Assembly (NCBI RefSeq): GCF_017921815.1
Contig: NZ_JAGEMM010000001.1
Span: forward strand, 434,001-498,000
Reading direction: 5' to 3'
DNA: 64,000 bases
Source: Microvirga antarctica
Lineage (GTDB): Bacteria > Pseudomonadota > Alphaproteobacteria > Rhizobiales > Beijerinckiaceae
The stretch's first letter is position 1; each line of letters begins with the position of its first letter. Under the pieces are notes generated by a model. That model was not told the DNA's origin, searched no databases, and was given only the letters and a program-made list of their open reading frames with translations. Positions 1 to 64,000 of this stretch are shown in pieces. The translations under genes and the position numbers were made by a program.

Positions 1-631
1 CAGCCAGCGCGCGATCAAAGGTTTCCTTGGGCAGGCGTCGCGGTCCCCTTGTATTCGTGCCGCCAGGGCAGATCGAGTTGACGTTCACTCCGAATTCGGC
101 GAGTTCCTGCGCGAGCGAGCGCGTGAACCCCATGACGCCGGCTTTCGCCGCGGCATAGTCGGCAATGCCATGATCGCCGGCAATCGCAGAATCCGACGCG
201 ATGTTGACGATCTTGCCGGTCTTGCGTTCGCGCATGGAGGGGACGACCTGCCGCGAGCACGACAGGGTCGTCATCAGCGAAACGCCAACGACAAAGTCCC
301 AGATGGCAGGATCCGAGCACCAGAACTCACTCGCGCGCTCCCGCGCCGTCTGGCCGACATTGTTGAGCAGAATGTCGACTGGGCCAAGATCCTGGACGAT
401 CTTCGCGAAGGCGCCTTCTACCTGCTCCCGATTCATCAGATCACAGGCGATCGCAACCACCTCCCCTCCGACATCCCTGATCGCCGCCACCGTGTCGGCC
501 AGTGGTCCATCCTCGATGTCGAGGACTGCCACCCTTGCGCCGTCCTGTGCGAAGCGGATCGCCGACGCGCGCCCAATCCCATTGGCACCGCCCGTCACCA
601 CTGCGACTTTCCCATCAAAACGCTTCGCCAT
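1..631 (-). CDS. SDR family NAD(P)-dependent oxidoreductase, 3' end cut off by window edge
   Basis: Short-chain dehydrogenase/reductase running off the left edge; 210 residues are visible from an ATG at 631. The N-terminal cofactor motif TGGANGIG, the NNVG segment (NNAG in most SDRs), the catalytic Ser in NIASDSA and the YxxxK pair (YAAAK) are all seen, so the fold and active site are intact as far as visible. It follows livF by 43 bp on the same strand and is probably the last visible gene of the LIV transporter/BKACE operon. A role in oxidising or reducing a hydroxy or keto intermediate of the imported compound is inferred from context; the substrate cannot be told from sequence. Confidence 0.9.
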   Translation of the reverse strand, partial: MAKRFDGKVAVVTGGANGIGRASAIRFAQDGARVAVLDIEDGPLADTVAAIRDVGGEVVAIACDLMNREQVEGAFAKIVQDLGPVDILLNNVGQTARERASEFWCSDPAIWDFVVGVSLMTTLSCSRQVVPSMRERKTGKIVNIASDSAIAGDHGIADYAAAKAGVMGFTRSLAQELAEFGVNVNSICPGGTNTRGPRRLPKETFDRALA

Positions 632-674
632 CGCTTATCCTGTCTGAATGTGAGGTGTGAATCGGTTAAAGCCG

Positions 675-1382
675 TCAGGCCACGGCGAGATGCTTGTTGC
701 GAATATCTTCGTTCGCATCGAACACGGCCCAGTCACCCTCAAAGACGACGCGGCCGGTATCGAGGACGTAGAGACGGTCCGTGCATTTTCGCGCGAACCA
801 GATGTTTTGCTCGACCAGAAGCAGGGAGATCCCCTCCTCCGCACAGATCGACGACACGATTGCGGCAAGCTCCTCGACGATGACGGGTGCGAGCCCCTCT
901 GTCGGCTCATCCAGCAAGAGGAGGCGCGGGCGGGCGGCAATCGCGCGCGCAACCGCCAACATCTGCTGCTGGCCGCCACTGAGTTGCCCGCCAAATCGCT
1001 CCCGAAGGGGCTGCAACATCGGGAAGCGCTCAAGGATCCGCGCCACTGGTAGCGCCGGTCGCTCGCGGGAAGCGCCGAACCCTGCAAGCTCGATATTCTC
1101 TTCCACGGTGATGTGCGTGAAGATGCGGCGGTCTTCCGGAACCAAGGCGATCCCCAGCCGTGCCCGCTTGAACCAAGGCGTCGCGCCGAGCATTCGGTCG
1201 AGATAGGCCACCTCTCCAGCCGCGCGTGGCCCGCTATTGGTGATGGACTTCAGCAATGTCGTCTTGCCGGCTCCGTTGCGCCCGAGCACGGAGACCCGCC
1301 CGCCGGGCGGAATGTGCAGGGACACATCGTGCAGAATGTGACTCTGCCCGTAGAAGGCATTGAGATCCTTAATGCGCAGCAT
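675..1382 (-). CDS. livF: Branched-chain amino acid-type ABC transporter ATP-binding protein LivF
   Basis: Cytoplasmic ATPase of a LIV-type (HAAT) importer, 235 residues, normal for LivF. Walker A (GRNGAGKT), signature (LSGGQQQ) and Walker B with LLLLDEPTEG are present. The start chosen is the ATG at 1382, which gives the usual LivF N-terminus (MLRIKDLNAFYG); a longer in-frame extension to 1457 lies inside livG and looks like read-through. The gene overlaps the 3' end of livG by 14 bp, as expected for translational coupling. It works with LivG, the permeases LivH and LivM and the binding protein encoded just upstream. The substrate is not necessarily a branched-chain amino acid, as this family also imports amides, urea and aromatic compounds. 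Confidence 0.93.
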   Translation of the reverse strand: MLRIKDLNAFYGQSHILHDVSLHIPPGGRVSVLGRNGAGKTTLLKSITNSGPRAAGEVAYLDRMLGATPWFKRARLGIALVPEDRRIFTHITVEENIELAGFGASRERPALPVARILERFPMLQPLRERFGGQLSGGQQQMLAVARAIAARPRLLLLDEPTEGLAPVIVEELAAIVSSICAEEGISLLLVEQNIWFARKCTDRLYVLDTGRVVFEGDWAVFDANEDIRNKHLAVA

Positions 1383-2157
1383 TGTAGATATCCTGGCCAA
1401 GATACACAGCCCGCACGGTCGGATTCTCTCGGACCTCGGCGACGGTTCCTTCCGCAATGACCTCGCCGTAATTCATGACCAACACGCGGTCGGCAAGATT
1501 GAAGATGACGTCCATGTCATGCTCGGTCATCACCACAGAGACACCACGCTCGGCACGGATCGTCTGAATCAGTTCGACGATCTGCATGCGATCCCCAGGG
1601 GCCATTCCGGCTGTCGGCTCGTCGAGAAGAAGAATGCTGGGCTCGAGGGCCAGGGTCTCGGCGAGTTCGAGGCGCTTCTTATCGCCATGCGATAGAGACG
1701 CCGCCGATGCGTGTCTCAGATGGGCAATCCCAAGTGCGAACAACAGCGCATCCGCTTCTTCGACAACCTGCCTTGCCGGTCGCCACCGCCACCACGGCGC
1801 GCCGTAATCCCCAGCATTGCGGCGCCTGGATTCGATAGCCACAATCACGTTCTCCCGGGCCGTTAGCTCAAGGAAGACGCGCGACACCTGAAAAGTGCGG
1901 CCCATCCCCAGGCTCGTGCGCGTGTGGGCGGGGACTTTCGTGACATCGGCGCCCTGGAAGCTGATCGTCCCGGCGCGGCTGGCGACCTCGCCGGTCAGAA
2001 CCTTGAACAGGGTCGTCTTGCCCGCCCCATTCGGCCCGATGACCGCAAGGCAGGACCCGTTCCCGACACTGAAACTGACGCCTTTGAGGACCTCGATCGG
2101 GCCATAACTGACGCGCAGCCCTTCAGACGCGAGGATGGTGTTAGGGGAGACGTTCAT
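1369..2157 (-). CDS. livG: Branched-chain amino acid-type ABC transporter ATP-binding protein LivG
   Basis: Second ATPase of the LIV-type importer, 262 residues. Walker A is GPNGAGKTTL, Walker B is ILLLDEPTAGM, and the signature is LSHGDKKRLE, the form typical of LivG. The ATG at 2157 overlaps the stop of livM by 17 bp. LivG normally carries a C-terminal extension after the H-loop; the ending here (roughly residues 240-262) fits that. The gene lies between livM and livF in the conserved K-H-M-G-F order. Confidence 0.93.
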   Translation of the reverse strand: MNVSPNTILASEGLRVSYGPIEVLKGVSFSVGNGSCLAVIGPNGAGKTTLFKVLTGEVASRAGTISFQGADVTKVPAHTRTSLGMGRTFQVSRVFLELTARENVIVAIESRRRNAGDYGAPWWRWRPARQVVEEADALLFALGIAHLRHASAASLSHGDKKRLELAETLALEPSILLLDEPTAGMAPGDRMQIVELIQTIRAERGVSVVMTEHDMDVIFNLADRVLVMNYGEVIAEGTVAEVRENPTVRAVYLGQDIYNAAH

Positions 2158-3190
2158 GAGTCCCTCCTTTGCCCGCAGTTCGCTGAAACACCCAGTTCCT
2201 GATCGTGTGGAGGAGACCGATGATGCCCGTCGGCGCGGCGATAATGACCAGCACCAAGGTTCCGCCGATCACGATTTCGGACAGGCCGACGAATGTTCGT
2301 GTCCAGTAATTGATGAGCGTGAACGCGACTGCTCCGACCACCGGCCCCCAAAACGAGCCGACACCGCCGAGCAGCGTATTGAGAATGGGCTGGGTCGAGG
2401 CCAGCCAATTGACCTCGTCGAGTGTGACGATGCGCGTCCAGGGAGCGAACAGCCCTCCGGCCATCGCCGCCACGCCGCCCGAGATCATGAACGACAGCAA
2501 ACGATAGCGAGCGACATTGATGCCGAGAAAAGCCGCGCGGTCGGCATCCTGACGGATCGCCTGAAAGACCCGCCCGGTCCGGGAATGGACCAGCCACCAC
2601 AACGCCGCCGTGATGAGGGAGCACGCACACAGAAGGAAAAGAAAGTACGCACGGCTCGACGTCAGGTCCAGATCCCAGAGAACGAGCCCGATCTTGGGTC
2701 GCGGAATATTGCCGAGGCCGTCATGTTCCCCCAGCGCAGGTGAGTAGCTGATGAGACGGCCCAATACTTCCGTCAAGGCCACGGTGAGGACCGCGAGAAA
2801 GATCCCCGCGAGCCGCCGCAGCGCCACCAGCCCGATCAGGCAGGCGACCAGGGCGCCGAGCCCAGCCGCGATGACAAGCATGCCAAGGAATGGAATCGGC
2901 ACCGTGTAGCGGAGCATCGCTCCGGTAAAATAGGCGCCGATTGCGAAGAAGCCCGCATGGCCGAACGATGCGAGGCCGGTATAGCCAAAGAGCAGATTCC
3001 AGGAGAGCGCAAAGACCGCCTGGATGAGGGTGAGGCCGATAAGGAAGAGTAGGCCAGGATTGACGAGGTCAGGCGCGAGCGCAAGGGCGCCAAACACGAG
3101 CACCATCAGAAATCCGACAACGCGCCGCGACATCATCGGAGTTCGCTCAATCACACTGCCCTGGGTGTCTGTCATTGAAACCATTGTCAC
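2141..3190 (-). CDS. livM: Branched-chain amino acid-type ABC transporter permease LivM
   Basis: Inner-membrane permease of the LIV-type importer, 349 residues with about nine or ten hydrophobic segments. The LivM hallmark GYTGLASFGHAGFFAIGAY region is seen near residue 70, and a later GGVGSFWGPVVGA block matches the family. A GTG start at 3190 overlaps the livH stop in a 4-bp GTGA arrangement; in-frame ATGs at 3184 and 3175 are alternatives. It pairs with LivH to form the transmembrane channel. Confidence 0.92.
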   Translation of the reverse strand: MTMVSMTDTQGSVIERTPMMSRRVVGFLMVLVFGALALAPDLVNPGLLFLIGLTLIQAVFALSWNLLFGYTGLASFGHAGFFAIGAYFTGAMLRYTVPIPFLGMLVIAAGLGALVACLIGLVALRRLAGIFLAVLTVALTEVLGRLISYSPALGEHDGLGNIPRPKIGLVLWDLDLTSSRAYFLFLLCACSLITAALWWLVHSRTGRVFQAIRQDADRAAFLGINVARYRLLSFMISGGVAAMAGGLFAPWTRIVTLDEVNWLASTQPILNTLLGGVGSFWGPVVGAVAFTLINYWTRTFVGLSEIVIGGTLVLVIIAAPTGIIGLLHTIRNWVFQRTAGKGGTHERLP

Positions 3191-4071
3191 GTCGATCCTT
3201 GCGCCGGAAAGAGGCCATTGGGCTTCCAGACGAGGAAGACTGCGAGAACGATGTAGACGGCGATGCCGCCGAAATTCGCCATGAAGGTCGCATTCGCGCT
3301 CTCAACCACGCCGAGAATGATGCATGCCACGAACGTTCCGCGAATATTGCCGAGACCGCCGATGACGACGGCAAGAAACGAATAGAGCAGGAATGAGGAG
3401 CCGACATTAATGGACAGGGTCTGATTGGGCAGGAGAAGCCCACCCGCGAACCCCGCCAGCGCGAAGCTTGCGATCACGCTGATGGTGAGAATTGCCGGAA
3501 CGTTCACGCCAAGCGTGCCTGCCATCCATGGATCATTGGCCACGGCCCGCATGATTTTTCCGACCCAAAGCCTGTGCATGATCGTGTCGATCACTGCAAA
3601 GACCACGAGGCCTGCGGCAATGACGAACAACGTGTAGCCCGACACGTAGGAGCTGCCGATTTTCAAAGCCTGATCCACCTGCGGCGGGGGCATGACGGAG
3701 AAATAGTCGATGCCCCAGATCCACTTCGCGACACCCTCGCAGAACAACATGAGCCCGAATGTCGCGATGAGGACGTAATGATAATCGACCGTCCGCAGAC
3801 GGGTGAGCACGATCTTGTCCGTCAGATATCCGAGCACACCGACGACGAGGCCTGCAACCAATCCCGCACCCAGAAAACTCCACATGGATTCAGGATTCGA
3901 ACCAACAATGCTGAATGCCAGATACGCTCCAATCATGAAGAACGCGCCGTGCGCCATGTTCAGGATCTTCAGGATACCGAATACCCACGTCAAACCGGCG
4001 GCGACGAGGAAGAAAGCCATCCCCGACGCCAGCCCGTTGATGAGAACGAAGATCGATTTCGAGACAATCAT
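3187..4071 (-). CDS. livH: Branched-chain amino acid-type ABC transporter permease LivH
   Basis: Inner-membrane permease of 294 residues, usual for LivH. It shows the family features: an N-terminal hydrophobic segment followed by GLTWVFGILKILNMAHGAFF, and a GGLGNIRGTFVAC block near residue 245. The ATG at 4071 overlaps the stop of the binding-protein gene by 4 bp (ATGA), so binding protein and permease are translationally coupled. It partners with LivM. Confidence 0.93.
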   Translation of the reverse strand: MIVSKSIFVLINGLASGMAFFLVAAGLTWVFGILKILNMAHGAFFMIGAYLAFSIVGSNPESMWSFLGAGLVAGLVVGVLGYLTDKIVLTRLRTVDYHYVLIATFGLMLFCEGVAKWIWGIDYFSVMPPPQVDQALKIGSSYVSGYTLFVIAAGLVVFAVIDTIMHRLWVGKIMRAVANDPWMAGTLGVNVPAILTISVIASFALAGFAGGLLLPNQTLSINVGSSFLLYSFLAVVIGGLGNIRGTFVACIILGVVESANATFMANFGGIAVYIVLAVFLVWKPNGLFPAQGST

Positions 4072-5333
4072 TGGACAGCGTTGGGATCGAACGCTTTCCC
4101 GGGCGTCGCGGGCTCGATCATCTCAGCCGAGTCGACCCGCGCCATCTGAGAGACTTTGTAGAATGGATCGACGTCATCCGGCTGCATCTGCGCGAAATAA
4201 TTGTAGCAGATCGCCTGGTGGTCAGCCTTGCGGAACGTGAAAGGACCGCCGACCGTATCGATCTTCATGTCCTCCATGGCGTCGATCACCGCCTGCGTCT
4301 CTGTGGATTTTGCCTTCCGGATGCCTTCGAAGAGAGCCATCCCGGTGCGATGGCCGGCCATGACGAGGGCCGGAGGCGACTTGTCGCCCGTCAGCTCGAC
4401 ATAATCATCGTAAAGCTGCTGGCTGAGCGGATTGCTCTTGAAAGGTTCGAGACCTCGATTCCAGTAAGACACCGACCAGATGTCCTTCGGAAGGTTTTTC
4501 CCCAGCGCCTTGGCGGTCACGATCTCATTGCCGACCTCGCCGATCACCTTGATCTTGTCGTAGAGGCCGACCGACCGGGCCTGCTGAAAGAAGCTGATCT
4601 GGGCAGCGCCCGCGATGCCGAGATAGAGTCCCTGCGCCTCGGTATTCATCACCGCGTTGATCTGGGTCTTGAAATCCGTCGCGGTTGCCTGGGCATAGAT
4701 CGTGTCAAGAACAGTTGCCTGCTTGCCTCCGGACTTGACGGAATATTTCTTGACGGCGTCGCCGAAGAACCGCGCCGAATCGCGACCAAAATCGCCATCT
4801 GGCGCCACGGAAATCCAGGTCGTCACTTGCGGATAGCGCTCGATCAGCGCGCGGCCGAGAGAGCTGTAGGCGGTGTAGTTGTTGGAGACGGTTCGAAAGA
4901 TGTTTCGATTGAAGAGTTCATGGGTGACTGGCATCCCCGCCGCGCCGGCGATCATGACGACAGCGTTCAGTTCCGGCGCCAACGGGGCCAGCCCGAGGGC
5001 AGTCACAGTCTGCGAGCCGCCGATCAGCAGGTTGATGCCCTCGCCCGCAAGCTCGCGTGCGGCGGCGACCGATGTGGCGCTGTTGTACTTGTCGTCCCGC
5101 ACGACGAGTTCGATCTGGCGCCCCAGAATACCGCCGCTGCGGTTGACCTGCTTTGCCGCAATCTGCGTTCCGATCCAGAACGCGTTCCCCACAGGTGCGC
5201 CGACACCGCTGAGGGCGTACATGACCCCCACTTTAATCGGCCCAGATTGCGCCCTGGCAAGATTGATCCGAGTACCAGCCATAGCACCGGCTGCACCCAC
5301 GAAACCTTTCAGCACAGTTCTCCGTGTCGTCAT
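4068..5333 (-). CDS. Branched-chain amino acid-type ABC transporter substrate-binding protein
   Basis: Periplasmic type I binding protein (LivK/AmiC-like, Peripla_BP_6), 421 residues. The N-terminus MTTRRTVLKGF followed by a hydrophobic Ala/Gly stretch and an ARAQS cleavage region is a Tat-like twin-arginine signal peptide. The mature protein starts with IKVGVMYALSGVGAPVG, the usual first strand of this fold. It is the first gene of the K-H-M-G-F block and begins about 86 bp after the BKACE stop. The ligand is unknown; the neighbouring BKACE and 3-hydroxyacyl dehydrogenase suggest a carboxylate feeding a beta-keto acid pathway (inference). Confidence 0.92.
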   Translation of the reverse strand: MTTRRTVLKGFVGAAGAMAGTRINLARAQSGPIKVGVMYALSGVGAPVGNAFWIGTQIAAKQVNRSGGILGRQIELVVRDDKYNSATSVAAARELAGEGINLLIGGSQTVTALGLAPLAPELNAVVMIAGAAGMPVTHELFNRNIFRTVSNNYTAYSSLGRALIERYPQVTTWISVAPDGDFGRDSARFFGDAVKKYSVKSGGKQATVLDTIYAQATATDFKTQINAVMNTEAQGLYLGIAGAAQISFFQQARSVGLYDKIKVIGEVGNEIVTAKALGKNLPKDIWSVSYWNRGLEPFKSNPLSQQLYDDYVELTGDKSPPALVMAGHRTGMALFEGIRKAKSTETQAVIDAMEDMKIDTVGGPFTFRKADHQAICYNYFAQMQPDDVDPFYKVSQMARVDSAEMIEPATPGKAFDPNAVQ

Positions 5334-5419
5334 GTCACTAACCTCCCTAAGGGTTTGATTGATCTGTCGCCTTCCGCTTCATTGGCGGCTCGTGTCGACG
5401 AGTTGTCTGAGTGTCGTCT

Positions 5420-6349
5420 CTAGAATCCGACTTTGTCCGCACCTTTCAGCTGAAGAATGTCGCGAGCCTCGTCGGGTGTTGCAATCTCGAGCCCAAGGTT
5501 CTCGATGATCGCGCGCGCGGTCCTCACCTGCTCGGCATTCGACTGCGCAAGCCGGCCACGACCGCTCCAGAGGGAATCCTCAAGTCCGACGCGGACATTT
5601 CCACCCATGGCGGCTGCCATGGCGGCAATCGGCATCTGATTTCGCCCAGCACCGAGAACTGACCACCGATAATCGTTCCCGAAGAGACGATCTGCCGTGC
5701 GCTTCATGTGCATCACGTCCTCCGGGTGCGGCCCGATCCCACCCAACAATCCAAAGACGCTCTGGACGAAGAACGGCGGCTTGATCAGTCCTCGTTCAAC
5801 GAAATGCGCCAGCGTATAGAGATGGCCAATATCGTAGCACTCGATTTCAAACCGTGTCCCATTCTCCGTGCAGGTCGTCAGAATGTATTCGATGTCCTGA
5901 AACGTGTTCCTAAAAATGCGGTCGGTCGATCCTTCGAGATAGGGTTTCTCCCATTCGTGCTTGAAGGTCTTGAACCGGTTCAGCATGGGGTAGAGTCCGA
6001 AGTTCATCGAACCCATATTCAGAGACGCGACTTCCGGACTGAAATGCTGGGCCGGACGCACGCGTTCGTCAACCAGCATGGTCGGGGCGCCCCCTGTGGT
6101 GATGTTGATCACGCAATTAGATCGTTGCTTGATCACCTGCAGGAACGGCGCAAAGGCCTCGGGTCTCTGATCAGGCTTTCCTGTCTGAGGATCTCGCGCA
6201 TGAAGATGAACGATCGCGGCGCCCGCTTCCGCGGCTTCGATCGCCGCATCTGCGATCTCCTGCGCAGTGATCGGAAGATAGGGCGACATGGACGGCGTAT
6301 GGATCGCCCCCGTGACCGCGCAGGTGATGATGACTTTCGAGCTCGCCAA
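5420..6349 (-). CDS. BKACE family 3-keto acid cleavage enzyme
   Basis: Beta-keto acid cleavage enzyme (family of Kce, formerly DUF849). Members condense a beta-keto acid with acetyl-CoA and release acetoacetate plus a new CoA ester, using a divalent metal. The metal-binding HLH appears at residues 48-50 (IVHLHARDP). A TTG start at 6349 is chosen: it yields ASSKVIITCAVTG, the normal BKACE N-terminus, and a 309-residue protein of family length, with GGGG about 6 nt upstream. Longer ATG-initiated reading into the upstream gene (to 6529) would add 60 unrelated residues. Together with the upstream dehydrogenase, which would make the keto acid, it forms a two-step unit like carnitine or 3-hydroxy acid catabolism. 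Confidence 0.9.
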   Translation of the reverse strand: MASSKVIITCAVTGAIHTPSMSPYLPITAQEIADAAIEAAEAGAAIVHLHARDPQTGKPDQRPEAFAPFLQVIKQRSNCVINITTGGAPTMLVDERVRPAQHFSPEVASLNMGSMNFGLYPMLNRFKTFKHEWEKPYLEGSTDRIFRNTFQDIEYILTTCTENGTRFEIECYDIGHLYTLAHFVERGLIKPPFFVQSVFGLLGGIGPHPEDVMHMKRTADRLFGNDYRWSVLGAGRNQMPIAAMAAAMGGNVRVGLEDSLWSGRGRLAQSNAEQVRTARAIIENLGLEIATPDEARDILQLKGADKVGF

Positions 6350-6401
6350 TGGTGTCCCCGATATCTGGAGAAGATCGAACCGATCGCTCAAGGGAGCGGG
6401 T

Positions 6402-7334
6402 TCAGACCCCCCCGAGAGAATGTTTGTGTGCCTGGAGCGCAGCCAGCCGCGCATCACGCCAGTTACTCCGCTCCCGACGAGATGCCGAATTCGAGGCAGC
6501 CCCCCAGGCCCCCAGGATCCGATCGACATTTGGCCGATCCCAGACGCTGGGTTCGGCCGCGTCCTCGCTCAAGCGGCGATAGAAATCCGTGTACCGTCGG
6601 CAATAATCGTCAATGCCACCGGGTGCGTTGAGGTCGATCGTCTCAAACGGCCCCATAAAACTCCACCGTAACCCAAGGCCGTCCTTTACCGTCTTGTCGA
6701 GATCCGCAGGACTGATGACGCCCTCCCCCACCAGGCGGAAGGCCTCAGCAAGAAGGGCACCCTGGAGCCGATTCAGCACAAACCCTTCGAGCTCGCGGTT
6801 GACCACGACTGGGATCTGACCAATTTCCTCGTAAATTGCTTTTGCGCGCTCCAGCACTTCGGGAGAAGTCCAGGGCGAACCGCACAGCTCTACAACTGGT
6901 ACGAGATGCGGCGGGTTAACCGGATGGGCGATGAGACAGCGTCCGCGCCCGGCGAGCGCGTGCGTGAAGCGCGACGACACGATCGCCGACGAGGAGGAGG
7001 CAAGAATGGCTGTCGGCGGTGCATGCCGATCAAGTTCGGCAAAGATGGAGGCTTTGACGTCTTCCCGTTCGGGCCCGTTTTCCTGCACGAGATCGGCGTT
7101 GCGAACAGCGCTCGCCACGTTGGGGCACGTCGTGATCTTCGCCATTGCCGTGTCGACATCATCGAGCAGGCCATGGCGGTGGAGTTCGTCCATGCCCGCG
7201 CGCACAAGTGCGGGGACCTCGGCGAGGGTCGCGGCATCGACATCGGTCACCTGAACGCTCCAGCCAGCCCTGGCGAAAACGATCGCCCAGGCTCGCCCGA
7301 TCAGTCCGGCGCCGATAATCGCCACTTCCGCCAT
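6402..7334 (-). CDS. 3-hydroxyacyl-CoA dehydrogenase family protein (lambda-crystallin/L-gulonate dehydrogenase-like)
   Basis: NAD-dependent dehydrogenase of 310 residues. The Rossmann motif GAGLIGRAWA is at the N-terminus, and the catalytic His lies in IAHPVNPPHLVPVVEL, a signature of the lambda-crystallin/L-gulonate 3-dehydrogenase and L-carnitine dehydrogenase branch rather than FadB. The C-terminal helical domain has FMGPFETIDLNAPGG, also typical. It is the first gene of the minus-strand operon and is divergent from the GntR regulator. It probably oxidises a 3-hydroxy acid to the 3-keto acid cleaved by the BKACE enzyme 52 bp downstream. Which acid is not determinable; carnitine-like substrates are one option. 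Confidence 0.88.
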   Translation of the reverse strand: MAEVAIIGAGLIGRAWAIVFARAGWSVQVTDVDAATLAEVPALVRAGMDELHRHGLLDDVDTAMAKITTCPNVASAVRNADLVQENGPEREDVKASIFAELDRHAPPTAILASSSSAIVSSRFTHALAGRGRCLIAHPVNPPHLVPVVELCGSPWTSPEVLERAKAIYEEIGQIPVVVNRELEGFVLNRLQGALLAEAFRLVGEGVISPADLDKTVKDGLGLRWSFMGPFETIDLNAPGGIDDYCRRYTDFYRRLSEDAAEPSVWDRPNVDRILGAWGAASNSASRRERSNWRDARLAALQAHKHSLGGV

Positions 7335-7467
7335 GCGCTTCCTCGATGCTATGTCGTTACGAAACTGCGCGTTTCGCTCGATCTCGTCGCCACAAACTGT
7401 GATCTAAGATGACAAATTTATTGCACCTCGCTATCGTCTTGTCCAGAGGTCTGAAAGAGGCACACCG
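7335..7467. promoter_or_regulatory. Divergent promoter region of the BKACE/LIV operon and gntR
   Basis: The 133-bp gap between two divergent genes is AT-richer than its surroundings. It contains TCGTTACGA (7354-7362), a short palindrome of the GT-N-AC type bound by FadR-subfamily GntR proteins, and an imperfect repeat around GATCTAAGATG near 7402. Either could be the operator of the adjacent regulator. The assignment rests on position and core similarity only. Confidence 0.35.
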
Positions 7468-8160
7468 ATGAAATCAGCAATCGAGAGCATTGCGCCGATC
7501 GAGCACGTCACGTTGAGTCGGCGCGTGCACGCGGAGCTGTGCGACCTGCTCATGGCGGGCAAGCTCTACCCTGGCGAAAAGCTGTCGCTTCGCAAGGTCG
7601 CCAGCCTGATCGGCGTGTCGATGATGCCGGTTCGTGAGGCTGTCACACGGCTTGTGGCCGAGGATGCGCTGACGGTTCTGCCGAACAGGGCTGTCAGCGT
7701 GCCGCTGATGACGCGCACCAAGATGCGGGAGCTCACTCAGGTCCGTTGCGAGATCGAGGGATTTGCTGCAGCGACTGCGGCGCTGCAGCGGAGCCCGGCC
7801 AGCGTCAAGGCGATCCGCTTGCTCGACGAGCAGTTTCGCAAGGCCGTGAAGACTGAACTCCCCGATCTCGACAAGGCCCTGCGCCTCAACAAGGATCTTC
7901 ACTTCGCGATCTATGAGGCCGCGGGCCTGCCAGTTCTCACCGAGATTATCAAAGGTCTCTGGCTGAAGGTGGGGCCGGTCATCAACCTCGACCTGCGCTC
8001 GGCCGAACAGCGCCTGAGATCGGGTGACGCGGAGCAGTATCACGCACAGCTCGCAACAGCCATCGCCGATCAGGATCCGACGGCCGCGCGCGCCGCAATC
8101 GTGGCCGATATCGCAACGTCGTCGCAGTTCATTCAGCAGACCGGAAATCTCCCTCAATAG
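7468..8160 (+). CDS. GntR family transcriptional regulator, FCD domain
   Basis: Regulator of 230 residues. The winged-helix N-terminus has PGEKLSLRKVASLIGVS and PVREAVTRL, the GntR recognition region, and the remainder is an all-helical FCD ligand domain. It is transcribed divergently from the dehydrogenase/BKACE/LIV operon and is followed 21 bp later by an SDR gene on the same strand. It most likely represses this cluster until a pathway intermediate binds; that is inference from position. Confidence 0.92.
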   Translation: MKSAIESIAPIEHVTLSRRVHAELCDLLMAGKLYPGEKLSLRKVASLIGVSMMPVREAVTRLVAEDALTVLPNRAVSVPLMTRTKMRELTQVRCEIEGFAAATAALQRSPASVKAIRLLDEQFRKAVKTELPDLDKALRLNKDLHFAIYEAAGLPVLTEIIKGLWLKVGPVINLDLRSAEQRLRSGDAEQYHAQLATAIADQDPTAARAAIVADIATSSQFIQQTGNLPQ

Positions 8161-8181
8161 GGACAGATGAGGATCGTCACC

Positions 8182-8958
8182 ATGGACCTGAAGATTGGCG
8201 AATTACGTGCCATCGTCACCGCCGGCGCGAGCGGAATCGGATTGGCCATTGCAAAGGCGCTGGTCGAGGAAGGTGCGCGCGTCCATCTGTGCGACATCGA
8301 TCCGGACGCCCTCGCAACGGCGCGGGCTGCATTGCCGACTGTGTCGACGAGTGTGTGCGACGTGTCCGACAGGGCCGCGGTGACGTCCTTGTTCGACGAT
8401 GCGCTGACCAGTCTCGGCGGCCTGGATTGTCTGGTCAACAACGCGGGTGTCGCGGGCCCCACCGGGCGCGTCGATGCGATTGACCCGGAAGCGTGGGACC
8501 AAACGCTCGCGGTTAATATCACGGGGCAGTTCAACTGCGCGCGGCTGGCCGTTTCGCATCTCGCCAAGAGCCCCAACGCCAGCATCATCAACCTGTCCTC
8601 GGCCGCGGGCCGCCTCGGCTTCGGTCTGCGCTCTCCCTATGCGGCCTCAAAATGGGCGGTCGTCGGCTTCACGAAATCGCTGTCGATTGAACTCGCGGAG
8701 CTTGGTATCCGCGTCAACGCCATCCTGCCAGGCGCGGTGGAGGGCGATCGGCAGAACCGCGTGCTTGCCGCGAAGGCGGTGGAAAGACATCTCACTCTCG
8801 ACGTTATGAAACGCGAGGCGCTGGAGCGCGCCTCCATCAAGGAGTTCATCACGCCCCAGCAGCTTTCCGATGCTATCCTGTTCCTGGCGTCCCCGCGATC
8901 GCGCACCACCTCGGGACAGGCGATCAGCATCTGCGGCGATCTGCAATCGCTGACCTGA
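8182..8958 (+). CDS. SDR family oxidoreductase
   Basis: Short-chain dehydrogenase of about 258 residues. The cofactor motif is TAGASGIG (TGxxxGxG with Ala in second place), followed by NNAGVAG, the catalytic Ser in NLSSAAG and YAASK. The start at 8182 is preferred because GAGG lies 9 nt upstream and the protein then begins just before the first strand; an ATG at 8167 is the alternative. It is co-directional with gntR and convergent with the diguanylate cyclase gene; the two stops are 9 bp apart around a short inverted repeat (CTGAGC/GCTCAG, 8955-8971). It is likely part of the same catabolic set as the minus-strand cluster. Confidence 0.9.
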   Translation: MDLKIGELRAIVTAGASGIGLAIAKALVEEGARVHLCDIDPDALATARAALPTVSTSVCDVSDRAAVTSLFDDALTSLGGLDCLVNNAGVAGPTGRVDAIDPEAWDQTLAVNITGQFNCARLAVSHLAKSPNASIINLSSAAGRLGFGLRSPYAASKWAVVGFTKSLSIELAELGIRVNAILPGAVEGDRQNRVLAAKAVERHLTLDVMKREALERASIKEFITPQQLSDAILFLASPRSRTTSGQAISICGDLQSLT

Positions 8959-8967
8959 GCGGCATGC

Positions 8968-9759
8968 TCAGCCCGTCGCCGATGGCGGCCCCCAATGGGG
9001 ATAAGCCGCCTGAGCGCGGGTCGACAGCTCGATCCGGTTGCGGCCGCCCCGCTTTGCCACATAAAGGGCCTCATCCGCTTCGGAATAGAGACGCTCGAAG
9101 GTATCGGCTGCATAGCGCACGGCAACGCCCACGGACATCGTCACGCGAACGGCGACGCCCGGCATCAAAATGGGTGTCTTCTCGATCACCCTCAGCAATT
9201 CGTCGAGCGCGACCACGATCTCCTCCACCGAAGCGGTCGAGGAGATCAATGCAAACTCCTCGCCTCCGAGGCGACCCACGAGGCCATATTGATCGAGATG
9301 GTTCGCCGTGATCCGACCAATCGTTTGCAGCACCGTGTCGCCGATACGATGGCCATAGGTGTCATTGACGATTTTGAAACGATCCACGTCGGCGATGACA
9401 AGCACCATGGTTTGCGTCGACGACGCCTCGCTCGCCTCCATCAGGGCCCGACGATTTGCCAGTCCCGTCAAGGGATCGGTGCGGCTCAGCACCTCGAGTG
9501 TCCGTTTCGAATGCTGCAATTCCTGTTGCGCGCGTCCAAAGATGACAGACGCCGGCACAGCGATGATCACGACCACGAAGATTGTCAGGCCCCAGGACCT
9601 TATCGCTGTCGCCCACTGCGTGAAGAACATCAATTGGTTTGCGACGTCGATGGCAAGCGCCACCACAAGGGACACACCCGTCACAAGAACGACGTAGCGG
9701 ATAAGATCACGCCTCGTGAGGATCCGCGGCTTGGCAAGCGTTTTGAAAAATTGTCGCAT
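8968..9759 (-). CDS. GGDEF domain diguanylate cyclase with two N-terminal membrane segments
   Basis: Probable c-di-GMP synthase of 263 residues. Two hydrophobic segments (about residues 22-43 and 54-73) anchor it in the inner membrane, followed by a GGDEF domain with DPLTGLANRRAL, the DRFKIVNDTYGH metal/substrate region and an intact GGEEF active-site loop. The RxxD inhibitory site five residues before GGEEF is not present (DQYG there), so product inhibition may be absent. There is no recognisable sensor domain beyond the membrane part and no link to the flanking catabolic genes. Confidence 0.93.
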   Translation of the reverse strand: MRQFFKTLAKPRILTRRDLIRYVVLVTGVSLVVALAIDVANQLMFFTQWATAIRSWGLTIFVVVIIAVPASVIFGRAQQELQHSKRTLEVLSRTDPLTGLANRRALMEASEASSTQTMVLVIADVDRFKIVNDTYGHRIGDTVLQTIGRITANHLDQYGLVGRLGGEEFALISSTASVEEIVVALDELLRVIEKTPILMPGVAVRVTMSVGVAVRYAADTFERLYSEADEALYVAKRGGRNRIELSTRAQAAYPHWGPPSATG

Positions 9760-9943
9760 GGAAACATCAATATCGGTGGCGTGGTTCCGCTGATAACACG
9801 TTACCAGGGGGCGAAGTGAGTGGTTTGATGCCGCGCAATGCTGATGCTCCGGCTGGTCACAGCTACGTCATCGGAGACGATTCTGGTGATGAGAACTACA
9901 TGGTTGTGGCAGTGTCGTGGGCCATGGAGAGAGTGTGCGCGCG

Positions 9944-10240
9944 ATGAGAACGTTGTTACTGGCTCTGGGCCTTTCCCTGCTGAGCGCGGGCAACGTGATG
10001 GCACAAAGCCGACCGCTGTCCACCGCCCTCACATGTGCTCAGGCGAGCGCGTTGGTGAGGTCGCAGGGAGCGCTCGTGATGAACACTGGTCCATTCGTCT
10101 ATGATCGCTATGTCACCAGCGCGCGATCATGCGGGGCCGCAGAGACGACAGAACCTGCCTGGGTTCCCACGACCGATCAGCTGCAGTGCTTCGTCGGATA
10201 TCGCTGCCGGTCCACCGCACAGCGCCAATCCAGTCGATAA
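9944..10240 (+). CDS. Small secreted hypothetical protein
   Basis: About 98 residues. The start at ATG 9944 gives a classic signal peptide (MRTLLLALGLSLLSAG...VMAQS). The mature part has four Cys, including TCAQASALVRSQGA and CFVGYRC, plus a DRYV motif. Similar small periplasmic proteins with the same TCAQA...YDRYV...CFVGYRC layout are common in Rhizobiales, from memory of the family; the function is unknown. The Cys pattern suggests two disulfides. Confidence 0.7.
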   Translation: MRTLLLALGLSLLSAGNVMAQSRPLSTALTCAQASALVRSQGALVMNTGPFVYDRYVTSARSCGAAETTEPAWVPTTDQLQCFVGYRCRSTAQRQSSR

Positions 10241-10604
10241 GGTCGTCGTCGGAGAACTGGAGCCCAGAAACAGAAACGCCCCCAGCGAGGCCTTCAAAAG
10301 CTTCGCCAGGAGCGCTTCGAGCGATACGCGACTTGCTCTTCATCTTTCTTATAAAAGAGCAGCCTCGGCGAAAACGGCCAGAACGTGGTTTTCCCCCGAC
10401 CACATGGCGATTTGATCGTTTCTAATCCCGAATAGCCACTGAGCGATGTCTCGACGTCACACATCGAAGCTTGACCGTTTGAAGTTTTGCAACACTCGAG
10501 CATGCGACGTCTTGGTCACGCGGTCGTGTCGGAACTTAGCGAACGGTTAGGAAGTTCCCTGTCAAGATGAACGCGAAATGAACAAATGTAATGGAGTTTC
10601 AGTA
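10241..10604. other. Intergenic region, no gene seen; inverted repeats
   Basis: A 364-bp stretch that is AT-richer than its neighbours and has no convincing coding frame. Two inverted repeats are visible: GCTCTT...AAGAGC around 10334-10361, which could terminate the upstream gene, and GGAACTT/AAGTTCC (10531-10537 and 10552-10558) upstream of the small membrane ORF. Confidence 0.5.
10531..10556 (+). promoter_or_regulatory. Possible EcfG-like promoter upstream of small membrane ORF
   Basis: GGAAC at 10531-10535 is followed after 17 nt by AGTT at 10553-10556. The alphaproteobacterial general-stress sigma EcfG recognises GGAAC-N16/17-CGTT, so this is a one-mismatch match about 50 bp ahead of the ATG at 10605. 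The same bases form an inverted repeat, which could be the real signal instead. Confidence 0.3.
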
Positions 10605-10706
10605 ATGATGTTGTCGAAACGACCCAACGTTGAGCGCTTCGCCTGCCTGTTCTTTGCGGGCTTGTTCATCTCGGCCCTGACACTGTCGCTCGCCTATCAG
10701 ATCTGA
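10605..10706 (+). CDS. 33-residue single-pass membrane peptide
   Basis: Short ORF starting ATGATGTTG, with GGAG 8 nt upstream, ending at TGA 10704-10706. The product has a basic N-terminus (SKRPNVER) and then one hydrophobic helix (about residues 12-30, rich in Phe, Leu and Ala), ending AYQI. The good ribosome-binding site and textbook positive-inside helix support real translation. Function is unknown; it may be a small stress-induced membrane protein given the possible EcfG-like site upstream. Confidence 0.45.
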   Translation: MMLSKRPNVERFACLFFAGLFISALTLSLAYQI

Positions 10707-10784
10707 ACCGCCGGTCCCGCGGTCCTAAACGCTGCCAAGAAGTGGATTGCCCTCCCCCACAGAGGCGGGCCATGAAAGCCTAAG

Positions 10785-11027
10785 ATGTTCAACCGCAACT
10801 CTGAAATCGAAGAACTCAAGGCCAGCCTCCACGGCATGGAAGCTCTGATCGGCGGTTTGATCTTCGGTCTCATCCAGCGTCGCATCTTCAGTCATGATCA
10901 GATCGTCCGCGAGATCAAGCACACCGAAGCCCAGCTTCTGATGATGTCTGCGCCCGCAGGGACAGTTTCCGTTCTTCAGCGCATGCGGGAAGCGCTCGAG
11001 GATGACGCAAACCCGGAAGCTGCCTAG
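10785..11027 (+). CDS. Small hypothetical protein (80 aa)
   Basis: Eighty residues, predicted mainly helical, with a hydrophobic Gly-rich patch in the middle (ALIGGLIFGLI) and a charged, acidic C-terminus (EALEDDANPEAA). There is no signal peptide. It ends 16 bp from the convergent lpdA stop. I do not recognise the family. It could be an amphipathic or membrane-associated stress protein; the evidence for expression is only the intact frame and its codon bias. Confidence 0.55.
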   Translation: MFNRNSEIEELKASLHGMEALIGGLIFGLIQRRIFSHDQIVREIKHTEAQLLMMSAPAGTVSVLQRMREALEDDANPEAA

Positions 11028-11043
11028 CCCGATAGCCCCTATG

Positions 11044-12435
11044 CTAAATGTGAATCGCGTGCCCTAGAGCTCCCAGTGCGGCCTCAAGGAAACCCTCGCT
11101 CTGCGTTGGGTGTGCGTGAATGGTTTCCGCCACGTCCTCAAGCCGAGCGCGCATCTCGAGAGCCAGACTGAAGGCCGCCGACAGCTCCGAAATACCGGCG
11201 CCAACGCCCTGAATACCCAGAACCAGATGGTTGTCGGCACGAGCGACGATGCGAACGAATCCGGCCTCGCGGCCGAGCGTCATGGCCCGTCCATTGGCTT
11301 GGAACGGGAACTGACCGACGACGATTTCGATACCGCTGGCGCGCGCCTCATCCGGGGAGAGACCCGCAGTGACGATTTCCGGATCTGTAAAACACACGGC
11401 CGGAATAGAAACTCTGTCCCAGACCCTTTTCTTGCCCGAGATGATCTCAGCGACCATCTCGCCTTGCGCCATTGCCCGATGGGCGAGCATCGGTTCCCCC
11501 GTCACGTCCCCGAGTGCGAAGACGCCTCGCATCGACGTTCTGCACTGATCATCGATGCGAATGAAGGGGCCATCCATTGTCAGGTCGATTGCGTCCAGAC
11601 CCCAGCCGGCAGTCTTGGGCCGACGCCCCACGGTCACCAGAACTGTGTCGGCCTCGACGAGACTTTCGGCTCCTTCAGCCGTTTCCACGAGGATACCCTC
11701 CTCGCGCGCAGCCTTCGCCTTCGCACCGGTAAGCACATCGATATTCAGCTCTCGCAGGTGTTTGGCGACGGGGCGGGTCAAATCAGGATCGTATTGCGGC
11801 AGGATCCGTGTCTGCGCCTCGATCACCGTGACCTTGGCGCCAAGCTTCGCAAAGGCGGTGCCCAGTTCAAGGCCGATATATCCGCCGCCAATCACCGCGA
11901 GCTTACCCGGCACGTGCGTCAACGCCAGCGCGCCGGTGGAGGAGATGACCCGACCGCCGAACGGCAGAAACGGCAATTCGACAGGCTCTGAACCGGTGGC
12001 GATCACCACGTGCTCAGCCCGGATCACCTGCCGCCCGAGTTCGGTCGTCACCTCCACGGTCTTTCCATCGGTGAACGTTGCCCAACCGACAAGGACCTTG
12101 ACGCCAGCCTTCTTGAGCAGACCCGCGACCCCGTTATTGAGTCGCCCGACGATGCCATCCTTCCACGCGATGGTCTTGGCGAAATCAATGGCGGGCCCTT
12201 GTGCGGATATCCCGAGGGGGTGTCCGCCCCTGGCCATTGCGTTGACGCTTTCGTACTCGTCCGCGGCATGAATCAAGGCCTTCGAGGGAATACACCCGAC
12301 ATTCAGGCAGGTCCCACCTGCTTTCTTTGCCTCGACGATCACGGTGTCGATGCCGAGCTGTCCGGCGCGGATGGCGCAGGTGTAGCCTCCTGGTCCGGCG
12401 CCGATCACCAGAAGTTTGCACGAAATATCTTTCAT
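11044..12435 (-). CDS. lpdA: Dihydrolipoyl dehydrogenase (E3)
   Basis: Flavoprotein disulfide reductase of 463 residues, the usual E3 length. The FAD motif GAGPGGY is followed by the redox pair in GTCLNVGC (Cys43 and Cys48), a second Rossmann motif GGGYIGLELG for NAD, and the C-terminal HAHPTQSE that carries the catalytic His. It reoxidises dihydrolipoyl groups on the E2 encoded 4 bp upstream, passing electrons to NAD. As last gene of the bkd operon it probably serves the branched-chain 2-oxoacid dehydrogenase specifically. Confidence 0.95.
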   Translation of the reverse strand: MKDISCKLLVIGAGPGGYTCAIRAGQLGIDTVIVEAKKAGGTCLNVGCIPSKALIHAADEYESVNAMARGGHPLGISAQGPAIDFAKTIAWKDGIVGRLNNGVAGLLKKAGVKVLVGWATFTDGKTVEVTTELGRQVIRAEHVVIATGSEPVELPFLPFGGRVISSTGALALTHVPGKLAVIGGGYIGLELGTAFAKLGAKVTVIEAQTRILPQYDPDLTRPVAKHLRELNIDVLTGAKAKAAREEGILVETAEGAESLVEADTVLVTVGRRPKTAGWGLDAIDLTMDGPFIRIDDQCRTSMRGVFALGDVTGEPMLAHRAMAQGEMVAEIISGKKRVWDRVSIPAVCFTDPEIVTAGLSPDEARASGIEIVVGQFPFQANGRAMTLGREAGFVRIVARADNHLVLGIQGVGAGISELSAAFSLALEMRARLEDVAETIHAHPTQSEGFLEAALGALGHAIHI

Positions 12436-12439
12436 TCGA

Positions 12440-13765
12440 TCAGCTTTCGATGAAGATCAATGCCGGAGTTTCCAGCAATGCCTTGATCCGTTGGATGAAC
12501 ACTGCAGCGTCCCAGCCATCGATCACCCGATGGTCAAAGCTGGACGAGAGGTTCATGATCTTGCGCGGCACGAAAGTCGAACCGTCCCAGACCGGACGCA
12601 CCATCATCTTGTTCACGCCCACAATCGCCACCTCCGGGTGATTGATGATCGGGGTCGTGACGATCCCGCCCATTGCGCCGAGAGATGTGATCGTAATGGT
12701 CGAGCCGGTGAGGTCGTCGCGTGTCGCCGTTCCGGCCTTTGCGGCTTCCGCAAGCCTGGTCAGTTCCGCGGCGGTGCCCCACAGGTCGAGCCCTTCAGCA
12801 TGCTTGACGACAGGGACCATCAGCCCTGACGGCGTCTGGGCTGCGATGCCGACATGCACGCCCGCATGCTGCTGGATGATGCCGGCCTCGTCGTCGAAGT
12901 GGGCATTGAGGTTTGGCTGGTCGTCGATGGCGCGGGTCATCGCGCGGATCAGGAACGGCAGGAACGACAGTTTGGGCTGGTCCTGCCGCCTCCCGGCGTT
13001 GAGAGTCGAACGCAGATCCTCGACGGCCGTGACGTCGACTTCCTCCACATAGGTGATGTGGGGAATGCGGGAACTCGCCAGCGACATCTTTTCGGAAATG
13101 CGCCGCCGCAGGCCCACAATCTTGATCTCGTCGACACCTGTCCGCTTCTGACGCCCTGGGGCCCGCGCGAGAGCGGGGCCCTGGGCGAAGACAGCATCGA
13201 GATCCTCGTGGCTGATCCTGCCGGCCGGGCCGGTGCCGGCGACCTGCCGCAGATCAACCCCCGCCTCACGGGCCCGCAAGCGAACGGCGGGCGACGCCAA
13301 GGGCCGCTCACCCTCCCCCCGGGGCGCGCCGGACAAAGGCGTGCGCGGGGCTGATTCGGCCGAGGACCGTTTGTCAGCTGGCGCTACCGAAGCGGCAGGC
13401 GCAGCGGGAGCGGCGGTCACAGACGGCTCTGTGATAGTCGCCGGTGGAGAAACCTCCTGGCGCGCAGCAGCGAGAGTTTCACCGGAGGCTTTTTCGGTGT
13501 CCGCAGCTTTACTCTCGCCTGTGCCGGCGATGCTCAGGCGCACAAGGTCTGACCCCACGGCCACGACGTCGCCGACGCTTGCGCCCAACCACAGGACCTC
13601 GCCATCGACAGGCGATGGAATCTCGACTGTCGCCTTGTCGGTCATGACCGCGCCGATGATGGCATCCTCGCGGATGAGGTCGCCCACCTTCACATGCCAC
13701 TCGACGAGTTCGGCCTCAGCCACGCCTTCGCCGACATCCGGCAATTTGATCACATGTTCGGTCAT
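12440..13765 (-). CDS. bkdB: Branched-chain 2-oxoacid dehydrogenase E2 (dihydrolipoyl acyltransferase)
   Basis: E2 core of 441 residues. One lipoyl domain lies at about residues 4-77 with the lipoylated Lys44 in MTDKATVE, then a long Ala/Pro-rich linker, a peripheral-subunit-binding domain (about 140-175) and the catalytic domain ending in SFDHRVIDG. The ATG at 13765 follows the E1 beta stop by one base; a longer frame upstream lies within E1 beta and is not used. It transfers isobutyryl, 2-methylbutyryl or isovaleryl groups to CoA. Confidence 0.94.
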   Translation of the reverse strand: MTEHVIKLPDVGEGVAEAELVEWHVKVGDLIREDAIIGAVMTDKATVEIPSPVDGEVLWLGASVGDVVAVGSDLVRLSIAGTGESKAADTEKASGETLAAARQEVSPPATITEPSVTAAPAAPAASVAPADKRSSAESAPRTPLSGAPRGEGERPLASPAVRLRAREAGVDLRQVAGTGPAGRISHEDLDAVFAQGPALARAPGRQKRTGVDEIKIVGLRRRISEKMSLASSRIPHITYVEEVDVTAVEDLRSTLNAGRRQDQPKLSFLPFLIRAMTRAIDDQPNLNAHFDDEAGIIQQHAGVHVGIAAQTPSGLMVPVVKHAEGLDLWGTAAELTRLAEAAKAGTATRDDLTGSTITITSLGAMGGIVTTPIINHPEVAIVGVNKMMVRPVWDGSTFVPRKIMNLSSSFDHRVIDGWDAAVFIQRIKALLETPALIFIES

Positions 13766-13766
13766 G

Positions 13767-14780
13767 TCATTGCTCCATTGCCCGCAACAAAGCCTCGCCG
13801 ACACGCGCCGGACCGGGGAAGTAGTCCCATTCCTGAGCGTGCGGATAGGGCGTGTCCCAACCGGCCACCCGAGTGATCGGCGCTTCCAGGTGGTAGAAGC
13901 AGGCCTCCTGGACGAGGGCCGACAATTCACCCCCGAAGCCTGACGTCAGCGTGGCTTCGTGAACGATGACGCAGCGGCCGGTCTTGCGAACGGACGCTTC
14001 GATCGTCTCAAGATCGAGCGGAACGAGACTGCGCAGGTCGATAATCTCCGCGTCGATGCCCGTCTCAGCGGCGGCGGCCTCGGCAACGTAGACCATGGTC
14101 CCATACGCGAGAACCGTGACCGCCGTGCCTGCGCGACGGATGGCAGCTTTGCCCAGTGGAATCGCGTAGTGGCCGTCTGCCACCTCCCCCAGCTCATGTT
14201 TCGACCAGGGCGTGACGGGCCGGTCATGATGACCGTCGAAGGGCCCATTATAAAGCCGCTTCGGTTCCAGGAAGATGACCGGATCAGGGTCCTCGATTGC
14301 AGCGATCAGCAGGCCCTTTGCGTCGCTGGGGTTGGACGGCATCACGGTCTTCAAGCCTGCCACGTGCGTGAACAGCGCCTCCGGGCTCTGGCTGTGCGTC
14401 TGCCCGCCAAAGATGCCACCACCGGTCGGCATTCTCACCACGAGGGGACAGGTAAACTGGCCGTTGGAGCGATAACGCAGACGCGCCGCCTCCGACACGA
14501 TCTGATCATAGGCCGGATACATGTAGTCGGCGAACTGGATCTCGACGCAAGGACGCAGCCCATACGCCGCCATCCCCACGGCTGTGCCGACGATGCCCAA
14601 TTCGCTGATCGGCGTATCGAAGCAGCGGCTCTTGCCGTATTTGGCTTGCAAGCCCTGGGTGGCGCGAAAGACGCCGCCAAAGAACCCGACATCCTCGCCG
14701 AACACGACGACATTGTCGTCACGCTCCATCATCACGTCCATGCCATCGCGAATGGCCTCGATCATGGTCTTGCGCGGCAT
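13767..14780 (-). CDS. bkdA2: Branched-chain 2-oxoacid dehydrogenase E1 beta subunit
   Basis: Transketolase-like E1 beta, 337 residues, starting MPRKTMIEAIRDGM at 14780, two bases after the E1 alpha stop. FGEDVGFFGGVFRAT and the FDTPISELGIVG segment are hallmark beta-subunit motifs; the C-terminal transketolase domain is complete. It forms an alpha2beta2 thiamine-diphosphate enzyme with the product of the preceding gene. Confidence 0.94.
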   Translation of the reverse strand: MPRKTMIEAIRDGMDVMMERDDNVVVFGEDVGFFGGVFRATQGLQAKYGKSRCFDTPISELGIVGTAVGMAAYGLRPCVEIQFADYMYPAYDQIVSEAARLRYRSNGQFTCPLVVRMPTGGGIFGGQTHSQSPEALFTHVAGLKTVMPSNPSDAKGLLIAAIEDPDPVIFLEPKRLYNGPFDGHHDRPVTPWSKHELGEVADGHYAIPLGKAAIRRAGTAVTVLAYGTMVYVAEAAAAETGIDAEIIDLRSLVPLDLETIEASVRKTGRCVIVHEATLTSGFGGELSALVQEACFYHLEAPITRVAGWDTPYPHAQEWDYFPGPARVGEALLRAMEQ

Positions 14781-14782
14781 TT

Positions 14783-16099
<1,317 letters not shown>

Positions 16100-16271
16100 T
16101 CATGCCCCAGCCGCTCGCACATATCGACCCGTCTTCTCCTGGCTCTGGGGGGGAAGAATTCCGCCGTCTTGAAGCGCTTGATCGCAATGGAAGCATGCTA
16201 TTGAGGGTTCCATACCGCTGCGTCTCGCGATTTCCTTTTCGGAATGTCCTCCCCTTTCTCACGAGGTTCCC

Positions 16272-16484
16272 ATGACAGAACACGCCAAACTTCCCGTCGA
16301 CCCCGCCAACCCTGACGCCGTGAACGAAAATTTCATCAAAAAGCACGATACTCGCCAGCTCGTGGAATTGCACAAGATGGCGCTCGGGTTTGCCGCGGCG
16401 CCGCAAGGGCCAGGCCTTGGTGAACAATGGAAAAAGGTCGCCCATCACGTGCAGGACGAGATTGTCCGCCGCGACCAGAAATAG
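16272..16484 (+). CDS. Small hypothetical protein (70 aa)
   Basis: Soluble, charged 70-residue protein with no signal peptide or membrane segment. The N-terminal part is proline/aspartate rich (VDPANPDAVNEN) and the rest is predicted helical. It is divergent from the bkd operon with about 256 bp between starts, so it may share a promoter region. I do not recognise the family. A real ATG with coherent codon use supports it. Confidence 0.55.
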   Translation: MTEHAKLPVDPANPDAVNENFIKKHDTRQLVELHKMALGFAAAPQGPGLGEQWKKVAHHVQDEIVRRDQK

Positions 16485-16512
16485 ACGCCACAGCCAGTCC
16501 GCCGCCACAGGA

Positions 16513-16543
16513 TGAACCGGTCTCGCGGGACGCGACCGGTTCA
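16513..16543. terminator. GC-rich stem-loop, possible terminator
   Basis: TGAACCGGTC (16513-16522) and GACCGGTTCA (16534-16543) form a perfect 10-bp inverted repeat with an 11-nt loop that itself can pair. It lies 29 bp after the stop of the 70-residue ORF. There is no T-tract on either side, so a Rho-independent terminator is uncertain; an operator palindrome is another reading. Confidence 0.4.
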
Positions 16544-16610
16544 CTATGGCGGATCGGATTCGGCTGCCTGTCCGAACCGCGCCTCATGAGCCGAGAGAGA
16601 TTTGGACACG

Positions 16611-17156
16611 ATGTCGCCGCCTGATGCCTTGGCCCAGTTGCCCGTCGAGATGGTTTACACGTCCTTTCATCTCTTCGAGATCCTTCTCGGCATCGCCATT
16701 CTCATCGTCATCGTTTTTATTCACGGCGCGGGAATCCGGCGCATTTCCCGGTATTTCTCGGCACGCTGGGTGCATGTGACCACTGAGACGCCGCATTGGC
16801 GGGTCAATCTCCTGTTTGGCGTGATCGTGGCGCAACTGGTCGTGGTCCACCTGGTGGAGGTCATCGTATGGGCGATCCCGATCTATGCCTTAAACCTGAT
16901 CCCGGATTTTTCATCGGCAGCTTTTTTCGCCGCCGAGACCTATACGACGCTTGGCGAGGGGGTCGTCCGGCTGCCGCAGAGCTGGCGCCAGCTCGGTCCA
17001 GTCATTGCCATCTCCGGCTTGTTCACTTTCGGCTGGACGTCGAGCGTGCTTGTCTACGTGATGACGCAGTTCGGCACGCTCGACACCTCCCACGCGCAGC
17101 GCAGGAAAGCCGCTTCCGCCGACAGATCCCCCGGAGAGCACGTGCCGCCCGGGTAG
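16611..17156 (+). CDS. Ion channel-like membrane protein (K-channel pore-like)
   Basis: About 181 residues with three clear membrane helices (about residues 18-40, 64-87, 127-147) and a re-entrant-like segment between the second and third. That segment reads AAETYTTLGEGVV, recalling the TTVGYG selectivity loop of two-TM potassium channels (Ion_trans_2) but with GEG in place of GYG. The ATG at 16611 is preferred over a TTG at 16602. The C-terminus is a short polar tail with no ligand domain. The ion is uncertain because the filter is altered. Confidence 0.65.
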   Translation: MSPPDALAQLPVEMVYTSFHLFEILLGIAILIVIVFIHGAGIRRISRYFSARWVHVTTETPHWRVNLLFGVIVAQLVVVHLVEVIVWAIPIYALNLIPDFSSAAFFAAETYTTLGEGVVRLPQSWRQLGPVIAISGLFTFGWTSSVLVYVMTQFGTLDTSHAQRRKAASADRSPGEHVPPG

Positions 17157-17261
17157 CACTCCTGCTGAGTTGGCGTGCGACTTCCCCATTGCGGTGCCAC
17201 ACGTTGCGCCGTGGAGCGTCCCCCGGCGCCGACCCGCGAATGACAAAAAAGGATGCTTGCC

Positions 17262-18293
17262 GTGACCTCACAGCTGACCAGACGCATTGTTCTCGCCTCT
17301 CGGCCGGAGGGAGCCCCGAAGCCTGAGAACTTCCGGATCGAAGAGACCGCGCTCCCGCCCCTCAAGGACGGCGAAGTTCTCCTGCGGATCGCATACCTGT
17401 CGCTCGATCCCTACATGCGAGGCCGGATGAGCGCGGCGAAATCATACGCCGCCCCCCTCGCGGTCGGAGACGTCATGGAGGGCGGGACCGTCGCCACTGT
17501 CATGGAATCGCGTCATCCGGATTTGCAGACCGGTGACGTGGTTCTGTCCCATTCCGGATGGCAGAGCCACGCAGTCGCAAGCGGTAACGCCGTTCGCAAA
17601 CTCGATCCCCGCGCAGCGCCGCCTTCGACGGCGCTCGGGGTTCTCGGCATGCCAGGTTTCACGGCTTATGCAGGCCTTCTGACGATCGGAAAGCCAGCAG
17701 CCGACGAGACCGTCGTTGTGGCGGCAGCAACCGGGCCTGTTGGATCAGCCGTCGGTCAGATCGCGCGGGTCAAAGGGGCCCGGGCGGTCGGCATTGCGGG
17801 AGGTGAGGCCAAATGCGCCTTCCTCCGTGACACGTTGGGCTTCGACGCTGCCGTCGACCATCGCGCCCCCGATTTCGCCGCGCAGCTCGCCGCCGCATGC
17901 CCCAACGGCATCGATGTTTATTTCGAAAACGTGGGCGGCGCCGTCTGGGACGGGGTGTTCCCCCTCCTCAACGACTTCGCCCGTATCCCGGTTTGCGGTC
18001 TGGTCGCGCAATATAACCAGACTGCGCCATTCCCCGGTCCGGATCGCCTGCCTCTGCTGATGCGCGACATCCTCTCGAAAAGCCTCACCCTGCGCGGCTT
18101 CATTCAGCGCGAATTCGTCGACCAGAGGCCAGCCTTCATCGCCGACATGACAAAGTGGATCGCCACCGGGCAGGTCCGCTACAAGGAGGACATTGTCTCC
18201 GGCCTCGAGGCCGCGCCAGATGCGTTTGTCGGCCTCCTGGAAGGGCGCAATTTCGGGAAGCTGTTGGTGCAGGTCTCTGACCTTCCAGCCTGA
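17262..18293 (+). CDS. NADP-dependent medium-chain oxidoreductase (CurA / leukotriene B4 12-hydroxydehydrogenase type)
   Basis: Zinc-independent medium-chain reductase of 343 residues. The start is a GTG at 17262, giving TSQLTRRIVLASRPEGAPK, the standard N-terminus; an ATG three codons earlier sits directly on the Shine-Dalgarno. DPYMRGRM, the nucleotide motif AAATGPVGSAVGQ and YFENVGG are hallmarks of the double-bond reductase branch. It probably reduces alpha,beta-unsaturated carbonyls with NADPH in the cytoplasm. Monocistronic by context. Confidence 0.92.
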   Translation: MTSQLTRRIVLASRPEGAPKPENFRIEETALPPLKDGEVLLRIAYLSLDPYMRGRMSAAKSYAAPLAVGDVMEGGTVATVMESRHPDLQTGDVVLSHSGWQSHAVASGNAVRKLDPRAAPPSTALGVLGMPGFTAYAGLLTIGKPAADETVVVAAATGPVGSAVGQIARVKGARAVGIAGGEAKCAFLRDTLGFDAAVDHRAPDFAAQLAAACPNGIDVYFENVGGAVWDGVFPLLNDFARIPVCGLVAQYNQTAPFPGPDRLPLLMRDILSKSLTLRGFIQREFVDQRPAFIADMTKWIATGQVRYKEDIVSGLEAAPDAFVGLLEGRNFGKLLVQVSDLPA

Positions 18294-18300
18294 GTTGCCG

Positions 18301-18360
18301 TAGCCTAGCGGAAGCTGCCGTAGCCTAGCGGAAGCTGCCGTAGACTAGCGGAAAAGGTCG
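18301..18360. repeat. 20-bp tandem direct repeat, three copies
   Basis: A 20-bp unit, TAGCCTAGCGGAAGCTGCCG, occurs at 18301-18320 and 18321-18340 without a mismatch and a third, diverged copy lies at 18341-18360. It fills the gap between two convergent stop codons and runs into the last codons of the LssY-domain gene. Probably a replication-slippage expansion. Confidence 0.85.
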
Positions 18361-19163
18361 CGGATCCAGATTCCGAAACTCCAGACCCAGTGCTTGAAGC
18401 GCGTTGCAGGCGGATTGGGCAATTGCTGAGCCGCCTCGGTCGTGATGGCGGCTCGGGGACTGATCACCCCGATGGTGACTTCGCCATCGGTGTAGTATCG
18501 GTCGCCTCCGCCGTTACGGCCGTTCAATGTCGGGCCGACGCCTGACACCTGATAGGTCGAGACCAGCATCCTGGCGTCCAGCAGGTCTCGAATGACGAGG
18601 TCGCGGTCCGCATCCACGTCCGGGGCGATGTGGTGGGTGATTTGGCCTGTGTCGCGACTTAACCCGACCCCGATGTCGAAGCTGGCCGCGCCGAGCCATA
18701 CCGGGCGGCCTTCAGCACCCTTTTCTAACACTCGCCAGAATCGGACGTGGTGCCGCCGGTCAGCACTTGTGCCAACGGGCTTCTCGAATGCCAGATCCTG
18801 CTTCCTTCCGTCGAAAAGGAGCGTGCTGACAGGTGCCGACGCATCCGGTCGGTCGAGAATGACACTCGCTCCGATTTCGATGCTGCTGGCCAATGTGATG
18901 GCGTCCGCCGGATCCCATCGGGCAGCGGCGAAGGCGCGGATGACTTCCTCCTTCGTTCCGACGAGTCCCACATTGATCGGATCACCCGGAATGTCCTGGG
19001 TCGTCCGGGTGACCATCGGCCGATTGGCGAGATCGGGCTGGTGCTCGTAGTGACGCCAGAGCGCCGGCAGGAGTCCATAGGCAAGCGCGAGATAGAGCCC
19101 GACGAGCACCCCCAGCGCGACGGAGCCGCGGCGCAGGATGGTACGATGTGGCGTGGACGTCAT
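18345..19163 (-). CDS. LssY C-terminal domain protein, membrane-anchored
   Basis: About 272 residues with one N-terminal membrane helix (about residues 15-36, after a basic RTILRRG) and a large extracytoplasmic part. The block from VNVGLVGTKEEVIRAF-like sequence through RHHVRFWRV and WLGAASFDIGVGL matches the LssY_C domain (PF14067 by recollection), a domain of unknown function often attached to PAP2 phosphatases. ATG 19163 with GGAG 8 nt upstream is chosen; it follows the cyclase stop by 37 bp, so the two are probably cotranscribed. The 3' end lies in the 20-bp tandem repeat. Confidence 0.82.
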   Translation of the reverse strand: MTSTPHRTILRRGSVALGVLVGLYLALAYGLLPALWRHYEHQPDLANRPMVTRTTQDIPGDPINVGLVGTKEEVIRAFAAARWDPADAITLASSIEIGASVILDRPDASAPVSTLLFDGRKQDLAFEKPVGTSADRRHHVRFWRVLEKGAEGRPVWLGAASFDIGVGLSRDTGQITHHIAPDVDADRDLVIRDLLDARMLVSTYQVSGVGPTLNGRNGGGDRYYTDGEVTIGVISPRAAITTEAAQQLPNPPATRFKHWVWSFGIWIRDLFR

Positions 19164-19200
19164 GCGATGGTCTCCGGTGTCCTGATAGGCCTGCTCGCCG

Positions 19201-20388
19201 CTAGCATGGCCGGTAGATGGCGCGTTCCCCTGCAATCCCCCGCAGCGAAAAAGACCCGAGCTCGATCATCGGCCGAGCGCAGCGTTCAGCGAAGGCTCGC
19301 GATGCGATGAGATTGACGCCGAGTGGGTCGCATAAGGCCTCCATCCGGCTGGCTTCGTTGACGGCCCTGCCGATGACCGTGAAGTCGAGCCGACGAGTGG
19401 CCCCGACATTGCCGTACACGACTTCGCCATAATGCAGCACCACATCGGCATCAAGGCGAGGCCCGCCCGTCGCGGACCGCCTGCGGTTAAGGGCTGCATT
19501 GGCCGCGAGTGCTTCCTCAGCGGCCTCCAGGGCCTCGCCGCATATCCTGCACGGCCGGGCATCGGGTTCACTCACGGGGAACACCGCCAGCAGGCCGTCG
19601 CCCATAAATTTGAGGATTTCGCCCCCGCGCGACATAACCGCGTCGCCGATCACTTCGAAGTGCTCGTTGAGCCACCCGACGACCTCCAGAGCGTCCTCAC
19701 GTTCTGTCATCGCCGTGAAGCCCTTCAAATCCGCGTTCAGGATCGCGGCCGCGATCCGCTCACCCTCCCCGCGACGAATTTCACCCGCAAGGACACGGCG
19801 TCCGGTCTGCGGTCCCAGATAGACGCTGAGCGCATCCACCGCGATCCGGCCAACGCTGATCCGGTAGGCGGCCAACGCCAGGGCTGGGACAATGCGATGG
19901 ATGAATGCGCATTCCTCATCGGAAAAGCCCCCTTCGCGATCTGTGGCGACCGACAAGGCAACCCCTTGGAGCACCATCTGCCCTGTGCCGAAGGGAACGA
20001 GTCTCAAAAGATAGTCGGTGCTTCCGCGCTCCTTCATTTCCCGCAGGAGGTCGAAGCGATCCACCCCCTCGCCGTCGGCAAGACGATAGCGCGCCATCGT
20101 TGATTTGCGCATCTGCAGGTCGAACACAACACTGCGGTGCAAGTTTTCCAGCTGCCGTCGTCCGTGGGGGACCCGTTCTGTGGCGACCCCTCGATCTCTC
20201 CACCAGATATAGGCAACGGCCCGGGCACTCGGATCAATCGTCGGAAGCGAGATGCTGGCACGCTGAAGCGGGAAACCTGCCTCAAGCAGCTTCTCGCTCA
20301 GTCCCGTCAGCAACGCATCCAGGTCGTCGTTTGCTGTTGCAAAGGCAAGAACCCAGTCAATCAGATGGTTGGCGGTGGAATCATCCAT
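19201..20388 (-). CDS. Class III adenylate/guanylate cyclase
   Basis: 395 residues. An N-terminal alpha/beta region (about 1-175) resembles a GAF-like sensor and is followed by a class III cyclase catalytic domain. Both metal Asp residues (NADLKGFT and MGDGLLAVF), the substrate Lys (EILKFMGDG), the Asp of LDFTVIG and the Asn/Arg transition-state pair in VNEASRM are all present, so it should make cAMP. No membrane segment. It is divergent from the PRC-barrel gene and upstream of the LssY-domain gene. The signal sensed is unknown. Confidence 0.9.
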   Translation of the reverse strand: MDDSTANHLIDWVLAFATANDDLDALLTGLSEKLLEAGFPLQRASISLPTIDPSARAVAYIWWRDRGVATERVPHGRRQLENLHRSVVFDLQMRKSTMARYRLADGEGVDRFDLLREMKERGSTDYLLRLVPFGTGQMVLQGVALSVATDREGGFSDEECAFIHRIVPALALAAYRISVGRIAVDALSVYLGPQTGRRVLAGEIRRGEGERIAAAILNADLKGFTAMTEREDALEVVGWLNEHFEVIGDAVMSRGGEILKFMGDGLLAVFPVSEPDARPCRICGEALEAAEEALAANAALNRRRSATGGPRLDADVVLHYGEVVYGNVGATRRLDFTVIGRAVNEASRMEALCDPLGVNLIASRAFAERCARPMIELGSFSLRGIAGERAIYRPC

Positions 20389-20513
20389 GCTTGGCCTTTC
20401 GCGACTGGGCCCTGAGCCCTGCCGACGCGCTACACCGATCCAAAGGGTCGTCCGGGTCCAATCGGCTTTTACCTTACTGGCTACTGGACCGCCAGCGAAG
20501 CAGACTTAAGGGG

Positions 20514-20538
20514 GGAACTCGCCCCGCAGCGTGACGTT
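20514..20538 (+). promoter_or_regulatory. EcfG-type general stress promoter
   Basis: GGAAC at 20514-20518, exactly 16 nt, then CGTT at 20535-20538: a full match to the EcfG (sigma general stress response) consensus of alphaproteobacteria. It lies 76 bp ahead of the PRC-barrel start, on the right strand. PRC-barrel proteins are frequent members of that regulon, which supports the call. Confidence 0.65.
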
Positions 20539-20614
20539 GATCTGCCAAGGCCAAGGTCTGACAGCGAAGCTGAACGCCTCAGGCAGGCAGATTGCAACCC
20601 GAAGGAGATGCACG

Positions 20615-21001
20615 ATGATGGCACATGCGGAAGCTGCAGGAATTATGACCGGAGACCCGATGATCGGGAGCGATCGTGTCGAGGGCACCACTGTCTACGA
20701 TCCCAGCGGAAACGACATCGGCAAGATCAAAAGGTTGATGATTGAGAAGATGAGCGGGCGCGTGACTTATGCGGTCATGTCGTTCGGCGGTTTTCTGGGG
20801 ATGGGTGAAGAAGAGCACACCATTCCGTGGAATAAGTTGAATTACGACACAACCCTCGGCGGCTATCGCACGGATATCACCGAGGAGCAGCTTAAAGGCG
20901 CGCCGAGCTTCTACCGCGAGGATGATTATCGGTGGTCAGACAGGGATCGCGAGCGTGAGCTGCACGATTACTGGAGAGCTCCGTATTATTGGGGCATGTG
21001 A
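20615..21001 (+). CDS. PRC-barrel domain protein
   Basis: 128 residues with a PRC-barrel fold: GTTVYDPSGNDIGKI, then RVTYAVMSFGGFLGMGEEEHTIPW, the usual barrel strands. The ATG at 20615 has GAAGGAG 7 nt upstream; ATG 20618 is adjacent. C-terminal to the barrel is an acidic, Arg/Tyr-rich tail (YWRAPYYWGM). No signal peptide. Such proteins are stress-induced and of unknown biochemical role; an EcfG promoter is seen upstream. Confidence 0.92.
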   Translation: MMAHAEAAGIMTGDPMIGSDRVEGTTVYDPSGNDIGKIKRLMIEKMSGRVTYAVMSFGGFLGMGEEEHTIPWNKLNYDTTLGGYRTDITEEQLKGAPSFYREDDYRWSDRDRERELHDYWRAPYYWGM

Positions 21002-21019
21002 CGCTGAGATTCTGCGTCC

Positions 21020-21045
21020 GGGGGAGGGAATTGCCTCCCTCCCCC
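21020..21045. terminator. Terminator hairpin between convergent genes
   Basis: GGGGGAGGGA (21020-21029) pairs perfectly with TCCCTCCCCC (21036-21045) around a 6-nt loop. On the plus strand it is followed by a pyrimidine-rich, T-containing tail. It sits between the PRC-barrel stop and the convergent binding-protein stop and marks the border of the accessory island. Confidence 0.75.
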
Positions 21046-21053
21046 TCGCTTTC

Positions 21054-22610
21054 CTATTTCTTCAAGGAGACCTCGGCGGCATAGATCTCCTCATCGCGAC
21101 GTGGCGTCCAGACGATCCGATTTCCGACCCCGTAAAAGTCCGGCTGCGAGTAGAGCAGAAGCCAGGGCGGATCGTCGTAGAAAATCTGCAGCATCTCGTC
21201 GACAAGAACCTGGCTCTGTTGGGGATCGCGAGCGGTCGATAACTGGTTCCAACGTTTCTCCCATTCCGGATTCATCCATTCCGCGTAATTCGCCCCTGCG
21301 GTCTTCGATGAGAACAGCCCCATATCGTAAATCTGGCTCCAGGTCGCGCCGCCAGAGCCCAGCAAAAACAGCGGCCCCGCGTTGTGCTTGCGGGTCAGCG
21401 GCTGGAAGCCTGAGACAAAGTCGAGTAGCTCAACCTTTGTCTCAACCCCGATATCGGTCAGGTATTGTCCTACGGCCTGCGCCACGTTGCCATCAGACAG
21501 ATAGCGCCCGTTGGGGGATTGGAACACGAGCCGGAACCTGACGCCATCCGCTCCGCGCTTGTACCCCGCCTCGTCCAGCAGTTTCTCCGCTCTCTGCGGA
21601 TCGTAGGGGTAAGGCTTCAGATTCGGATGCCCCACATTGGCAGGCCCTGTCGCACGTTCGCATTCCGCTCCCAGCAACGTGCGGCAGATGGTCGGGACGT
21701 CGATGGCGTATTGAAGCGCGCGACGGACCTCGGGTTTCTGGATTGCCGCTCCGCCAGGCGTTTCCTTCGCGAACTCGTCCTTCTGATTGAAGCCGATATA
21801 GATCCGCCGTGTCCCATTGACGGCTTTCACCGTAGCGCGACCGCTCTTGTTCACCGCATCCTGCTGGTCCGGCAAGGCGTTGGCCGCGATATCGACGTTG
21901 CCAGCGATCAATTCGGCTGCCCGCGTGCTGGCCGCGGGAATCACGCGCCACACCAAACTCTTGAAGGGTGACTCCCGCAACGTGAAATCACTCCGCCGCT
22001 CAAGCACGACACGGTCATCTTTCACCCACTCGGACAACCGATAAGGGCCGGAGGCGACGGGCCGTCTGGCCGCGTCTGCGAGGCTGAGTTTCTCGTACGA
22101 ATCCTTGCAGTGAATAAAGACCCGGCTGATCAATCCATTCGCAATCGGCTGATAGGCTTTCGTCTTGATGACGGCGACATCGCCCGGCCCCACATAGGCC
22201 CCCGCAAAACCCAGCGAGTCGAAGACGAAGCCCGGCGTGTTGCCGTTGAACTTGAGCGCGGGATCTGCCGCGCGGTTGAATGTGTAGACCACGTCCTCGG
22301 CGGTGAGCGGTTCGCCATCCTCGCAGGTCAGACCTTTTCTGATGGTGAAGGACAGTTCCGTGCCTGCTTCGTTAAGCGTGTAGCCCTCCGCGAGGAACGG
22401 GACGATCTGTCCCGAGCCCTCCGTCCGCAGCAACGTTCCCCACAAATGCATCGCGATATTCGTGCCATTGGTCGAGCGGATTTCCGCTGGCTCCAGCGTC
22501 TCGAGATCGACACTCTGGGCAATCACCAGGGTATCGGAATCCGGTCCCTTCGCGGCGGCTCCGGAGACGCTTGCCAGGAACAGGCTCAAGCCGATCAGAC
22601 TTTTTCGCAT
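21054..22610 (-). CDS. ABC transporter substrate-binding protein, family 5 (SBP_bac_5)
   Basis: Periplasmic dipeptide/oligopeptide-type binding protein, 518 residues from ATG 22610; the N-terminus MRKSLIGLSLFLAS...AAAK is a signal peptide. Typical landmarks are LTAEDVVYTFNRAADP, SGPYRL and RRALQYAID. Four Cys are shared with the proteins at 27994 and 44425: TCEDG, HCKDS, TIC and ECERAT. It is the last gene of the minus-strand operon DUF4438-DUF4438-Ldh-OppD-OppF-SBP, 161 bp after the OppF stop. It is a close paralogue of the 27994 protein, which suggests one permease served by two receptors. Confidence 0.92.
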   Translation of the reverse strand: MRKSLIGLSLFLASVSGAAAKGPDSDTLVIAQSVDLETLEPAEIRSTNGTNIAMHLWGTLLRTEGSGQIVPFLAEGYTLNEAGTELSFTIRKGLTCEDGEPLTAEDVVYTFNRAADPALKFNGNTPGFVFDSLGFAGAYVGPGDVAVIKTKAYQPIANGLISRVFIHCKDSYEKLSLADAARRPVASGPYRLSEWVKDDRVVLERRSDFTLRESPFKSLVWRVIPAASTRAAELIAGNVDIAANALPDQQDAVNKSGRATVKAVNGTRRIYIGFNQKDEFAKETPGGAAIQKPEVRRALQYAIDVPTICRTLLGAECERATGPANVGHPNLKPYPYDPQRAEKLLDEAGYKRGADGVRFRLVFQSPNGRYLSDGNVAQAVGQYLTDIGVETKVELLDFVSGFQPLTRKHNAGPLFLLGSGGATWSQIYDMGLFSSKTAGANYAEWMNPEWEKRWNQLSTARDPQQSQVLVDEMLQIFYDDPPWLLLYSQPDFYGVGNRIVWTPRRDEEIYAAEVSLKK

Positions 22611-22771
22611 CCTCTTACTCCTCTGGAAAAGGGGGCCTCGACATGCCCAAATGTCTCCTCCCCGCGGCCTTTCGGTCAACATCGTCGATAAACGCGGTTT
22701 CGTAGTGACGGCGCCGCCTTTGGGAGCTTGGCTCGCCGCGAAGCAGAACTCAGGCGGATCATCATGCGGTT

Positions 22772-23779
22772 TCATCGCTTGATGCAGGCGGCGAAGTGTT
22801 GCGAACGCTTCTCCTCCAACACCGGCACGATCTCCGCACATTCCTTGGATGCGATCGGACAACGGGTGCGAAAGACGCAACCGGATGGCGGATTGATCGG
22901 GCTTGGGATATCCCCCTGCAGAATCTGGCGCTCATACGTCGCCGTCGGGTCGGGTATGGGGACCGCCGACAGGAGCGCCTCGGTATAGGGATGAACAGGA
23001 TTGAGATAGAGCTCGCGGCTCGGTGCAATCTCCATCACGCGGCCGAGATACATGACGATCACACGGTCACTGATGTATTCCACCACGGACAGGTCATGGG
23101 CGATGAAGAGAAGCGTCAGACCGAATTCGTCCTTCAGGTCCTGCAATAGGTTGATGACCTGCGCCTGAATTGACACATCAAGTGCGGAGACGGGCTCGTC
23201 GGCGAGGATGAACCGGGGATTGACGGCAAGCGCCCGGGCGATGCCGATACGCTGGCGCTGTCCTCCTGAGAATTCGTGAGGATAACGACTCATGTGGTGG
23301 GACGAGAGACCAACGGCCCGAAGCAATTCGCCGATCTTCTCACGTCGCTCAGCCGGCTTCCACAGGCCATGGATGCGGTAGGCCTGGAGGATGGTGTCCT
23401 CCACGGTCAAACGCGGATTGAGGCTCGCATAGGGATCCTGAAAGACGATCTGCATGTCTTTCCGATAGTGACGCATCTCATCCGGCGGCAGGGTCGTGAT
23501 GTCGACGCCATCGAAAATGATCTCACCCGATGTAGGCTCAGTCAGGCGCAGGAGCGTCCGTCCGGCCGTTGTCTTTCCGGACCCGGATTCGCCGACCAAC
23601 CCGACCACTTCCCCCTTGCGCACGCCGAAGGACACATCCTCGACGGCCTTCACGTGGTCGACGACACGCGAGAAGAATCCGCCACGGATCGGGAAGTATT
23701 TCTTCAGGTTCCTGACCTCGACGAGGTTCTCCCCCCCTCCTGCGGAAACAACGTCCCGAGCCTGCGGCAGATCGCTCAC
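22772..23779 (-). CDS. Oligopeptide/dipeptide ABC transporter ATP-binding protein (OppF/DppF type)
   Basis: 335 residues starting at a GTG (23779) that overlaps the OppD stop by 4 bp (GTGA). Walker [10 protein letters not shown], signature [11 protein letters not shown] and Walker [13 protein letters not shown] are intact; the C-terminal oligo_HPY region has a [11 protein letters not shown] motif with the conserved Cys pair. Likely partners are OppD immediately upstream and the permeases at 29640 and 30627 on the other strand. Confidence 0.93.
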
Positions 23780-24807
23780 GGGGTGATCTCCTGCTTCAGC
23801 GACAATTCCCGCCAGCGTACGCACCGCACCATGTGGTGATCACCCGTATCTTCGAGAACTGGCACGACCTCCCGGCAATGGTCCCGCACGTGGCGACAGC
23901 GGGTGTTGAACGTGCAGCCGGGTGGAAGATGAAGGGGATTGGGGACATTCCCCGGGATGGCAACAAGGCGCTCCCGGCGCTCGCCTATCCGGTCAACGCG
24001 CGGGATCGATCCCATCAACCCGGCGGTGTAAGGCATGCGGGGATTGGCGAAGATCGACGCCACGCTCCCCTCTTCCACAGCACGGCCGCCATACATGACG
24101 ACGACGCGATCGGCCATCTCCGCCACGACGCCGAGATCATGCGTGATGAACAGGATCGCCATCCCGAGTTCACGTTTCAGCCGCCGCATGAGGTCGAGAA
24201 TCTGGGCCTGGATGGTCACGTCGAGCGCCGTCGTGGGCTCGTCTGCGATCAGGAGTTTCGGGTTGCAGGAGAGCGCCATGGCGATCATCACGCGCTGACG
24301 CATGCCGCCCGACATCTGATGGGGGAACGCGTCGATGCGCTTCCCCGGCTCTGGAATTCCCACGAGGTCGAGCATCTCGATCGCCCGCTGCCGCGCTTGC
24401 CGCTTCGACACGCTCTGATGAAGCCGGACAACCTCGATGATCTGATGTCCAACCGTCTGCACCGGGTTGAGACTGGTCATCGGCTCCTGGAAAATCATCG
24501 CGATGTCGTTGCCTCGGATGCGCCGCATCTCGCTCGGCGACTTCTTCAGCAGATCCTGGCCCTCGAACAGGATCTCGCCCGCAGCAAAACGCCCCGGCGG
24601 ATGTGGGACAAGCCGCATGACTGACAGGCTGGTCACCGATTTTCCAGAACCGGATTCGCCCACTACGGCGAGCGTCTCGCCGCGATCGATGTGGAAGCTC
24701 ACGCCGTCGACGGCCTTCACCGTTCCGGCATCAGTGTCGAAATACGTCTTGAGGCCCCGCACCTCCAGGAGCGGCGACGGTGGGACGCCAGCATACGGCA
24801 TCAGCAT
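23776..24807 (-). CDS. Oligopeptide/dipeptide ABC transporter ATP-binding protein (OppD/DppD type)
   Basis: 343 residues from ATG 24807 (a second ATG lies two codons later). Walker A GESGSGKS, signature [11 protein letters not shown], Walker [15 protein letters not shown], and the C-terminal oligo_HPY motif GCTFNTRC are present. A longer frame upstream lies inside the intergenic region and the Ldh gene and is not used. It starts 46 bp after the Ldh-family stop, so transporter ATPases and the dehydrogenase are in one operon. Confidence 0.93.
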
Positions 24808-24853
24808 GCGGGATCCTCGCTGAGGCGAGAATCCATCTGTCGGCGCTCCGCAA

Positions 24854-25918
24854 TCATGAGCCCATCGCCCGAAGCGTGGACGCGACACCCAGTTCCCGGC
24901 CCAGTGCTGCGAGATCCTCGAACACCGCCCGATCGAGCGGCACGCCCGAGGCGGTCTTCTCCGCCGCACGCCGGTGTTCCAGTTCTCCCGGGACCAGGAC
25001 TTCATCGAACCCGGCCCGAAGCTTGCTTGTCTTGATCATGTCGATGAACCGCCCCATGCGGGACCGGTAGACCGCGACATCCATGAACCATGCGACATCG
25101 AGCGCGAGAAAGAGATGCGAGACATTCTGCCGGGAAGGGTCGGTATAAGGATCAAACCCGAACGCTCCCCCGGAAAGGACTCCCGTCATGGCATCCGTCA
25201 TGAACGAGAGGCCATAACCCTTGTATTGCCCGATCCCGAGCAGCGCCCCCGTCATCGCCGCAGTTGGGTCGTCGGTCTCCTCGCCCTCTGGCGTGAGCGC
25301 CCAATCCTTCGGCATCCGTCGTCCCTCTCGCTCAAACCATCGCATCATCCCCTTACCGGACGTCGTCAGCGCGATATCGAGTGAGACGGCAAAGCCACGG
25401 TCCGTCGGCGCGGCAATCGCCCACGGGTTTGTGCCGACGACAGCGGTCGCGCCACCCCAGGCAGCCATCTCCGGCCCCGCATTCGTCATGGCGATGCCGA
25501 CACAATCCGAGTCCACGGCCACCGCGGCGTGGACAGCCGACGAGCCGTAATGGGTGCCCCCTCTGACAAGCACGGATCCAATTCCGCAGACCTTGGCCTT
25601 CTCGACCGCAAGCTGCATGGACTTGATTCCGGTCACGCTGCCCAGACCGTTATGGGCATCCACGAGCGCCAGCGCCGGGCTTTCCTTGACGACCGAGAAG
25701 GATCCGGCAGGATCGATCTGCCGTGCGGCGATGCGGTCGCGGTAGGCACGCAACCGGCGAACGCCCTGCCCCTGGCCGGGATGGAACCGCAACTCGCTGA
25801 ACATCAAGGCAGACGCCGACAGTCTTGCTTGTTCGTCGGTGAGACCCATTGCCCGAAAGGCATCCTGGGCGAAGGCCCCGAGAGCCTCCGCGTCTACGCG
25901 GATCATCGGGATGGTCAT
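24854..25918 (-). CDS. Ldh family (malate/L-lactate/ureidoglycolate dehydrogenase type) oxidoreductase
   Basis: NAD(P)-dependent oxidoreductase of the Ldh_2 fold, 354 residues from ATG 25918, which lies 4 bp after the DUF4438 stop. Family motifs are seen: [12 protein letters not shown] with the catalytic His, [25 protein letters not shown] and [11 protein letters not shown]. Family members include ureidoglycolate dehydrogenase AllD, malate dehydrogenase and piperideine-2-carboxylate reductase. The exact substrate is unknown; the presence of ureide-type enzymes elsewhere in the island makes an AllD-like role attractive but unproven. Confidence 0.9.
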
Positions 25919-25922
25919 GCCA

Positions 25923-26801
25923 TCAGCTCTCAAGTCCGAGCAGTGAAACGAGGTTCATGTCCGCTTTGATGACCGGCTCGATCGCTCCGCCGGAATCCGT
26001 CATCAGCAGCGTCATGCCTGGCCCATATCCGGCTCGCGGGCCATCCGTCTGGCCGACGACAGCGATGCCGACCGCACCGCGCAAATAGCCATGGGAATAG
26101 CGGCTATCATAGTCGAGCAAGGCTACCACATCACCCAGCTTGAGAGTATCGAGGCCCGCTCCCCGCAGGGCGTCCTTGTCGGTCGTCTGAATATGGAGGC
26201 TGCCGCCCTCGCTGGTGAGGCCCGCACCCGCGCCAAGCAGGTGCGCCGGAATGGAAGCGACGACGGGCACCTGGAGCTTTCCGCCGGCGAGCGTGGGAGC
26301 CAGCGCGGCAAACAGCTTCGGCGAAAGACTCTTCAGCCGCATATTGGGAAAGCCCTCGATGGCCATACCGACGCCCTGGGCGCGGATCACGATCTTGTCC
26401 CCAACCGCGAAAAGCGGGCGCGTTTTCTTGGGGAAATGAACGATGACCTGTTCGGAGAAGCGGCCGGACTTGCCCGTCACCACTCCCCGTGTTCCCTTCC
26501 CCTCACCGGTCATGACGATGGCGTCATTCCCAACGCAGGCAAAGACGTTCAAACCCCGGTTTCCCAGTTCAGCCCCGTAGTGAATGCTGACCCCCGGATG
26601 CACGCAATCGGCCAGCCAGCCATAGGCGCTGTCACCGACGGAGATATTGTAGACGATTCCGCCGAATGTCGGCAGCAGGAACGGCGTACCGTCCGCTGCC
26701 AGGCGATAAGGTTCAGCCGGCAGGCCTGGAAAGCTCGGATGGACAATGTTTCCGGCGACAGAGACGGCCACCAGACGGTCTTGGTTCGTTTCAACTTGCA
26801 T
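25923..26801 (-). CDS. DUF4438 domain protein
   Basis: 292 residues, ATG at 26801. The sequence fits DUF4438: a beta-rich, glycine-rich protein with FGGIVYNISVGDSAYGWLAD, CVHPGVSIHYG and a C-terminal YSHGYLRGAVGIAVVGQTDG with GYGPGMT. No signal peptide or membrane segment. It is a tandem paralogue of the next gene upstream, with which it shares GIVYNI/GVVYNV, the VEPGVS/VHPGVS block and the final GHGPG/GYGPG loop. Function is unknown. Conserved His/Asp/Gly residues suggest a metal-binding enzyme, and context points to the first step on an imported compound. Confidence 0.85.
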   Translation of the reverse strand: MQVETNQDRLVAVSVAGNIVHPSFPGLPAEPYRLAADGTPFLLPTFGGIVYNISVGDSAYGWLADCVHPGVSIHYGAELGNRGLNVFACVGNDAIVMTGEGKGTRGVVTGKSGRFSEQVIVHFPKKTRPLFAVGDKIVIRAQGVGMAIEGFPNMRLKSLSPKLFAALAPTLAGGKLQVPVVASIPAHLLGAGAGLTSEGGSLHIQTTDKDALRGAGLDTLKLGDVVALLDYDSRYSHGYLRGAVGIAVVGQTDGPRAGYGPGMTLLMTDSGGAIEPVIKADMNLVSLLGLES

Positions 26802-26816
26802 GACTGGGTCCTTCCG

Positions 26817-27677
26817 TCAGCGGTCGGTGAGGCCGAAATAGCGGCCGATATTGGCGGTCTCGTCGATCGTCCACTGAATGTTAGGCGTCGCGCACGTCAT
26901 CAGCGTGAGGATACCAGGGCCATGGCCGGTCATGACGGAATCCCCGTGGATGCAGAGGCAGATGCTGACCGCGTTACGACGGTAGCTTCGTCCAAAATGA
27001 TGGTCAGCATGGTTGATGGCGATCAGATCGCCGAGCTTCATCTGGTCGATCCCGAGTTCCTTCATCAGGGCGCGGTCACCCGACATCAGGTCCTGATCCA
27101 CATATTCGCTGTTGAGTTCCGCGCCCGAGCCCATGATCCGGATCGGCAGCTCCATCGCGACCGGAAGACGAATGGTCTGACCGTCGACTGCTTCGATCCG
27201 CATGGCCTCCAGCAGGCGCGCGCTCATTTTCTTCAATTCGATATGCGGGTAGTCAATCAGTTCCAGCCCACGCCCGACAGCCTTGATCTGGATCGTGTCG
27301 CCCACCGCGAGCCCGTCGTAAACGTCGCCCGGAAAATCGACGAGCATCCGGGCGTGTTCTCCGGTGACGATGCCCCGGGCGCCTTTCGACAGACCGCTCG
27401 TCACGGTCGCCTCATTGCCGATGCAGGTGAGATAATGCAGCGCGAAGTCGTGCTTCTCGTCGCTCTGCGCGATCGACACCCCCGGCTCCACATGGTCGGC
27501 TGCCCAGCCGAAGGCCGGATCGCCTGTGCGCACGTTGTAGACCACGCCGGCCATGCCCGAGAGCACCACAGCGAGCCCCTCATTGTCGGGGATGTATCCG
27601 GGGGCTCGCAGGGTCGGTTGGCTGACGGCGCCGGAGACGGCCATTTCGATCAGTCGATCAGCGTTGGTTCGCAGCAC
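26817..27677 (-). CDS. DUF4438 domain protein
   Basis: 286 residues from a GTG at 27677 preceded by GGAGG; a longer frame further upstream would run through the promoter region and is not used. Shared blocks with the gene 15 bp downstream are GVVYNVRTGDPAFGWAAD, VEPGVSIAQ, RGIVTGEHARM and GHGPGILTLMT. This is the first gene of the minus-strand operon and is divergent from the family-5 binding protein at 27994. Two adjacent but diverged copies suggest a heteromeric DUF4438 complex or two related activities. Function unknown. Confidence 0.85.
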   Translation of the reverse strand: MLRTNADRLIEMAVSGAVSQPTLRAPGYIPDNEGLAVVLSGMAGVVYNVRTGDPAFGWAADHVEPGVSIAQSDEKHDFALHYLTCIGNEATVTSGLSKGARGIVTGEHARMLVDFPGDVYDGLAVGDTIQIKAVGRGLELIDYPHIELKKMSARLLEAMRIEAVDGQTIRLPVAMELPIRIMGSGAELNSEYVDQDLMSGDRALMKELGIDQMKLGDLIAINHADHHFGRSYRRNAVSICLCIHGDSVMTGHGPGILTLMTCATPNIQWTIDETANIGRYFGLTDR

Positions 27678-27993
27678 GGGACCTCCAATAGCCTGTCGCA
27701 GATCAGGTTCGCTACCTGGGAAGCACGATCCGCCTCTCGACGAATGGCCGCTTGACAGCCCCGGCCTCACGAACTGTATTGTATAATAATCATACAGATT
27801 GGACTTTGCGCAAGCCATCTGTTTTGATGATTTTCGAGACTGCGGCGAGGTCCTCTCAACGACCCGCCGAACGGCCCAATGGGGTCAGGGGGAACCGTCC
27901 AATGCCCGCAAGCGGGTGTGAGAGAAGGGCGACAGGATTTCGGCCGATCGCCCATGACGCCGCACAGCACTTCCTCAGAGGGAAACAAGAGCA
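27678..27993. promoter_or_regulatory. Divergent promoter region with candidate GntR operator
   Basis: This 316-bp gap separates two divergent transport/catabolism operons. It holds an AT-rich core near 27775-27800 with a TATAAT (27782-27787) and, at 27779-27789 read on the minus strand, TTATTATACAA. That is one mismatch from the FadR-type operator TNGTNNNACNA seen twice around the island's own GntR gene. An outer repeat, CTGTAT...ATACAG, brackets it. The rest shows no gene or other clear signal. Confidence 0.45.
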
Positions 27994-29547
27994 ATGAAGA
28001 CCGCAATGTTCTCGCTCGCGATCGGGTTGGCGGCCTGCGCCGCCCCCGCGCTGGCGGCAGATCCCAACACCGTCATGATTTCCCAGGGCGTCGATGCCAG
28101 TACGCTCGACCCCGCTCAGGTGAGCTCACGCAACGAATCCAACATGTTGGATAACCTTTTCGGCACGCTCTACAAAATCGGCGGCGACGGAAAAATCACC
28201 CCATACCTCGCCAAATCTTACAAAGTCTCCGACGACGGCACCAAGTGGACATTCACCCTCAATGACGGCCTGACCTGCCAGGACGGCGAGAAACTGACCG
28301 CCGAAGACGCCGCCTATTCATTCAACCGGGCTGCCGATCCTGCGGCCAAGTTCACCGGCAACACACCCGGCTTCGTCTATAGCTCCATCCAGTTCAAGAA
28401 AGCGACGGCGCTTAACGAAACGGACGTGGAGATCGAGATCGGACAATATAACCCGATTGCCCTCGGGATGATTTCGGAAGTCTATGTGCATTGCAAAGAC
28501 TCCTATTCCAAGATGAATGCCAACGACGCCGCGCGTAAGCCGGTTGGTTCCGGACCCTACAAATTCGTCGAGTGGACCAAGGACGATCGCGTCGTCTTCG
28601 CCAAGAACGAGAACTTCAAACTCGCACCGGCCAAGTTCGACAAGGTCGTCTGGCGGACCATCCCCGAAGGCTCAACGCGCGTTGCCGAAATGCTCGCCGG
28701 AAACCTCGATATCATCACCAACGTTTCGCCCGATCAGAAGAAGACGATTGATGCGACCGGGGCCGCGACAGTGGTGCCGATCCAGGGCACGCGCCGCATT
28801 TATGTCGGCTTCAACCAGAAGGCAAAGTTTCAGGATACGAAGGGCGGCCAGGCGATCAGCAAGCCGGAGGTGCGGCGTGCGCTGCAATATGCGGTCGACG
28901 TCCCAACCATCTGCTCCACCCTTCTGGGAGTCGAGTGCACGCGCGCGACGAGCCCGGTCAACGCGCCCAACAACAACACCGCCCTCCAACCTTTCCCCTT
29001 CGACCCGGCCAGGGCGGAGAAACTTCTCGACGAGGCAGGCTATCCAAAGGATGCGAGCGGAACGCGTTTCGAACTGACGCTGCAATCGCCCAATGGCCGC
29101 TATTATGGCGACGCGAACGTCGCCATGTCGATTGGTCAGTTCTTCAGCGATATCGGCGTCAAAACTAAGGTGACTCCGATGGAATGGGCGTCCGTGTATC
29201 AACCGCTCATTCGCGCCCACGATGCCGGGCCGCTGTTCTTCCTCGGCACCGGGGGCGACACCTGGAGCGCAGCCTACGACCTCGCTGATTTCTCTGCGCC
29301 GACGGCCGGCACAAATTACACGGACTGGAATGACCCGGTCTTCTTCGGCATGTGGAAAGAGCTCTACGCCACACGCGATCCAGTCGAACAGAAGAAGATC
29401 ACGGACAAAATGAGTGCCCGCTTCTCCGAGCAATCACCATGGCTGATGCTTTACTTCCAGCCGAATTTCTATGGCGTCGCCAAGCGCATCGGGTGGCAGC
29501 CGCGGCGCGACGAGCGGATCGACCTTGCCGATGTCACCCTTAAGTAA
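27994..29547 (+). CDS. ABC transporter substrate-binding protein, family 5 (SBP_bac_5)
   Basis: Periplasmic receptor of 517 residues with signal peptide MKTAMFSLAIGLAACAAPALAAD. Family landmarks are LTAEDAAYSFNRAADP, GSGPYKFVEW and RRALQYAVDVPTIC. It is clearly paralogous to the 21054 protein (same four Cys motifs TCQDG, HCKDS, TIC, ECTRAT) and more distantly to the 44425 one. It heads the plus-strand operon with permeases 29640 and 30627, a Gfo/Idh oxidoreductase and an M20 peptidase. A strong stem-loop follows its stop. Confidence 0.93.
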   Translation: MKTAMFSLAIGLAACAAPALAADPNTVMISQGVDASTLDPAQVSSRNESNMLDNLFGTLYKIGGDGKITPYLAKSYKVSDDGTKWTFTLNDGLTCQDGEKLTAEDAAYSFNRAADPAAKFTGNTPGFVYSSIQFKKATALNETDVEIEIGQYNPIALGMISEVYVHCKDSYSKMNANDAARKPVGSGPYKFVEWTKDDRVVFAKNENFKLAPAKFDKVVWRTIPEGSTRVAEMLAGNLDIITNVSPDQKKTIDATGAATVVPIQGTRRIYVGFNQKAKFQDTKGGQAISKPEVRRALQYAVDVPTICSTLLGVECTRATSPVNAPNNNTALQPFPFDPARAEKLLDEAGYPKDASGTRFELTLQSPNGRYYGDANVAMSIGQFFSDIGVKTKVTPMEWASVYQPLIRAHDAGPLFFLGTGGDTWSAAYDLADFSAPTAGTNYTDWNDPVFFGMWKELYATRDPVEQKKITDKMSARFSEQSPWLMLYFQPNFYGVAKRIGWQPRRDERIDLADVTLK

Positions 29548-29562
29548 CAGCCGCTAGAGGGA

Positions 29563-29598
29563 CCGACCCCGCCTGAAATCATGACCAGGCGGGGTCGG
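29563..29598 (+). promoter_or_regulatory. Stem-loop between binding-protein and permease genes
   Basis: CCGACCCCGCCTG (29563-29575) and CAGGCGGGGTCGG (29586-29598) form a perfect 13-bp GC-rich stem with a 10-nt loop, with no T-run after it. Such hairpins after receptor genes usually stabilise the receptor mRNA or partially terminate transcription, so that receptor exceeds permease. Two similar hairpins occupy the same gene junction at 55913 and 62186. Confidence 0.7.
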
Positions 29599-29639
29599 CC
29601 CTTCGACTTCGAATCCTGTTGCGGACCAGAGATCCTTTT

Positions 29640-30617
29640 GTGCTCACATTCATTGCCCGACGCCTCGCGCAAAGCATCATCGTCATCCTCGGAGTGACGC
29701 TGATCAGCTTTGTCGCCTTGCACATGGGTGGCGATCCCACCTACCTTTATGTGAGCGAGCGCGCGAGCCAGGAAGAGATCCAGGAAACACGTGTCAAGCT
29801 CGGCTTCGACAAGCCAGTCTACGTGCAATATGCCAGCTATATCGAGCGCCTCGCGCACGGCGATTTCGGAACCTCGCTTACCTACCGCGTGCCATCGATC
29901 GAAGTAGTCCTGGAGCGCTTTCCAGCCACCATCGAGCTGACGATCTTTGCGATGATCATCGCGATCTTTGGGGCCATACCCATCGGTGTCATTTCGGCGT
30001 TGTACCGAGGAACGGCAATCGACGGTACGGCCATGTTCATGGCGATGGTGGGTCAATCTGTGCCGAGCTTCTGGCTCGGCATCATGCTCATTCTTTATGT
30101 GGGATTGGGACTTGGCTGGCTGCCGATCTCCGGCCACACGCCCCTGCTCGATCCGCTGCTGCGCGGGGATTTTTCAACAGCCATCCGCAATTTTCCAAGT
30201 GCTGTGACGTATCTCGTCATGCCAGGCTTTACGATCGCGTTCTTCTCACTGGCCCGGAATGCAAGGCTGGTTCGATCATCGATGCTGGAGGTTCTCAACC
30301 AGGATTTCGTCCGGACCGCGCGCGCCAAGGGGCTGAACGAGTATCACGTTGTGGTCAGCCATGCGTTGCGCAATGCGTGGCTACCCGTGGTCACGATGTT
30401 CGGGCTGGAGTTCGGATTTCTGCTCTCGGGCGTTGTAGTGGTCGAAACGATTTTCGCGTGGCCCGGCGTCGGGCGCCTCGTCTTCAATGCCATCAACCAG
30501 CGGGACATCCCCTTGGTGCAGGCAGCCGTGATCGTCTTCTCCCTTCTCTTCGTGTTCCTCAACCTTGCGACCGACATCCTGTATGCGCGCCTCGACCCGC
30601 GCATCCGCCTGAAGTGA
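29640..30617 (+). CDS. Dipeptide-type ABC transporter permease (DppB/OppB type)
   Basis: Inner-membrane permease, 325 residues from a GTG at 29640 that gives the usual LTFIARRLAQSIIVILGVTLIS start; a TTG 21 nt earlier is the alternative. Six membrane segments are visible and the EAA loop is present as FVRTARAKGLNEYHVVVSHALRNA. It ends 9 bp before the partner permease. ATP is probably supplied by the OppD/OppF pair at 22772-24807 across the divergent promoter. Confidence 0.93.
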   Translation: MLTFIARRLAQSIIVILGVTLISFVALHMGGDPTYLYVSERASQEEIQETRVKLGFDKPVYVQYASYIERLAHGDFGTSLTYRVPSIEVVLERFPATIELTIFAMIIAIFGAIPIGVISALYRGTAIDGTAMFMAMVGQSVPSFWLGIMLILYVGLGLGWLPISGHTPLLDPLLRGDFSTAIRNFPSAVTYLVMPGFTIAFFSLARNARLVRSSMLEVLNQDFVRTARAKGLNEYHVVVSHALRNAWLPVVTMFGLEFGFLLSGVVVVETIFAWPGVGRLVFNAINQRDIPLVQAAVIVFSLLFVFLNLATDILYARLDPRIRLK

Positions 30618-30626
30618 GGTGACGCT

Positions 30627-31592
30627 ATGACCCACGCCAATCCAGACGCGCCGCCGGTCGTCATTGCAGGGCTTCCGGGTCCCGAGAGCAATGAGATTGT
30701 CGACATGTCGCCGCGGAGGCGACGGGATGGCTTCCGCCGCGCGCGCAAAAGCATGCTGCGGGCGCGCTGGCCGATCCTTGGCTTGATCGTCCTCTTCTTT
30801 GTCAGCTTCGCGGCGATTCTCGGGCCGACAGTCTCTCCGCTCGATCCCAACCGTCAGAACATCATTCAACGGTTGCAAGAGCCCATGAAGGTCGACCGCC
30901 AAGGGCGCACTCCATACCTGTTGGGGACGGATGCGCTCGGCCGCGATGTCTTCTCCCGCCTGATCTACGGGGCTCGTGTGTCGCTTCTGGTCGGCCTCAT
31001 CGCTGTCTGCATCGGCGGCACAATTGGAACAAGTCTCGGGCTTGTCGCAGGATACTTCGGCGGCCGCATCGACGACGTCATCATGCGACTTGCCGACATC
31101 CAGCTTGCCTTTCCCTTCATTCTCCTCGCGATCATGTTCCTGGTCGTTCTTGGCCCGGGCCTGTTCAATCTCGTGCTTGTGCTGGGCATCGGACAATGGG
31201 TGACCTATGCCCGGATCGCCCGTGCCCAGACCATCGCACAGCGAGAGAAGGAATACGTCGAGGCTGCGCATGCGCTCGGCGCGCGCACGACCTCGATCAT
31301 CTTCCAGACGATCCTTCCGAACATTCTGGCACCTCTCACGGTCATCGCCTCGTTCAACATCGCCAGCGTGATTCTCTCCGAAGCATCCTTGTCGTTCCTC
31401 GGCTTGGGCGTGCCGCCCACGACTCCCACCTGGGGTGGCATGCTGAACGAGAGCCGGGATCAGTTGATCGCGGGACGTTGGTGGCTTGCGGTTTTCCCGG
31501 GAATTGCCATCGCGCTGACTGTGCTTTCCTTCAACATCCTCGGCGACTGGCTTCGGGACTTTCTCGATCCACGCCTGAAATCCATCGGTTAA
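30627..31592 (+). CDS. Dipeptide-type ABC transporter permease (DppC/OppC type)
   Basis: 321 residues. An N-terminal cytoplasmic extension (about 50 residues, basic) leads to the first helix, then LGTDALGRDVFSRLIYGAR and the EAA loop KEYVEAAHALGARTTSIIFQTILPN, followed by LSEASLSFLGLGVPPTTPTWG, a DppC hallmark. Partner of the permease 9 bp upstream. Confidence 0.93.
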   Translation: MTHANPDAPPVVIAGLPGPESNEIVDMSPRRRRDGFRRARKSMLRARWPILGLIVLFFVSFAAILGPTVSPLDPNRQNIIQRLQEPMKVDRQGRTPYLLGTDALGRDVFSRLIYGARVSLLVGLIAVCIGGTIGTSLGLVAGYFGGRIDDVIMRLADIQLAFPFILLAIMFLVVLGPGLFNLVLVLGIGQWVTYARIARAQTIAQREKEYVEAAHALGARTTSIIFQTILPNILAPLTVIASFNIASVILSEASLSFLGLGVPPTTPTWGGMLNESRDQLIAGRWWLAVFPGIAIALTVLSFNILGDWLRDFLDPRLKSIG

Positions 31593-31609
31593 GACAAAGG
31601 ACTGACACT

Positions 31610-32677
31610 ATGAGAGTTGGGATCATCGGAGCGAGCTTCGCCAAGGCGGCCTACCTGCCTGCGCTCGCCCATACGCCGGGTGCGGAAGTCGTCGCCATCG
31701 CCAGTGCCCGCAAGGCCAGCGCCCAAGCCACGGCAGACTCCTTCGGCGTGCCGCATGCTTACGACGATTGGGAGGCAATGTTGCGCGAACACCGCCTCGA
31801 TCTTGTCTGTATCGCGACACCGACTGTCACCCATGCGCCCATGGCCCTGGCCGCTCTTGAGAGCGGCGCGCATGTCCTGTGCGAGAAACCGACCGCCATG
31901 AATGCGGGCGAGGCCAAGACCATGCTTGATCGGGCGGTCGCGCTGGGCCGGGTCCACATGATCGACCATGAGCTCCGGTTCAACCCGAACCGCAAAAAGG
32001 CCAAGGCACTCATCGAAAGCGGCTTTATCGGGCATGTTCGGCACGCCCATATTTCCAACATCGGGCCGTCGTGGTCGACACCTGATTCGCGCGCCAAGGG
32101 AGATTGGTGGTCGATGGAGGACCAGGGCGGCGGGCGTCTGGGTGCCAACGGCTCGCATCAGGTCGATCTGCTGCGTTGGTGGCTCGGCGAGGTAGGCTCT
32201 GTGGTCGGCCAACCGCTGACAATGGTACCTCAGCGGATTGACGAGGCGACAGGCGAGCCGTGGATCGCGACGGCCGACGACACCACCCACTTCACGTTGG
32301 AAATGCGCTCGGGTGCCCTGGTGACGGTGTTCATGAGCGGCGTGGCCCGACATTCCATGGACAACGTCACGCAAGTCTACGGAAGCGAGGGCACGATCCT
32401 GCTCAATAACACGGATGAGCGCCTGATGGTGGCGAAGGCCGGCGAGGCCTTCCAGGACATGAGCGAGAGCGATCCGAACGCGGCCCTGCCCGGAGTCAAC
32501 AAGGGCATCTGGAACGTCTCGGTGGTGAGTGTGATGCGCGAGATTTCTGCTGCCATCGCCGAACAACGCCAACCGAAGGAAGGAGCCACCTTCTATGACG
32601 GCTGGCGAAATCAGATCGTTCTCGATGCGGTGAGGACTTCCGCGGCTGAGCGTCGCTGGATCGACATCCCCCAGTGA
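31610..32677 (+). CDS. Gfo/Idh/MocA family oxidoreductase
   Basis: 355 residues from ATG 31610, 17 bp after the permease stop. The N-terminal Rossmann motif is GIIGASFAKAAYLPAL, followed by the nicotinamide-site block VLCEKPTA, where the Lys of EKP is the conserved catalytic residue. The C-terminal domain contains GGGRLGANGSHQVDLLRWWLGE with the usual His. Likely oxidises a polyol, hydroxy acid or amino compound with NAD(P). It is more distant from the other two Gfo/Idh proteins (41587, 49103) than those are from each other. Substrate unknown. Confidence 0.9.
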   Translation: MRVGIIGASFAKAAYLPALAHTPGAEVVAIASARKASAQATADSFGVPHAYDDWEAMLREHRLDLVCIATPTVTHAPMALAALESGAHVLCEKPTAMNAGEAKTMLDRAVALGRVHMIDHELRFNPNRKKAKALIESGFIGHVRHAHISNIGPSWSTPDSRAKGDWWSMEDQGGGRLGANGSHQVDLLRWWLGEVGSVVGQPLTMVPQRIDEATGEPWIATADDTTHFTLEMRSGALVTVFMSGVARHSMDNVTQVYGSEGTILLNNTDERLMVAKAGEAFQDMSESDPNAALPGVNKGIWNVSVVSVMREISAAIAEQRQPKEGATFYDGWRNQIVLDAVRTSAAERRWIDIPQ

Positions 32678-32719
32678 CACCAGTACCCGCCGGCGCTTCT
32701 TAACTTTGGGACGATTGAT

Positions 32720-34087
32720 ATGCAGGACTCGCTACAGGACATCTACGACTACATCGACGCGACGGCTGACGAAGCCATCGCCGATCTTCAAGAACTCGTT
32801 CGACAACCCAGTATCTCGGCCCAGAACGTCGGATTGCGGGAATGTGCCGATCTCGTTCTCGCCCAGATGGCGCGGGACGGGCTTGACGCGCATCTTCACG
32901 AGCTGGACGGGGGGCCTCCCGTCATCGTGGGCCACATGACGACGGACGAATCCGCCAAGACCATGCTGTGCTATTCCCATTACGACGTGCAGCCACCCGA
33001 GCCGCTCGAGGCGTGGTCTCACGGTGGCCCATGGTCAGGCGCCATTGTCGACGGCGTTCTCTATGGTCGTGGCGCTACCGACAACAAGAGCGGGGTGCTG
33101 GCCTTCAACAAGGCCGCGAAGGCGTTCCTGAGGGTGCGCGGCAAGCTGCCCGTGAACCTGAAATTCATCATCGAAGGCGAGGAGGAAATCGGCAGCCTCC
33201 ATCTCGGCCCTTGGGTGGAGCAGAACAAGGCTTTGCTCGAGGCCGACGGGATGCACTGCCTCGACGGTTCGGTCGACACGGCCACCGAGTTGCCCGATGT
33301 GGATCTTGGGTTGAAATCCGTCCTGTTCGTCGAACTCATCGCACGGGGTGCGAAGTCCGACGTGCACTCGCTCAATTTTCCCCTCCTCCCTAGTCCGGCC
33401 TGGGACCTCGTCCGGGCGCTCAGCACCATCATGGATGAGAACCGGCGGATCCTCATCGACGATTGGTATGAGGGCTTGTATGAGCTCGAACCCGAGGACG
33501 AGGCTCAGCTGCACGCGAAGGCCGCGCGCGTCGACCTAGAGAAACTCAAAGCCGAATGGGGAATTGACCGATTTGCCCTCGGGCGGGACGGGGTCGATGC
33601 GATCCGGGCACGCGCGTATGAGCCGACCGCCAATATACAAGGCCTTGTCGCCGGCTATACCGGACCGGGAATGAAGACGATCGTCCCCAACGAGGCCCGG
33701 GCCAAGATTGACTTCCGGCTGATTCCCAATATCAGCCCTGCCAAGGCGGTCGAGCGCCTCAAGCGGCACCTTCGGAAGCACGGCTTCGGCCATCTCGAGG
33801 TGATCGCCCGCGAGAGCGCGGAACCGCCCTATAAAATCTCGGCAAAGGAGAGCATGGCCGAAGCTGTGATTGCCGCAGCGACCCGGGTCTATGGCGAATT
33901 ACCGATCGTCAACGGGGTCTCGGCGGAAGGCACGATCCTGCGCCACGTCTGGATCCCCTGCGTGCTCACAGGTTTCGCCAATCCCGGCGCCAACCTTCAC
34001 GCTCCGGATGAGAACATTCGCGTCGAGAATTACATCAAGGGAATCAAATATGCGGCGGCCATCATGGAAGAGTTTGGCCGACGATAA
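32720..34087 (+). CDS. M20 family metallopeptidase (dipeptidase/carboxypeptidase type)
   Basis: 455 residues, cytosolic (no signal peptide). Di-zinc ligands are visible: His87 in SHYDVQPPEP, Asp121 in GRGATDNKSG, the catalytic/ligand Glu pair in EGEEEIGS (about 154-156), and the C-terminal His in LHAPDEN. Length and motifs put it with CNDP-like dipeptidases (PM20D/Cpg2 group), not with the shorter carbamoylases. It is the last gene of the SBP-DppBC-Gfo/Idh operon. A close paralogue lies at 35725. It may hydrolyse an imported dipeptide or N-acyl amino acid. Confidence 0.92.
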   Translation: MQDSLQDIYDYIDATADEAIADLQELVRQPSISAQNVGLRECADLVLAQMARDGLDAHLHELDGGPPVIVGHMTTDESAKTMLCYSHYDVQPPEPLEAWSHGGPWSGAIVDGVLYGRGATDNKSGVLAFNKAAKAFLRVRGKLPVNLKFIIEGEEEIGSLHLGPWVEQNKALLEADGMHCLDGSVDTATELPDVDLGLKSVLFVELIARGAKSDVHSLNFPLLPSPAWDLVRALSTIMDENRRILIDDWYEGLYELEPEDEAQLHAKAARVDLEKLKAEWGIDRFALGRDGVDAIRARAYEPTANIQGLVAGYTGPGMKTIVPNEARAKIDFRLIPNISPAKAVERLKRHLRKHGFGHLEVIARESAEPPYKISAKESMAEAVIAAATRVYGELPIVNGVSAEGTILRHVWIPCVLTGFANPGANLHAPDENIRVENYIKGIKYAAAIMEEFGRR

Positions 34088-34139
34088 CAACGGGACGGCT
34101 TCTCAGGCCCACCAACAAGGTGTATGAGCAGCCGACTTT

Positions 34140-34150
34140 TTGTAATACGA
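34140..34150 (+). promoter_or_regulatory. Candidate FadR-type GntR operator
   Basis: TTGTAATACGA matches TNGTNNNACNA, the core recognised by FadR-subfamily GntR regulators, at every fixed position. It lies 118 bp ahead of the chosen gntR start, in the gap after the M20 gene, so autoregulation is likely. Confidence 0.5.
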
Positions 34151-34267
34151 TAATATCCTGTTGCATCCGCAGTCGGACCACGTCGCATGCGCGGCAACAT
34201 GTCCCGAGGAAGCCGGCGCCGTCGCGAGATGGCTTATTGGCCCTCGGGAGGAATGAGGAGACCTATT

Positions 34268-34975
34268 TTGGCAGTCAAGAGCCCGGCACCGACCGCAACC
34301 GAGGCGTTTCCCCAACCGAAGCGCCTGCTGCTGACCGATTCCATCGCCGACTCCATCGCCGAGGCCATCTCCACCCGTCATCTCATGCCCGGCGATCGGG
34401 TTGTGGAAACGACACTGGCGGAGCGGCTTGGTGTCAGTCGCGTGCCAATTCGCGAGGCGCTTCGGGTCCTTCACGCGCAGGGCATTCTCACGGGAGGCAG
34501 CCACAAGGGCTACCGGGTTGCCGATTTCGGGCCGGAGACCACGCAGCAGGTTCTTGAAGTCAGGCTTTCACTGGAGACCTTCCTGCTAAGAGACGCGATT
34601 GCGAACTGGAAGTCCGGCGCCGAGGATATCAGCGCGCTGCAGGCGCCCCTCGAGATGATGAAGCGGGCCGCTAAAGTCGGCGACGTTCGCGCATCCTTGC
34701 TGGCCGATCTGGAGTTTCACCGCGCCATCTGTCAGGCATCCCACAATGCGCTCACCTCCGCCCTTTGGGAGGCAATCGCGAGGCACGTGCTGATCATCTT
34801 CAACTTCGAACGTTACCGCGACAAAAACCTCAGCGCGGTGGCACGCCAGCACAAAGACTTTCTGACCTTCATCGAGGGTCAGATCAACAAGCCCGCCTCC
34901 ATGGAATCACTCCACGATGCCTTGGAGGATCACATGCTCCTGATTGAGAGAAGCAGGCGTCGTCACGTCGGCTGA
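34268..34975 (+). CDS. GntR family transcriptional regulator, FCD domain
   Basis: Regulator of about 235 residues. I prefer the TTG at 34268, as AGGAG lies 7 nt upstream; an ATG at 34253 and starts further out (34187) remain possible. The DNA-binding part has MPGDRVVETTLAERLGVS and VPIREALRVL, typical of the FadR subgroup, and the rest is an FCD domain (FHRAICQAS, HKDFL, the metal/ligand His positions). It sits between the two plus-strand operons of the island. Perfect TNGTNNNACNA sites flank it at 34140 and 35074, making it the likely local regulator of the island. Confidence 0.9.
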   Translation: MAVKSPAPTATEAFPQPKRLLLTDSIADSIAEAISTRHLMPGDRVVETTLAERLGVSRVPIREALRVLHAQGILTGGSHKGYRVADFGPETTQQVLEVRLSLETFLLRDAIANWKSGAEDISALQAPLEMMKRAAKVGDVRASLLADLEFHRAICQASHNALTSALWEAIARHVLIIFNFERYRDKNLSAVARQHKDFLTFIEGQINKPASMESLHDALEDHMLLIERSRRRHVG

Positions 34976-35071
34976 CAGGCGTGGAGAGGTCCACTCAAGC
35001 GATGCCGCAGGCGGCCGGTATAACCCCTTGGAATGCAGATTTTCGTCAATTCATTCTGAGGCGGATTTTAT

Positions 35072-35086
35072 GATTGTTATACAATC
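35072..35086. promoter_or_regulatory. Candidate FadR-type GntR operator upstream of the eight-gene operon
   Basis: GATTGT-TAT-ACAATC is a perfect palindrome around a 3-nt centre and contains TTGTTATACAA (35074-35084), an exact TNGTNNNACNA match. It lies about 76 bp ahead of the first gene of the operon at 35162, in an AT-rich promoter-like stretch. This is the best operator candidate in the window. Confidence 0.6.
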
Positions 35087-35161
35087 TTAGCTGGTTTATA
35101 GAAGACAGATCGTGAGCCTCGCCAACGCGCGTCGGGCTCCCATCCAATCTTCTGGACAGCG

Positions 35162-35704
35162 ATGCTGGAATCCACAACAGACGACACGGCGACAGCGGGT
35201 GCAGCGGCAGATGGTCCGACGCGTGCGGGTTCAGCCTACGTGCTTCATCGATCCGACGATTGGGACGCGTTCAACCCCTTTGGACTGATCATCCGGCATC
35301 GTGACAGCGCGCGTACGCGCTCCGATTATTCCGGTGTCTTCGAGAGCCTGGACATCCACAACGCTCCCCGCCTCCACGTCAACCATGTCGACGCAACAAG
35401 ACTTCCCGTGACAGTGTCGCAGCTGGAACGCCACCCCTCGAGCTGGCAGACCTTTCTGCCGCTCGACGTGTCGCGCTATGTCGTGTGCGTGGCAGGCGCG
35501 CGTCCGGATGGATCGCCCGATACCGCTAACCTGCATGTTTGGATACTCGATGGCACGGTGGGTGTCTCTTTCGCGCCCGGCATCTGGCACGCGGGTGCCG
35601 CCGTTCTCGACACGCCCGGACATTTCGCTGTCATCTGGCCTCGTGCCGACCGGGATAGCGACACTGAATTTCTGCAGCTCCCCGAACCCTTTGTCATTCA
35701 TTGA
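35162..35704 (+). CDS. Ureidoglycolate lyase family (AllA-like) protein
   Basis: 180 residues of cupin-like fold. The segments ERHPSSWQTFLPL, LHVWILDGTVGVSFAPGIWHAG and FAVIWPRADRD are characteristic of AllA ureidoglycolate lyase, which splits ureidoglycolate to glyoxylate and urea. The GIWHA His and the flanking residues are retained. The N-terminal 25 residues are low-complexity and Ala/Thr rich. It is the first gene of an eight-gene operon running to 44357. Because no urease or complete purine pathway is near, the true substrate may be a related ureido acid (inference). Confidence 0.82.
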   Translation: MLESTTDDTATAGAAADGPTRAGSAYVLHRSDDWDAFNPFGLIIRHRDSARTRSDYSGVFESLDIHNAPRLHVNHVDATRLPVTVSQLERHPSSWQTFLPLDVSRYVVCVAGARPDGSPDTANLHVWILDGTVGVSFAPGIWHAGAAVLDTPGHFAVIWPRADRDSDTEFLQLPEPFVIH

Positions 35705-35724
35705 GACCCAGCCGAGGCGTAGGA

Positions 35725-37098
35725 ATGCCTGACATCGACGACGTCCTGTCTCACATCGAGACTCATCTGCCTGGCTCGGTCGCGGCGTTACAGACACTGC
35801 TTCGCCACCGATCCATCTCGGCCCAGAACATCGGACTCCCCGATTGCGCAGAACTCGTCAAGAGCCAGATGCTGGACGCCGGGATCTCCGACACGACCAT
35901 CCTCCCAACGGATGGCGGACCGCCCGTCGTCGTCGGACACCTGTTTAACCCTGACGCCGATCGCACGCTTCTGTGCTACGGCCACTACGACGTTCAACCG
36001 CCGGAGCCCCTGGACTTATGGCACTCCGATCCGTTCGGCGCCGAGATCCGAGACGGCGTTATCTATGCCCGTGGCGCCACCGACAACAAGAGCGGTGTTC
36101 TGGCCTTCGTCAAAGCTGCAGAAGCCTATCTCAAGGTCGCCGAAAGGCCGCCCGTCAACCTCGTCTTCCTGTTCGAGGGCGAAGAGGAAATCGGGTCGCC
36201 GCATCTTGAAGATTTTGTCGAGCGGCACAAGAACGTCCTCCAGTGCGACGCCTCCATCGGCCTCGACGGCGGAGTCAACCGGACAAGCCTGAAACCGGAA
36301 ATACATCTGGGCATCAAGGCAATCCTCTATGTCGAGCTACGGATCAAGGGCCTGAAGTCCGACATATGGTCCGGACGTGCCCAGACGGTGAAGAGTCCCG
36401 TCTGGCGTCTGGTTCACGCCCTCGCCTCGATCTTCGATCCGGAGACCGGGCGCGTTCTGATCGACGATTGGTATGAGGATTGGATCCCGCCGGACGAGGA
36501 TGACGAGCGCTTTCTGAAGGAAGAGTTGGGGTTCTTCGACCGTCAAGAGTACATAAGGCAGCTTGGGGCGACCCATCTCAGCACGGACGATGATCTCGAT
36601 CTCCTGCGCCGCACGCATTTTGGCGCGAGTGCAAATATCTGCGGGATCTCTGCCGGCTACACGGGAGAAGGCAGCAAGACCATCGTGCCGTCCGAGGCCA
36701 TGGCGAAGCTCGATTTCAGATGCCCGCCCAAATTGGAGCCGGAGCGCCAGCTCGAGAAGCTGAAGGCGCATCTGTCGCGACTCGGCTATGACGATATTGA
36801 GGTGAGCGTCCATACTGCGCGGAAGAACCCGTACAAGACTGCGGCGCGCGAAGCGATCAGTCAGGCCACCATCATTGCGGCCGAAAAGGTCTTTGGCACA
36901 CAGCCCCTGGTTCAGGGCGTGTCGATCCAGGGCATCATCATGCTCTCGATCCCCCATCCGGCCGTGCTGTCCGGCTTCGGCGCACCGGACAACAATCTCC
37001 ACGCACCGAACGAGAACATGCCGATCATCCGCTATCTGCAGGGCATTTCCTTCGCCGCGCGCATTATGGACGAATACGCCAAGCAACCCGCGAAATAG
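35725..37098 (+). CDS. M20 family metallopeptidase (dipeptidase/carboxypeptidase type)
   Basis: 457 residues from ATG 35725 with GAGG 7 nt upstream; a TTG overlapping the previous stop would add eight residues. Zinc motifs match the 32720 paralogue: GHYDVQPPEP, RGATDNKSG, EGEEEIGS and LHAPNEN. The two proteins align over their whole length with the same opening (RxxSISAQNxGL). Having both in neighbouring operons suggests two related substrates, or a heteromer. Cytosolic. Confidence 0.92.
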   Translation: MPDIDDVLSHIETHLPGSVAALQTLLRHRSISAQNIGLPDCAELVKSQMLDAGISDTTILPTDGGPPVVVGHLFNPDADRTLLCYGHYDVQPPEPLDLWHSDPFGAEIRDGVIYARGATDNKSGVLAFVKAAEAYLKVAERPPVNLVFLFEGEEEIGSPHLEDFVERHKNVLQCDASIGLDGGVNRTSLKPEIHLGIKAILYVELRIKGLKSDIWSGRAQTVKSPVWRLVHALASIFDPETGRVLIDDWYEDWIPPDEDDERFLKEELGFFDRQEYIRQLGATHLSTDDDLDLLRRTHFGASANICGISAGYTGEGSKTIVPSEAMAKLDFRCPPKLEPERQLEKLKAHLSRLGYDDIEVSVHTARKNPYKTAAREAISQATIIAAEKVFGTQPLVQGVSIQGIIMLSIPHPAVLSGFGAPDNNLHAPNENMPIIRYLQGISFAARIMDEYAKQPAK

Positions 37099-37109
37099 CA
37101 GGGACTGTC

Positions 37110-37811
37110 ATGACGATGCATCTCTCCTCACGCGCGCAAGCGCTTCTGGGCCAGTCCGGCGAGAGCCCGCCCGAAGCCGGCGTACCCATGGATCCTGCCG
37201 CCATCAGGGCGGTTCTCGACGCACTCAATCGCGGCGAGACGCATTACACTGATCGACCTGGCATTCAGCCCCTGCGCAAGAAGGTTGCTGAGGGCCTATC
37301 GCTCAAGTTCGCCCTGCCTTTTCAAGCCTCCGATATCATCATTACTTGCGGCGCCACCGAAGGCCGGTTTGTGACCCTTCAACAAATCATTGCCGCCGGC
37401 GACAATGTGGCGGCTCCCGACCATGCTGAGCGGATTGCAGGCGGGGCGGTGATCCGTGGCGCCAAGGTCAGTACGGATCTGACGGCTGCAAAACTGCTCT
37501 ATGTTGCGTCCTCATCGGGACAGACAGCGATCGAGACGTCGCTCAGTCAGGTCGCGGCTGACTGCCTGGTTCTCTTCGAGGTCGATGACGCCGAATCCGA
37601 CTTCCACCCCTCGCAGGTCAGTGGTTTCTCCGATCGGGTCATCACCGTCGGAGATCTCGGTACGATGCAAGATCTGGCGAGCGCCCGGATCGGCTATCTC
37701 GCCGCCCCGGCTCAGACCGCAAATGGCCTACGCGACTTCAAGCAGGCCCTGACGATCTGCAGCACCAACCTCTCCCAGTGGGCGGCACTTGCCGTCGTGG
37801 AGGACCTATGA
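37110..37811 (+). CDS. Truncated aminotransferase-like protein without catalytic lysine (putative accessory subunit)
   Basis: 233 residues resembling class I/II PLP aminotransferases but much shorter than the usual 380-400. Residues 40-60 (RGETHYTDRPGIQPLRKKVA) match the segment carrying the PLP-phosphate Tyr donated to the neighbouring subunit (Tyr46 here). The NPTG motif is replaced by SSSGQ, and the lysine motif SGFSKAYAMTGWR aligns with GDLGTMQDLASAR, so Lys becomes Thr185. The protein stops after LTICSTNLSQWAALA, losing the C-terminal small domain with the carboxylate-binding Arg. The stop overlaps the start of the intact aminotransferase by 4 bp (ATGA). It is therefore unlikely to be catalytic alone; a structural partner is proposed. 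A decaying duplicate is the alternative. Confidence 0.8.
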   Translation: MTMHLSSRAQALLGQSGESPPEAGVPMDPAAIRAVLDALNRGETHYTDRPGIQPLRKKVAEGLSLKFALPFQASDIIITCGATEGRFVTLQQIIAAGDNVAAPDHAERIAGGAVIRGAKVSTDLTAAKLLYVASSSGQTAIETSLSQVAADCLVLFEVDDAESDFHPSQVSGFSDRVITVGDLGTMQDLASARIGYLAAPAQTANGLRDFKQALTICSTNLSQWAALAVVEDL

Positions 37812-38977
37812 GCACGTTTGCCGACATTCAGAAACTCGATGGCGCGAAGCTTCGCTACGCGTTGATGGATCTCGCGAAAGAGGTGCCGGATGCAATTGCG
37901 CTCGGCCGCGGCGACCCGGACCTCCCGACGCCAGCATTCATTGTGGAAGCGGCGCGCAAGGCGGCGGCCGGACCTTTGGCAGTCGCTCCCCTCGCCGGCC
38001 TCCCGGCGCTTCGAGATGCTATCGCCCGAAACGCCGCCCGCGACCACGGGATAGCCGTGGGGAGCGACAATGTGCTTGTGACAACAGGCGGCCAGGAAGG
38101 CCTGTTTCTGGTCATGAGCGCTTTGCTCGATCCAGGCGATGAGATCCTTGTGCCGGACCCACGCTATTCTTCGTACGATCAGGCGATTTCCCATACAGGC
38201 GCAACCTTCGTCAGCGTTCCGACGTTTGCCGAGGAAGGCTTCGACATCCGGCCCGAGGAAGTCGAACGTCGGATCACGCCGAAAACCCGGGCGCTCCTTC
38301 TGGTAACACCCTCGAACCCGACCGGTGGCATCATCCGGCCTGAGACTGCGCTGGCGCTTGCTGAACTCGCGAAGCGGCACAATTTCGTGATCGTCTCGGA
38401 TGAGATCTATGGCAAGTTCGTCTGGGAGCCTTATCGGCATTTCAGCATTGCGTCGCTTCCAGGCATGCTCGACCACGTCATCACATTGTCTGGTTTCTCC
38501 AAGGCCTATGCGATGACAGGCTGGCGTGTGGGATACGTCATTGCGCCGGAGCGCATGATCGCCGCCATGACGGACATCAAGGCACACACGACAGGCCCCG
38601 TGGCGACACTGAGCCAGGTGGCAGCCCTGGCTGCGGCAGAGGGTGATGATAGTTGCGTGCGGGACTTTCGTGCGATTTATGACGAGCGCCGGCGCATACT
38701 CGGCAGCGGACTGAGTGCAATGGGCCTGCAATTTGGCGAGCCGCGTGGCGGATTCTTCTTTTGGGCCGACTCGTCGAGCACGGGAATGCGAGCCCTCGAG
38801 CTTTGCTACCTCCTGCTCAAAGAGGCACGGGTTCTCATCTTCCCCGGCACTGCATTCGGGGAGAGCTGGAGCAACCATCTTCGCATCACGACTCTGCAGC
38901 CGACAGAGGTTCTTGATCAGGCAGCCGAACGCATGAAAGCAGCGCTTGCCCAGATTCGAGAAGCTGGTGCCGCATGA
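37808..38977 (+). CDS. Class I/II PLP-dependent aminotransferase
   Basis: 389 residues, ATG overlapping the previous stop by 4 bp. Catalytic residues are in place: Asn170 in PSNPTGG, Asp198 and Tyr201 in SDEIYGKF, Lys232 in SGFSKAYAM, the phosphate Arg in GWRVGY, and a C-terminal LRITT Arg. The segment where nearly all relatives have Tyr (GETHYTxxxGxxxLR) reads GPLAVAPLAGLPALR, with Val59 in its place; that Tyr normally reaches into the other subunit's active site. The small protein encoded just before supplies exactly this motif. Probably transfers the amino group of an amino acid released by the island's hydrolases. Confidence 0.93.
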   Translation: MSTFADIQKLDGAKLRYALMDLAKEVPDAIALGRGDPDLPTPAFIVEAARKAAAGPLAVAPLAGLPALRDAIARNAARDHGIAVGSDNVLVTTGGQEGLFLVMSALLDPGDEILVPDPRYSSYDQAISHTGATFVSVPTFAEEGFDIRPEEVERRITPKTRALLLVTPSNPTGGIIRPETALALAELAKRHNFVIVSDEIYGKFVWEPYRHFSIASLPGMLDHVITLSGFSKAYAMTGWRVGYVIAPERMIAAMTDIKAHTTGPVATLSQVAALAAAEGDDSCVRDFRAIYDERRRILGSGLSAMGLQFGEPRGGFFFWADSSSTGMRALELCYLLLKEARVLIFPGTAFGESWSNHLRITTLQPTEVLDQAAERMKAALAQIREAGAA

Positions 38978-40149
38978 GCCGGAATGCAGCAGTGCCAGTG
39001 ATGCCGCTAACAGAGGTTCGCTATCGCGGGACAATCGAAAACCTGCGGCGTGATATTCAGGCGCTGGATGTGGACGCCGTTCTCCTTCTCGACACCCATA
39101 ATGTGGTCTACGCGTCCGGCTTTTTTCACTCGCCGAACGAGCGGCCGATTGGACTTCTCGTACCAGTCAACGGACCGCCGCGGCTTCTTGTGCCTCTGCT
39201 TGAGAAAGAGCACGCAGAAGATAACTGGGTCGGCCATGTGCAGACCTACGACGAGTTCCCCGGCACAGAGCATCCGGTTCTCTGGATGATCCGCACCAGC
39301 GGATACCGCCGGATCGCGGTGGACACACTCGAAACACGTCTGTTCATGGCCGCAAGCGAGCTCGTCGACTCGCTTGTCTTGACCGACTGCGTCGAGCGCC
39401 TGCGCTACATCAAGACGGACGCGGAGCTGGCGCTGGTGAGAGCCGCTGCACGCTACGCGGACATGGTTCTTGAGGCGATTCTCCACGAATCCGGCAACAT
39501 CATTCGGCGGGGCGGGACGGAGATCGATATTCTTGCAGCGGGTCTGACCCATGCGCAGGCAGCCATGAAGCGCGAGCTTGGGCCCGCCTTCGGACCCACG
39601 AAGTGCGGCCTGGTGGGAACAGTCCATACGGGCGTGCGTGCATCATTGCCGCACGGAAAGACCCTGCCGCGCACGCCCGTCTTCGGCGAGCCGATGATCG
39701 CGGGCATTGGTGCGAGCGTCGGCGGCTATCATGCCGAGAGCGGCGTCACCTTCGCGATCGGAGGCATCACCGACGATCAGCGTCCATGTTTTGAGGCCGC
39801 AATAGCCTGTGACGCGGCCGGTCGTGCGGCGCTCGTTCCCGGCGCAAGCTGCCAGGGTGTCAATGAAGCCGCCTTGCAGCCGATCAGGCGGGCCGGCCTC
39901 TCGTCATTCCTACGTCATCGCATCGGCCACGGGATGGGAGTACAGGGCCACGAGGCTCCGTGGCTCGCACCCGGTGACGATACGCCAGTCCAGGTCGGGA
40001 TGGTCTTTTCCAACGAACCTGGAATCTATCGGCCAGGCCTTGATGGCTATCGCACAATCAGCACGATGATCGTCGGGTCCGACGGCGTCGAAGTTCCCAG
40101 CCGATTCCAGGCCGAGCACCCGCTCGAGAAACGTGTAATTTCGCTTTGA
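38974..40149 (+). CDS. M24 (pita-bread) family protein with missing metal ligands, creatinase/peptidase-like
   Basis: 391 residues with a creatinase_N domain (about 15-140) and a C-terminal pita-bread domain. Compared with Xaa-Pro aminopeptidase, the first metal Asp is Gly244, the second is Glu255 (GYHAESGVTF), and the last Glu position reads GYRTIS instead of RIED; the His (HRIGHGMGV) and one Glu (FSNEPGIY) remain. A normal di-metal peptidase is thus unlikely. Creatinase and ectoine hydrolase are metal-free members of this fold that hydrolyse small cyclic or guanidino C-N bonds, so a similar reaction is plausible. The ATG overlaps the aminotransferase stop by 4 bp. Confidence 0.87.
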   Translation: MSRNAAVPVMPLTEVRYRGTIENLRRDIQALDVDAVLLLDTHNVVYASGFFHSPNERPIGLLVPVNGPPRLLVPLLEKEHAEDNWVGHVQTYDEFPGTEHPVLWMIRTSGYRRIAVDTLETRLFMAASELVDSLVLTDCVERLRYIKTDAELALVRAAARYADMVLEAILHESGNIIRRGGTEIDILAAGLTHAQAAMKRELGPAFGPTKCGLVGTVHTGVRASLPHGKTLPRTPVFGEPMIAGIGASVGGYHAESGVTFAIGGITDDQRPCFEAAIACDAAGRAALVPGASCQGVNEAALQPIRRAGLSSFLRHRIGHGMGVQGHEAPWLAPGDDTPVQVGMVFSNEPGIYRPGLDGYRTISTMIVGSDGVEVPSRFQAEHPLEKRVISL

Positions 40150-40165
40150 TACGAAAGGCCACCCC

Positions 40166-41569
40166 ATGAACGCCCAGCCATACGACATGCTGATCACTGG
40201 CGGGACCGTCATGCTAGACGATGGTCTTGCCAAGCAGGACATCGCCTTGCGTGGAGGAAAGATTGCGACCATCCTCGAGCCGGGAACAAGCGTGAGCGCG
40301 ACGCGTGTGCTCGACATTTCGGGGAAGCATCTCTTACCTGGAATCATTGACGTCCATTTTCATGTGCGAGCGCCCTCTCACCCCGAACGCGGCACCGTCA
40401 ACTCTGAAACGCGCGCGGCGGCAGCGGGCGGCGTGACGACGATTTTCGAGATGCCGATCAGCAACCCATGCTGCAACAGCTCCGAGGTTCTCGTCTCGCG
40501 GCGCGATCACTTCGCCGCAGAGGCGGTGGTGAATTTCGCGCTGTTCGGCGCGCCCGGCGCCCTCGACAGCAAGGGTATCGAGGACATGCTCGCAGCAGGT
40601 GCCGTTGCCTTCAAGATCTTTACGACCGCCTCCCCGCCCAATCGCGACGCTGAGTTCCTTGGCCTCGCACTTCCGGGCGAGATGGAACAATACGAAGCGT
40701 TGCGGCTCGTCGCAAAGAGCGGAAGCCTTCTCGTGGTCCACGCGGAGAGCGAGCCCATGATGCACCATTACATGGAAAAGGAACTCGCGGCCGGTCACAC
40801 GGATGCCGACGCGCACGTGAATTCCCGCCCCTCCATTGTCGAAGCTGTGGCGATCGCAAAGATACTGACGATGGCGCGATCAGTCGGTGCCCGCATTCAC
40901 ATCGCCCATGTCACCAGCAAGGAAGCGCTCGACGTCGTGCGCGCGTTCCAGGCGATCGGCACCGACGTGAGCGCGGAGACCTGCCCTCACTATCTCCTCT
41001 TCACGAATGACGACGTCGCCCGTGTCGGTGTCGACGCGAAGATCAATCCGCCCATTCGCACCGCTGCAGACAGAGAAGCACTCTGGGCCGGCATTGCCGA
41101 TGGCACTCTCTCCATGGTGACGACGGATCATGCACCGTTTTCACGACGCGACAAGGAGAACGCCAAGGGCGATATGCTCGCTGCGCCGCCTGGATCGCCC
41201 GGCATCGAGTTCCTGCTACCGATGATGCTCGATGCAGCTGCGCGGGGAAAACTCGATCTCAAGGCAGCAATCGATCTTATCACCAGCAATGGTGCAGCAC
41301 GCTTTGGTATCTATCCGCAGAAGGGCGCGATCCGTGAGGGCAGCGATGCCGATCTCGTGGTGGTCGATCTGGACCGTGAGACTGTCGTCGACCCGGCGAA
41401 GCTTTTCACGGCAGCTCGGGAATGCGCCGGGCTTTTTGCGGGCCAGACATACAAGGGCGCTGTCGACACCACCATCGTCGGCGGAAAAGTTGTCTTCGAG
41501 GGAGGCGACGTCGTCGGCAAGCCTGGCACCGGAGAGTTTCTCCATCCGCGCAACCTCATGCGTGCCTGA
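40166..41569 (+). CDS. Cyclic amidohydrolase (allantoinase/hydantoinase/dihydroorotase family)
   Basis: 467 residues of the D-hydantoinase superfamily. All metal-centre elements are present: HxH in DVHFHVR, the carboxylated Lys in AFKIFTT, His in VVHAES, His in HIAHVTS and Asp in TTDHAPF. The C-terminus has the usual beta-sandwich (GSDADLVVVD, VVFEGGD). Among relatives it looks nearest to allantoinase AllB (ETCPHYLLF, INPPIR) but the substrate loop differs. It would open a cyclic ureide, hydantoin or related lactam to a carbamoyl acid. Sits in the middle of the eight-gene operon, 16 bp after the M24 gene. Confidence 0.9.
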   Translation: MNAQPYDMLITGGTVMLDDGLAKQDIALRGGKIATILEPGTSVSATRVLDISGKHLLPGIIDVHFHVRAPSHPERGTVNSETRAAAAGGVTTIFEMPISNPCCNSSEVLVSRRDHFAAEAVVNFALFGAPGALDSKGIEDMLAAGAVAFKIFTTASPPNRDAEFLGLALPGEMEQYEALRLVAKSGSLLVVHAESEPMMHHYMEKELAAGHTDADAHVNSRPSIVEAVAIAKILTMARSVGARIHIAHVTSKEALDVVRAFQAIGTDVSAETCPHYLLFTNDDVARVGVDAKINPPIRTAADREALWAGIADGTLSMVTTDHAPFSRRDKENAKGDMLAAPPGSPGIEFLLPMMLDAAARGKLDLKAAIDLITSNGAARFGIYPQKGAIREGSDADLVVVDLDRETVVDPAKLFTAARECAGLFAGQTYKGAVDTTIVGGKVVFEGGDVVGKPGTGEFLHPRNLMRA

Positions 41570-41586
41570 CGGGGCGGAGCGCTGTC

Positions 41587-42645
41587 ATGATTGCCCTCAA
41601 TACCGAACCGATGCACGTGCTTCTTGTGGGCTTGGGGAACCGCGGCAACATGTGGGCCGAGGTCATCGATGGCTTGCCGGACGCCGTCTTGTCCGGCGCC
41701 ATGGACATTGATCCCCAGAGACGCGCCGTCATTGCGCAGAAATATCCCGGCATTCCGATCTATGACACACTTGGCGAAGCCCTGACTGCCGCTGGTCACG
41801 ATGCGGTTGTGCTCGTCACGCCGCCGGACGGGCATCTCGCACAGGCGGAACAGATCTTTGCCGCAGGCCTTCCGCTCATTGCCGAAAAGCCGCTGACGGT
41901 TTCGCTCCCGGACTCGATCAAGATTGTGGCGATGGCCGAGGCAGCAAACCTGCCACTCACAATCTGCCTCAACTTTCGCTATCTTCCCGTCAGCCAGGCG
42001 AAGCGCAGGCTCGTCCTCTCGGGCGATTTCGGGGCGCCGGGCATGGGGCAATTCGTCTATCAGCGCAACCGCGACGGCCTTCGCCCCGGGCTCAACCGCT
42101 ATCCCCTCAGCATGCAGCATCCTATGATGCTCGAGCAAAGCATTCATCACCTCGATCTTATCCGCTATTGCTATGATCGCGAGGTTGTTTCGCTTTCGTG
42201 CCGCACGTGGAATCCGCCTTGGAGCATGTACGCACACGACAGCAGCGTGCAGTGCCTTCTGACGATGGAGGGCGGCCTTCAGGTCAACTATATTGGGACG
42301 TGGACGTCAGGATGGAACGAGCCCCATTTCCTGTGGCGAACGGATTGCGCGGACGGCGTCATTATTCAACGGGATCTGTTTACCGATATTGCAACGGCCG
42401 CTCGGACCGACACCACACTCACGCCGGTTCCGATTACCGATGCGCGCGCCTATTACGATGATACGGCTGCCTTGCTGAAGACATTTATCGAGGCGCGCCG
42501 TGCCGGTTCCGCGACGCCCTGCGATGGGCGCGACCACCTCAGGACCCTGGCGCTCTGCTTCGCCGGGATCGAGAGCAGCGCGTCCGGGACGATTGTTGAC
42601 ATGCGCCAGTTCTACGAACGGAACGGCCTATCCCATCTGATCTGA
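41587..42645 (+). CDS. Gfo/Idh/MocA family oxidoreductase
   Basis: 352 residues from ATG 41587, 17 bp after the amidohydrolase stop. Rossmann motif VGLGNRGNMWAEV, catalytic block IAEKPLT, and HPMMLEQSIHHLDLIRYCY in the C-terminal domain. It is a close paralogue of the 49103 protein, sharing LNFRYLPVSQA, LEQSIHHLDLIR, WNEPHFLWRTDC-like blocks and the final CxGRDHLxTLALCF. NAD(P)-dependent oxidation or reduction of an unknown substrate. Confidence 0.9.
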   Translation: MIALNTEPMHVLLVGLGNRGNMWAEVIDGLPDAVLSGAMDIDPQRRAVIAQKYPGIPIYDTLGEALTAAGHDAVVLVTPPDGHLAQAEQIFAAGLPLIAEKPLTVSLPDSIKIVAMAEAANLPLTICLNFRYLPVSQAKRRLVLSGDFGAPGMGQFVYQRNRDGLRPGLNRYPLSMQHPMMLEQSIHHLDLIRYCYDREVVSLSCRTWNPPWSMYAHDSSVQCLLTMEGGLQVNYIGTWTSGWNEPHFLWRTDCADGVIIQRDLFTDIATAARTDTTLTPVPITDARAYYDDTAALLKTFIEARRAGSATPCDGRDHLRTLALCFAGIESSASGTIVDMRQFYERNGLSHLI

Positions 42646-42683
42646 TCCAGCCACCAAAACATGCCTTGCGAGGATGTCCTGAC

Positions 42684-44357
42684 ATGACTGTTCCGGTAAT
42701 CAAGTTCGACACCTACCATGATTATGAAGCAATGACAGGGCACCTCAAGGCCTTGGCTGACGCCTTTCCGAAACTTGCCACGCTCACGTCACTGGGGAAA
42801 ACTTTCCAGGGACGGGACATCTGGGCCGTGACCATCACGAACCCCGCCACCGGTGCACCCGATCAGAAGCCCGGCTACTATATCGACGCTCAAATTCATG
42901 CCGAAGAGCACGCCACCAGCGCTGTAGCTCTCTATGCGATCTGGCATCTGCTCACACAATATGGTCGGGATGAGGAGGTCACGCGACTGGTCGACCAGCA
43001 GGTCTTCTACATCTTGCCGCGGATCAATCCGGACGGAGCCGAGCTTTCGCTCCAGCCCCCCTATTATCATTGGTGCGGAAACGGGCGCTACATGCCCGGC
43101 TTCGATCGTCTGGAAGGGTTGAAGCCGCAGGACATCGATGGCGACGGCTATGTGACGACGATGCGCGTGCCAGATCCGAAAGGCGAGTGGAAGAAGAGCG
43201 CCTCTGATCCCCGGGTCATGGTTCAGCGCGAGCCCGGCGAAGAGGGCGGCGCGTATTTCAGGCTCTACCCTGAAGGACTCATTGAGAACTACGACGGCGT
43301 TCACGTGAAGATCGAGCGGCCGTTCGACGGCAATCTCAATCGCAACTTCCCGGTAAATTGGTCGCCCCGTGAGTACGGAGCAGGCGAATCGGCTTTGTCG
43401 GAGCCGGAATCGAAAGCCATGGCGGACTTCATTCTCGGTCGCCCCAACATCGCCGGACTGACCGCCTATCACACCCATGGGGGAATCATCCTGCGCCCCA
43501 GCATGACCAAACCCGACAGCGCCATGAGTCCTCGCGATCTCGCCCTTTACAAAGATCTCGGTGCTGTCGGCCAGCGTCTCACCGGCTACCCCACGATCAG
43601 CACCTATGAGGAGTTCACGCCCGACAAGTCCAAGCCGCGCTATGGCAGTCTTAAGGACTGGACTTACGAGGAAATGGGCATCGTCAGCTTCTCGACCGAA
43701 TTATGGGATCTGGAAACTGAAGCCGGCGTGGAGAAGGTCGCTTATTACAACCTTCGACCACGCACAGAGGCCATTCAGGCAAAGGTCTTTGCATGGGTGC
43801 TCGCAAATGTCGGTGATCATGGCTATCGCGATTGGAAAGCCTTTGACCATCCGCAGCTCGGCCCGATCGAAACCGGTGGGATGGTCTATATCTGGACCTA
43901 CCGCAATCCGCCCCCCGGCATGCTCGAGGAGATCTGCCGCAGGAACACCGCGTTCAACCTGCGTCACGCAGCGGCGGCGCCGCGGGTTCTCGTGGATTCC
44001 GTCTTCAGCGAAAAGCTGGCCGATGGGCTCTACAAGATCCGCGCGGTCGTCAGCAACCACGGGTATCTCCCGACGAACCTCACGGATGTGGCTATTCAAA
44101 ACGGCGTGGCAAAGCCGGTCGGTGTCAGCGTTGCGGGGGACGGAATCAACGTCGTCATGAACCCGCAGCAGGTAGAAATCGGTCACTTGGCCGGGCGGAA
44201 CGAGCGCAAGTACACATGGTCGCCATGGGGCCAGCAATGGTCGCCCGTGTCGAAGCCGGTCGAGTGGCTTGTGCGCGCGGATGATCCGTCTGCTTCGATC
44301 GTGGTAACGGCTTCCTCGGAGAAAGGCGGCACACATCAGATGCGAACAAAGCTCTGA
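42684..44357 (+). CDS. M14 family zinc carboxypeptidase
   Basis: 557 residues from ATG 42684, no signal peptide. The zinc site is complete: His72 and Glu75 in IHAEEHATS, His263 in AYHTHGG; the substrate Arg is in NLNRNFP (about 220) and the general base Glu339 in VSFSTELWDLE. After the peptidase domain (to about residue 400) is a C-terminal region (about 440-557), probably beta-rich. Similar large intracellular M14 proteins are found beside peptide transporters. It may remove a C-terminal residue from an imported peptide or cleave a gamma-linked amide. Last gene of the operon, followed by a strong terminator. Confidence 0.9.
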   Translation: MTVPVIKFDTYHDYEAMTGHLKALADAFPKLATLTSLGKTFQGRDIWAVTITNPATGAPDQKPGYYIDAQIHAEEHATSAVALYAIWHLLTQYGRDEEVTRLVDQQVFYILPRINPDGAELSLQPPYYHWCGNGRYMPGFDRLEGLKPQDIDGDGYVTTMRVPDPKGEWKKSASDPRVMVQREPGEEGGAYFRLYPEGLIENYDGVHVKIERPFDGNLNRNFPVNWSPREYGAGESALSEPESKAMADFILGRPNIAGLTAYHTHGGIILRPSMTKPDSAMSPRDLALYKDLGAVGQRLTGYPTISTYEEFTPDKSKPRYGSLKDWTYEEMGIVSFSTELWDLETEAGVEKVAYYNLRPRTEAIQAKVFAWVLANVGDHGYRDWKAFDHPQLGPIETGGMVYIWTYRNPPPGMLEEICRRNTAFNLRHAAAAPRVLVDSVFSEKLADGLYKIRAVVSNHGYLPTNLTDVAIQNGVAKPVGVSVAGDGINVVMNPQQVEIGHLAGRNERKYTWSPWGQQWSPVSKPVEWLVRADDPSASIVVTASSEKGGTHQMRTKL

Positions 44358-44375
44358 TGGCGGCGCAACCGAACC

Positions 44376-44402
44376 AAAAGGGCTCTCTTTGAGAGCCCTT
44401 TT
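44376..44402. terminator. Bidirectional Rho-independent terminator
   Basis: AAAAGGGCTCTC (44376-44387), loop TTT, GAGAGCCCTTTT (44391-44402): a perfect 12-bp stem with A- and T-runs on the two sides, so it can end transcription from either strand. It separates the plus-strand operon ending in the M14 gene from the convergent minus-strand block. Confidence 0.92.
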
Positions 44403-44424
44403 CATGTCATATCAATGTAGGTCG

Positions 44425-45972
44425 TTACTTGAAGCTCGCTGTCAGCACATCGATCCGCTCGTCACGGCGCGGTTCCCAGTTCAATCGATTGCTGATCCCA
44501 TAAAAGTCGGGTTGGAAATACATCATGATCCACGCCGGGTCGCGATAGAAAATTTCCAGCATCTCGTTGACAATCTTCTCCTCTTCCTTCGGATCGCGAA
44601 TGCCGGCAAGGCTATCCCAGCGCTTCTGCCATTCCGGATTGAACCACATGCCATTGTTGACCGGCGCCTCGCGCGACGGGAACAGCGCCATGTCATAGAC
44701 GGCGCTCCACGTGACACCACCCTGCCCGATGAAGTAGAGCGGTCCAGCGCGGTGCTCCCGCGCCGCGGGCGAGAAGGTCGAGACAAAATCCTGGATCTCG
44801 ACCTTGGTCTTGATGCCGATATCATCGAGGTACTGCCCGACCGCTTGAACCACCGAAACGTCGTTCAGATAACGCCCACGGGGACCCTGGAGAGTGAGCT
44901 CGAACCGCACATTGTCGGCGCCTCGCTTGTAGCCCGCCTTATCGAGCATCTCCTCAGCTTTCTTGGTGTCAAACGGATAAGGCTTGAGCGCTGGGTTGGC
45001 GACGTTTGCCGGGCCGGTTGCGCGGGTGCAATCAAAGGAGAGCAGTTGCTGGCAAATAGTGGGAACGTCGACCGCCATGTTGAGCGCCTGTCGGACCTCG
45101 GCTTTCTGGATTGCCTCGCCACCTTTCGTCGCCTTGAACGTCTCATTGAAGTTAAAGCCGACGAACATGCGCCGCGTACCCGTAACGGGCTTCACGATCG
45201 CCCGGTTACTCATCGCAATTGCTTTCTGCTGGTCCGGCAGAACATTGGTGATAATATCGGCATTGCCCGAGATCAATTCCGCCACGCGCGTGCTCGCCTC
45301 CGGCACGGCCCGCCAGATGAGCGTCTTGAACGGTGCAGGACGGAGCTTGAATCCGTCCACGCGATCGAGGACCACCCGATCGTCCTTCTTCCACTCTCTG
45401 AGCTTGTAGGGACCTGATCCGAAAGGCCGGGTCGCCGCCTGTTCGTAGCTCATGCCCTCATAGGCGTTCTTGCAAACGATATAGGCCTGGGCGAGCATGC
45501 CCGGCGCAATTGACTGATACTTCTTCAGAAGAACCGTGGCGGAGTACTCGCTGTCTACCCGAGCATCGACGAACCCGATCGTTGGGTACACGAAGCTCGC
45601 GATATTGCCGTTGAGCTTCTTGTCGGCCGCACGCTTCAGCGAGTAGGCCACATCCTCTGCCTTGATCGGCGTGCCGTCCTCGCAGGTCTGGCCGGGTTTG
45701 ATCTTGAAGGTCAGCTCGGTTCCCGCGTCGTTCCAGGAATAGCTCTCCGCCAGATAGGGCTGGACCTCACCTGAGGCTGTGACCTGAACCAGGGTCACCC
45801 AAATATGGTTAGCAACGTTGATCGAGCCTGAGGCGTTCAGGGCATGCGGCTCGAGGGATTCGACGTCGACGCTTTGGGCAATCGTCAGAGTATCGCGCGC
45901 GCCCTGGGCGAAAGCCGCAGATTGACTGACGCACAACGCTGCAGCGCTGGCACATATGATCCAATGTCGCAT
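44425..45972 (-). CDS. ABC transporter substrate-binding protein, family 5 (SBP_bac_5)
   Basis: 515 residues with signal peptide (MRHWIICASAAALC...AAFAQG). Third member of the paralogous set with the proteins at 21054 and 27994, sharing GTPIKAEDVAYSLKRAAD-like sequence, FGSGPYKLREW, and the same Cys motifs TCEDG, VCKNA, TIC and DCTRAT. It is the last gene of the minus-strand block, 136 bp after the OppF stop, and has its own possible operator upstream (46045-46055). It probably feeds a permease encoded elsewhere in the island. Confidence 0.92.
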   Translation of the reverse strand: MRHWIICASAAALCVSQSAAFAQGARDTLTIAQSVDVESLEPHALNASGSINVANHIWVTLVQVTASGEVQPYLAESYSWNDAGTELTFKIKPGQTCEDGTPIKAEDVAYSLKRAADKKLNGNIASFVYPTIGFVDARVDSEYSATVLLKKYQSIAPGMLAQAYIVCKNAYEGMSYEQAATRPFGSGPYKLREWKKDDRVVLDRVDGFKLRPAPFKTLIWRAVPEASTRVAELISGNADIITNVLPDQQKAIAMSNRAIVKPVTGTRRMFVGFNFNETFKATKGGEAIQKAEVRQALNMAVDVPTICQQLLSFDCTRATGPANVANPALKPYPFDTKKAEEMLDKAGYKRGADNVRFELTLQGPRGRYLNDVSVVQAVGQYLDDIGIKTKVEIQDFVSTFSPAAREHRAGPLYFIGQGGVTWSAVYDMALFPSREAPVNNGMWFNPEWQKRWDSLAGIRDPKEEEKIVNEMLEIFYRDPAWIMMYFQPDFYGISNRLNWEPRRDERIDVLTASFK

Positions 45973-46044
45973 ACCTGACTGTCCCTCTCATGCCGCCGGC
46001 CCCGGACACGGCCCGGCAACGATCCACCCAATCGACCAAGGGAA

Positions 46045-46055
46045 GTGTAAGACAA
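46045..46055 (-). promoter_or_regulatory. Weak FadR-type operator candidate upstream of binding-protein gene
   Basis: Read on the minus strand it is TTGTCTTACAC, one mismatch (last base) from TNGTNNNACNA. It lies about 73 bp ahead of the 45972 start, in the only sizeable gap of this operon, where an internal promoter would be expected. Confidence 0.3.
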
Positions 46056-46108
46056 CTAGACAGAAAACGCCAGAACTGCCCCGATTGTGCCTGGCGGCGC
46101 ATCCACCC

Positions 46109-47140
46109 TCAAGTCGCAGCGAAACGTGGGAGCAGATCGTCGATCTCGGAGCTTCTCCAGCAGGCAGCCATGGAAGATCCGGACGCACTCGGCGTCAAGG
46201 GTGGCGCCTCCTGCGCACAATGGGCGACCGCGATCGGACAGCGGGTGACAAACCGGCAACCCTTCGGCGGGTTGAGAGGACTCGGAAGTTCACCTTGGAG
46301 AACGATGCGCCGGCGCGCCCGCTCGACCTTTGGGTCTGGGATGGGAACGGCACTCAGGAGCGAGCGGGTATAGGGATGACGCGGATTGGCATAGACCTCC
46401 CGGCGCTCTCCAATCTCAGCCACCCGCCCCAGATACATGACAGCCACGCGGTTGGAGATGTGCTGTATCACGCTCAGCCCATGGGCGATGAAAAGATACG
46501 TCAGGCCCAGCCGCGCCTGCAGATCCTGCAAAAGATTCACCACCTGCGCCTGAACCGAGACGTCGAGAGCGGAGACGGGTTCGTCGCAGACGATGAGATC
46601 AGGCTCGCAGGCGAGAGCCCGGGCGATGCCGATCCGTTGGCGCTGACCGCCGGAGAACTCGTGCGGATAGCGGGACATATATGTGGGCGCCAGCCCGACC
46701 AGGGACAGCAGTTCCTTCACGCGGTCCGTAATGGCAGCCTCGCCCTGACGCAGATTGTGAAGCCTGATGGGCTCCGCAATCGCCCTGCCGACGCTCATGC
46801 GCGGATTGAGGCTTGCGTAAGGATCCTGAAAGATCAGCTGGATGCGCCGCCTCAGCTTACGCATTGCTTCCGGCGAGGATGTCGCCAAATCCTCGCCATT
46901 GAACGAGATGCTCCCCGACGTAATGGCGTTGAGCTGCAGGATTGCACGGCCAATGGTGGTCTTGCCGCACCCGCTTTCGCCCACAAGACCGAGGGTCTCT
47001 CCCCGCCTGATATCGAAACTAACGCCATCGACAGCTTTGACGACGCCGGGCGATTTCCCGAATAGAAACGGGCTGCGGACAGGAAAGTGGACATGGAGGT
47101 CAGAAATCGACGCAATCATCTCTGGCGGGGCCGTTCTCAT
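46109..47140 (-). CDS. Oligopeptide/dipeptide ABC transporter ATP-binding protein (OppF/DppF type)
   Basis: 343 residues, ATG overlapping the OppD stop by 4 bp. Walker [10 protein letters not shown], signature [11 protein letters not shown], Walker [13 protein letters not shown] and the oligo_HPY motif [11 protein letters not shown] are complete. In this block it lies with OppD downstream of an epimerase and oxidoreductase gene rather than next to its permeases, which are at 54050-55896 in the same transcription direction. Confidence 0.93.
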
Positions 47141-48147
47141 AGGGCAATCGCTTCTGAAGATGTATGCAGCAAGGTCGGAACGTCCTCAGCAAAATGGCAG
47201 GCCGCCATGTGATCGGGTCGCACCTGCCTGAGGGGTGGTGCTTCGCGGAGACAGAGTTGCTGCGCGATGTCGCATCGGGGTGCGAACCGGCAGAAATTGG
47301 CTTGGCCGACGGGCTCCGCCGGCAACCCGCGGATCGGAGTCAGACGATCCTCGTCAGGCCGATCGAGCCTTGGTGTGGACCGCAGCAATCCAACTGTGTA
47401 GGGCATGCGTGGCTCTTCGAAGACACAATCCGTGCTGCCCTGTTCCACGATGCGGCCGCCATACATAACCGCGATCCGATCGGCCATCCCGGCGACTACG
47501 CCGAGATCATGCGTGATAAGGATCAGCGCCATGCCAAATTCCCGCTGCAGATTCTTGAGAATGTCGAGAATCTGTGCCTGGATCGTCACGTCCAATGCGG
47601 TCGTGGGCTCATCTGCGATGAGAAGCCGAGGCTTGCACGCGACAGCGATCGCAATCATCACGCGCTGACGCATGCCGCCCGAGAAATGATGAGGATAGTC
47701 GCCGAGCCGCCGTTCAGGCGACGGGATGCCAACGAGCGACAGAAGTTCGATGGCGCGCGCTTTGGCCCGGCCGCCGCGCATACCCTCCTGAACCTCAAGA
47801 ATTTCGGTGATCTGACGACCGATGGTGAGAACCGGATTGAGGGACGTCATCGGATCCTGGAAGATCATGGAGATCTCCCGTCCGCGCACATCGCGAATCT
47901 CGCTGTCGGACATGGCCAGAATGTCCCGCCCATCAAAATCGATGGACCCTCCGACGACGCGGCCAGGCTTGGAGATCAACCGGATGAGCGACAGCCCTGT
48001 CACCGACTTGCCCGAGCCGGACTCCCCCACGACGCCGAGGGTCTCGCCCTTTCCAACGGTGAAAGACACATCGTCCACGGCACGCACGCCCGATTGTTCG
48101 TTTCCGAAACGGACCTTCAAGCCGGACACGGTCAGGATAGGTTTCAT
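47137..48147 (-). CDS. Oligopeptide/dipeptide ABC transporter ATP-binding protein (OppD/DppD type)
   Basis: 336 residues with Walker A GESGSGKS, signature [11 protein letters not shown], Walker [15 protein letters not shown]. The C-terminal region has the FCRFAPRC Cys motif. ATG 48147 overlaps the epimerase stop by 4 bp. Paralogous to the 23776 protein; likely couples with OppF immediately downstream to power the permeases of the minus-strand block. Confidence 0.93.
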
Positions 48148-49106
48148 GCGCGCACCTGCGTGTTGGCCAACACTTCGGCAATGCCGTCTTCAATAGAACG
48201 CGGGCGAAAGCCCACGGCGCCGCTAATGCGCTCGATGGAAAAGACCGGCCGCGCATCTGACGCAATAACGTCGATCTCCGCTGTGCCGCCGTTGGCCCAA
48301 GGGAGCCCGCGACCATGGGCGCGGAAGATCCCAACGAGGCGGCGCCAGCCCACAGGCTCGCCGCCGCCGATATTGTAGATCCTGTGTTCAAGAGCCGGCG
48401 CCTTGATGAGCGCTGCGATCCCGATCGCGACATCGTCCGCATGAACCCAGTCGCGTACAACTTCCTGCGGCGAGACCGCCGTCTCAGGCTGGGCCATTGC
48501 CAGCCTGTGGACCAGACTTGTTCGATGTCGGGTCGCCGTCTGCCGCTCCATCGCACCATAAACCGAAGCAAGCCGGACGGCGATTGTGGAGACGTCACGG
48601 ATCTCGCCAAGACGGAGCGCGATCCCTTCGGCTGCGACCTTCGTGACGCCATAAAGCATCGTGGGATTAAGGATCACGTCCTCACCGACGGGTGCGTCGT
48701 AGCTTGCCGCGGGGCCAAGGACTGCGGCGCTGGACACGACAACGATGCGACGCAGGCAACGCAAACGCGTGCCGGCGTCGACGATTGCGAGCGTCCCCCC
48801 GATATTGACGTCGACAACGGCGGAAGGGTTCTCCGATTCCATCTCGGGCGTCGGCGTCAAGGCGGCCGCGTGCACGATCTCGGTCGGTTGAAACCGTTCG
48901 AGAACAGTTGCGACCGCGACCTTATCGGTCACATCGAGGACAGTAGGCTCGATCCGGTCGCTAGATGCCCCCCAGTAGGCGAGGACATCGGAGCCAGGCG
49001 GCGCCATGTCGGTTGCAAGGATCCGTGCCTTAGGAAACGCTTCGGCCAATCCGCGGATCAAGTGAGCTCCCAGAAAGCCGCAGGCTCCTGTCACGAGAAT
49101 TTTCAC
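48144..49106 (-). CDS. NAD-dependent epimerase/dehydratase family protein (extended SDR)
   Basis: 320 residues starting at a GTG that overlaps the Gfo/Idh stop by 4 bp. TGACGFLGAHL is the extended-SDR NAD motif; VVVSSAAV and YGVTK supply the catalytic Ser/Tyr/Lys. No membrane segment. Members act on nucleotide sugars, sugar acids or other hydroxyl compounds; with a Gfo/Idh partner, oxidation of a sugar or polyol moiety is plausible but unproven. Overlaps at both ends mean it is an integral part of this operon. Confidence 0.9.
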   Translation of the reverse strand: MKILVTGACGFLGAHLIRGLAEAFPKARILATDMAPPGSDVLAYWGASSDRIEPTVLDVTDKVAVATVLERFQPTEIVHAAALTPTPEMESENPSAVVDVNIGGTLAIVDAGTRLRCLRRIVVVSSAAVLGPAASYDAPVGEDVILNPTMLYGVTKVAAEGIALRLGEIRDVSTIAVRLASVYGAMERQTATRHRTSLVHRLAMAQPETAVSPQEVVRDWVHADDVAIGIAALIKAPALEHRIYNIGGGEPVGWRRLVGIFRAHGRGLPWANGGTAEIDVIASDARPVFSIERISGAVGFRPRSIEDGIAEVLANTQVRA

Positions 49107-50143
49107 GCCGACACCTCAAGGCCGTGCCGACGGCGAAATTCGCGCATGTCGATACGCCTCCCGGTATCGTCGGCCTCGATAGCCGCAAAGCACAAGGCCA
49201 AGGTATTGAGGTGATCCCGTCCACTGCATGGCACTGGCCGCCCTTCTTCAATCGCCGTAATGAAGTCATCGAGAAGCGCGCGGGTATCATCAAGAAAAGG
49301 AACGCATTCGGCGAGCGGTACAGGTGTCAATGTCTTCTCGTCCGTCCGAACAGTGCTGAGATTGGAGAACAACTCCTGCTGCAAGATGACGCCATCCTCA
49401 CAATCCGTGCGCCACTGGAATTTCAATTCGTTCCAGCCCCCTGTCCACGTCCCGAGGTAGTCGACCTCGAGTCCACCCTCGAGGGTCAGCAGACAGGACA
49501 CATTGGCGTCGTGCGCATAGACGCTCCACGACGGATTCCAGCTTCGACATTGAACGGCTTCGACTTCGCGACCATAGCAGAACCTGATCAGGTCGAGATG
49601 GTGAATGCTTTGCTCGAGCATCATCGGATGAAGCATCGTTAACGGGTAGGTGTTCATGCCGGGACGCCACCAGTCGCGGTTGCGGTGGTAATTGAACGTC
49701 CCGAACCCGGCAGCGCCGAGTGTGTTATCGCGGACAAGACGCCGGATCGCCTGACTCACCGGGAGATAACGAAAATTTAATCCGACGGCGAGCGGGCAGG
49801 CCTGCGATTCTGCGAGAACCACGATCTCCAAGGCGTCGGCAAGATCGAGCGTGAGCGGTTTTTCCGCCAGCAGCGGCAATCCTGCCGCGAACACCAAACG
49901 GGCTTGGTCAAGATGGCCATCGGGTGGCGTCACTAGCAGCACCGCGTCCGCCCGGACTTCACGTAATGCCGCTTCCAGATCCTCAAAGGCCGCGAATTCG
50001 CCAAACTCGGCCTTGAATGCACCGATCCGCGCCGGATCGGCGTCGACGATTCCGGCAAAGGTCGCGCCGGGGTGATCCGCAATGATACGCCCCCACATGC
50101 GCCCGCGATTACCCAAGCCGACCTGGAGGATGCGAAACACCAC
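49103..50143 (-). CDS. Gfo/Idh/MocA family oxidoreductase
   Basis: 346 residues with a GTG start at 50143 (a second GTG follows immediately), 2 bp after the aminotransferase stop. Motifs: VGLGNRGRMWGRI, LLAEKPLT with the catalytic Lys, LNFRYLPVSQA and HPMMLEQSIHHLDLIRFCY. Strong full-length resemblance to the 41587 protein on the other strand, so the two operons carry duplicate oxidoreductases. NAD(P)-dependent; substrate unknown. Confidence 0.9.
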   Translation of the reverse strand: MVFRILQVGLGNRGRMWGRIIADHPGATFAGIVDADPARIGAFKAEFGEFAAFEDLEAALREVRADAVLLVTPPDGHLDQARLVFAAGLPLLAEKPLTLDLADALEIVVLAESQACPLAVGLNFRYLPVSQAIRRLVRDNTLGAAGFGTFNYHRNRDWWRPGMNTYPLTMLHPMMLEQSIHHLDLIRFCYGREVEAVQCRSWNPSWSVYAHDANVSCLLTLEGGLEVDYLGTWTGGWNELKFQWRTDCEDGVILQQELFSNLSTVRTDEKTLTPVPLAECVPFLDDTRALLDDFITAIEEGRPVPCSGRDHLNTLALCFAAIEADDTGRRIDMREFRRRHGLEVSA

Positions 50144-50145
50144 GG

Positions 50146-51333
50146 TCAGGTCTTGAAGACGCGGCTGCGCGCCGATTTGATGCGTGAGATGGCTTCCTCG
50201 ATGCGGTGCTTGGGCTGAAGAAGGCTCATGCGCACATAGCGATCGTCAGGATCGGCAAACAGCATGCCGGGTTGGACGAGAACCCGCGCTTCGGCGAGGA
50301 GCTTCCCGCAGAACTCGGTTGCGGGAAGACCGCTCGCTTCAATATTGGTGTAGACATAGAACGCGCCCGCGGGCTCGCCATACGAGAACCCCAGTTCGTC
50401 AAGTCCCCTGAGCAGGACCTCACGCCTCGACGAGTAGATAGCCAGCATCTCCTTCACCGCGTCCTGAGGGCCGGTCGCAGCCGCGAGAGCCGCCCATTGC
50501 GAAGGCGTGCAGGCGTTGATGCTCAGCGTATGACGGGGTTCGACCATCCGCTGAATAAACGGCTGGGGGGCGGCGAGATATCCAATTCGCCAGCCGGTCA
50601 TGGCATGGGATTTAGAAAAGCCGTTCATCGTGATTGTGCGATCGCGCATGCCCGGCAGGGTCCCGATCGATAGATGTTCGGCACCATCGAACAGAAGCGT
50701 AGCGTAGATTTCATCTGAAACGACAATGATATCGTGTCGCTTGGCGATTTCGGCAATCTCCCGGATGGCGTCGGGAGGTGTCACGGCGCCGGTCGGGTTG
50801 TTCGGGGTGATGAGCACCAGCATCTTCGTGCGCGGCGTGATGCGGGCTTCGATTTCAGCGGGAACCAGCGCGAACTTGTCCTTCTGATAAGTCGGCACCG
50901 AGACCACGACCCCGCCGCACAACTCGACTGCAGTATCATAGGATGTGAACCGCGGGGACGGCAGGAGAACTTCATCTCCGGGATCGACCAGCGCGAGCAT
51001 GAGCAGCATCACGCCTTCCTGCGTGCCTGCCGTCACCAATGTCTCTTCGGCGGTGTAATCGAGGCCGAAGTCTCGGTTGAGGAGATCTGCGATCGCCTGC
51101 CGAAGCTTCGGCATTCCGGAGGGATGCGTGTAGTGGGTCTCCCCCCGAGCAATCGCCTCTCGCGCCGCCTCCGCGATGTGAGGGGGCGTCGGAAGGTCAG
51201 GGTCACCCAGACCCATCGCGATGACGTCTTCCAGCTTGGCTGCTTGTTCAATCAGCTTCGTTCGATAGACAGCGTCCTTGGCCGGCACGCGCTGAGCAAG
51301 CGACCTCATTAATCTTGGCGTTGTAGAGTCCAT
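50146..51333 (-). CDS. Class I/II PLP-dependent aminotransferase
   Basis: About 395 residues from ATG 51333; a TTG at 51339 overlapping the previous stop is the alternative. It is a complete enzyme: Tyr68 in GETHYTHPSGMPKLR, NNPTGA, SDEIYATL, Lys241 in NGFSKSHAMTGWRIGY. In contrast to the pair at 37110-38977, all cross-subunit residues are present in this single chain. The small protein at 37110 resembles it (RIGYLAAP, SQWAALA), which suggests that protein arose from a relative of this gene. Confidence 0.93.
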   Translation of the reverse strand: MDSTTPRLMRSLAQRVPAKDAVYRTKLIEQAAKLEDVIAMGLGDPDLPTPPHIAEAAREAIARGETHYTHPSGMPKLRQAIADLLNRDFGLDYTAEETLVTAGTQEGVMLLMLALVDPGDEVLLPSPRFTSYDTAVELCGGVVVSVPTYQKDKFALVPAEIEARITPRTKMLVLITPNNPTGAVTPPDAIREIAEIAKRHDIIVVSDEIYATLLFDGAEHLSIGTLPGMRDRTITMNGFSKSHAMTGWRIGYLAAPQPFIQRMVEPRHTLSINACTPSQWAALAAATGPQDAVKEMLAIYSSRREVLLRGLDELGFSYGEPAGAFYVYTNIEASGLPATEFCGKLLAEARVLVQPGMLFADPDDRYVRMSLLQPKHRIEEAISRIKSARSRVFKT

Positions 51334-51335
51334 CC

Positions 51336-52562
51336 TCAAACCATCCTCTTGCCTTCGAGGAATGTCATACGGACGGAGCCGATGGCGTTGATATCCTCGA
51401 GGGGATTGCCGTCCACGACGATCACGTCGGCAAGCTTGCCGGCCTCAAGCGTCCCGATCTTGGAGTCGAGCTTGCTCATTCTAGCAGCAACGATCGTCGC
51501 GCTGCGGATCGCGTCATAGGCGTCCTTTTTGACACCGACCTTGATCATGAACGCCAGTTCCGGAGCGATGACGTCGTGGGCCACCGCGGGACTGCCGCAA
51601 TCCGTCCCAAACACAATGGTGACGCCAGCCTTGGCGGCATCGACGAGGCCCTGGTAGCGCGACGTGTCAGCAACCTGCTTCTGCCGCTCGGCGATCTTCC
51701 AGTCCGGAATGTTGAACTTTCGCGCAATCTCGGGCTGACTTTGGACGACGACAGGCGCGAAGGTCGTCACGATCGGGACGTTACGTTCTACCAGAAGCGC
51801 GATGGTCTCGGCGCTCATGCTGCCGCCGTGCTCGATTACATCTACCCCGGCGAGGACGCAGCGGCTAATGCAGGAATCGAATGTCGCATGCGCCGTCACT
51901 GTCAGGCCATTGCGATGCGCTTCGTCGACGACCGCCTCTAACTCATCGTCGGTGAATTCCAGCGTGTCGTGGCAGGCCATGATCTTGATCAGATCCGCGC
52001 CACCACGCACCTGCTCGCGAACGGCGCGACGCATTTCGTCGGCTCCGCTTGCTTCGCGGCAGCACCAGTAAGTATGTCCACCCGTCTGGATGATCGCCTC
52101 ACCACACACGATCAGGCGGGGACCTGGGAAGATCCCCTGGGCCACTGCCTGCTTGGCCACAAGATTGGTCTTGTTCATCCCCAGGTCGCGGAACGTGGTG
52201 ACGCCCGCACGCAGGTTGATGAGCATATTGCTCGCGCACTTGTAGGCACTGAGCTCAGGCGCATCGTTCATCGCCTGGGCTGCCAGATCGTGAATTCCGT
52301 CCCAGGCCAGATGTCCGTGGCTCTGGACCAGACCCGGAAGGATCGTTCCATTCGTCTGTATGGCATCATCTGCGCTGGTGCCAAACTCGGATGCAGGCCC
52401 GACCTTCTTGATGGTCGAACCTTCAATTTCAACAATCCCATCCTCGATGATCTGATCATCAACGCAGGTCAGGACACGACCACGCAAGAGGTGATGGCCG
52501 GTCTCCTGGTTGACCATCGGGCGGATGATTTTCTGGAAACGCCAGGGGGCCTGTTCAGGCAT
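51336..52562 (-). CDS. Amidohydrolase family protein (imidazolonepropionase/prolidase-like)
   Basis: 408 residues of metal-dependent amidohydrolase. HxH in QSHGHLAWDG, His in VTAHATFDS, His in VIEHGGS and Asp in FGTDCGSP form the metal centre; the C-terminus has GKLADVIVVDGNPLEDI, typical of the imidazolonepropionase-like (MJ0884/Sgx9260) branch, members of which act on N-acylated or Xaa-Pro-like dipeptides. No signal peptide. Its stop overlaps or abuts the aminotransferase start, so hydrolysis and transamination are coupled genetically. A second member of the branch is cut by the right window edge. Confidence 0.9.
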   Translation of the reverse strand: MPEQAPWRFQKIIRPMVNQETGHHLLRGRVLTCVDDQIIEDGIVEIEGSTIKKVGPASEFGTSADDAIQTNGTILPGLVQSHGHLAWDGIHDLAAQAMNDAPELSAYKCASNMLINLRAGVTTFRDLGMNKTNLVAKQAVAQGIFPGPRLIVCGEAIIQTGGHTYWCCREASGADEMRRAVREQVRGGADLIKIMACHDTLEFTDDELEAVVDEAHRNGLTVTAHATFDSCISRCVLAGVDVIEHGGSMSAETIALLVERNVPIVTTFAPVVVQSQPEIARKFNIPDWKIAERQKQVADTSRYQGLVDAAKAGVTIVFGTDCGSPAVAHDVIAPELAFMIKVGVKKDAYDAIRSATIVAARMSKLDSKIGTLEAGKLADVIVVDGNPLEDINAIGSVRMTFLEGKRMV

Positions 52563-52598
52563 GGGACACTCGTTTGTTCGAAATGGAGGTGGGGATTA

Positions 52599-54047
52599 TC
52601 ATGAGGCGGCAGTTTCTGCTCGGGTCGGCTTCAGGCCCAGTTCTTCCAAGGCCCGTGCGCCGCCGTCGAGATTAGTTAAGTTCATTCCTGCGTAGTTGGG
52701 CGAATAGACCACGCCCTCGCCGCCGGCCCGATAGGTCGCCAGAACGCTGCGGTAGACGATGTCGGGCGTGCAAATCGCCTGATCGGCGCGCAACCTGGGT
52801 GCATCGACACCGATGCCCATATAAACGGCAGCCTTGCCCTTGCACCCGCGAACCGCGTCAGCGCACTGGCCGTAAACGTAAGTGTCGGGATCCATCCCGG
52901 CCTGGATCACCTCATCGATCGGTGCTTCCTGCAATCCGAGGATCTTGTACATGGCCGGCACGAATTCCTGCTTTGTGAAGTCCCGCAAGATCGTGTTTCC
53001 GAAGAAGCCCATCTCCTTGTCGAACACCTCGCCTGCCTGATGCTGGTAGGTGATCGGCTTGACCCAATCCGCATAGTCAGTCTGCTCCTCCCATGACCAT
53101 TGAGCGCGCCGAATGGGATTGAAATGATTGCGGTTCCAGACATTGAGTCCAAACGACAGATTAGGGTTGCACCACTTCACGATGCCATAGAGTTCCCGAT
53201 CGAGATCCTTCGAGCGATCAAGCCACATGCGCTCCCAAACCAGTATCTCAGGATTGCGCAGCAACACGCGGAGGAACTCCAGGAAAGCGCCGTCGACGAA
53301 AGTCTCTCCAGCGCGCACCTTCTTGAAGAAGTCCCAGACCTCGAAGAACGCGATGCGGACGCGCTCCACGTCAATCCCCCGCTCCACTGCCTCCTTCCGG
53401 CAATGCGGACAGAAGCACCCCGGAGCCTGGCCCTGCATCATGCGATCAAGCGGCGAATTGCGCTCGTTGCACCACATGATTCCGTCGATGTCGTAATTGC
53501 GCACGTGCTCCTCGACGATGCCGTGCCACCAGCGCCGGTAATCGGGATTCGACGTGCAAGGCTCTCCAGCATACCGGCCCAACAGGTCCACTTCGAGGCA
53601 TTGCGGCATGTTGGGGATCTTGACCGCTGCCGCCGACCCATGACCCGCATACTTGAACAATGGCTCCATGAATTCCGGAACGATCTTCATGCCCCGCTCG
53701 CGCGCCTTCGGGATGACCAGATCCAGGATGTCCCGCCCTGCCATCTCCGGATCGCGCGAGGCGAAATCCTTGATGAAGGTGTTCGTGTAGTATTCCGGCC
53801 GAACCTTCAGATAGGAACCGCCCTCCATCGAATAGGGTGCGGCGACACCGTGATCAGGCCATCCCTCCAGCGCGTGGCTGATGCGCCGGCCAACCTTCAA
53901 ACCGAGCCAGGAGATTGTGCCGATCAGCAGCGCGTTGATGCCGAGACGGTCCTGGAGGGTGTCCAGCACTTCGTCGACGCCTTCGTCGATGAAGCTGATC
54001 GGGCTGATCTGGATGCCGACGAACGGATCTGATTTTGTTGGCGTCAC
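52599..54047 (-). CDS. Unassigned TIM-barrel (glycoside-hydrolase-like) protein with C-x-C-x2-C motif
   Basis: 482 residues from a GTG at 54047 with GGAGAG upstream, starting 2 bp after the permease stop. The layout (ISPISFIDEGVDEVL, PEFMEPLF, YDIDGIMWCNERNSPLD, FLRVLLRNPEILVWERMW, LSFGLNVWNRNHFNP) resembles the alpha-amylase/GH-like TIM barrels of uncharacterised hydrolases, with several acidic residues at strand ends. An unusual CFCPHCRKE cluster near residue 230 looks like a small metal knuckle. No signal peptide, so it is cytosolic. I do not recognise a characterised family. Its position between transporter and amidohydrolase suggests an early step on the imported compound, perhaps removal of a sugar-like group. 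Confidence 0.8.
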   Translation of the reverse strand: MTPTKSDPFVGIQISPISFIDEGVDEVLDTLQDRLGINALLIGTISWLGLKVGRRISHALEGWPDHGVAAPYSMEGGSYLKVRPEYYTNTFIKDFASRDPEMAGRDILDLVIPKARERGMKIVPEFMEPLFKYAGHGSAAAVKIPNMPQCLEVDLLGRYAGEPCTSNPDYRRWWHGIVEEHVRNYDIDGIMWCNERNSPLDRMMQGQAPGCFCPHCRKEAVERGIDVERVRIAFFEVWDFFKKVRAGETFVDGAFLEFLRVLLRNPEILVWERMWLDRSKDLDRELYGIVKWCNPNLSFGLNVWNRNHFNPIRRAQWSWEEQTDYADWVKPITYQHQAGEVFDKEMGFFGNTILRDFTKQEFVPAMYKILGLQEAPIDEVIQAGMDPDTYVYGQCADAVRGCKGKAAVYMGIGVDAPRLRADQAICTPDIVYRSVLATYRAGGEGVVYSPNYAGMNLTNLDGGARALEELGLKPTRAETAAS

Positions 54048-54049
54048 TA

Positions 54050-54958
54050 TTATCTCTCCATCCGCATGCGCGGGTCGAGCGCGGATCGGAGACCGTCGCC
54101 CACGAGGTTGCAGGCCACCACCACGCTGAGAATGGCGAACCCGGGAAATGTTGAAATCCACCATGCCCGATTGAGGACCTCACGGCCTTCGGCCGACATG
54201 AGACCCCATTCGGGTGTCGGAGGCTGCGCGCCCAGCCCGAGGAAGCTCAGCCCGGAACCGATGAGGATCGCGTTGCCGACCTGGAGTGTGCTGAGGACCA
54301 GAACGGGAGCGTAGGCGTTGACCAGCACGTGAAAGAACATGATCCGCCACGTCGGATTGCCGACGACGCGGGCGGCTTCCACATAGGGCAATTCCTTGAT
54401 CGACAGCACGCTGCTGCGCACCAGCCGCGCGTAGAGGGGCATCGTTGCGATGCCGACCGCAATCATCACGTTGCGGATGCTCGGGCCAAGTGCCGCGATG
54501 ATCACAAGCGCCAGCAGGATGCTTGGCAGCGCCAGCAACGCGTCGATAAAGCGGGACAAAAGTGTGTCGACACGGCCTCCGACATAGCCCGCAATAAGAC
54601 CAATGAGGACGCCGGGCACCCCACCCATCACGACACTGATTACGCCAAGCTGCAGCGAGATCTGAGCGCCGACGAGAATACGGCTCAAAAGATCGCGACC
54701 AAGGAGATCAGTGCCGAGCCAGAACTCCGCCGATGGCGGCCTGCGAGGGCGGGAGATCATCGCGAGCGGGTCGTGTGGCGCAATCGCGGGACCAAGAATA
54801 GCCACGATCGCCCAGAAGACGAGCAGGATCGCACCAAGGACAGCGCCTTTGTTGCGCGCAAACACGCGTAGCCATTGGAACTTTCGAACTTGGCGAACCG
54901 GCTGGTCCTCGAACGAGAGCACGGCCGCAGGCATGTTGGGTGGTGATCCCATCTGCAT
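54050..54958 (-). CDS. Dipeptide-type ABC transporter permease (DppC/OppC type)
   Basis: 302 residues, ATG at 54958, 2 bp after the partner permease stop. LGTDLLGRDLLSRILVGAQ near the second segment, the EAA loop LPYVEAARVVGNPTWRIMF and LSFLGLGAQPPTPEWG are standard. Inner membrane. Forms the channel with the DppB-type protein encoded directly upstream; ATPases are probably those at 46109-48147. Confidence 0.93.
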   Translation of the reverse strand: MQMGSPPNMPAAVLSFEDQPVRQVRKFQWLRVFARNKGAVLGAILLVFWAIVAILGPAIAPHDPLAMISRPRRPPSAEFWLGTDLLGRDLLSRILVGAQISLQLGVISVVMGGVPGVLIGLIAGYVGGRVDTLLSRFIDALLALPSILLALVIIAALGPSIRNVMIAVGIATMPLYARLVRSSVLSIKELPYVEAARVVGNPTWRIMFFHVLVNAYAPVLVLSTLQVGNAILIGSGLSFLGLGAQPPTPEWGLMSAEGREVLNRAWWISTFPGFAILSVVVACNLVGDGLRSALDPRMRMER

Positions 54959-54960
54959 GG

Positions 54961-55896
54961 TTAGGCCCCATACCGGATTCGTGGATCGAGCCAGGCATAG
55001 GCTAGATCAACGAGGAGATTCACCAGGAGATAGACAGCCGCAAGAAAGACAATGCAGCCCTGGACGAGCGGATAATCCTTCTGGAGGATTGCCGACACCA
55101 CAAGCCGCCCGATCCCGGGCCGGCTGAAAACCGTCTCAATCACGACGGCACCGGCGAGCATCGCCCCAAACTGCAGTCCAAGCATCGTGATCACGGGGAT
55201 CATCGCATTTTTGAGTCCATGCCGCCACAGGATAAGCCGTTCGCCGAGGCCCTTCGCGCGTGCAGCGCGAATGTAGTCTTCCGACAAGACTTCGACCATG
55301 CTCGATCGGATCAGACGACTGATAACCCCAGCAGAGACAATGCCGAGAGTCATCGCCGGGAGCACAAGTGATCGCCAGCTATCAGCACCTGCCGGCGGAA
55401 ACCAGCCGAGATTGAAGGAGAAGAGCAGGATCATGACCAGCCCGACCCAGTAGACCGGCATCGATGCACCCACGTAGGCAAAGCCCATGGCAAATACATC
55501 GATCCATGAGTTCTGGCGGACCGCCGCTAGCATGCCCAGGGGCAGACCAACGGCCAGGGAGATGAACAGGCCTCCGAGTGAGAGCGCAATCGTCGATCCG
55601 AACCGGTCGAGGATAAGCTCGGTCACCGGCGTGCGGAATCGAATCGATTCACCGAGGTCGCCGACAAGAGCACCTCCGATGAAACGACCGAACTGGACGA
55701 CGAGCGGGTCGTTCAGTCCCATCTGTTCCTTGAGCTCCATGAGCCTTTCCGGCGTGATCGCCCCGCCCTCTGCGCCGGCGAGCATGAGTTCTGCCGGATC
55801 ACCCGGCAGAACATGCATGATCGCGAACACGACGAGGGAAATGATGAACAGCACAGGGATGAGCTGCATCACGCGGCTGAGAAGATAGCGGCTCAT
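54961..55896 (-). CDS. Dipeptide-type ABC transporter permease (DppB/OppB type)
   Basis: 311 residues with six membrane helices. MSRYLLSRVMQLIPVLFIIS start, VFAIMHVLPGDPAELML after the first helix, and the EAA loop EDYIRAARAKGLGERLILWRHGLKN are seen. It follows the binding-protein gene at 55946 with a 49-bp gap that contains a stem-loop. Confidence 0.93.
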   Translation of the reverse strand: MSRYLLSRVMQLIPVLFIISLVVFAIMHVLPGDPAELMLAGAEGGAITPERLMELKEQMGLNDPLVVQFGRFIGGALVGDLGESIRFRTPVTELILDRFGSTIALSLGGLFISLAVGLPLGMLAAVRQNSWIDVFAMGFAYVGASMPVYWVGLVMILLFSFNLGWFPPAGADSWRSLVLPAMTLGIVSAGVISRLIRSSMVEVLSEDYIRAARAKGLGERLILWRHGLKNAMIPVITMLGLQFGAMLAGAVVIETVFSRPGIGRLVVSAILQKDYPLVQGCIVFLAAVYLLVNLLVDLAYAWLDPRIRYGA

Positions 55897-55912
55897 TTTT
55901 CTCTCGTTGATC

Positions 55913-55934
55913 GAGGCGGGCTTCTGCCCGCCTC
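55913..55934 (-). promoter_or_regulatory. Stem-loop between binding-protein and permease genes
   Basis: GAGGCGGGC (55913-55921) and GCCCGCCTC (55926-55934) form a perfect 9-bp stem with a TTCT loop, extendable with one bulge. No T-run follows on the minus strand. Same position and character as the stem-loops at 29563 and 62186: probably receptor mRNA protection or partial termination. Confidence 0.65.
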
Positions 55935-55945
55935 ATCGTGGAGTG

Positions 55946-57565
55946 TCACTTCTGGACCGTCGTATTATTCACGAAGAACCAGTTGCCTTCCGAGCCAATC
56001 TGAAAGCCTTTGACCTTAGCGGTGGGAAAGGCAACGAAGACCGGGTCGCTCAGCGTTGGGAGCATCAGGGCGTTGTCCATGATGATCTTCTGCGCCTCCT
56101 TCGCGGCCTCACATCGCGCTGCGACATCGGGGACCGATCTCAGCTTGCCAACGGTCTCATCGAGCTTTGCATCCTTGAAACCAGTCCAGGCCCAGCCGCC
56201 AGGCTGATCCCACTTCGAATTCCAGACCTGGTCCAGAATCGCCGGGTCGGGCGAGCGCTGGCGTTCGTACATCAGCTCGAAATCACGATTGCGAATGCGC
56301 TCGATCTGGACAGGACCCGGGATAACTTCAACCGCAAGATCGATGCCTGACTTTCGCAGCTGCTGCTGCAGAACTTCACCGATTTCCTTGTGATGAAGGA
56401 CATTGTAGCGGATCTTAAGCGGGGTTCCATCTGTGACGCCTGCAACGCCGGAAGCCTCGCGGATCGGCTTGCCAGCTGGCAGCTTCCAACCGGCCGCGTC
56501 GAGCAATTCAGCGGCCTTCTTCGCGTCCGTCTTGTACATGGTGCTGGAACCATCCCAGTAGCAGGGATGATTGTTGTTCAGCGGGCCCTGCGATTTGGCA
56601 TAGTAACCGTCGAAGAGGACGTCATTGACGGCGTTCTGGTCAGCCGAATACAGGATCGCCTGCCGAACCCGCAGATCACTCAGCGGTGGCTTGCGGACAT
56701 TCATCACCATCTGCAATCCGGTGCCGGATTGGTCCTTAGACGTGAAGGTGTAAGCTTTGTCGTCCTTGTAGTCGTCGATCACACTGGGTGGAAGCGCGAA
56801 GGCAATGTCGGCATCGCCAGTCTTCACGATGTTGCCGAGCACCGACGCCTCGCCGATGAACCGGATTGTCAAAGTATCGAGATCAACCGGACCCTTCTTC
56901 GTCTGGACAGGATTCCAGCCGCCGTATCCGTCCCACTTCGTGAACACGAGGCGATCATTCTGCTTCCATTCGGTCAGCCTGAATGGACCCGTTCCGACGA
57001 GATTGCGCTGAAACTCGGCGACACTGTACTTCTTTGCCGCGGTCGGCGACCAGAGAGGTGCACGCCGCATGGCATCAAGGAGGGTGACCCACGGCGTGTC
57101 ATAGGTGATGCGCACAGTCAGTGGATCGAGGACTTCAACCTTGGTGAAGGGACCGATGTCGTTCTTCAACTGCGCCGATGCGGTTTTGGGATCGGCGATG
57201 CGTTCGAGATTGAACTTGACGGCTTCAGCGTCGAACTTCGTCCCATCCTGAAATGTCACACCATCGCGCAGTGTGAAAGTCCAGACCTTGCCGTCCGGCG
57301 AGGCTTCCCAACTCGTCGCAAGGGCGGGGACGTATTTTCCCGTCGGGTCGAGCACGACCAGCGGATCCGTGACGAATGAATTGAACAGCCACGTCGACTG
57401 ATAGGGATCGATCTGACCATCCATCGACGCCGGTTCCTGGTTTGCCGGCATGGCGATGCGCAGGTTGCCGCCGCTCTGCGCAAGAGCCGCGCCGGACAAT
57501 GCGGTGCTGGCCGCAAATGCGACGATAAGGCTACGATATTTCGATGTCACTCGCCAATGTGGCAT
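55946..57565 (-). CDS. ABC transporter substrate-binding protein, family 5 (SBP_bac_5)
   Basis: 539 residues with an N-terminal signal peptide ending near GAALAQSGG. Typical features are NLRIAMPANQEPASMDGQ, TFQDGTKFDAEAVKFNLERI and GTGPFRLTEWK. It lacks the four-Cys pattern of the 21054/27994/44425 set and is nearer to the glutathione/dipeptide subgroup. First gene of the long minus-strand operon reaching down to OppF. A weak operator candidate lies 96 bp upstream. Confidence 0.93.
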   Translation of the reverse strand: MPHWRVTSKYRSLIVAFAASTALSGAALAQSGGNLRIAMPANQEPASMDGQIDPYQSTWLFNSFVTDPLVVLDPTGKYVPALATSWEASPDGKVWTFTLRDGVTFQDGTKFDAEAVKFNLERIADPKTASAQLKNDIGPFTKVEVLDPLTVRITYDTPWVTLLDAMRRAPLWSPTAAKKYSVAEFQRNLVGTGPFRLTEWKQNDRLVFTKWDGYGGWNPVQTKKGPVDLDTLTIRFIGEASVLGNIVKTGDADIAFALPPSVIDDYKDDKAYTFTSKDQSGTGLQMVMNVRKPPLSDLRVRQAILYSADQNAVNDVLFDGYYAKSQGPLNNNHPCYWDGSSTMYKTDAKKAAELLDAAGWKLPAGKPIREASGVAGVTDGTPLKIRYNVLHHKEIGEVLQQQLRKSGIDLAVEVIPGPVQIERIRNRDFELMYERQRSPDPAILDQVWNSKWDQPGGWAWTGFKDAKLDETVGKLRSVPDVAARCEAAKEAQKIIMDNALMLPTLSDPVFVAFPTAKVKGFQIGSEGNWFFVNNTTVQK

Positions 57566-57660
57566 GGCAGATTCCTCATGAATGGTCGTCGGATGACAGG
57601 ATTCTGTCGGTCGCCGGAGGCGCTCGTTCCCAAGGGAGTCAGCTGAAGCCGACTTTCTAA

Positions 57661-57671
57661 TTGACTAACAA
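57661..57671 (+). promoter_or_regulatory. Weak FadR-type operator candidate
   Basis: TTGACTAACAA differs from TNGTNNNACNA at one position and sits in a larger AT-rich imperfect palindrome, AATTG...CAATT (57659-57680), upstream of the 57565 binding-protein gene. The 230-bp gap it lies in (57566-57795) shows no gene. Confidence 0.3.
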
Positions 57672-57795
57672 CATACAATTCGAGCGCCTGCTGTCAACGG
57701 CGAAAAGCCCGTTTCCCGGCACATGGAGGGCACGTGTTGGGAACGTCGCCGGCGATCCCCGGACGAAGGAATGTCGCCAAGCCGTCACTCCAAAT

Positions 57796-58704
57796 CTAGA
57801 GGTTCGCCGGGTAGTGAGTTGCCCAATGCGTTGCAATATCCGCGCGGCGACAGATCCACGCATCCTCGACGCGCATCACGTAGTCCATGAACCGCGCGAG
57901 TCCCCCGATACGCGCTGGATGACCCAGAAGCCGCGGATGGATGCCGATCGACATCATTTTCGGGTGGCTTCTACCCTCAGCCAACAACACATCGAATGCG
58001 TCCCGCAACATTGTGAAGAAGTCTGCGCTGGTTAGCGTGCCGGACAGTATCTTCACGTCGTTCGTCACGAGGGAATAGGGCACGACGAGATGGGCGTGGC
58101 CGTCCACCTCCACCCAGAAAGGAAGATCATCGGCATAGGAATCGCTGTCGTATAGAAATCCACCTTCCTCAATCAGAAACCGGCGCGTCCGCTCGCTGGG
58201 CGCGTAACGGCAATACCAGCCAAGCGGCCTGACTCCGATGGTTCTTTCCAATGATGCGACAGCGTCCGAGATCATTCGGCGTTCGTTTTCTGCATCCAGC
58301 AGGTAGTGCTCTACCCATCGCATTCCGTGGCAGCACACGTCCCAATCATTGTCCCGGACCAGACTTGCCACATGCGGATTGCGTTCGAAGGCGAGCGCAC
58401 ATCCAAAGGCTGTTGCCGGGAGGCCCCTCTCAGTGAACTGGCGAGCAACGCGCCAGATTCCCGCGCGGCTGCCATATTCATACATGCTCTCAGCAGAGAG
58501 ATCGCGAGCCCCGGCCGGGACACGCGCCGCGGAGACTTCGGTAAGTGCGCTCTCCGAACGGCCGTCCCCATCGCCAACGGAATACTCGGAGCCTTCCTCG
58601 TAGTTGATGACAAAGTTGACAGCGATACGGGCACCCTTCGGCCAAGCCACTTTCGGGGGCGTGGGACCATAGCCGATGAAGTCACGTTTCAGATTCTGGA
58701 TCAT
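57796..58704 (-). CDS. puuE: PuuE-like polysaccharide deacetylase family protein (allantoinase type)
   Basis: 302 residues. NYEEGSEYSVGDGDG in place of the TFDDG motif, the CCHGMRW block, and IGIHPRLLGHPARIGGL at the C-terminus are the PuuE signature, a NodB-fold protein that hydrolyses allantoin. The opening RDFIGYGPTPP is also typical. It is the last gene of a minus-strand unit with an aspartoacylase-like deacylase, VOC protein and transporter. PuuE homologues also act on other cyclic or acetylated substrates, so the allantoinase activity itself is uncertain; a second, unrelated allantoinase-like enzyme is at 40166. Confidence 0.87.
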   Translation of the reverse strand: MIQNLKRDFIGYGPTPPKVAWPKGARIAVNFVINYEEGSEYSVGDGDGRSESALTEVSAARVPAGARDLSAESMYEYGSRAGIWRVARQFTERGLPATAFGCALAFERNPHVASLVRDNDWDVCCHGMRWVEHYLLDAENERRMISDAVASLERTIGVRPLGWYCRYAPSERTRRFLIEEGGFLYDSDSYADDLPFWVEVDGHAHLVVPYSLVTNDVKILSGTLTSADFFTMLRDAFDVLLAEGRSHPKMMSIGIHPRLLGHPARIGGLARFMDYVMRVEDAWICRRADIATHWATHYPANL

Positions 58705-58755
58705 TTTATGTCCCCGCGAGACTGCCGACGCGGCGGCTTGATGCCGCCTCCACCA

Positions 58756-59766
58756 TCAGACCCGAGGTCCCTCGACTTTGTTGAAGAAGCAGCACCAGTC
58801 GCCCGTGGTCACATTCGGCAACGCGCGAAGGCCAAAGATCATTCCATCCGCAGGCGCCCTAAGTTGCGCGAGTTCGTCGCCGAAGAAATTCACGATAGTT
58901 GCAATCCTGTCACCCTTCTTCATCGGCGTCAGAAACTGGATCCCCGGCTCGGCCAAGAACAGACCAGAGGCTTGCGCGAGCAATGCCTCCTGCTGCCCTT
59001 TGGTACGGTTCTGGTCGTAAGCCGCCTCCCCTGGAATCATCTTGTAGTGCTTGAGGACATTCAGGATGGCGTCCGCCAGGACACGCCCGACCTTAGCGAA
59101 CAATTCCGGCGAGGTCGCAGAGCGGCCTCCATACTCGACCGTGATGCCGACTTTACCGGCCTCCGCCATGGCCGCCATGGGGCTGCCCTTCGGTGACACG
59201 TTCGACATCATGCATCCCCAGCCCGGACCCATCGCCGTGCCGAGCTCTACCGATTCCGGGCGCTCGTCCGTGAACATTGCAGGCGCGAGGAAAGAATGCG
59301 CACCGCCCGAGTGAATGGAAATCTCCAGGTCGGCGACTTTGGTCATGATCTCGTAATGTGCATAGGCCACCCGCTCGGACAGGTATCCATTCGGACGCCC
59401 GGGATAAATGCGGTTCATGTCATGACTGAAGGTATCAAGCGGGTTGCCGCGCGATGCTGCCTCGAACGCCGCGACGTTGACCACGGGTACAAGGACAAGT
59501 GTCCCTGCCAGTGAATTGGGGCTGACTTCTCGCAGAAGATTCTGACAGCAAAGGGGGCCCTCCGGCTCGTCGCCGTGAATGGCGCCATTTACCCATAGAA
59601 CCGGACCGGGCTTTGCGCCGTTAATAACGACGACGGGAATCTCAACAGCATTGCCACCCGCGAGCGTCGCAACCGGAATAATGCCACGAACAGTCTGCCC
59701 TGGGGTGGCGACCGCCGTGCCGACCGTGATCGTCCTGCTGCTATCGTCCTGCATTGACTGGGCCAT
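58756..59766 (-). CDS. Succinylglutamate desuccinylase/aspartoacylase family deacylase
   Basis: 336 residues, an M14-related zinc deacylase. Zinc ligands His/Glu are seen in GAIHGDEPEG and His in ISIHSGGA; the substrate Arg is in HDMNRIYPGRP, as in aspartoacylase and AstE. It would release an acyl group from an N-acyl amino acid, as the ectoine enzyme DoeB/EutE does. Two base pairs separate it from the upstream VOC gene; PuuE-like follows after 51 bp. Cytosolic. Confidence 0.9.
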   Translation of the reverse strand: MAQSMQDDSSRTITVGTAVATPGQTVRGIIPVATLAGGNAVEIPVVVINGAKPGPVLWVNGAIHGDEPEGPLCCQNLLREVSPNSLAGTLVLVPVVNVAAFEAASRGNPLDTFSHDMNRIYPGRPNGYLSERVAYAHYEIMTKVADLEISIHSGGAHSFLAPAMFTDERPESVELGTAMGPGWGCMMSNVSPKGSPMAAMAEAGKVGITVEYGGRSATSPELFAKVGRVLADAILNVLKHYKMIPGEAAYDQNRTKGQQEALLAQASGLFLAEPGIQFLTPMKKGDRIATIVNFFGDELAQLRAPADGMIFGLRALPNVTTGDWCCFFNKVEGPRV

Positions 59767-59768
59767 CC

Positions 59769-60260
59769 TCAGATTCCCTTGACAGCGTTGTACTTGTCGA
59801 GCTCGGCCTCGGTATAAACCTGCATGAACTCGATCTCGATTCCCCCTGCATCGTTGTCAAGGAAGGCGACATATCCCTCCGGATGCGGATGACTGCCAAA
59901 CACCTTGCACGCCTTGCACTCACGCAGCTTTCCGCCATTTTTCTGTGCATGCGTCAGTGCAGTCTCGATGTTGTCGACCTCGTAACAGATGTGATGAAGG
60001 CCCTCGCCGCCCCGCTCCTTGATCCAGCTGGCAAAGCGACCGTCGGGATCCATGGACTGGCACAGTTGATATTCGATGCCACCCAGATTGAAAATGGCGA
60101 CGCGGTTGCGAGACTTGGCGTATTCGATCACAGGCGCATCCTCCGGCACGCACAGGAACTTCGAATAGGATAAAAGCGCCTTATCGGCGTCATTGACCGC
60201 GAATGCCATATGCTTGAGGCCGATGACGTTTGGATTATCTGACTTAACGTGCGTGCTCAT
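59769..60260 (-). CDS. VOC family protein (methylmalonyl-CoA epimerase/glyoxalase-like)
   Basis: 163 residues with two beta-alpha-beta-beta-beta modules. Metal ligand candidates are His in LKHMAFAV, Gln in EYQLCQ, His in GLHHICYEV and Glu in IEIEFMQ, in the order of methylmalonyl-CoA epimerase. In context it may epimerise or isomerise a pathway intermediate, perhaps giving the stereoisomer that a hydrolase needs. Lies between the permease and deacylase genes. Confidence 0.88.
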   Translation of the reverse strand: MSTHVKSDNPNVIGLKHMAFAVNDADKALLSYSKFLCVPEDAPVIEYAKSRNRVAIFNLGGIEYQLCQSMDPDGRFASWIKERGGEGLHHICYEVDNIETALTHAQKNGGKLRECKACKVFGSHPHPEGYVAFLDNDAGGIEIEFMQVYTEAELDKYNAVKGI

Positions 60261-60305
60261 AGGAGATCTTCCTTCTCGGTTTTGCGATGGTTGGGGTGCG
60301 GCGGA

Positions 60306-61205
60306 TCATCTTTGCCTTGCCCTCGGATCGAGCAGCTGGCTCAAGCGATCACCGATGAGATTGACCGACATGACGGCCAGAAACAGAGCCAATCCTGGAA
60401 AAAACATCATCCAGGGCGCGTAGCGCATATAGTCGCGGCCGTCGTTGAGCATGGCGCCCCATTCGGGTGTGGGAGGTTGTGCGCCGAGGCCAAGAAAGCT
60501 CAAGGTAGCGGTCGACAGGATCGCCTCGCCGAGATTGAGGGTACCGAGAACGATGAGGGTCGGAACGACGTTAGGCAGAAGATGCCTCGCCATGATCCGC
60601 CACCCGCTGGCCCCGATGGCCCGTGCAGCATCCACATAGAGCTGCTCCTTGGTGACGAGCACCGCGCTGCGGACGACGCGCGCAAAGCGCGGCACTTGGG
60701 CGATAGCGACGGCGATCACAACATTGACCAGCCCCACTCCAAGAACAACGACAACCAAAATCGCCATGACAACGGATGGGAAGCCGAGCAAAACATCAAT
60801 GAGGCGCGAACCGATGGCGTCGACCCGTCCACCAACGTATCCAAGAAAAATGCCGATGCTGCTCCCGATGACCAGGGCGAGCAGCACAGTCGCGATGCCG
60901 ACGGCCAGAGAATAACGACCACCCCACACAATTCTGGAATAGATATCGCGGCCATGGAGGTCGGCGCCCAGCCAGTGCATCGCGTCAGGAGCACTCAGTC
61001 GAGCCCCGACGTCGGTCTCGGTGGGATCGAACGGAGCGATGTAGGGCGCCAGGATCGCCGCGACGATCAGGACAAGCAGCACGAATACGCCGACAAGCGC
61101 GCCGGGATGGTGTGCAAATCGCCGCACAAACTGCCAGCCTCGCGCGGAGCGGGGAATCTCTGCGATATTTGCCTGAGGGTTCGTCGCCGATACGATCGTC
61201 TCCAT
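60306..61205 (-). CDS. Dipeptide-type ABC transporter permease (DppC/OppC type)
   Basis: 299 residues. It has HWLGADLHGRDIYSRIVWG, the EAA loop LYVDAARAIGASGWRIMARHLLPN, and LSFLGLGAQPPTPEWG. The ATG at 61205 overlaps the DppB stop by one base. No ATPase gene lies in this unit within the window; it may use the OppD/OppF pair of the neighbouring block or genes beyond the right edge. Confidence 0.93.
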   Translation of the reverse strand: METIVSATNPQANIAEIPRSARGWQFVRRFAHHPGALVGVFVLLVLIVAAILAPYIAPFDPTETDVGARLSAPDAMHWLGADLHGRDIYSRIVWGGRYSLAVGIATVLLALVIGSSIGIFLGYVGGRVDAIGSRLIDVLLGFPSVVMAILVVVVLGVGLVNVVIAVAIAQVPRFARVVRSAVLVTKEQLYVDAARAIGASGWRIMARHLLPNVVPTLIVLGTLNLGEAILSTATLSFLGLGAQPPTPEWGAMLNDGRDYMRYAPWMMFFPGLALFLAVMSVNLIGDRLSQLLDPRARQR

Positions 61206-62128
61206 CAGCTCCGCCCTGCCTGCACCCGTGGGTCGATCAATCCGTAGAGGAGGTCAACCACGAGATTGATGATCACGTAGGCTGCCGTTGTGTAGACGAC
61301 GAGCGCCTGCACGAGCGGCAGATCCTTGTTCAGGACGGCCTCGACCAGCATCGTGCCGAGACCAGGCCGCGCGAAGACATTCTCCGTGACGACAGCTCCT
61401 CCGATCAAGACGGCAATCTGGATCCCCAGCAAAGTAACCGGCGGGATAAGCGCGTTGCGGAGGGCGTGCTTGAACGCGATGCTGAAGCGCGACAACCCTT
61501 TGGCGCGTGCTGTCCGGATGTAGTCCTGGCCCATGGCGTCGATGATCGAGGACCGCACGAGCCGCGCAAAGCCGCCGGCGACGAACAGACCGACGGTAAT
61601 GGAAGGCAAAATGAGAGCCGAGAAACCGGACCCCACGATCGGGACCCACGCGAGCGTCATGCCGAACACATAGATCAGCATCATGCCGATCCAGAAGCTG
61701 GGAAGCGACACACCGGCGAGCGCGACGAGCATGCAAAGCGTGTCGACCCACGTGTTCGGCATCAATCCCGCGAGCATGCCGAGAAGCAGGCCAACCGTGA
61801 GGCCGACCGCCAGTCCACCGGCGGCAAGCTGCAGCGTCGACGACGCCTGCTCGGATATCATCTTCGAAACGGGCTGCCTCGATCGATACGATTCCCCAAG
61901 GTCGCCCCGTAGCGCGCGTCCGAGGAACGTCACGTACCGCTCGATTATCGGGCGGTCGAGGCCAAGCCGACGCCGCTCGTTCTCCCGGACTTCAGCCGAG
62001 GCCGGCACGCCGGCCAGCATCAGATTCACCGGGTCGCCCGGAATCAGCTGGATCACGCCGAACACGATCGTCCACGTAAAGAAGAGAACCGGGATGATGC
62101 CGAGAATTCGGCGGATTGCATAATGCAT
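61205..62128 (-). CDS. Dipeptide-type ABC transporter permease (DppB/OppB type)
   Basis: 307 residues from ATG 62128, giving HYAIRRILGIIPVLFFTW; an upstream extension to 62281 lies across the stem-loop and the binding-protein gene and is not used. VFGVIQLIPGDPVNLML and the EAA loop DYIRTARAKGLSRFSIAFKH are present. Inner membrane; partner of the DppC-type permease with which it overlaps by one base. Confidence 0.93.
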   Translation of the reverse strand: MHYAIRRILGIIPVLFFTWTIVFGVIQLIPGDPVNLMLAGVPASAEVRENERRRLGLDRPIIERYVTFLGRALRGDLGESYRSRQPVSKMISEQASSTLQLAAGGLAVGLTVGLLLGMLAGLMPNTWVDTLCMLVALAGVSLPSFWIGMMLIYVFGMTLAWVPIVGSGFSALILPSITVGLFVAGGFARLVRSSIIDAMGQDYIRTARAKGLSRFSIAFKHALRNALIPPVTLLGIQIAVLIGGAVVTENVFARPGLGTMLVEAVLNKDLPLVQALVVYTTAAYVIINLVVDLLYGLIDPRVQAGRS

Positions 62129-62185
62129 GGGAGCATTCGATAGAGGAAACTTCGCTCCGCCCATGTGACGGATGAATTGAAGAGT

Positions 62186-62215
62186 GCGCGTCCCGAAAGT
62201 CCACCCGGGACGCGC
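62186..62215 (-). promoter_or_regulatory. Stem-loop between binding-protein and permease genes
   Basis: GCGCGTCCCG (62186-62195) and CGGGACGCGC (62206-62215) form a perfect 10-bp stem with a 10-nt loop just after the binding-protein stop. Third example of the same arrangement in this window (also 29563 and 55913). Confidence 0.65.
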
Positions 62216-62228
62216 TAGTTGCGTTACG

Positions 62229-63812
62229 CTACGAAGCGGGGCGAACGTCGTAGAGGCGCAATTGCCAGTTTCCCGGAGCAAAGCGTGCTCCCGTGATCTT
62301 GTTGGTCAAAGCGATCGTTTCAATCTGATCGTGGATAGGCATGAACACGGCTGCATCCATGATCATTTTCTGCGCATCCGCGTACAGTTTAAGCCGGTCC
62401 TCAGGCGATGAGGCGGTCGCGGCCGATGCCAGTGTCTTGTCAAGATCGGCGTTCTTCCAGCGCATCCAATTGAACTTGAACTTGCCCGGTTCGGGAATGT
62501 TGTTCGAGTCGAACGGAATGCGCAGCACCGCGGGATCATTGTAGACCCACCGAATGCCGCCGACGTCGTAGCCATTGGTGAGAATGAGTTCGTCCTGCTT
62601 CGCCTTTGTGACGTTTTCAACCTTGAGGTCGATTCCGACCCTCTTGAGATCGGCCTGAAGAGCGACCGACGTTTCGGGCTCCAGGAGAGTGGGATAGTAG
62701 ATCTGGAGAGGCTGACCGTCCTTCTCGCGAATGCCACCGCTACCCATTTTCCAGCCGGCTTCGTCGAGCAATTTCCCGGCCGTGTCGCGGTTGAACTTGT
62801 AGTACTCCTCGACGCCTTTCCAATAGGCCGGTGTTGACGGCGCTAGCGGCCCCCAGGCGGCCTTTGCGAAGCCAAAGAACAGGTTCTGTGAAAGGCGCGG
62901 GCGGTCAACCGCAGTGATAAACGCCTGCCTGACCTTGATGTCCTGCAGAGCCCCCTTGGAGGTATTGAACATCAACGACAGCGGGACGCCGGCTGCAATG
63001 CCCGTCATCGTCGTGAACTTGCCGGAATCGGCAAGCCGCTTCATGTCCAGTGGTGGGGTCAGGTCCGTGAGCTGAACCTCGCCGGCCTCAAGAGCCGCAA
63101 CCCGCGTACCGGCGTTGGGGATGTAGCGGTGGATGATCCTGGCGACCTTGCTTGGACCCTGTGTGGAGTAAAACGACGCCCCCCATTTATAGTCCGGGTT
63201 GCGCTCAAGCACGACCTGCTTTCCCTTCTCCCAGCTGACAAATTTGAAAGGTCCGGTTCCGACCGGTGCCTGAGCAAAGCCTGTCCCGCCAAGCGTCTTG
63301 ACGGCAGTCGGACTGACAATCGACAGCTCATTCTCGGTAAAGCTGTCGACCGCTGTCGGAAAAGCACGTTTGTAGTTGATGCGGATTTCGTAGGGTCCAA
63401 GGATATCTGCGCCCGCGTACGGACCAATCATGTCGATGGCGCCCTGCGAGCCGGTCGCTGGGTCGACGATCGTATCGAAGGTGAATTTGACCGCCTCGGC
63501 GTTGAACTTGGTGCCGTCATGGAATGTCACGTCGTCGCGCAGGACCAGAGTGACGGAGGTGTTGTCCGGCGCCATCTTCCATGATTTGGCAAGCCCGGGA
63601 TATTGCTTTCCATCCGCATCGCCAACGACCAACTGGTCGAAGATCTGTGCGATGACCTGTTCCTCATGGCGCGATTGCGTGACACGAGGATCGAAGGTCA
63701 CATCGGACGTGCTGTCATCCGCGAACACGATCGTAAAGTCGCTGGACTGGGCATGGGCCAGAATGGGTGCGAGGCTCAACGCCAACGCCGTTGTCATCAT
63801 CAGCTTACGCAT
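62229..63812 (-). CDS. ABC transporter substrate-binding protein, family 5 (SBP_bac_5)
   Basis: 527 residues with signal peptide MRKLMMTTALALSLAPILAHAQS. Typical family-5 features are VTFHDGTKFNAEAVKFTFD, VGTGPFKFVSWEKG and RQAFITAVDR. It contains no cysteine, unlike the three-paralogue set. Starts 59 bp after the stop of the partial amidohydrolase at the right edge and is cotranscribed with DppB, DppC, VOC, deacylase and PuuE-like genes. Confidence 0.93.
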   Translation of the reverse strand: MRKLMMTTALALSLAPILAHAQSSDFTIVFADDSTSDVTFDPRVTQSRHEEQVIAQIFDQLVVGDADGKQYPGLAKSWKMAPDNTSVTLVLRDDVTFHDGTKFNAEAVKFTFDTIVDPATGSQGAIDMIGPYAGADILGPYEIRINYKRAFPTAVDSFTENELSIVSPTAVKTLGGTGFAQAPVGTGPFKFVSWEKGKQVVLERNPDYKWGASFYSTQGPSKVARIIHRYIPNAGTRVAALEAGEVQLTDLTPPLDMKRLADSGKFTTMTGIAAGVPLSLMFNTSKGALQDIKVRQAFITAVDRPRLSQNLFFGFAKAAWGPLAPSTPAYWKGVEEYYKFNRDTAGKLLDEAGWKMGSGGIREKDGQPLQIYYPTLLEPETSVALQADLKRVGIDLKVENVTKAKQDELILTNGYDVGGIRWVYNDPAVLRIPFDSNNIPEPGKFKFNWMRWKNADLDKTLASAATASSPEDRLKLYADAQKMIMDAAVFMPIHDQIETIALTNKITGARFAPGNWQLRLYDVRPAS

Positions 63813-63871
63813 TGAATTCCCTTTGTTGTTCCCTGTGGTTGGCCGCCCGGATCTGACGTCGGGTCGTCCGT

Positions 63872-64000
63872 TCAGACACTCGGCGCAAGCACCTCCCGCC
63901 CGCCTTTGAAGACCTGCAGATTCTCCCTCTTCCGCAGGATCGTGATGTCGGCGAGTGGATCGCCAGACACGAGAACGATGTCCGCAAGCTTGCCCATTAT
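63872..64000 (-). CDS. Amidohydrolase family protein, C-terminal fragment at window edge
   Basis: Only the last 42 codons are visible, ending at TGA 63872-63874. MGKLADIVLVSGDPLADI followed by the strand LQVFKGGREVLAP is the characteristic C-terminus of imidazolonepropionase-like amidohydrolases, resembling the end of the complete protein at 51336 (KLADVIVVDGNPLEDI). The N-terminal metal site lies outside the window. It is upstream of, and probably cotranscribed with, the 62229 binding-protein gene. Confidence 0.8.
   Translation of the reverse strand: MMGKLADIVLVSGDPLADITILRKRENLQVFKGGREVLAPSV

Follow-up and report, generated by a model that had tools for sequence, protein, structure and literature searches.

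An overlapping pair of aminotransferase-like genes

The window that we analyzed, a 64,000-nucleotide stretch of the Microvirga antarctica genome, contains two adjacent open reading frames that encode proteins of 233 and 389 amino acids and share the four bases ATGA (Table 1). Pfam family Aminotran_1_2 matches the large chain across residues 28-375 (E 8.2e-69) and the small chain in part only (residues 22-104, E 8.2e-08). Textbook aminotransferases are homodimers with two shared active sites, and in the fold of aspartate aminotransferase (AspAT) Tyr70 and an Arg hold the phosphate of PLP. In our alignment, Tyr46 of the small chain occupies the column of Val59 in the large chain, and Thr185 of the small chain that of Lys232. 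The small chain is gapped at the large-chain Asn170 and Tyr201 columns and has no NPTG motif, and the large chain has six PLP residues (Asn170, Asp198, Tyr201, Lys232, Arg240 and Arg359). Judged as a class I/II aminotransferase, the large chain falls short in one respect, its own Tyr70 equivalent, which a self-sufficient homodimer needs and which here is Val59; the small chain falls short in the Lys, replaced by Thr185, and in its incomplete C-terminal domain.

Predicted models of the single chains are in line with this assignment. The large-chain model (mean pLDDT 93.6) has a standard aminotransferase fold and superimposes on 1gd9_A with a Z score of 55.0 and an rmsd of 1.3 over 373 residues. 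Residues 4-233 of the small-chain model (mean pLDDT 83.7) align to residues 19-285 of the 388-residue 1j32_A (Z 24.9, rmsd 3.7 over 230 residues), so its predicted fold is an N-terminal arm plus PLP domain with the C-terminal domain missing. An earlier note on this DNA had described the gene overlap, a small protein that keeps Tyr46 and lacks the catalytic Lys, NPTG and the C-terminal domain, and a large protein with all the expected residues except that Tyr; the reading frames, the alignment and, for the small protein, the predicted model bear this description out.

A single-gene aminotransferase paralogue in the same window has both Tyr and Lys (L173, L185) and provides an internal control. 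Nine relatives outside the pair in the window's own genome (G000; L173-L181), this paralogue included, retain Lys and Tyr. One distant, partial match there (L182, 75 bits) has Lys and a Gly at the Tyr column; we take its alignment as unsure because the Asn and last Arg columns also misfit.

Table 1. Positions in the window of the gene pair, its key residues and related features
Feature	Position	Strand
Ldh_2 family dehydrogenase, frequent neighbor of pairs in other phyla	24854..25933	-
DUF4438 protein B, frequent neighbor of pairs	25923..26801	-
DUF4438 protein A, frequent neighbor of pairs	26817..27818	-
Small partner chain (predicted aminotransferase PLP domain with its N-terminal arm; catalytic Lys and C-terminal domain lacking)	37110..37811	+
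Small Tyr46, within HYTDRPGI; AspAT Tyr70 column	37245..37247	+
Small Arg49, three residues past Tyr46	37254..37256	+
Small Thr185, in the catalytic Lys column	37662..37664	+
Small residues 211-223, "296-loop" KQALTICSTNLSQ, including Cys217	37740..37778	+
ATGA, stop of the small gene overlapping start of the large gene	37808..37811	+
Large catalytic chain (class I/II aminotransferase; full cis active site, Tyr70 equivalent lost)	37808..38977	+
Large Val59, at the trans-Tyr position	37982..37984	+
Large Asn170 (AspAT Asn194)	38315..38317	+
Large Asp198 and Tyr201 (AspAT Asp222 and Tyr225)	38399..38410	+
Large Lys232, PLP lysine	38501..38503	+
Large TTGPVA loop, corresponding to the 296 loop of the partner	38588..38605	+
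Single-gene aminotransferase paralogue, Tyr and Lys kept	50146..51339	-
VOC/glyoxalase-like protein; its type is encoded immediately before the pair, on the upstream side, in Trueperaceae loci L022 and L023	59769..60260	-

Collection of paired and unpaired relatives

Relatives were collected by two routes. A scan of genome contigs with the small chain used the patterns RGETHY and GLRDFKQ, so loci L021-L039 were selected for those motifs. It detected truncated partners in Microvirga arvi, Trueperaceae and Anaerolineae/Chloroflexi, full-length relatives in other Chloroflexi, Thermomicrobiales and Sphaerobacter, and one Dormiibacterota relative that ends at a contig end. The large gene is next downstream in 18 of these 19 loci; the remaining one (L036) is cut by a contig end. 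The aminotransferases among L040-L100 share the motif bias and were excluded as controls. L042, L056, L059, L064, L066, L067, L082, L088 and L100 were used for alignment depth, with L056, L082 and L088 as reference rows in some trees and alignments.

The second route used the large chain alone, a query that does not select for a partner, in overlapping groups of genomes. Matches above 480 bits were present in at least 7 of 298 genomes (class of G438), 3 of 400 (phylum of G451), 6 of 111 (phylum of G434, Trueperaceae), 7 of 158 (class of G449), 1 of 398 (the window's phylum, the match being its own) and 2 of 151 (phylum of G448). These counts are lower bounds because a second branch of pairs, described below, scores about 360-425 bits.

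A first sample, made up of the best matches listed, gave 36 paired large chains (two with Tyr) and 31 singletons. Reading 40 more matches added 15 pairs, eight of them Tyr-keeping, and 25 singletons (27 with L184 and L186). Duplicates were removed (L002, L101, L102, L132, L135, L136, L150, L153 and L155), and L036, L143 and L156, at contig ends, and L167 were excluded from the counts; two of these, L143 and L156, are truncated before the Tyr column. The counts below cover the matches read, with many weaker ones and some second matches outside, and comprise 51 paired large chains, the window's included (50 with an adjacent partner, plus L154), and 58 relatives with no partner seen, meaning none in the upstream DNA examined, usually more than 1 kb (less than 1 kb for L114, L118, L144, L145, L158, L200 and L223).

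Residue conservation differs between paired and unpaired chains

The equivalents of Asn, Asp, Tyr225, Lys, Arg266 and Arg386 are each present in all 51 paired large chains, and the Tyr70 equivalent is present in 10. The Tyr column of the remaining 41 holds Pro (18), Leu (8), Val (6), Ala (3), Ser (2) or, once each, Met, Phe, Ile and His. The 50 adjacent partners all have this Tyr; Lys occurs in two of them (L035 and L107), Asn in three and Tyr225 in two, and 27 have the C-terminal Arg, the remaining 23 ending before it. Partners also retain residues that act in cis, namely Arg266 (30/50) and Asp/Glu222 (49/50). All seven residues are present in each of the 58 relatives with no partner seen.

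Two further columns behave like that of the Tyr. The small-chain Cys217 column, in the 296-type loop, holds Cys in all 50 partners, in 2 of the 51 paired large chains and in 21 of 58 singletons, which agrees with the earlier note's proposal that this loop is a second trans element. Likewise, the His45 column is His in every one of the 50 partners, in 1 of 51 paired large chains and in 50 of 58 singletons. At the small Arg49 column, 32 of the adjacent partners have Arg and 18, of the second branch, have Val; Arg is absent from this column in the 36 paired large chains and 31 singletons compared, and we consider that Arg49 may touch the substrate. The search motifs were considered, and ruled out, as a cause of Tyr retention: 31 of the 50 partners were found through the large chain only, and all 31 keep Tyr, His45 and Cys217.

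The earlier note had asked whether loss of the Tyr and presence of a small partner always occur together. One direction stands, in that all 41 Tyr-less large chains have a Tyr-bearing partner in the genome, directly upstream in 40 cases and unlinked in one (L154, genome G1277), and none of the 58 partnerless relatives has lost the Tyr. The converse fails, as shown by the 10 paired large chains that retain it. Strict reciprocal loss was therefore replaced by a pattern that is relaxed in pairs and fixed without them, eight of the 15 further pairs having large chains that keep Tyr. With a partner present, constraint on the large-chain Tyr is relaxed, and the residue can go but is not always lost.

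Distribution, trees and selection

Related pairs are retained in dozens of other bacterial genomes, from three or more phyla, and share the residue pattern of the window's pair. The nearest relative of the window's pair belongs to the same genus (M. arvi; identity 54% for the small and 82% for the large chain), and a close small chain was found in 2 of 37 genomes of that genus. In the large-chain tree both Microvirga sequences fall inside an otherwise Deinococcota group (support 98/93), a placement that would be expected from transfer.

By a quick method, the 51 paired large chains form one clade (SH-aLRT 99), with the other 58 sequences on one side of the branch. A more careful 70-row tree, in which the labels for Lys-less partners were assigned by hand, grouped the 36 paired large chains then known (100/99). 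In a joint 72-row tree (quick method), partners occupy one side of a branch and paired large chains another, with an SH-aLRT of 100 each; one duplication would therefore have given both lineages. Within the paired clade the tree requires at least four changes of Tyr state, against none in the 58 unpaired rows. Pairing has a single origin on this tree, so repeated origins provide no test of its association with Tyr loss. The comparison draws its force instead from Tyr changes that recur in pairs and nowhere else, from the unlinked exception and from the loop that shows a matching pattern. Distances of the two chains are correlated (0.95 over 35 pairs), and linkage alone could explain the similarity of their trees; a test on independent pairs had only two pairs and no power.

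Nei-Gojobori dN/dS ratios are 0.14-0.31 for the small gene in seven comparisons and 0.07-0.11 for the large gene in the six that were computable. The small gene is under purifying selection, and its ratio exceeds the large-gene value by a factor of about two to three in the six comparisons that have both. Of 35 adjacent pairs inspected for a four-base ATGA or GTGA overlap, 25 have a possible one, a count that precedes the 15 later pairs. A pseudogene or frameshift artefact is ruled out by dN/dS below 1 and by the identity to M. arvi, and neither chance nor decay accounts for the small gene, because the pattern recurs in other phyla and dN/dS is 0.14-0.31.

Transitional pairs and a second branch

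Other branches have full-length partners, and some pairs are transitional. Both chains appear intact in L035, whose genes (8053-9243 and 9219-10400) have an ATGA overlap; this locus may be a surviving relative of the ancestral form. In L037 the partner has Ala for Lys and the large chain retains Tyr. L107 combines a large chain with Met for Tyr and a partner that retains Lys and has Leu for Tyr225. G448 holds a partner without Lys (L036) and a large chain with Val (L167), both at contig ends and outside the counts. For the Tyr-less L154 no partner lies within 1.5 kb, and a search of its genome found L159 on another contig. L159 is related to the L151 partner at 47% identity, has Thr for Lys and keeps Tyr. 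The reading frame after L159 resembles, by eye, an FAD-dependent oxidoreductase.

A second branch (branch B) comprises 18 pairs (L112, L113, L147, L189, L191-L199, L201, L203, L204, L211 and L214). Its partners are full length, with Pro (17) or His (1) in the Lys column and Arg in the Asn column. Its large chains have Tyr in 8 of 18, and otherwise Ser, Ala, His, Pro, Val or Phe; the eight Tyr-keeping chains have lost His45 and Cys217, and with L035 and L037 make up the 10 Tyr-keeping paired large chains. Branch B coexists with a pair of the first kind in 15 genomes, those of all 15 later-added pairs, and each of these genomes therefore has two such systems.

The states seen comprise an apparently intact pair (L035), loss of the Lys alone (L037), loss of the Tyr alone (L107), a missing Lys combined with a variable Tyr column (branch B), both lost with a full-length partner, and both lost with a truncated partner (23). 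Loop strings, compared by eye, contain [TA]TG[PA] in all 23 large chains whose partner lacks the C-terminal domain vs none of the 28 others; because the 23 form one clade, they count as one event. We speculate that a homodimer became an obligate one-site heterodimer by steps that are still alive, with either the Lys or the Tyr going first, and that the dead half was not simply lost but rebuilt with a [TA]TG[PA] loop facing the empty side, a scenario we regard as possible and hold tentatively. If so, the loop might favor the binding of a bulky substrate or the docking of another protein of the pathway.

Genomic context

Many pairs are accompanied by a VOC protein, two DUF4438 proteins and an Ldh_2 dehydrogenase, and often also by a dipeptide-type ABC transporter, an AstE/AspA-like deacylase, an amidohydrolase, and M20 and M14 peptidases. 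Genes of these types lie at 24.8-27.8, 27.9-44.4 and 58.8-60.3 kb of the window. None of them was found in the flanking DNA examined for L035, L037 and L038; many loci in this survey have a 1.5 kb flank only, so absence there means little. The two DUF4438 genes adjoin each other, and the couple recurs beside aminotransferase pairs in several phyla. A DUF4438 homologue of solved structure, TM1086 (3dcl, 3n99), is listed as uncharacterized, and the open-access literature that we searched yielded no mention of the family.

The segment from 44425 to 63812, on the minus strand, encodes peptide transporters, a Gfo/Idh protein, the single aminotransferase with Tyr and Lys, an M24 peptidase, PuuE and an AstE-like protein. 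It lies beside the first group and opposite to it, as if two related catabolic units adjoin. Family models that might name a substrate (GntC, L-sulfolactate dehydrogenase, DoeB and methylmalonyl-CoA epimerase) all scored below cut-off. Taken together, the peptide transporter, peptidases and deacylase, Ldh_2 dehydrogenase, DUF4438 couple and VOC protein suggest that the pair acts in the breakdown of an amino-acid conjugate taken up by the cell.

A proposed heterodimer with one composite active site

We consider it probable, with some confidence, that the pair forms an obligate heterodimer of aminotransferase type with one composite PLP site. The complex, the donation in trans and the reaction are what we infer from the residue pattern and its conservation, the distribution, selection on both genes, the single clade formed by each chain and the predicted fold of each. 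This reading is favored because paired large chains, partners and partnerless relatives differ in residue pattern; because the one genome without a neighboring partner, G1277, keeps an unlinked one; because the small gene is under purifying selection and often has the possible start-stop overlap; because the Tyr changes repeatedly in the paired clade and never outside it; and because the two chains form separate clades and the predicted small fold retains the arm and PLP domain. The window's pair retains exactly one set of site residues, with the cis residues and C-terminal domain on the large chain and the Tyr and loop on its partner.

In the proposed mechanism, the large chain would bind PLP via Lys232 and contribute the C-terminal domain together with every cis residue. 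The small chain would pack on it in the place that the second subunit has in an ordinary fold-type I dimer, with Tyr46 reaching the PLP phosphate across the interface, the 296-type loop around Cys217 donated in the same direction and Arg49 perhaps donated to the substrate. The second site would be dead, the Lys, Asn motif and C-terminal domain of the small chain being gone. Large-chain residues once donated to that site (Tyr, His and the loop Cys) could then drift freely, and the TTGPVA loop of the large chain would face the dead half. This type of pair would go back to a single duplication of an ordinary aminotransferase gene, after which both genes would have moved together from phylum to phylum.

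Several observations count against the heterodimer. The 10 Tyr-keeping large chains could still work alone, though eight of them lack His45 and Cys217, and the partners in L107 and L035 have Lys. Moreover, partners hold the cis residues Arg266 and Asp/Glu222, pairing is a single tree change, linkage alone could give similar trees, and AspAT without Tyr70 is weakened, not dead.

Alternatively, the heterodimer may exist and carry out other PLP chemistry, such as cyclization, elimination or racemization; we think this unlikely, if worth keeping in view. GntC, a PLP cyclodehydratase (NF041364), ranks first among the NCBIfam models for either chain, and the scores of 304.6 bits (large) and 70.5 bits (small) are far below its cut-off of 415 bits and so do not place either chain in that family. 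Against this, the large chain scores nearly as high, 276-260 bits, on several aminotransferase models and has all PLP residues tested.

A role for the small chain as a pseudoenzyme that does no more than stabilize, chaperone or regulate the large chain, whose site would work without a trans Tyr, seems rather improbable. It would fit the faster evolution of the partner, the Tyr-keeping minority of paired large chains and the fact that AspAT does not absolutely require Tyr70, but it leaves unexplained why every one of the 50 partners has Tyr46, His45 and Cys217 when the large chain varies at these columns. That the enzyme is a homodimer of large chains and the small gene a decaying or unrelated leftover, as truncation and Lys loss might suggest if one genome were seen alone, is very improbable given the dN/dS of the small gene, recurrence of pairs across phyla, unlinked retention in G1277, and the scarcity of a substitute Tyr, there being none in the window's large chain within seven residues from the Tyr column onward and, among the Tyr-less large chains compared for a nearby Tyr, one only in L104.

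If the heterodimer is real, it would show how an interface site becomes an obligate heteromer, split between a catalytic chain and a half-size donor, and enzymology on the intermediates that survive could test in which order the steps occurred. There is also a warning for annotation: the small gene resembles a broken pseudogene and the large one a complete enzyme, and neither may work alone.

Comparison with known systems

Glycine decarboxylase GcvPA/GcvPB is a fold-type I enzyme from two genes with the PLP Lys in one only; unlike the pair, it belongs to another family and has full-length subunits. For ACC synthase, a Lys mutant is complemented by a Tyr mutant. Plant ACC synthases, which have the aminotransferase class I fold, form shared-site dimers and paralogue heterodimers, according to parts of PMC10813531 and PMC1199607; unlike in the pair, their homodimers are active and pairing is optional (the same part of PMC10813531). 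Homodimeric aspartate/prephenate aminotransferases (1j32, 1gd9, 6f5v) share the fold of both chains and the cis residues of the large chain and, unlike the pair, have Tyr and Lys on a single chain. No described heterodimeric aminotransferase of this kind was found in the open-access literature searched, and the part of PMC9081730 available to us names none.

The nearest parallel is eukaryotic serine palmitoyltransferase, a fold-type I enzyme in which SPT1/SPT2 (LCB1/LCB2) form a heterodimer of paralogues, one without the PLP Lys and other residues; as in the pair, a dead paralogue stands beside a catalytic one, presumably with one active site (from the portion of PMC6148460 consulted). By this comparison, 48 of the 50 adjacent partners lack the Lys beside a catalytic chain. 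Serine palmitoyltransferase and alpha-oxoamine synthase models are absent among the Pfam matches and the best 25 NCBIfam matches listed for our chains. SPT is an alpha-oxoamine synthase and SPT1 is full length, whereas the pair belongs to the aminotransferase family, with another reaction, and the window's partner lacks the whole C-terminal domain. Unlike in SPT, the catalytic chain here has lost residues that the partner keeps, and intermediates are preserved. SPT1/SPT2 thus appears to be the closest known system, and, as far as the open-access literature searched shows, an aminotransferase-family heterodimer with a truncated partner would be new.
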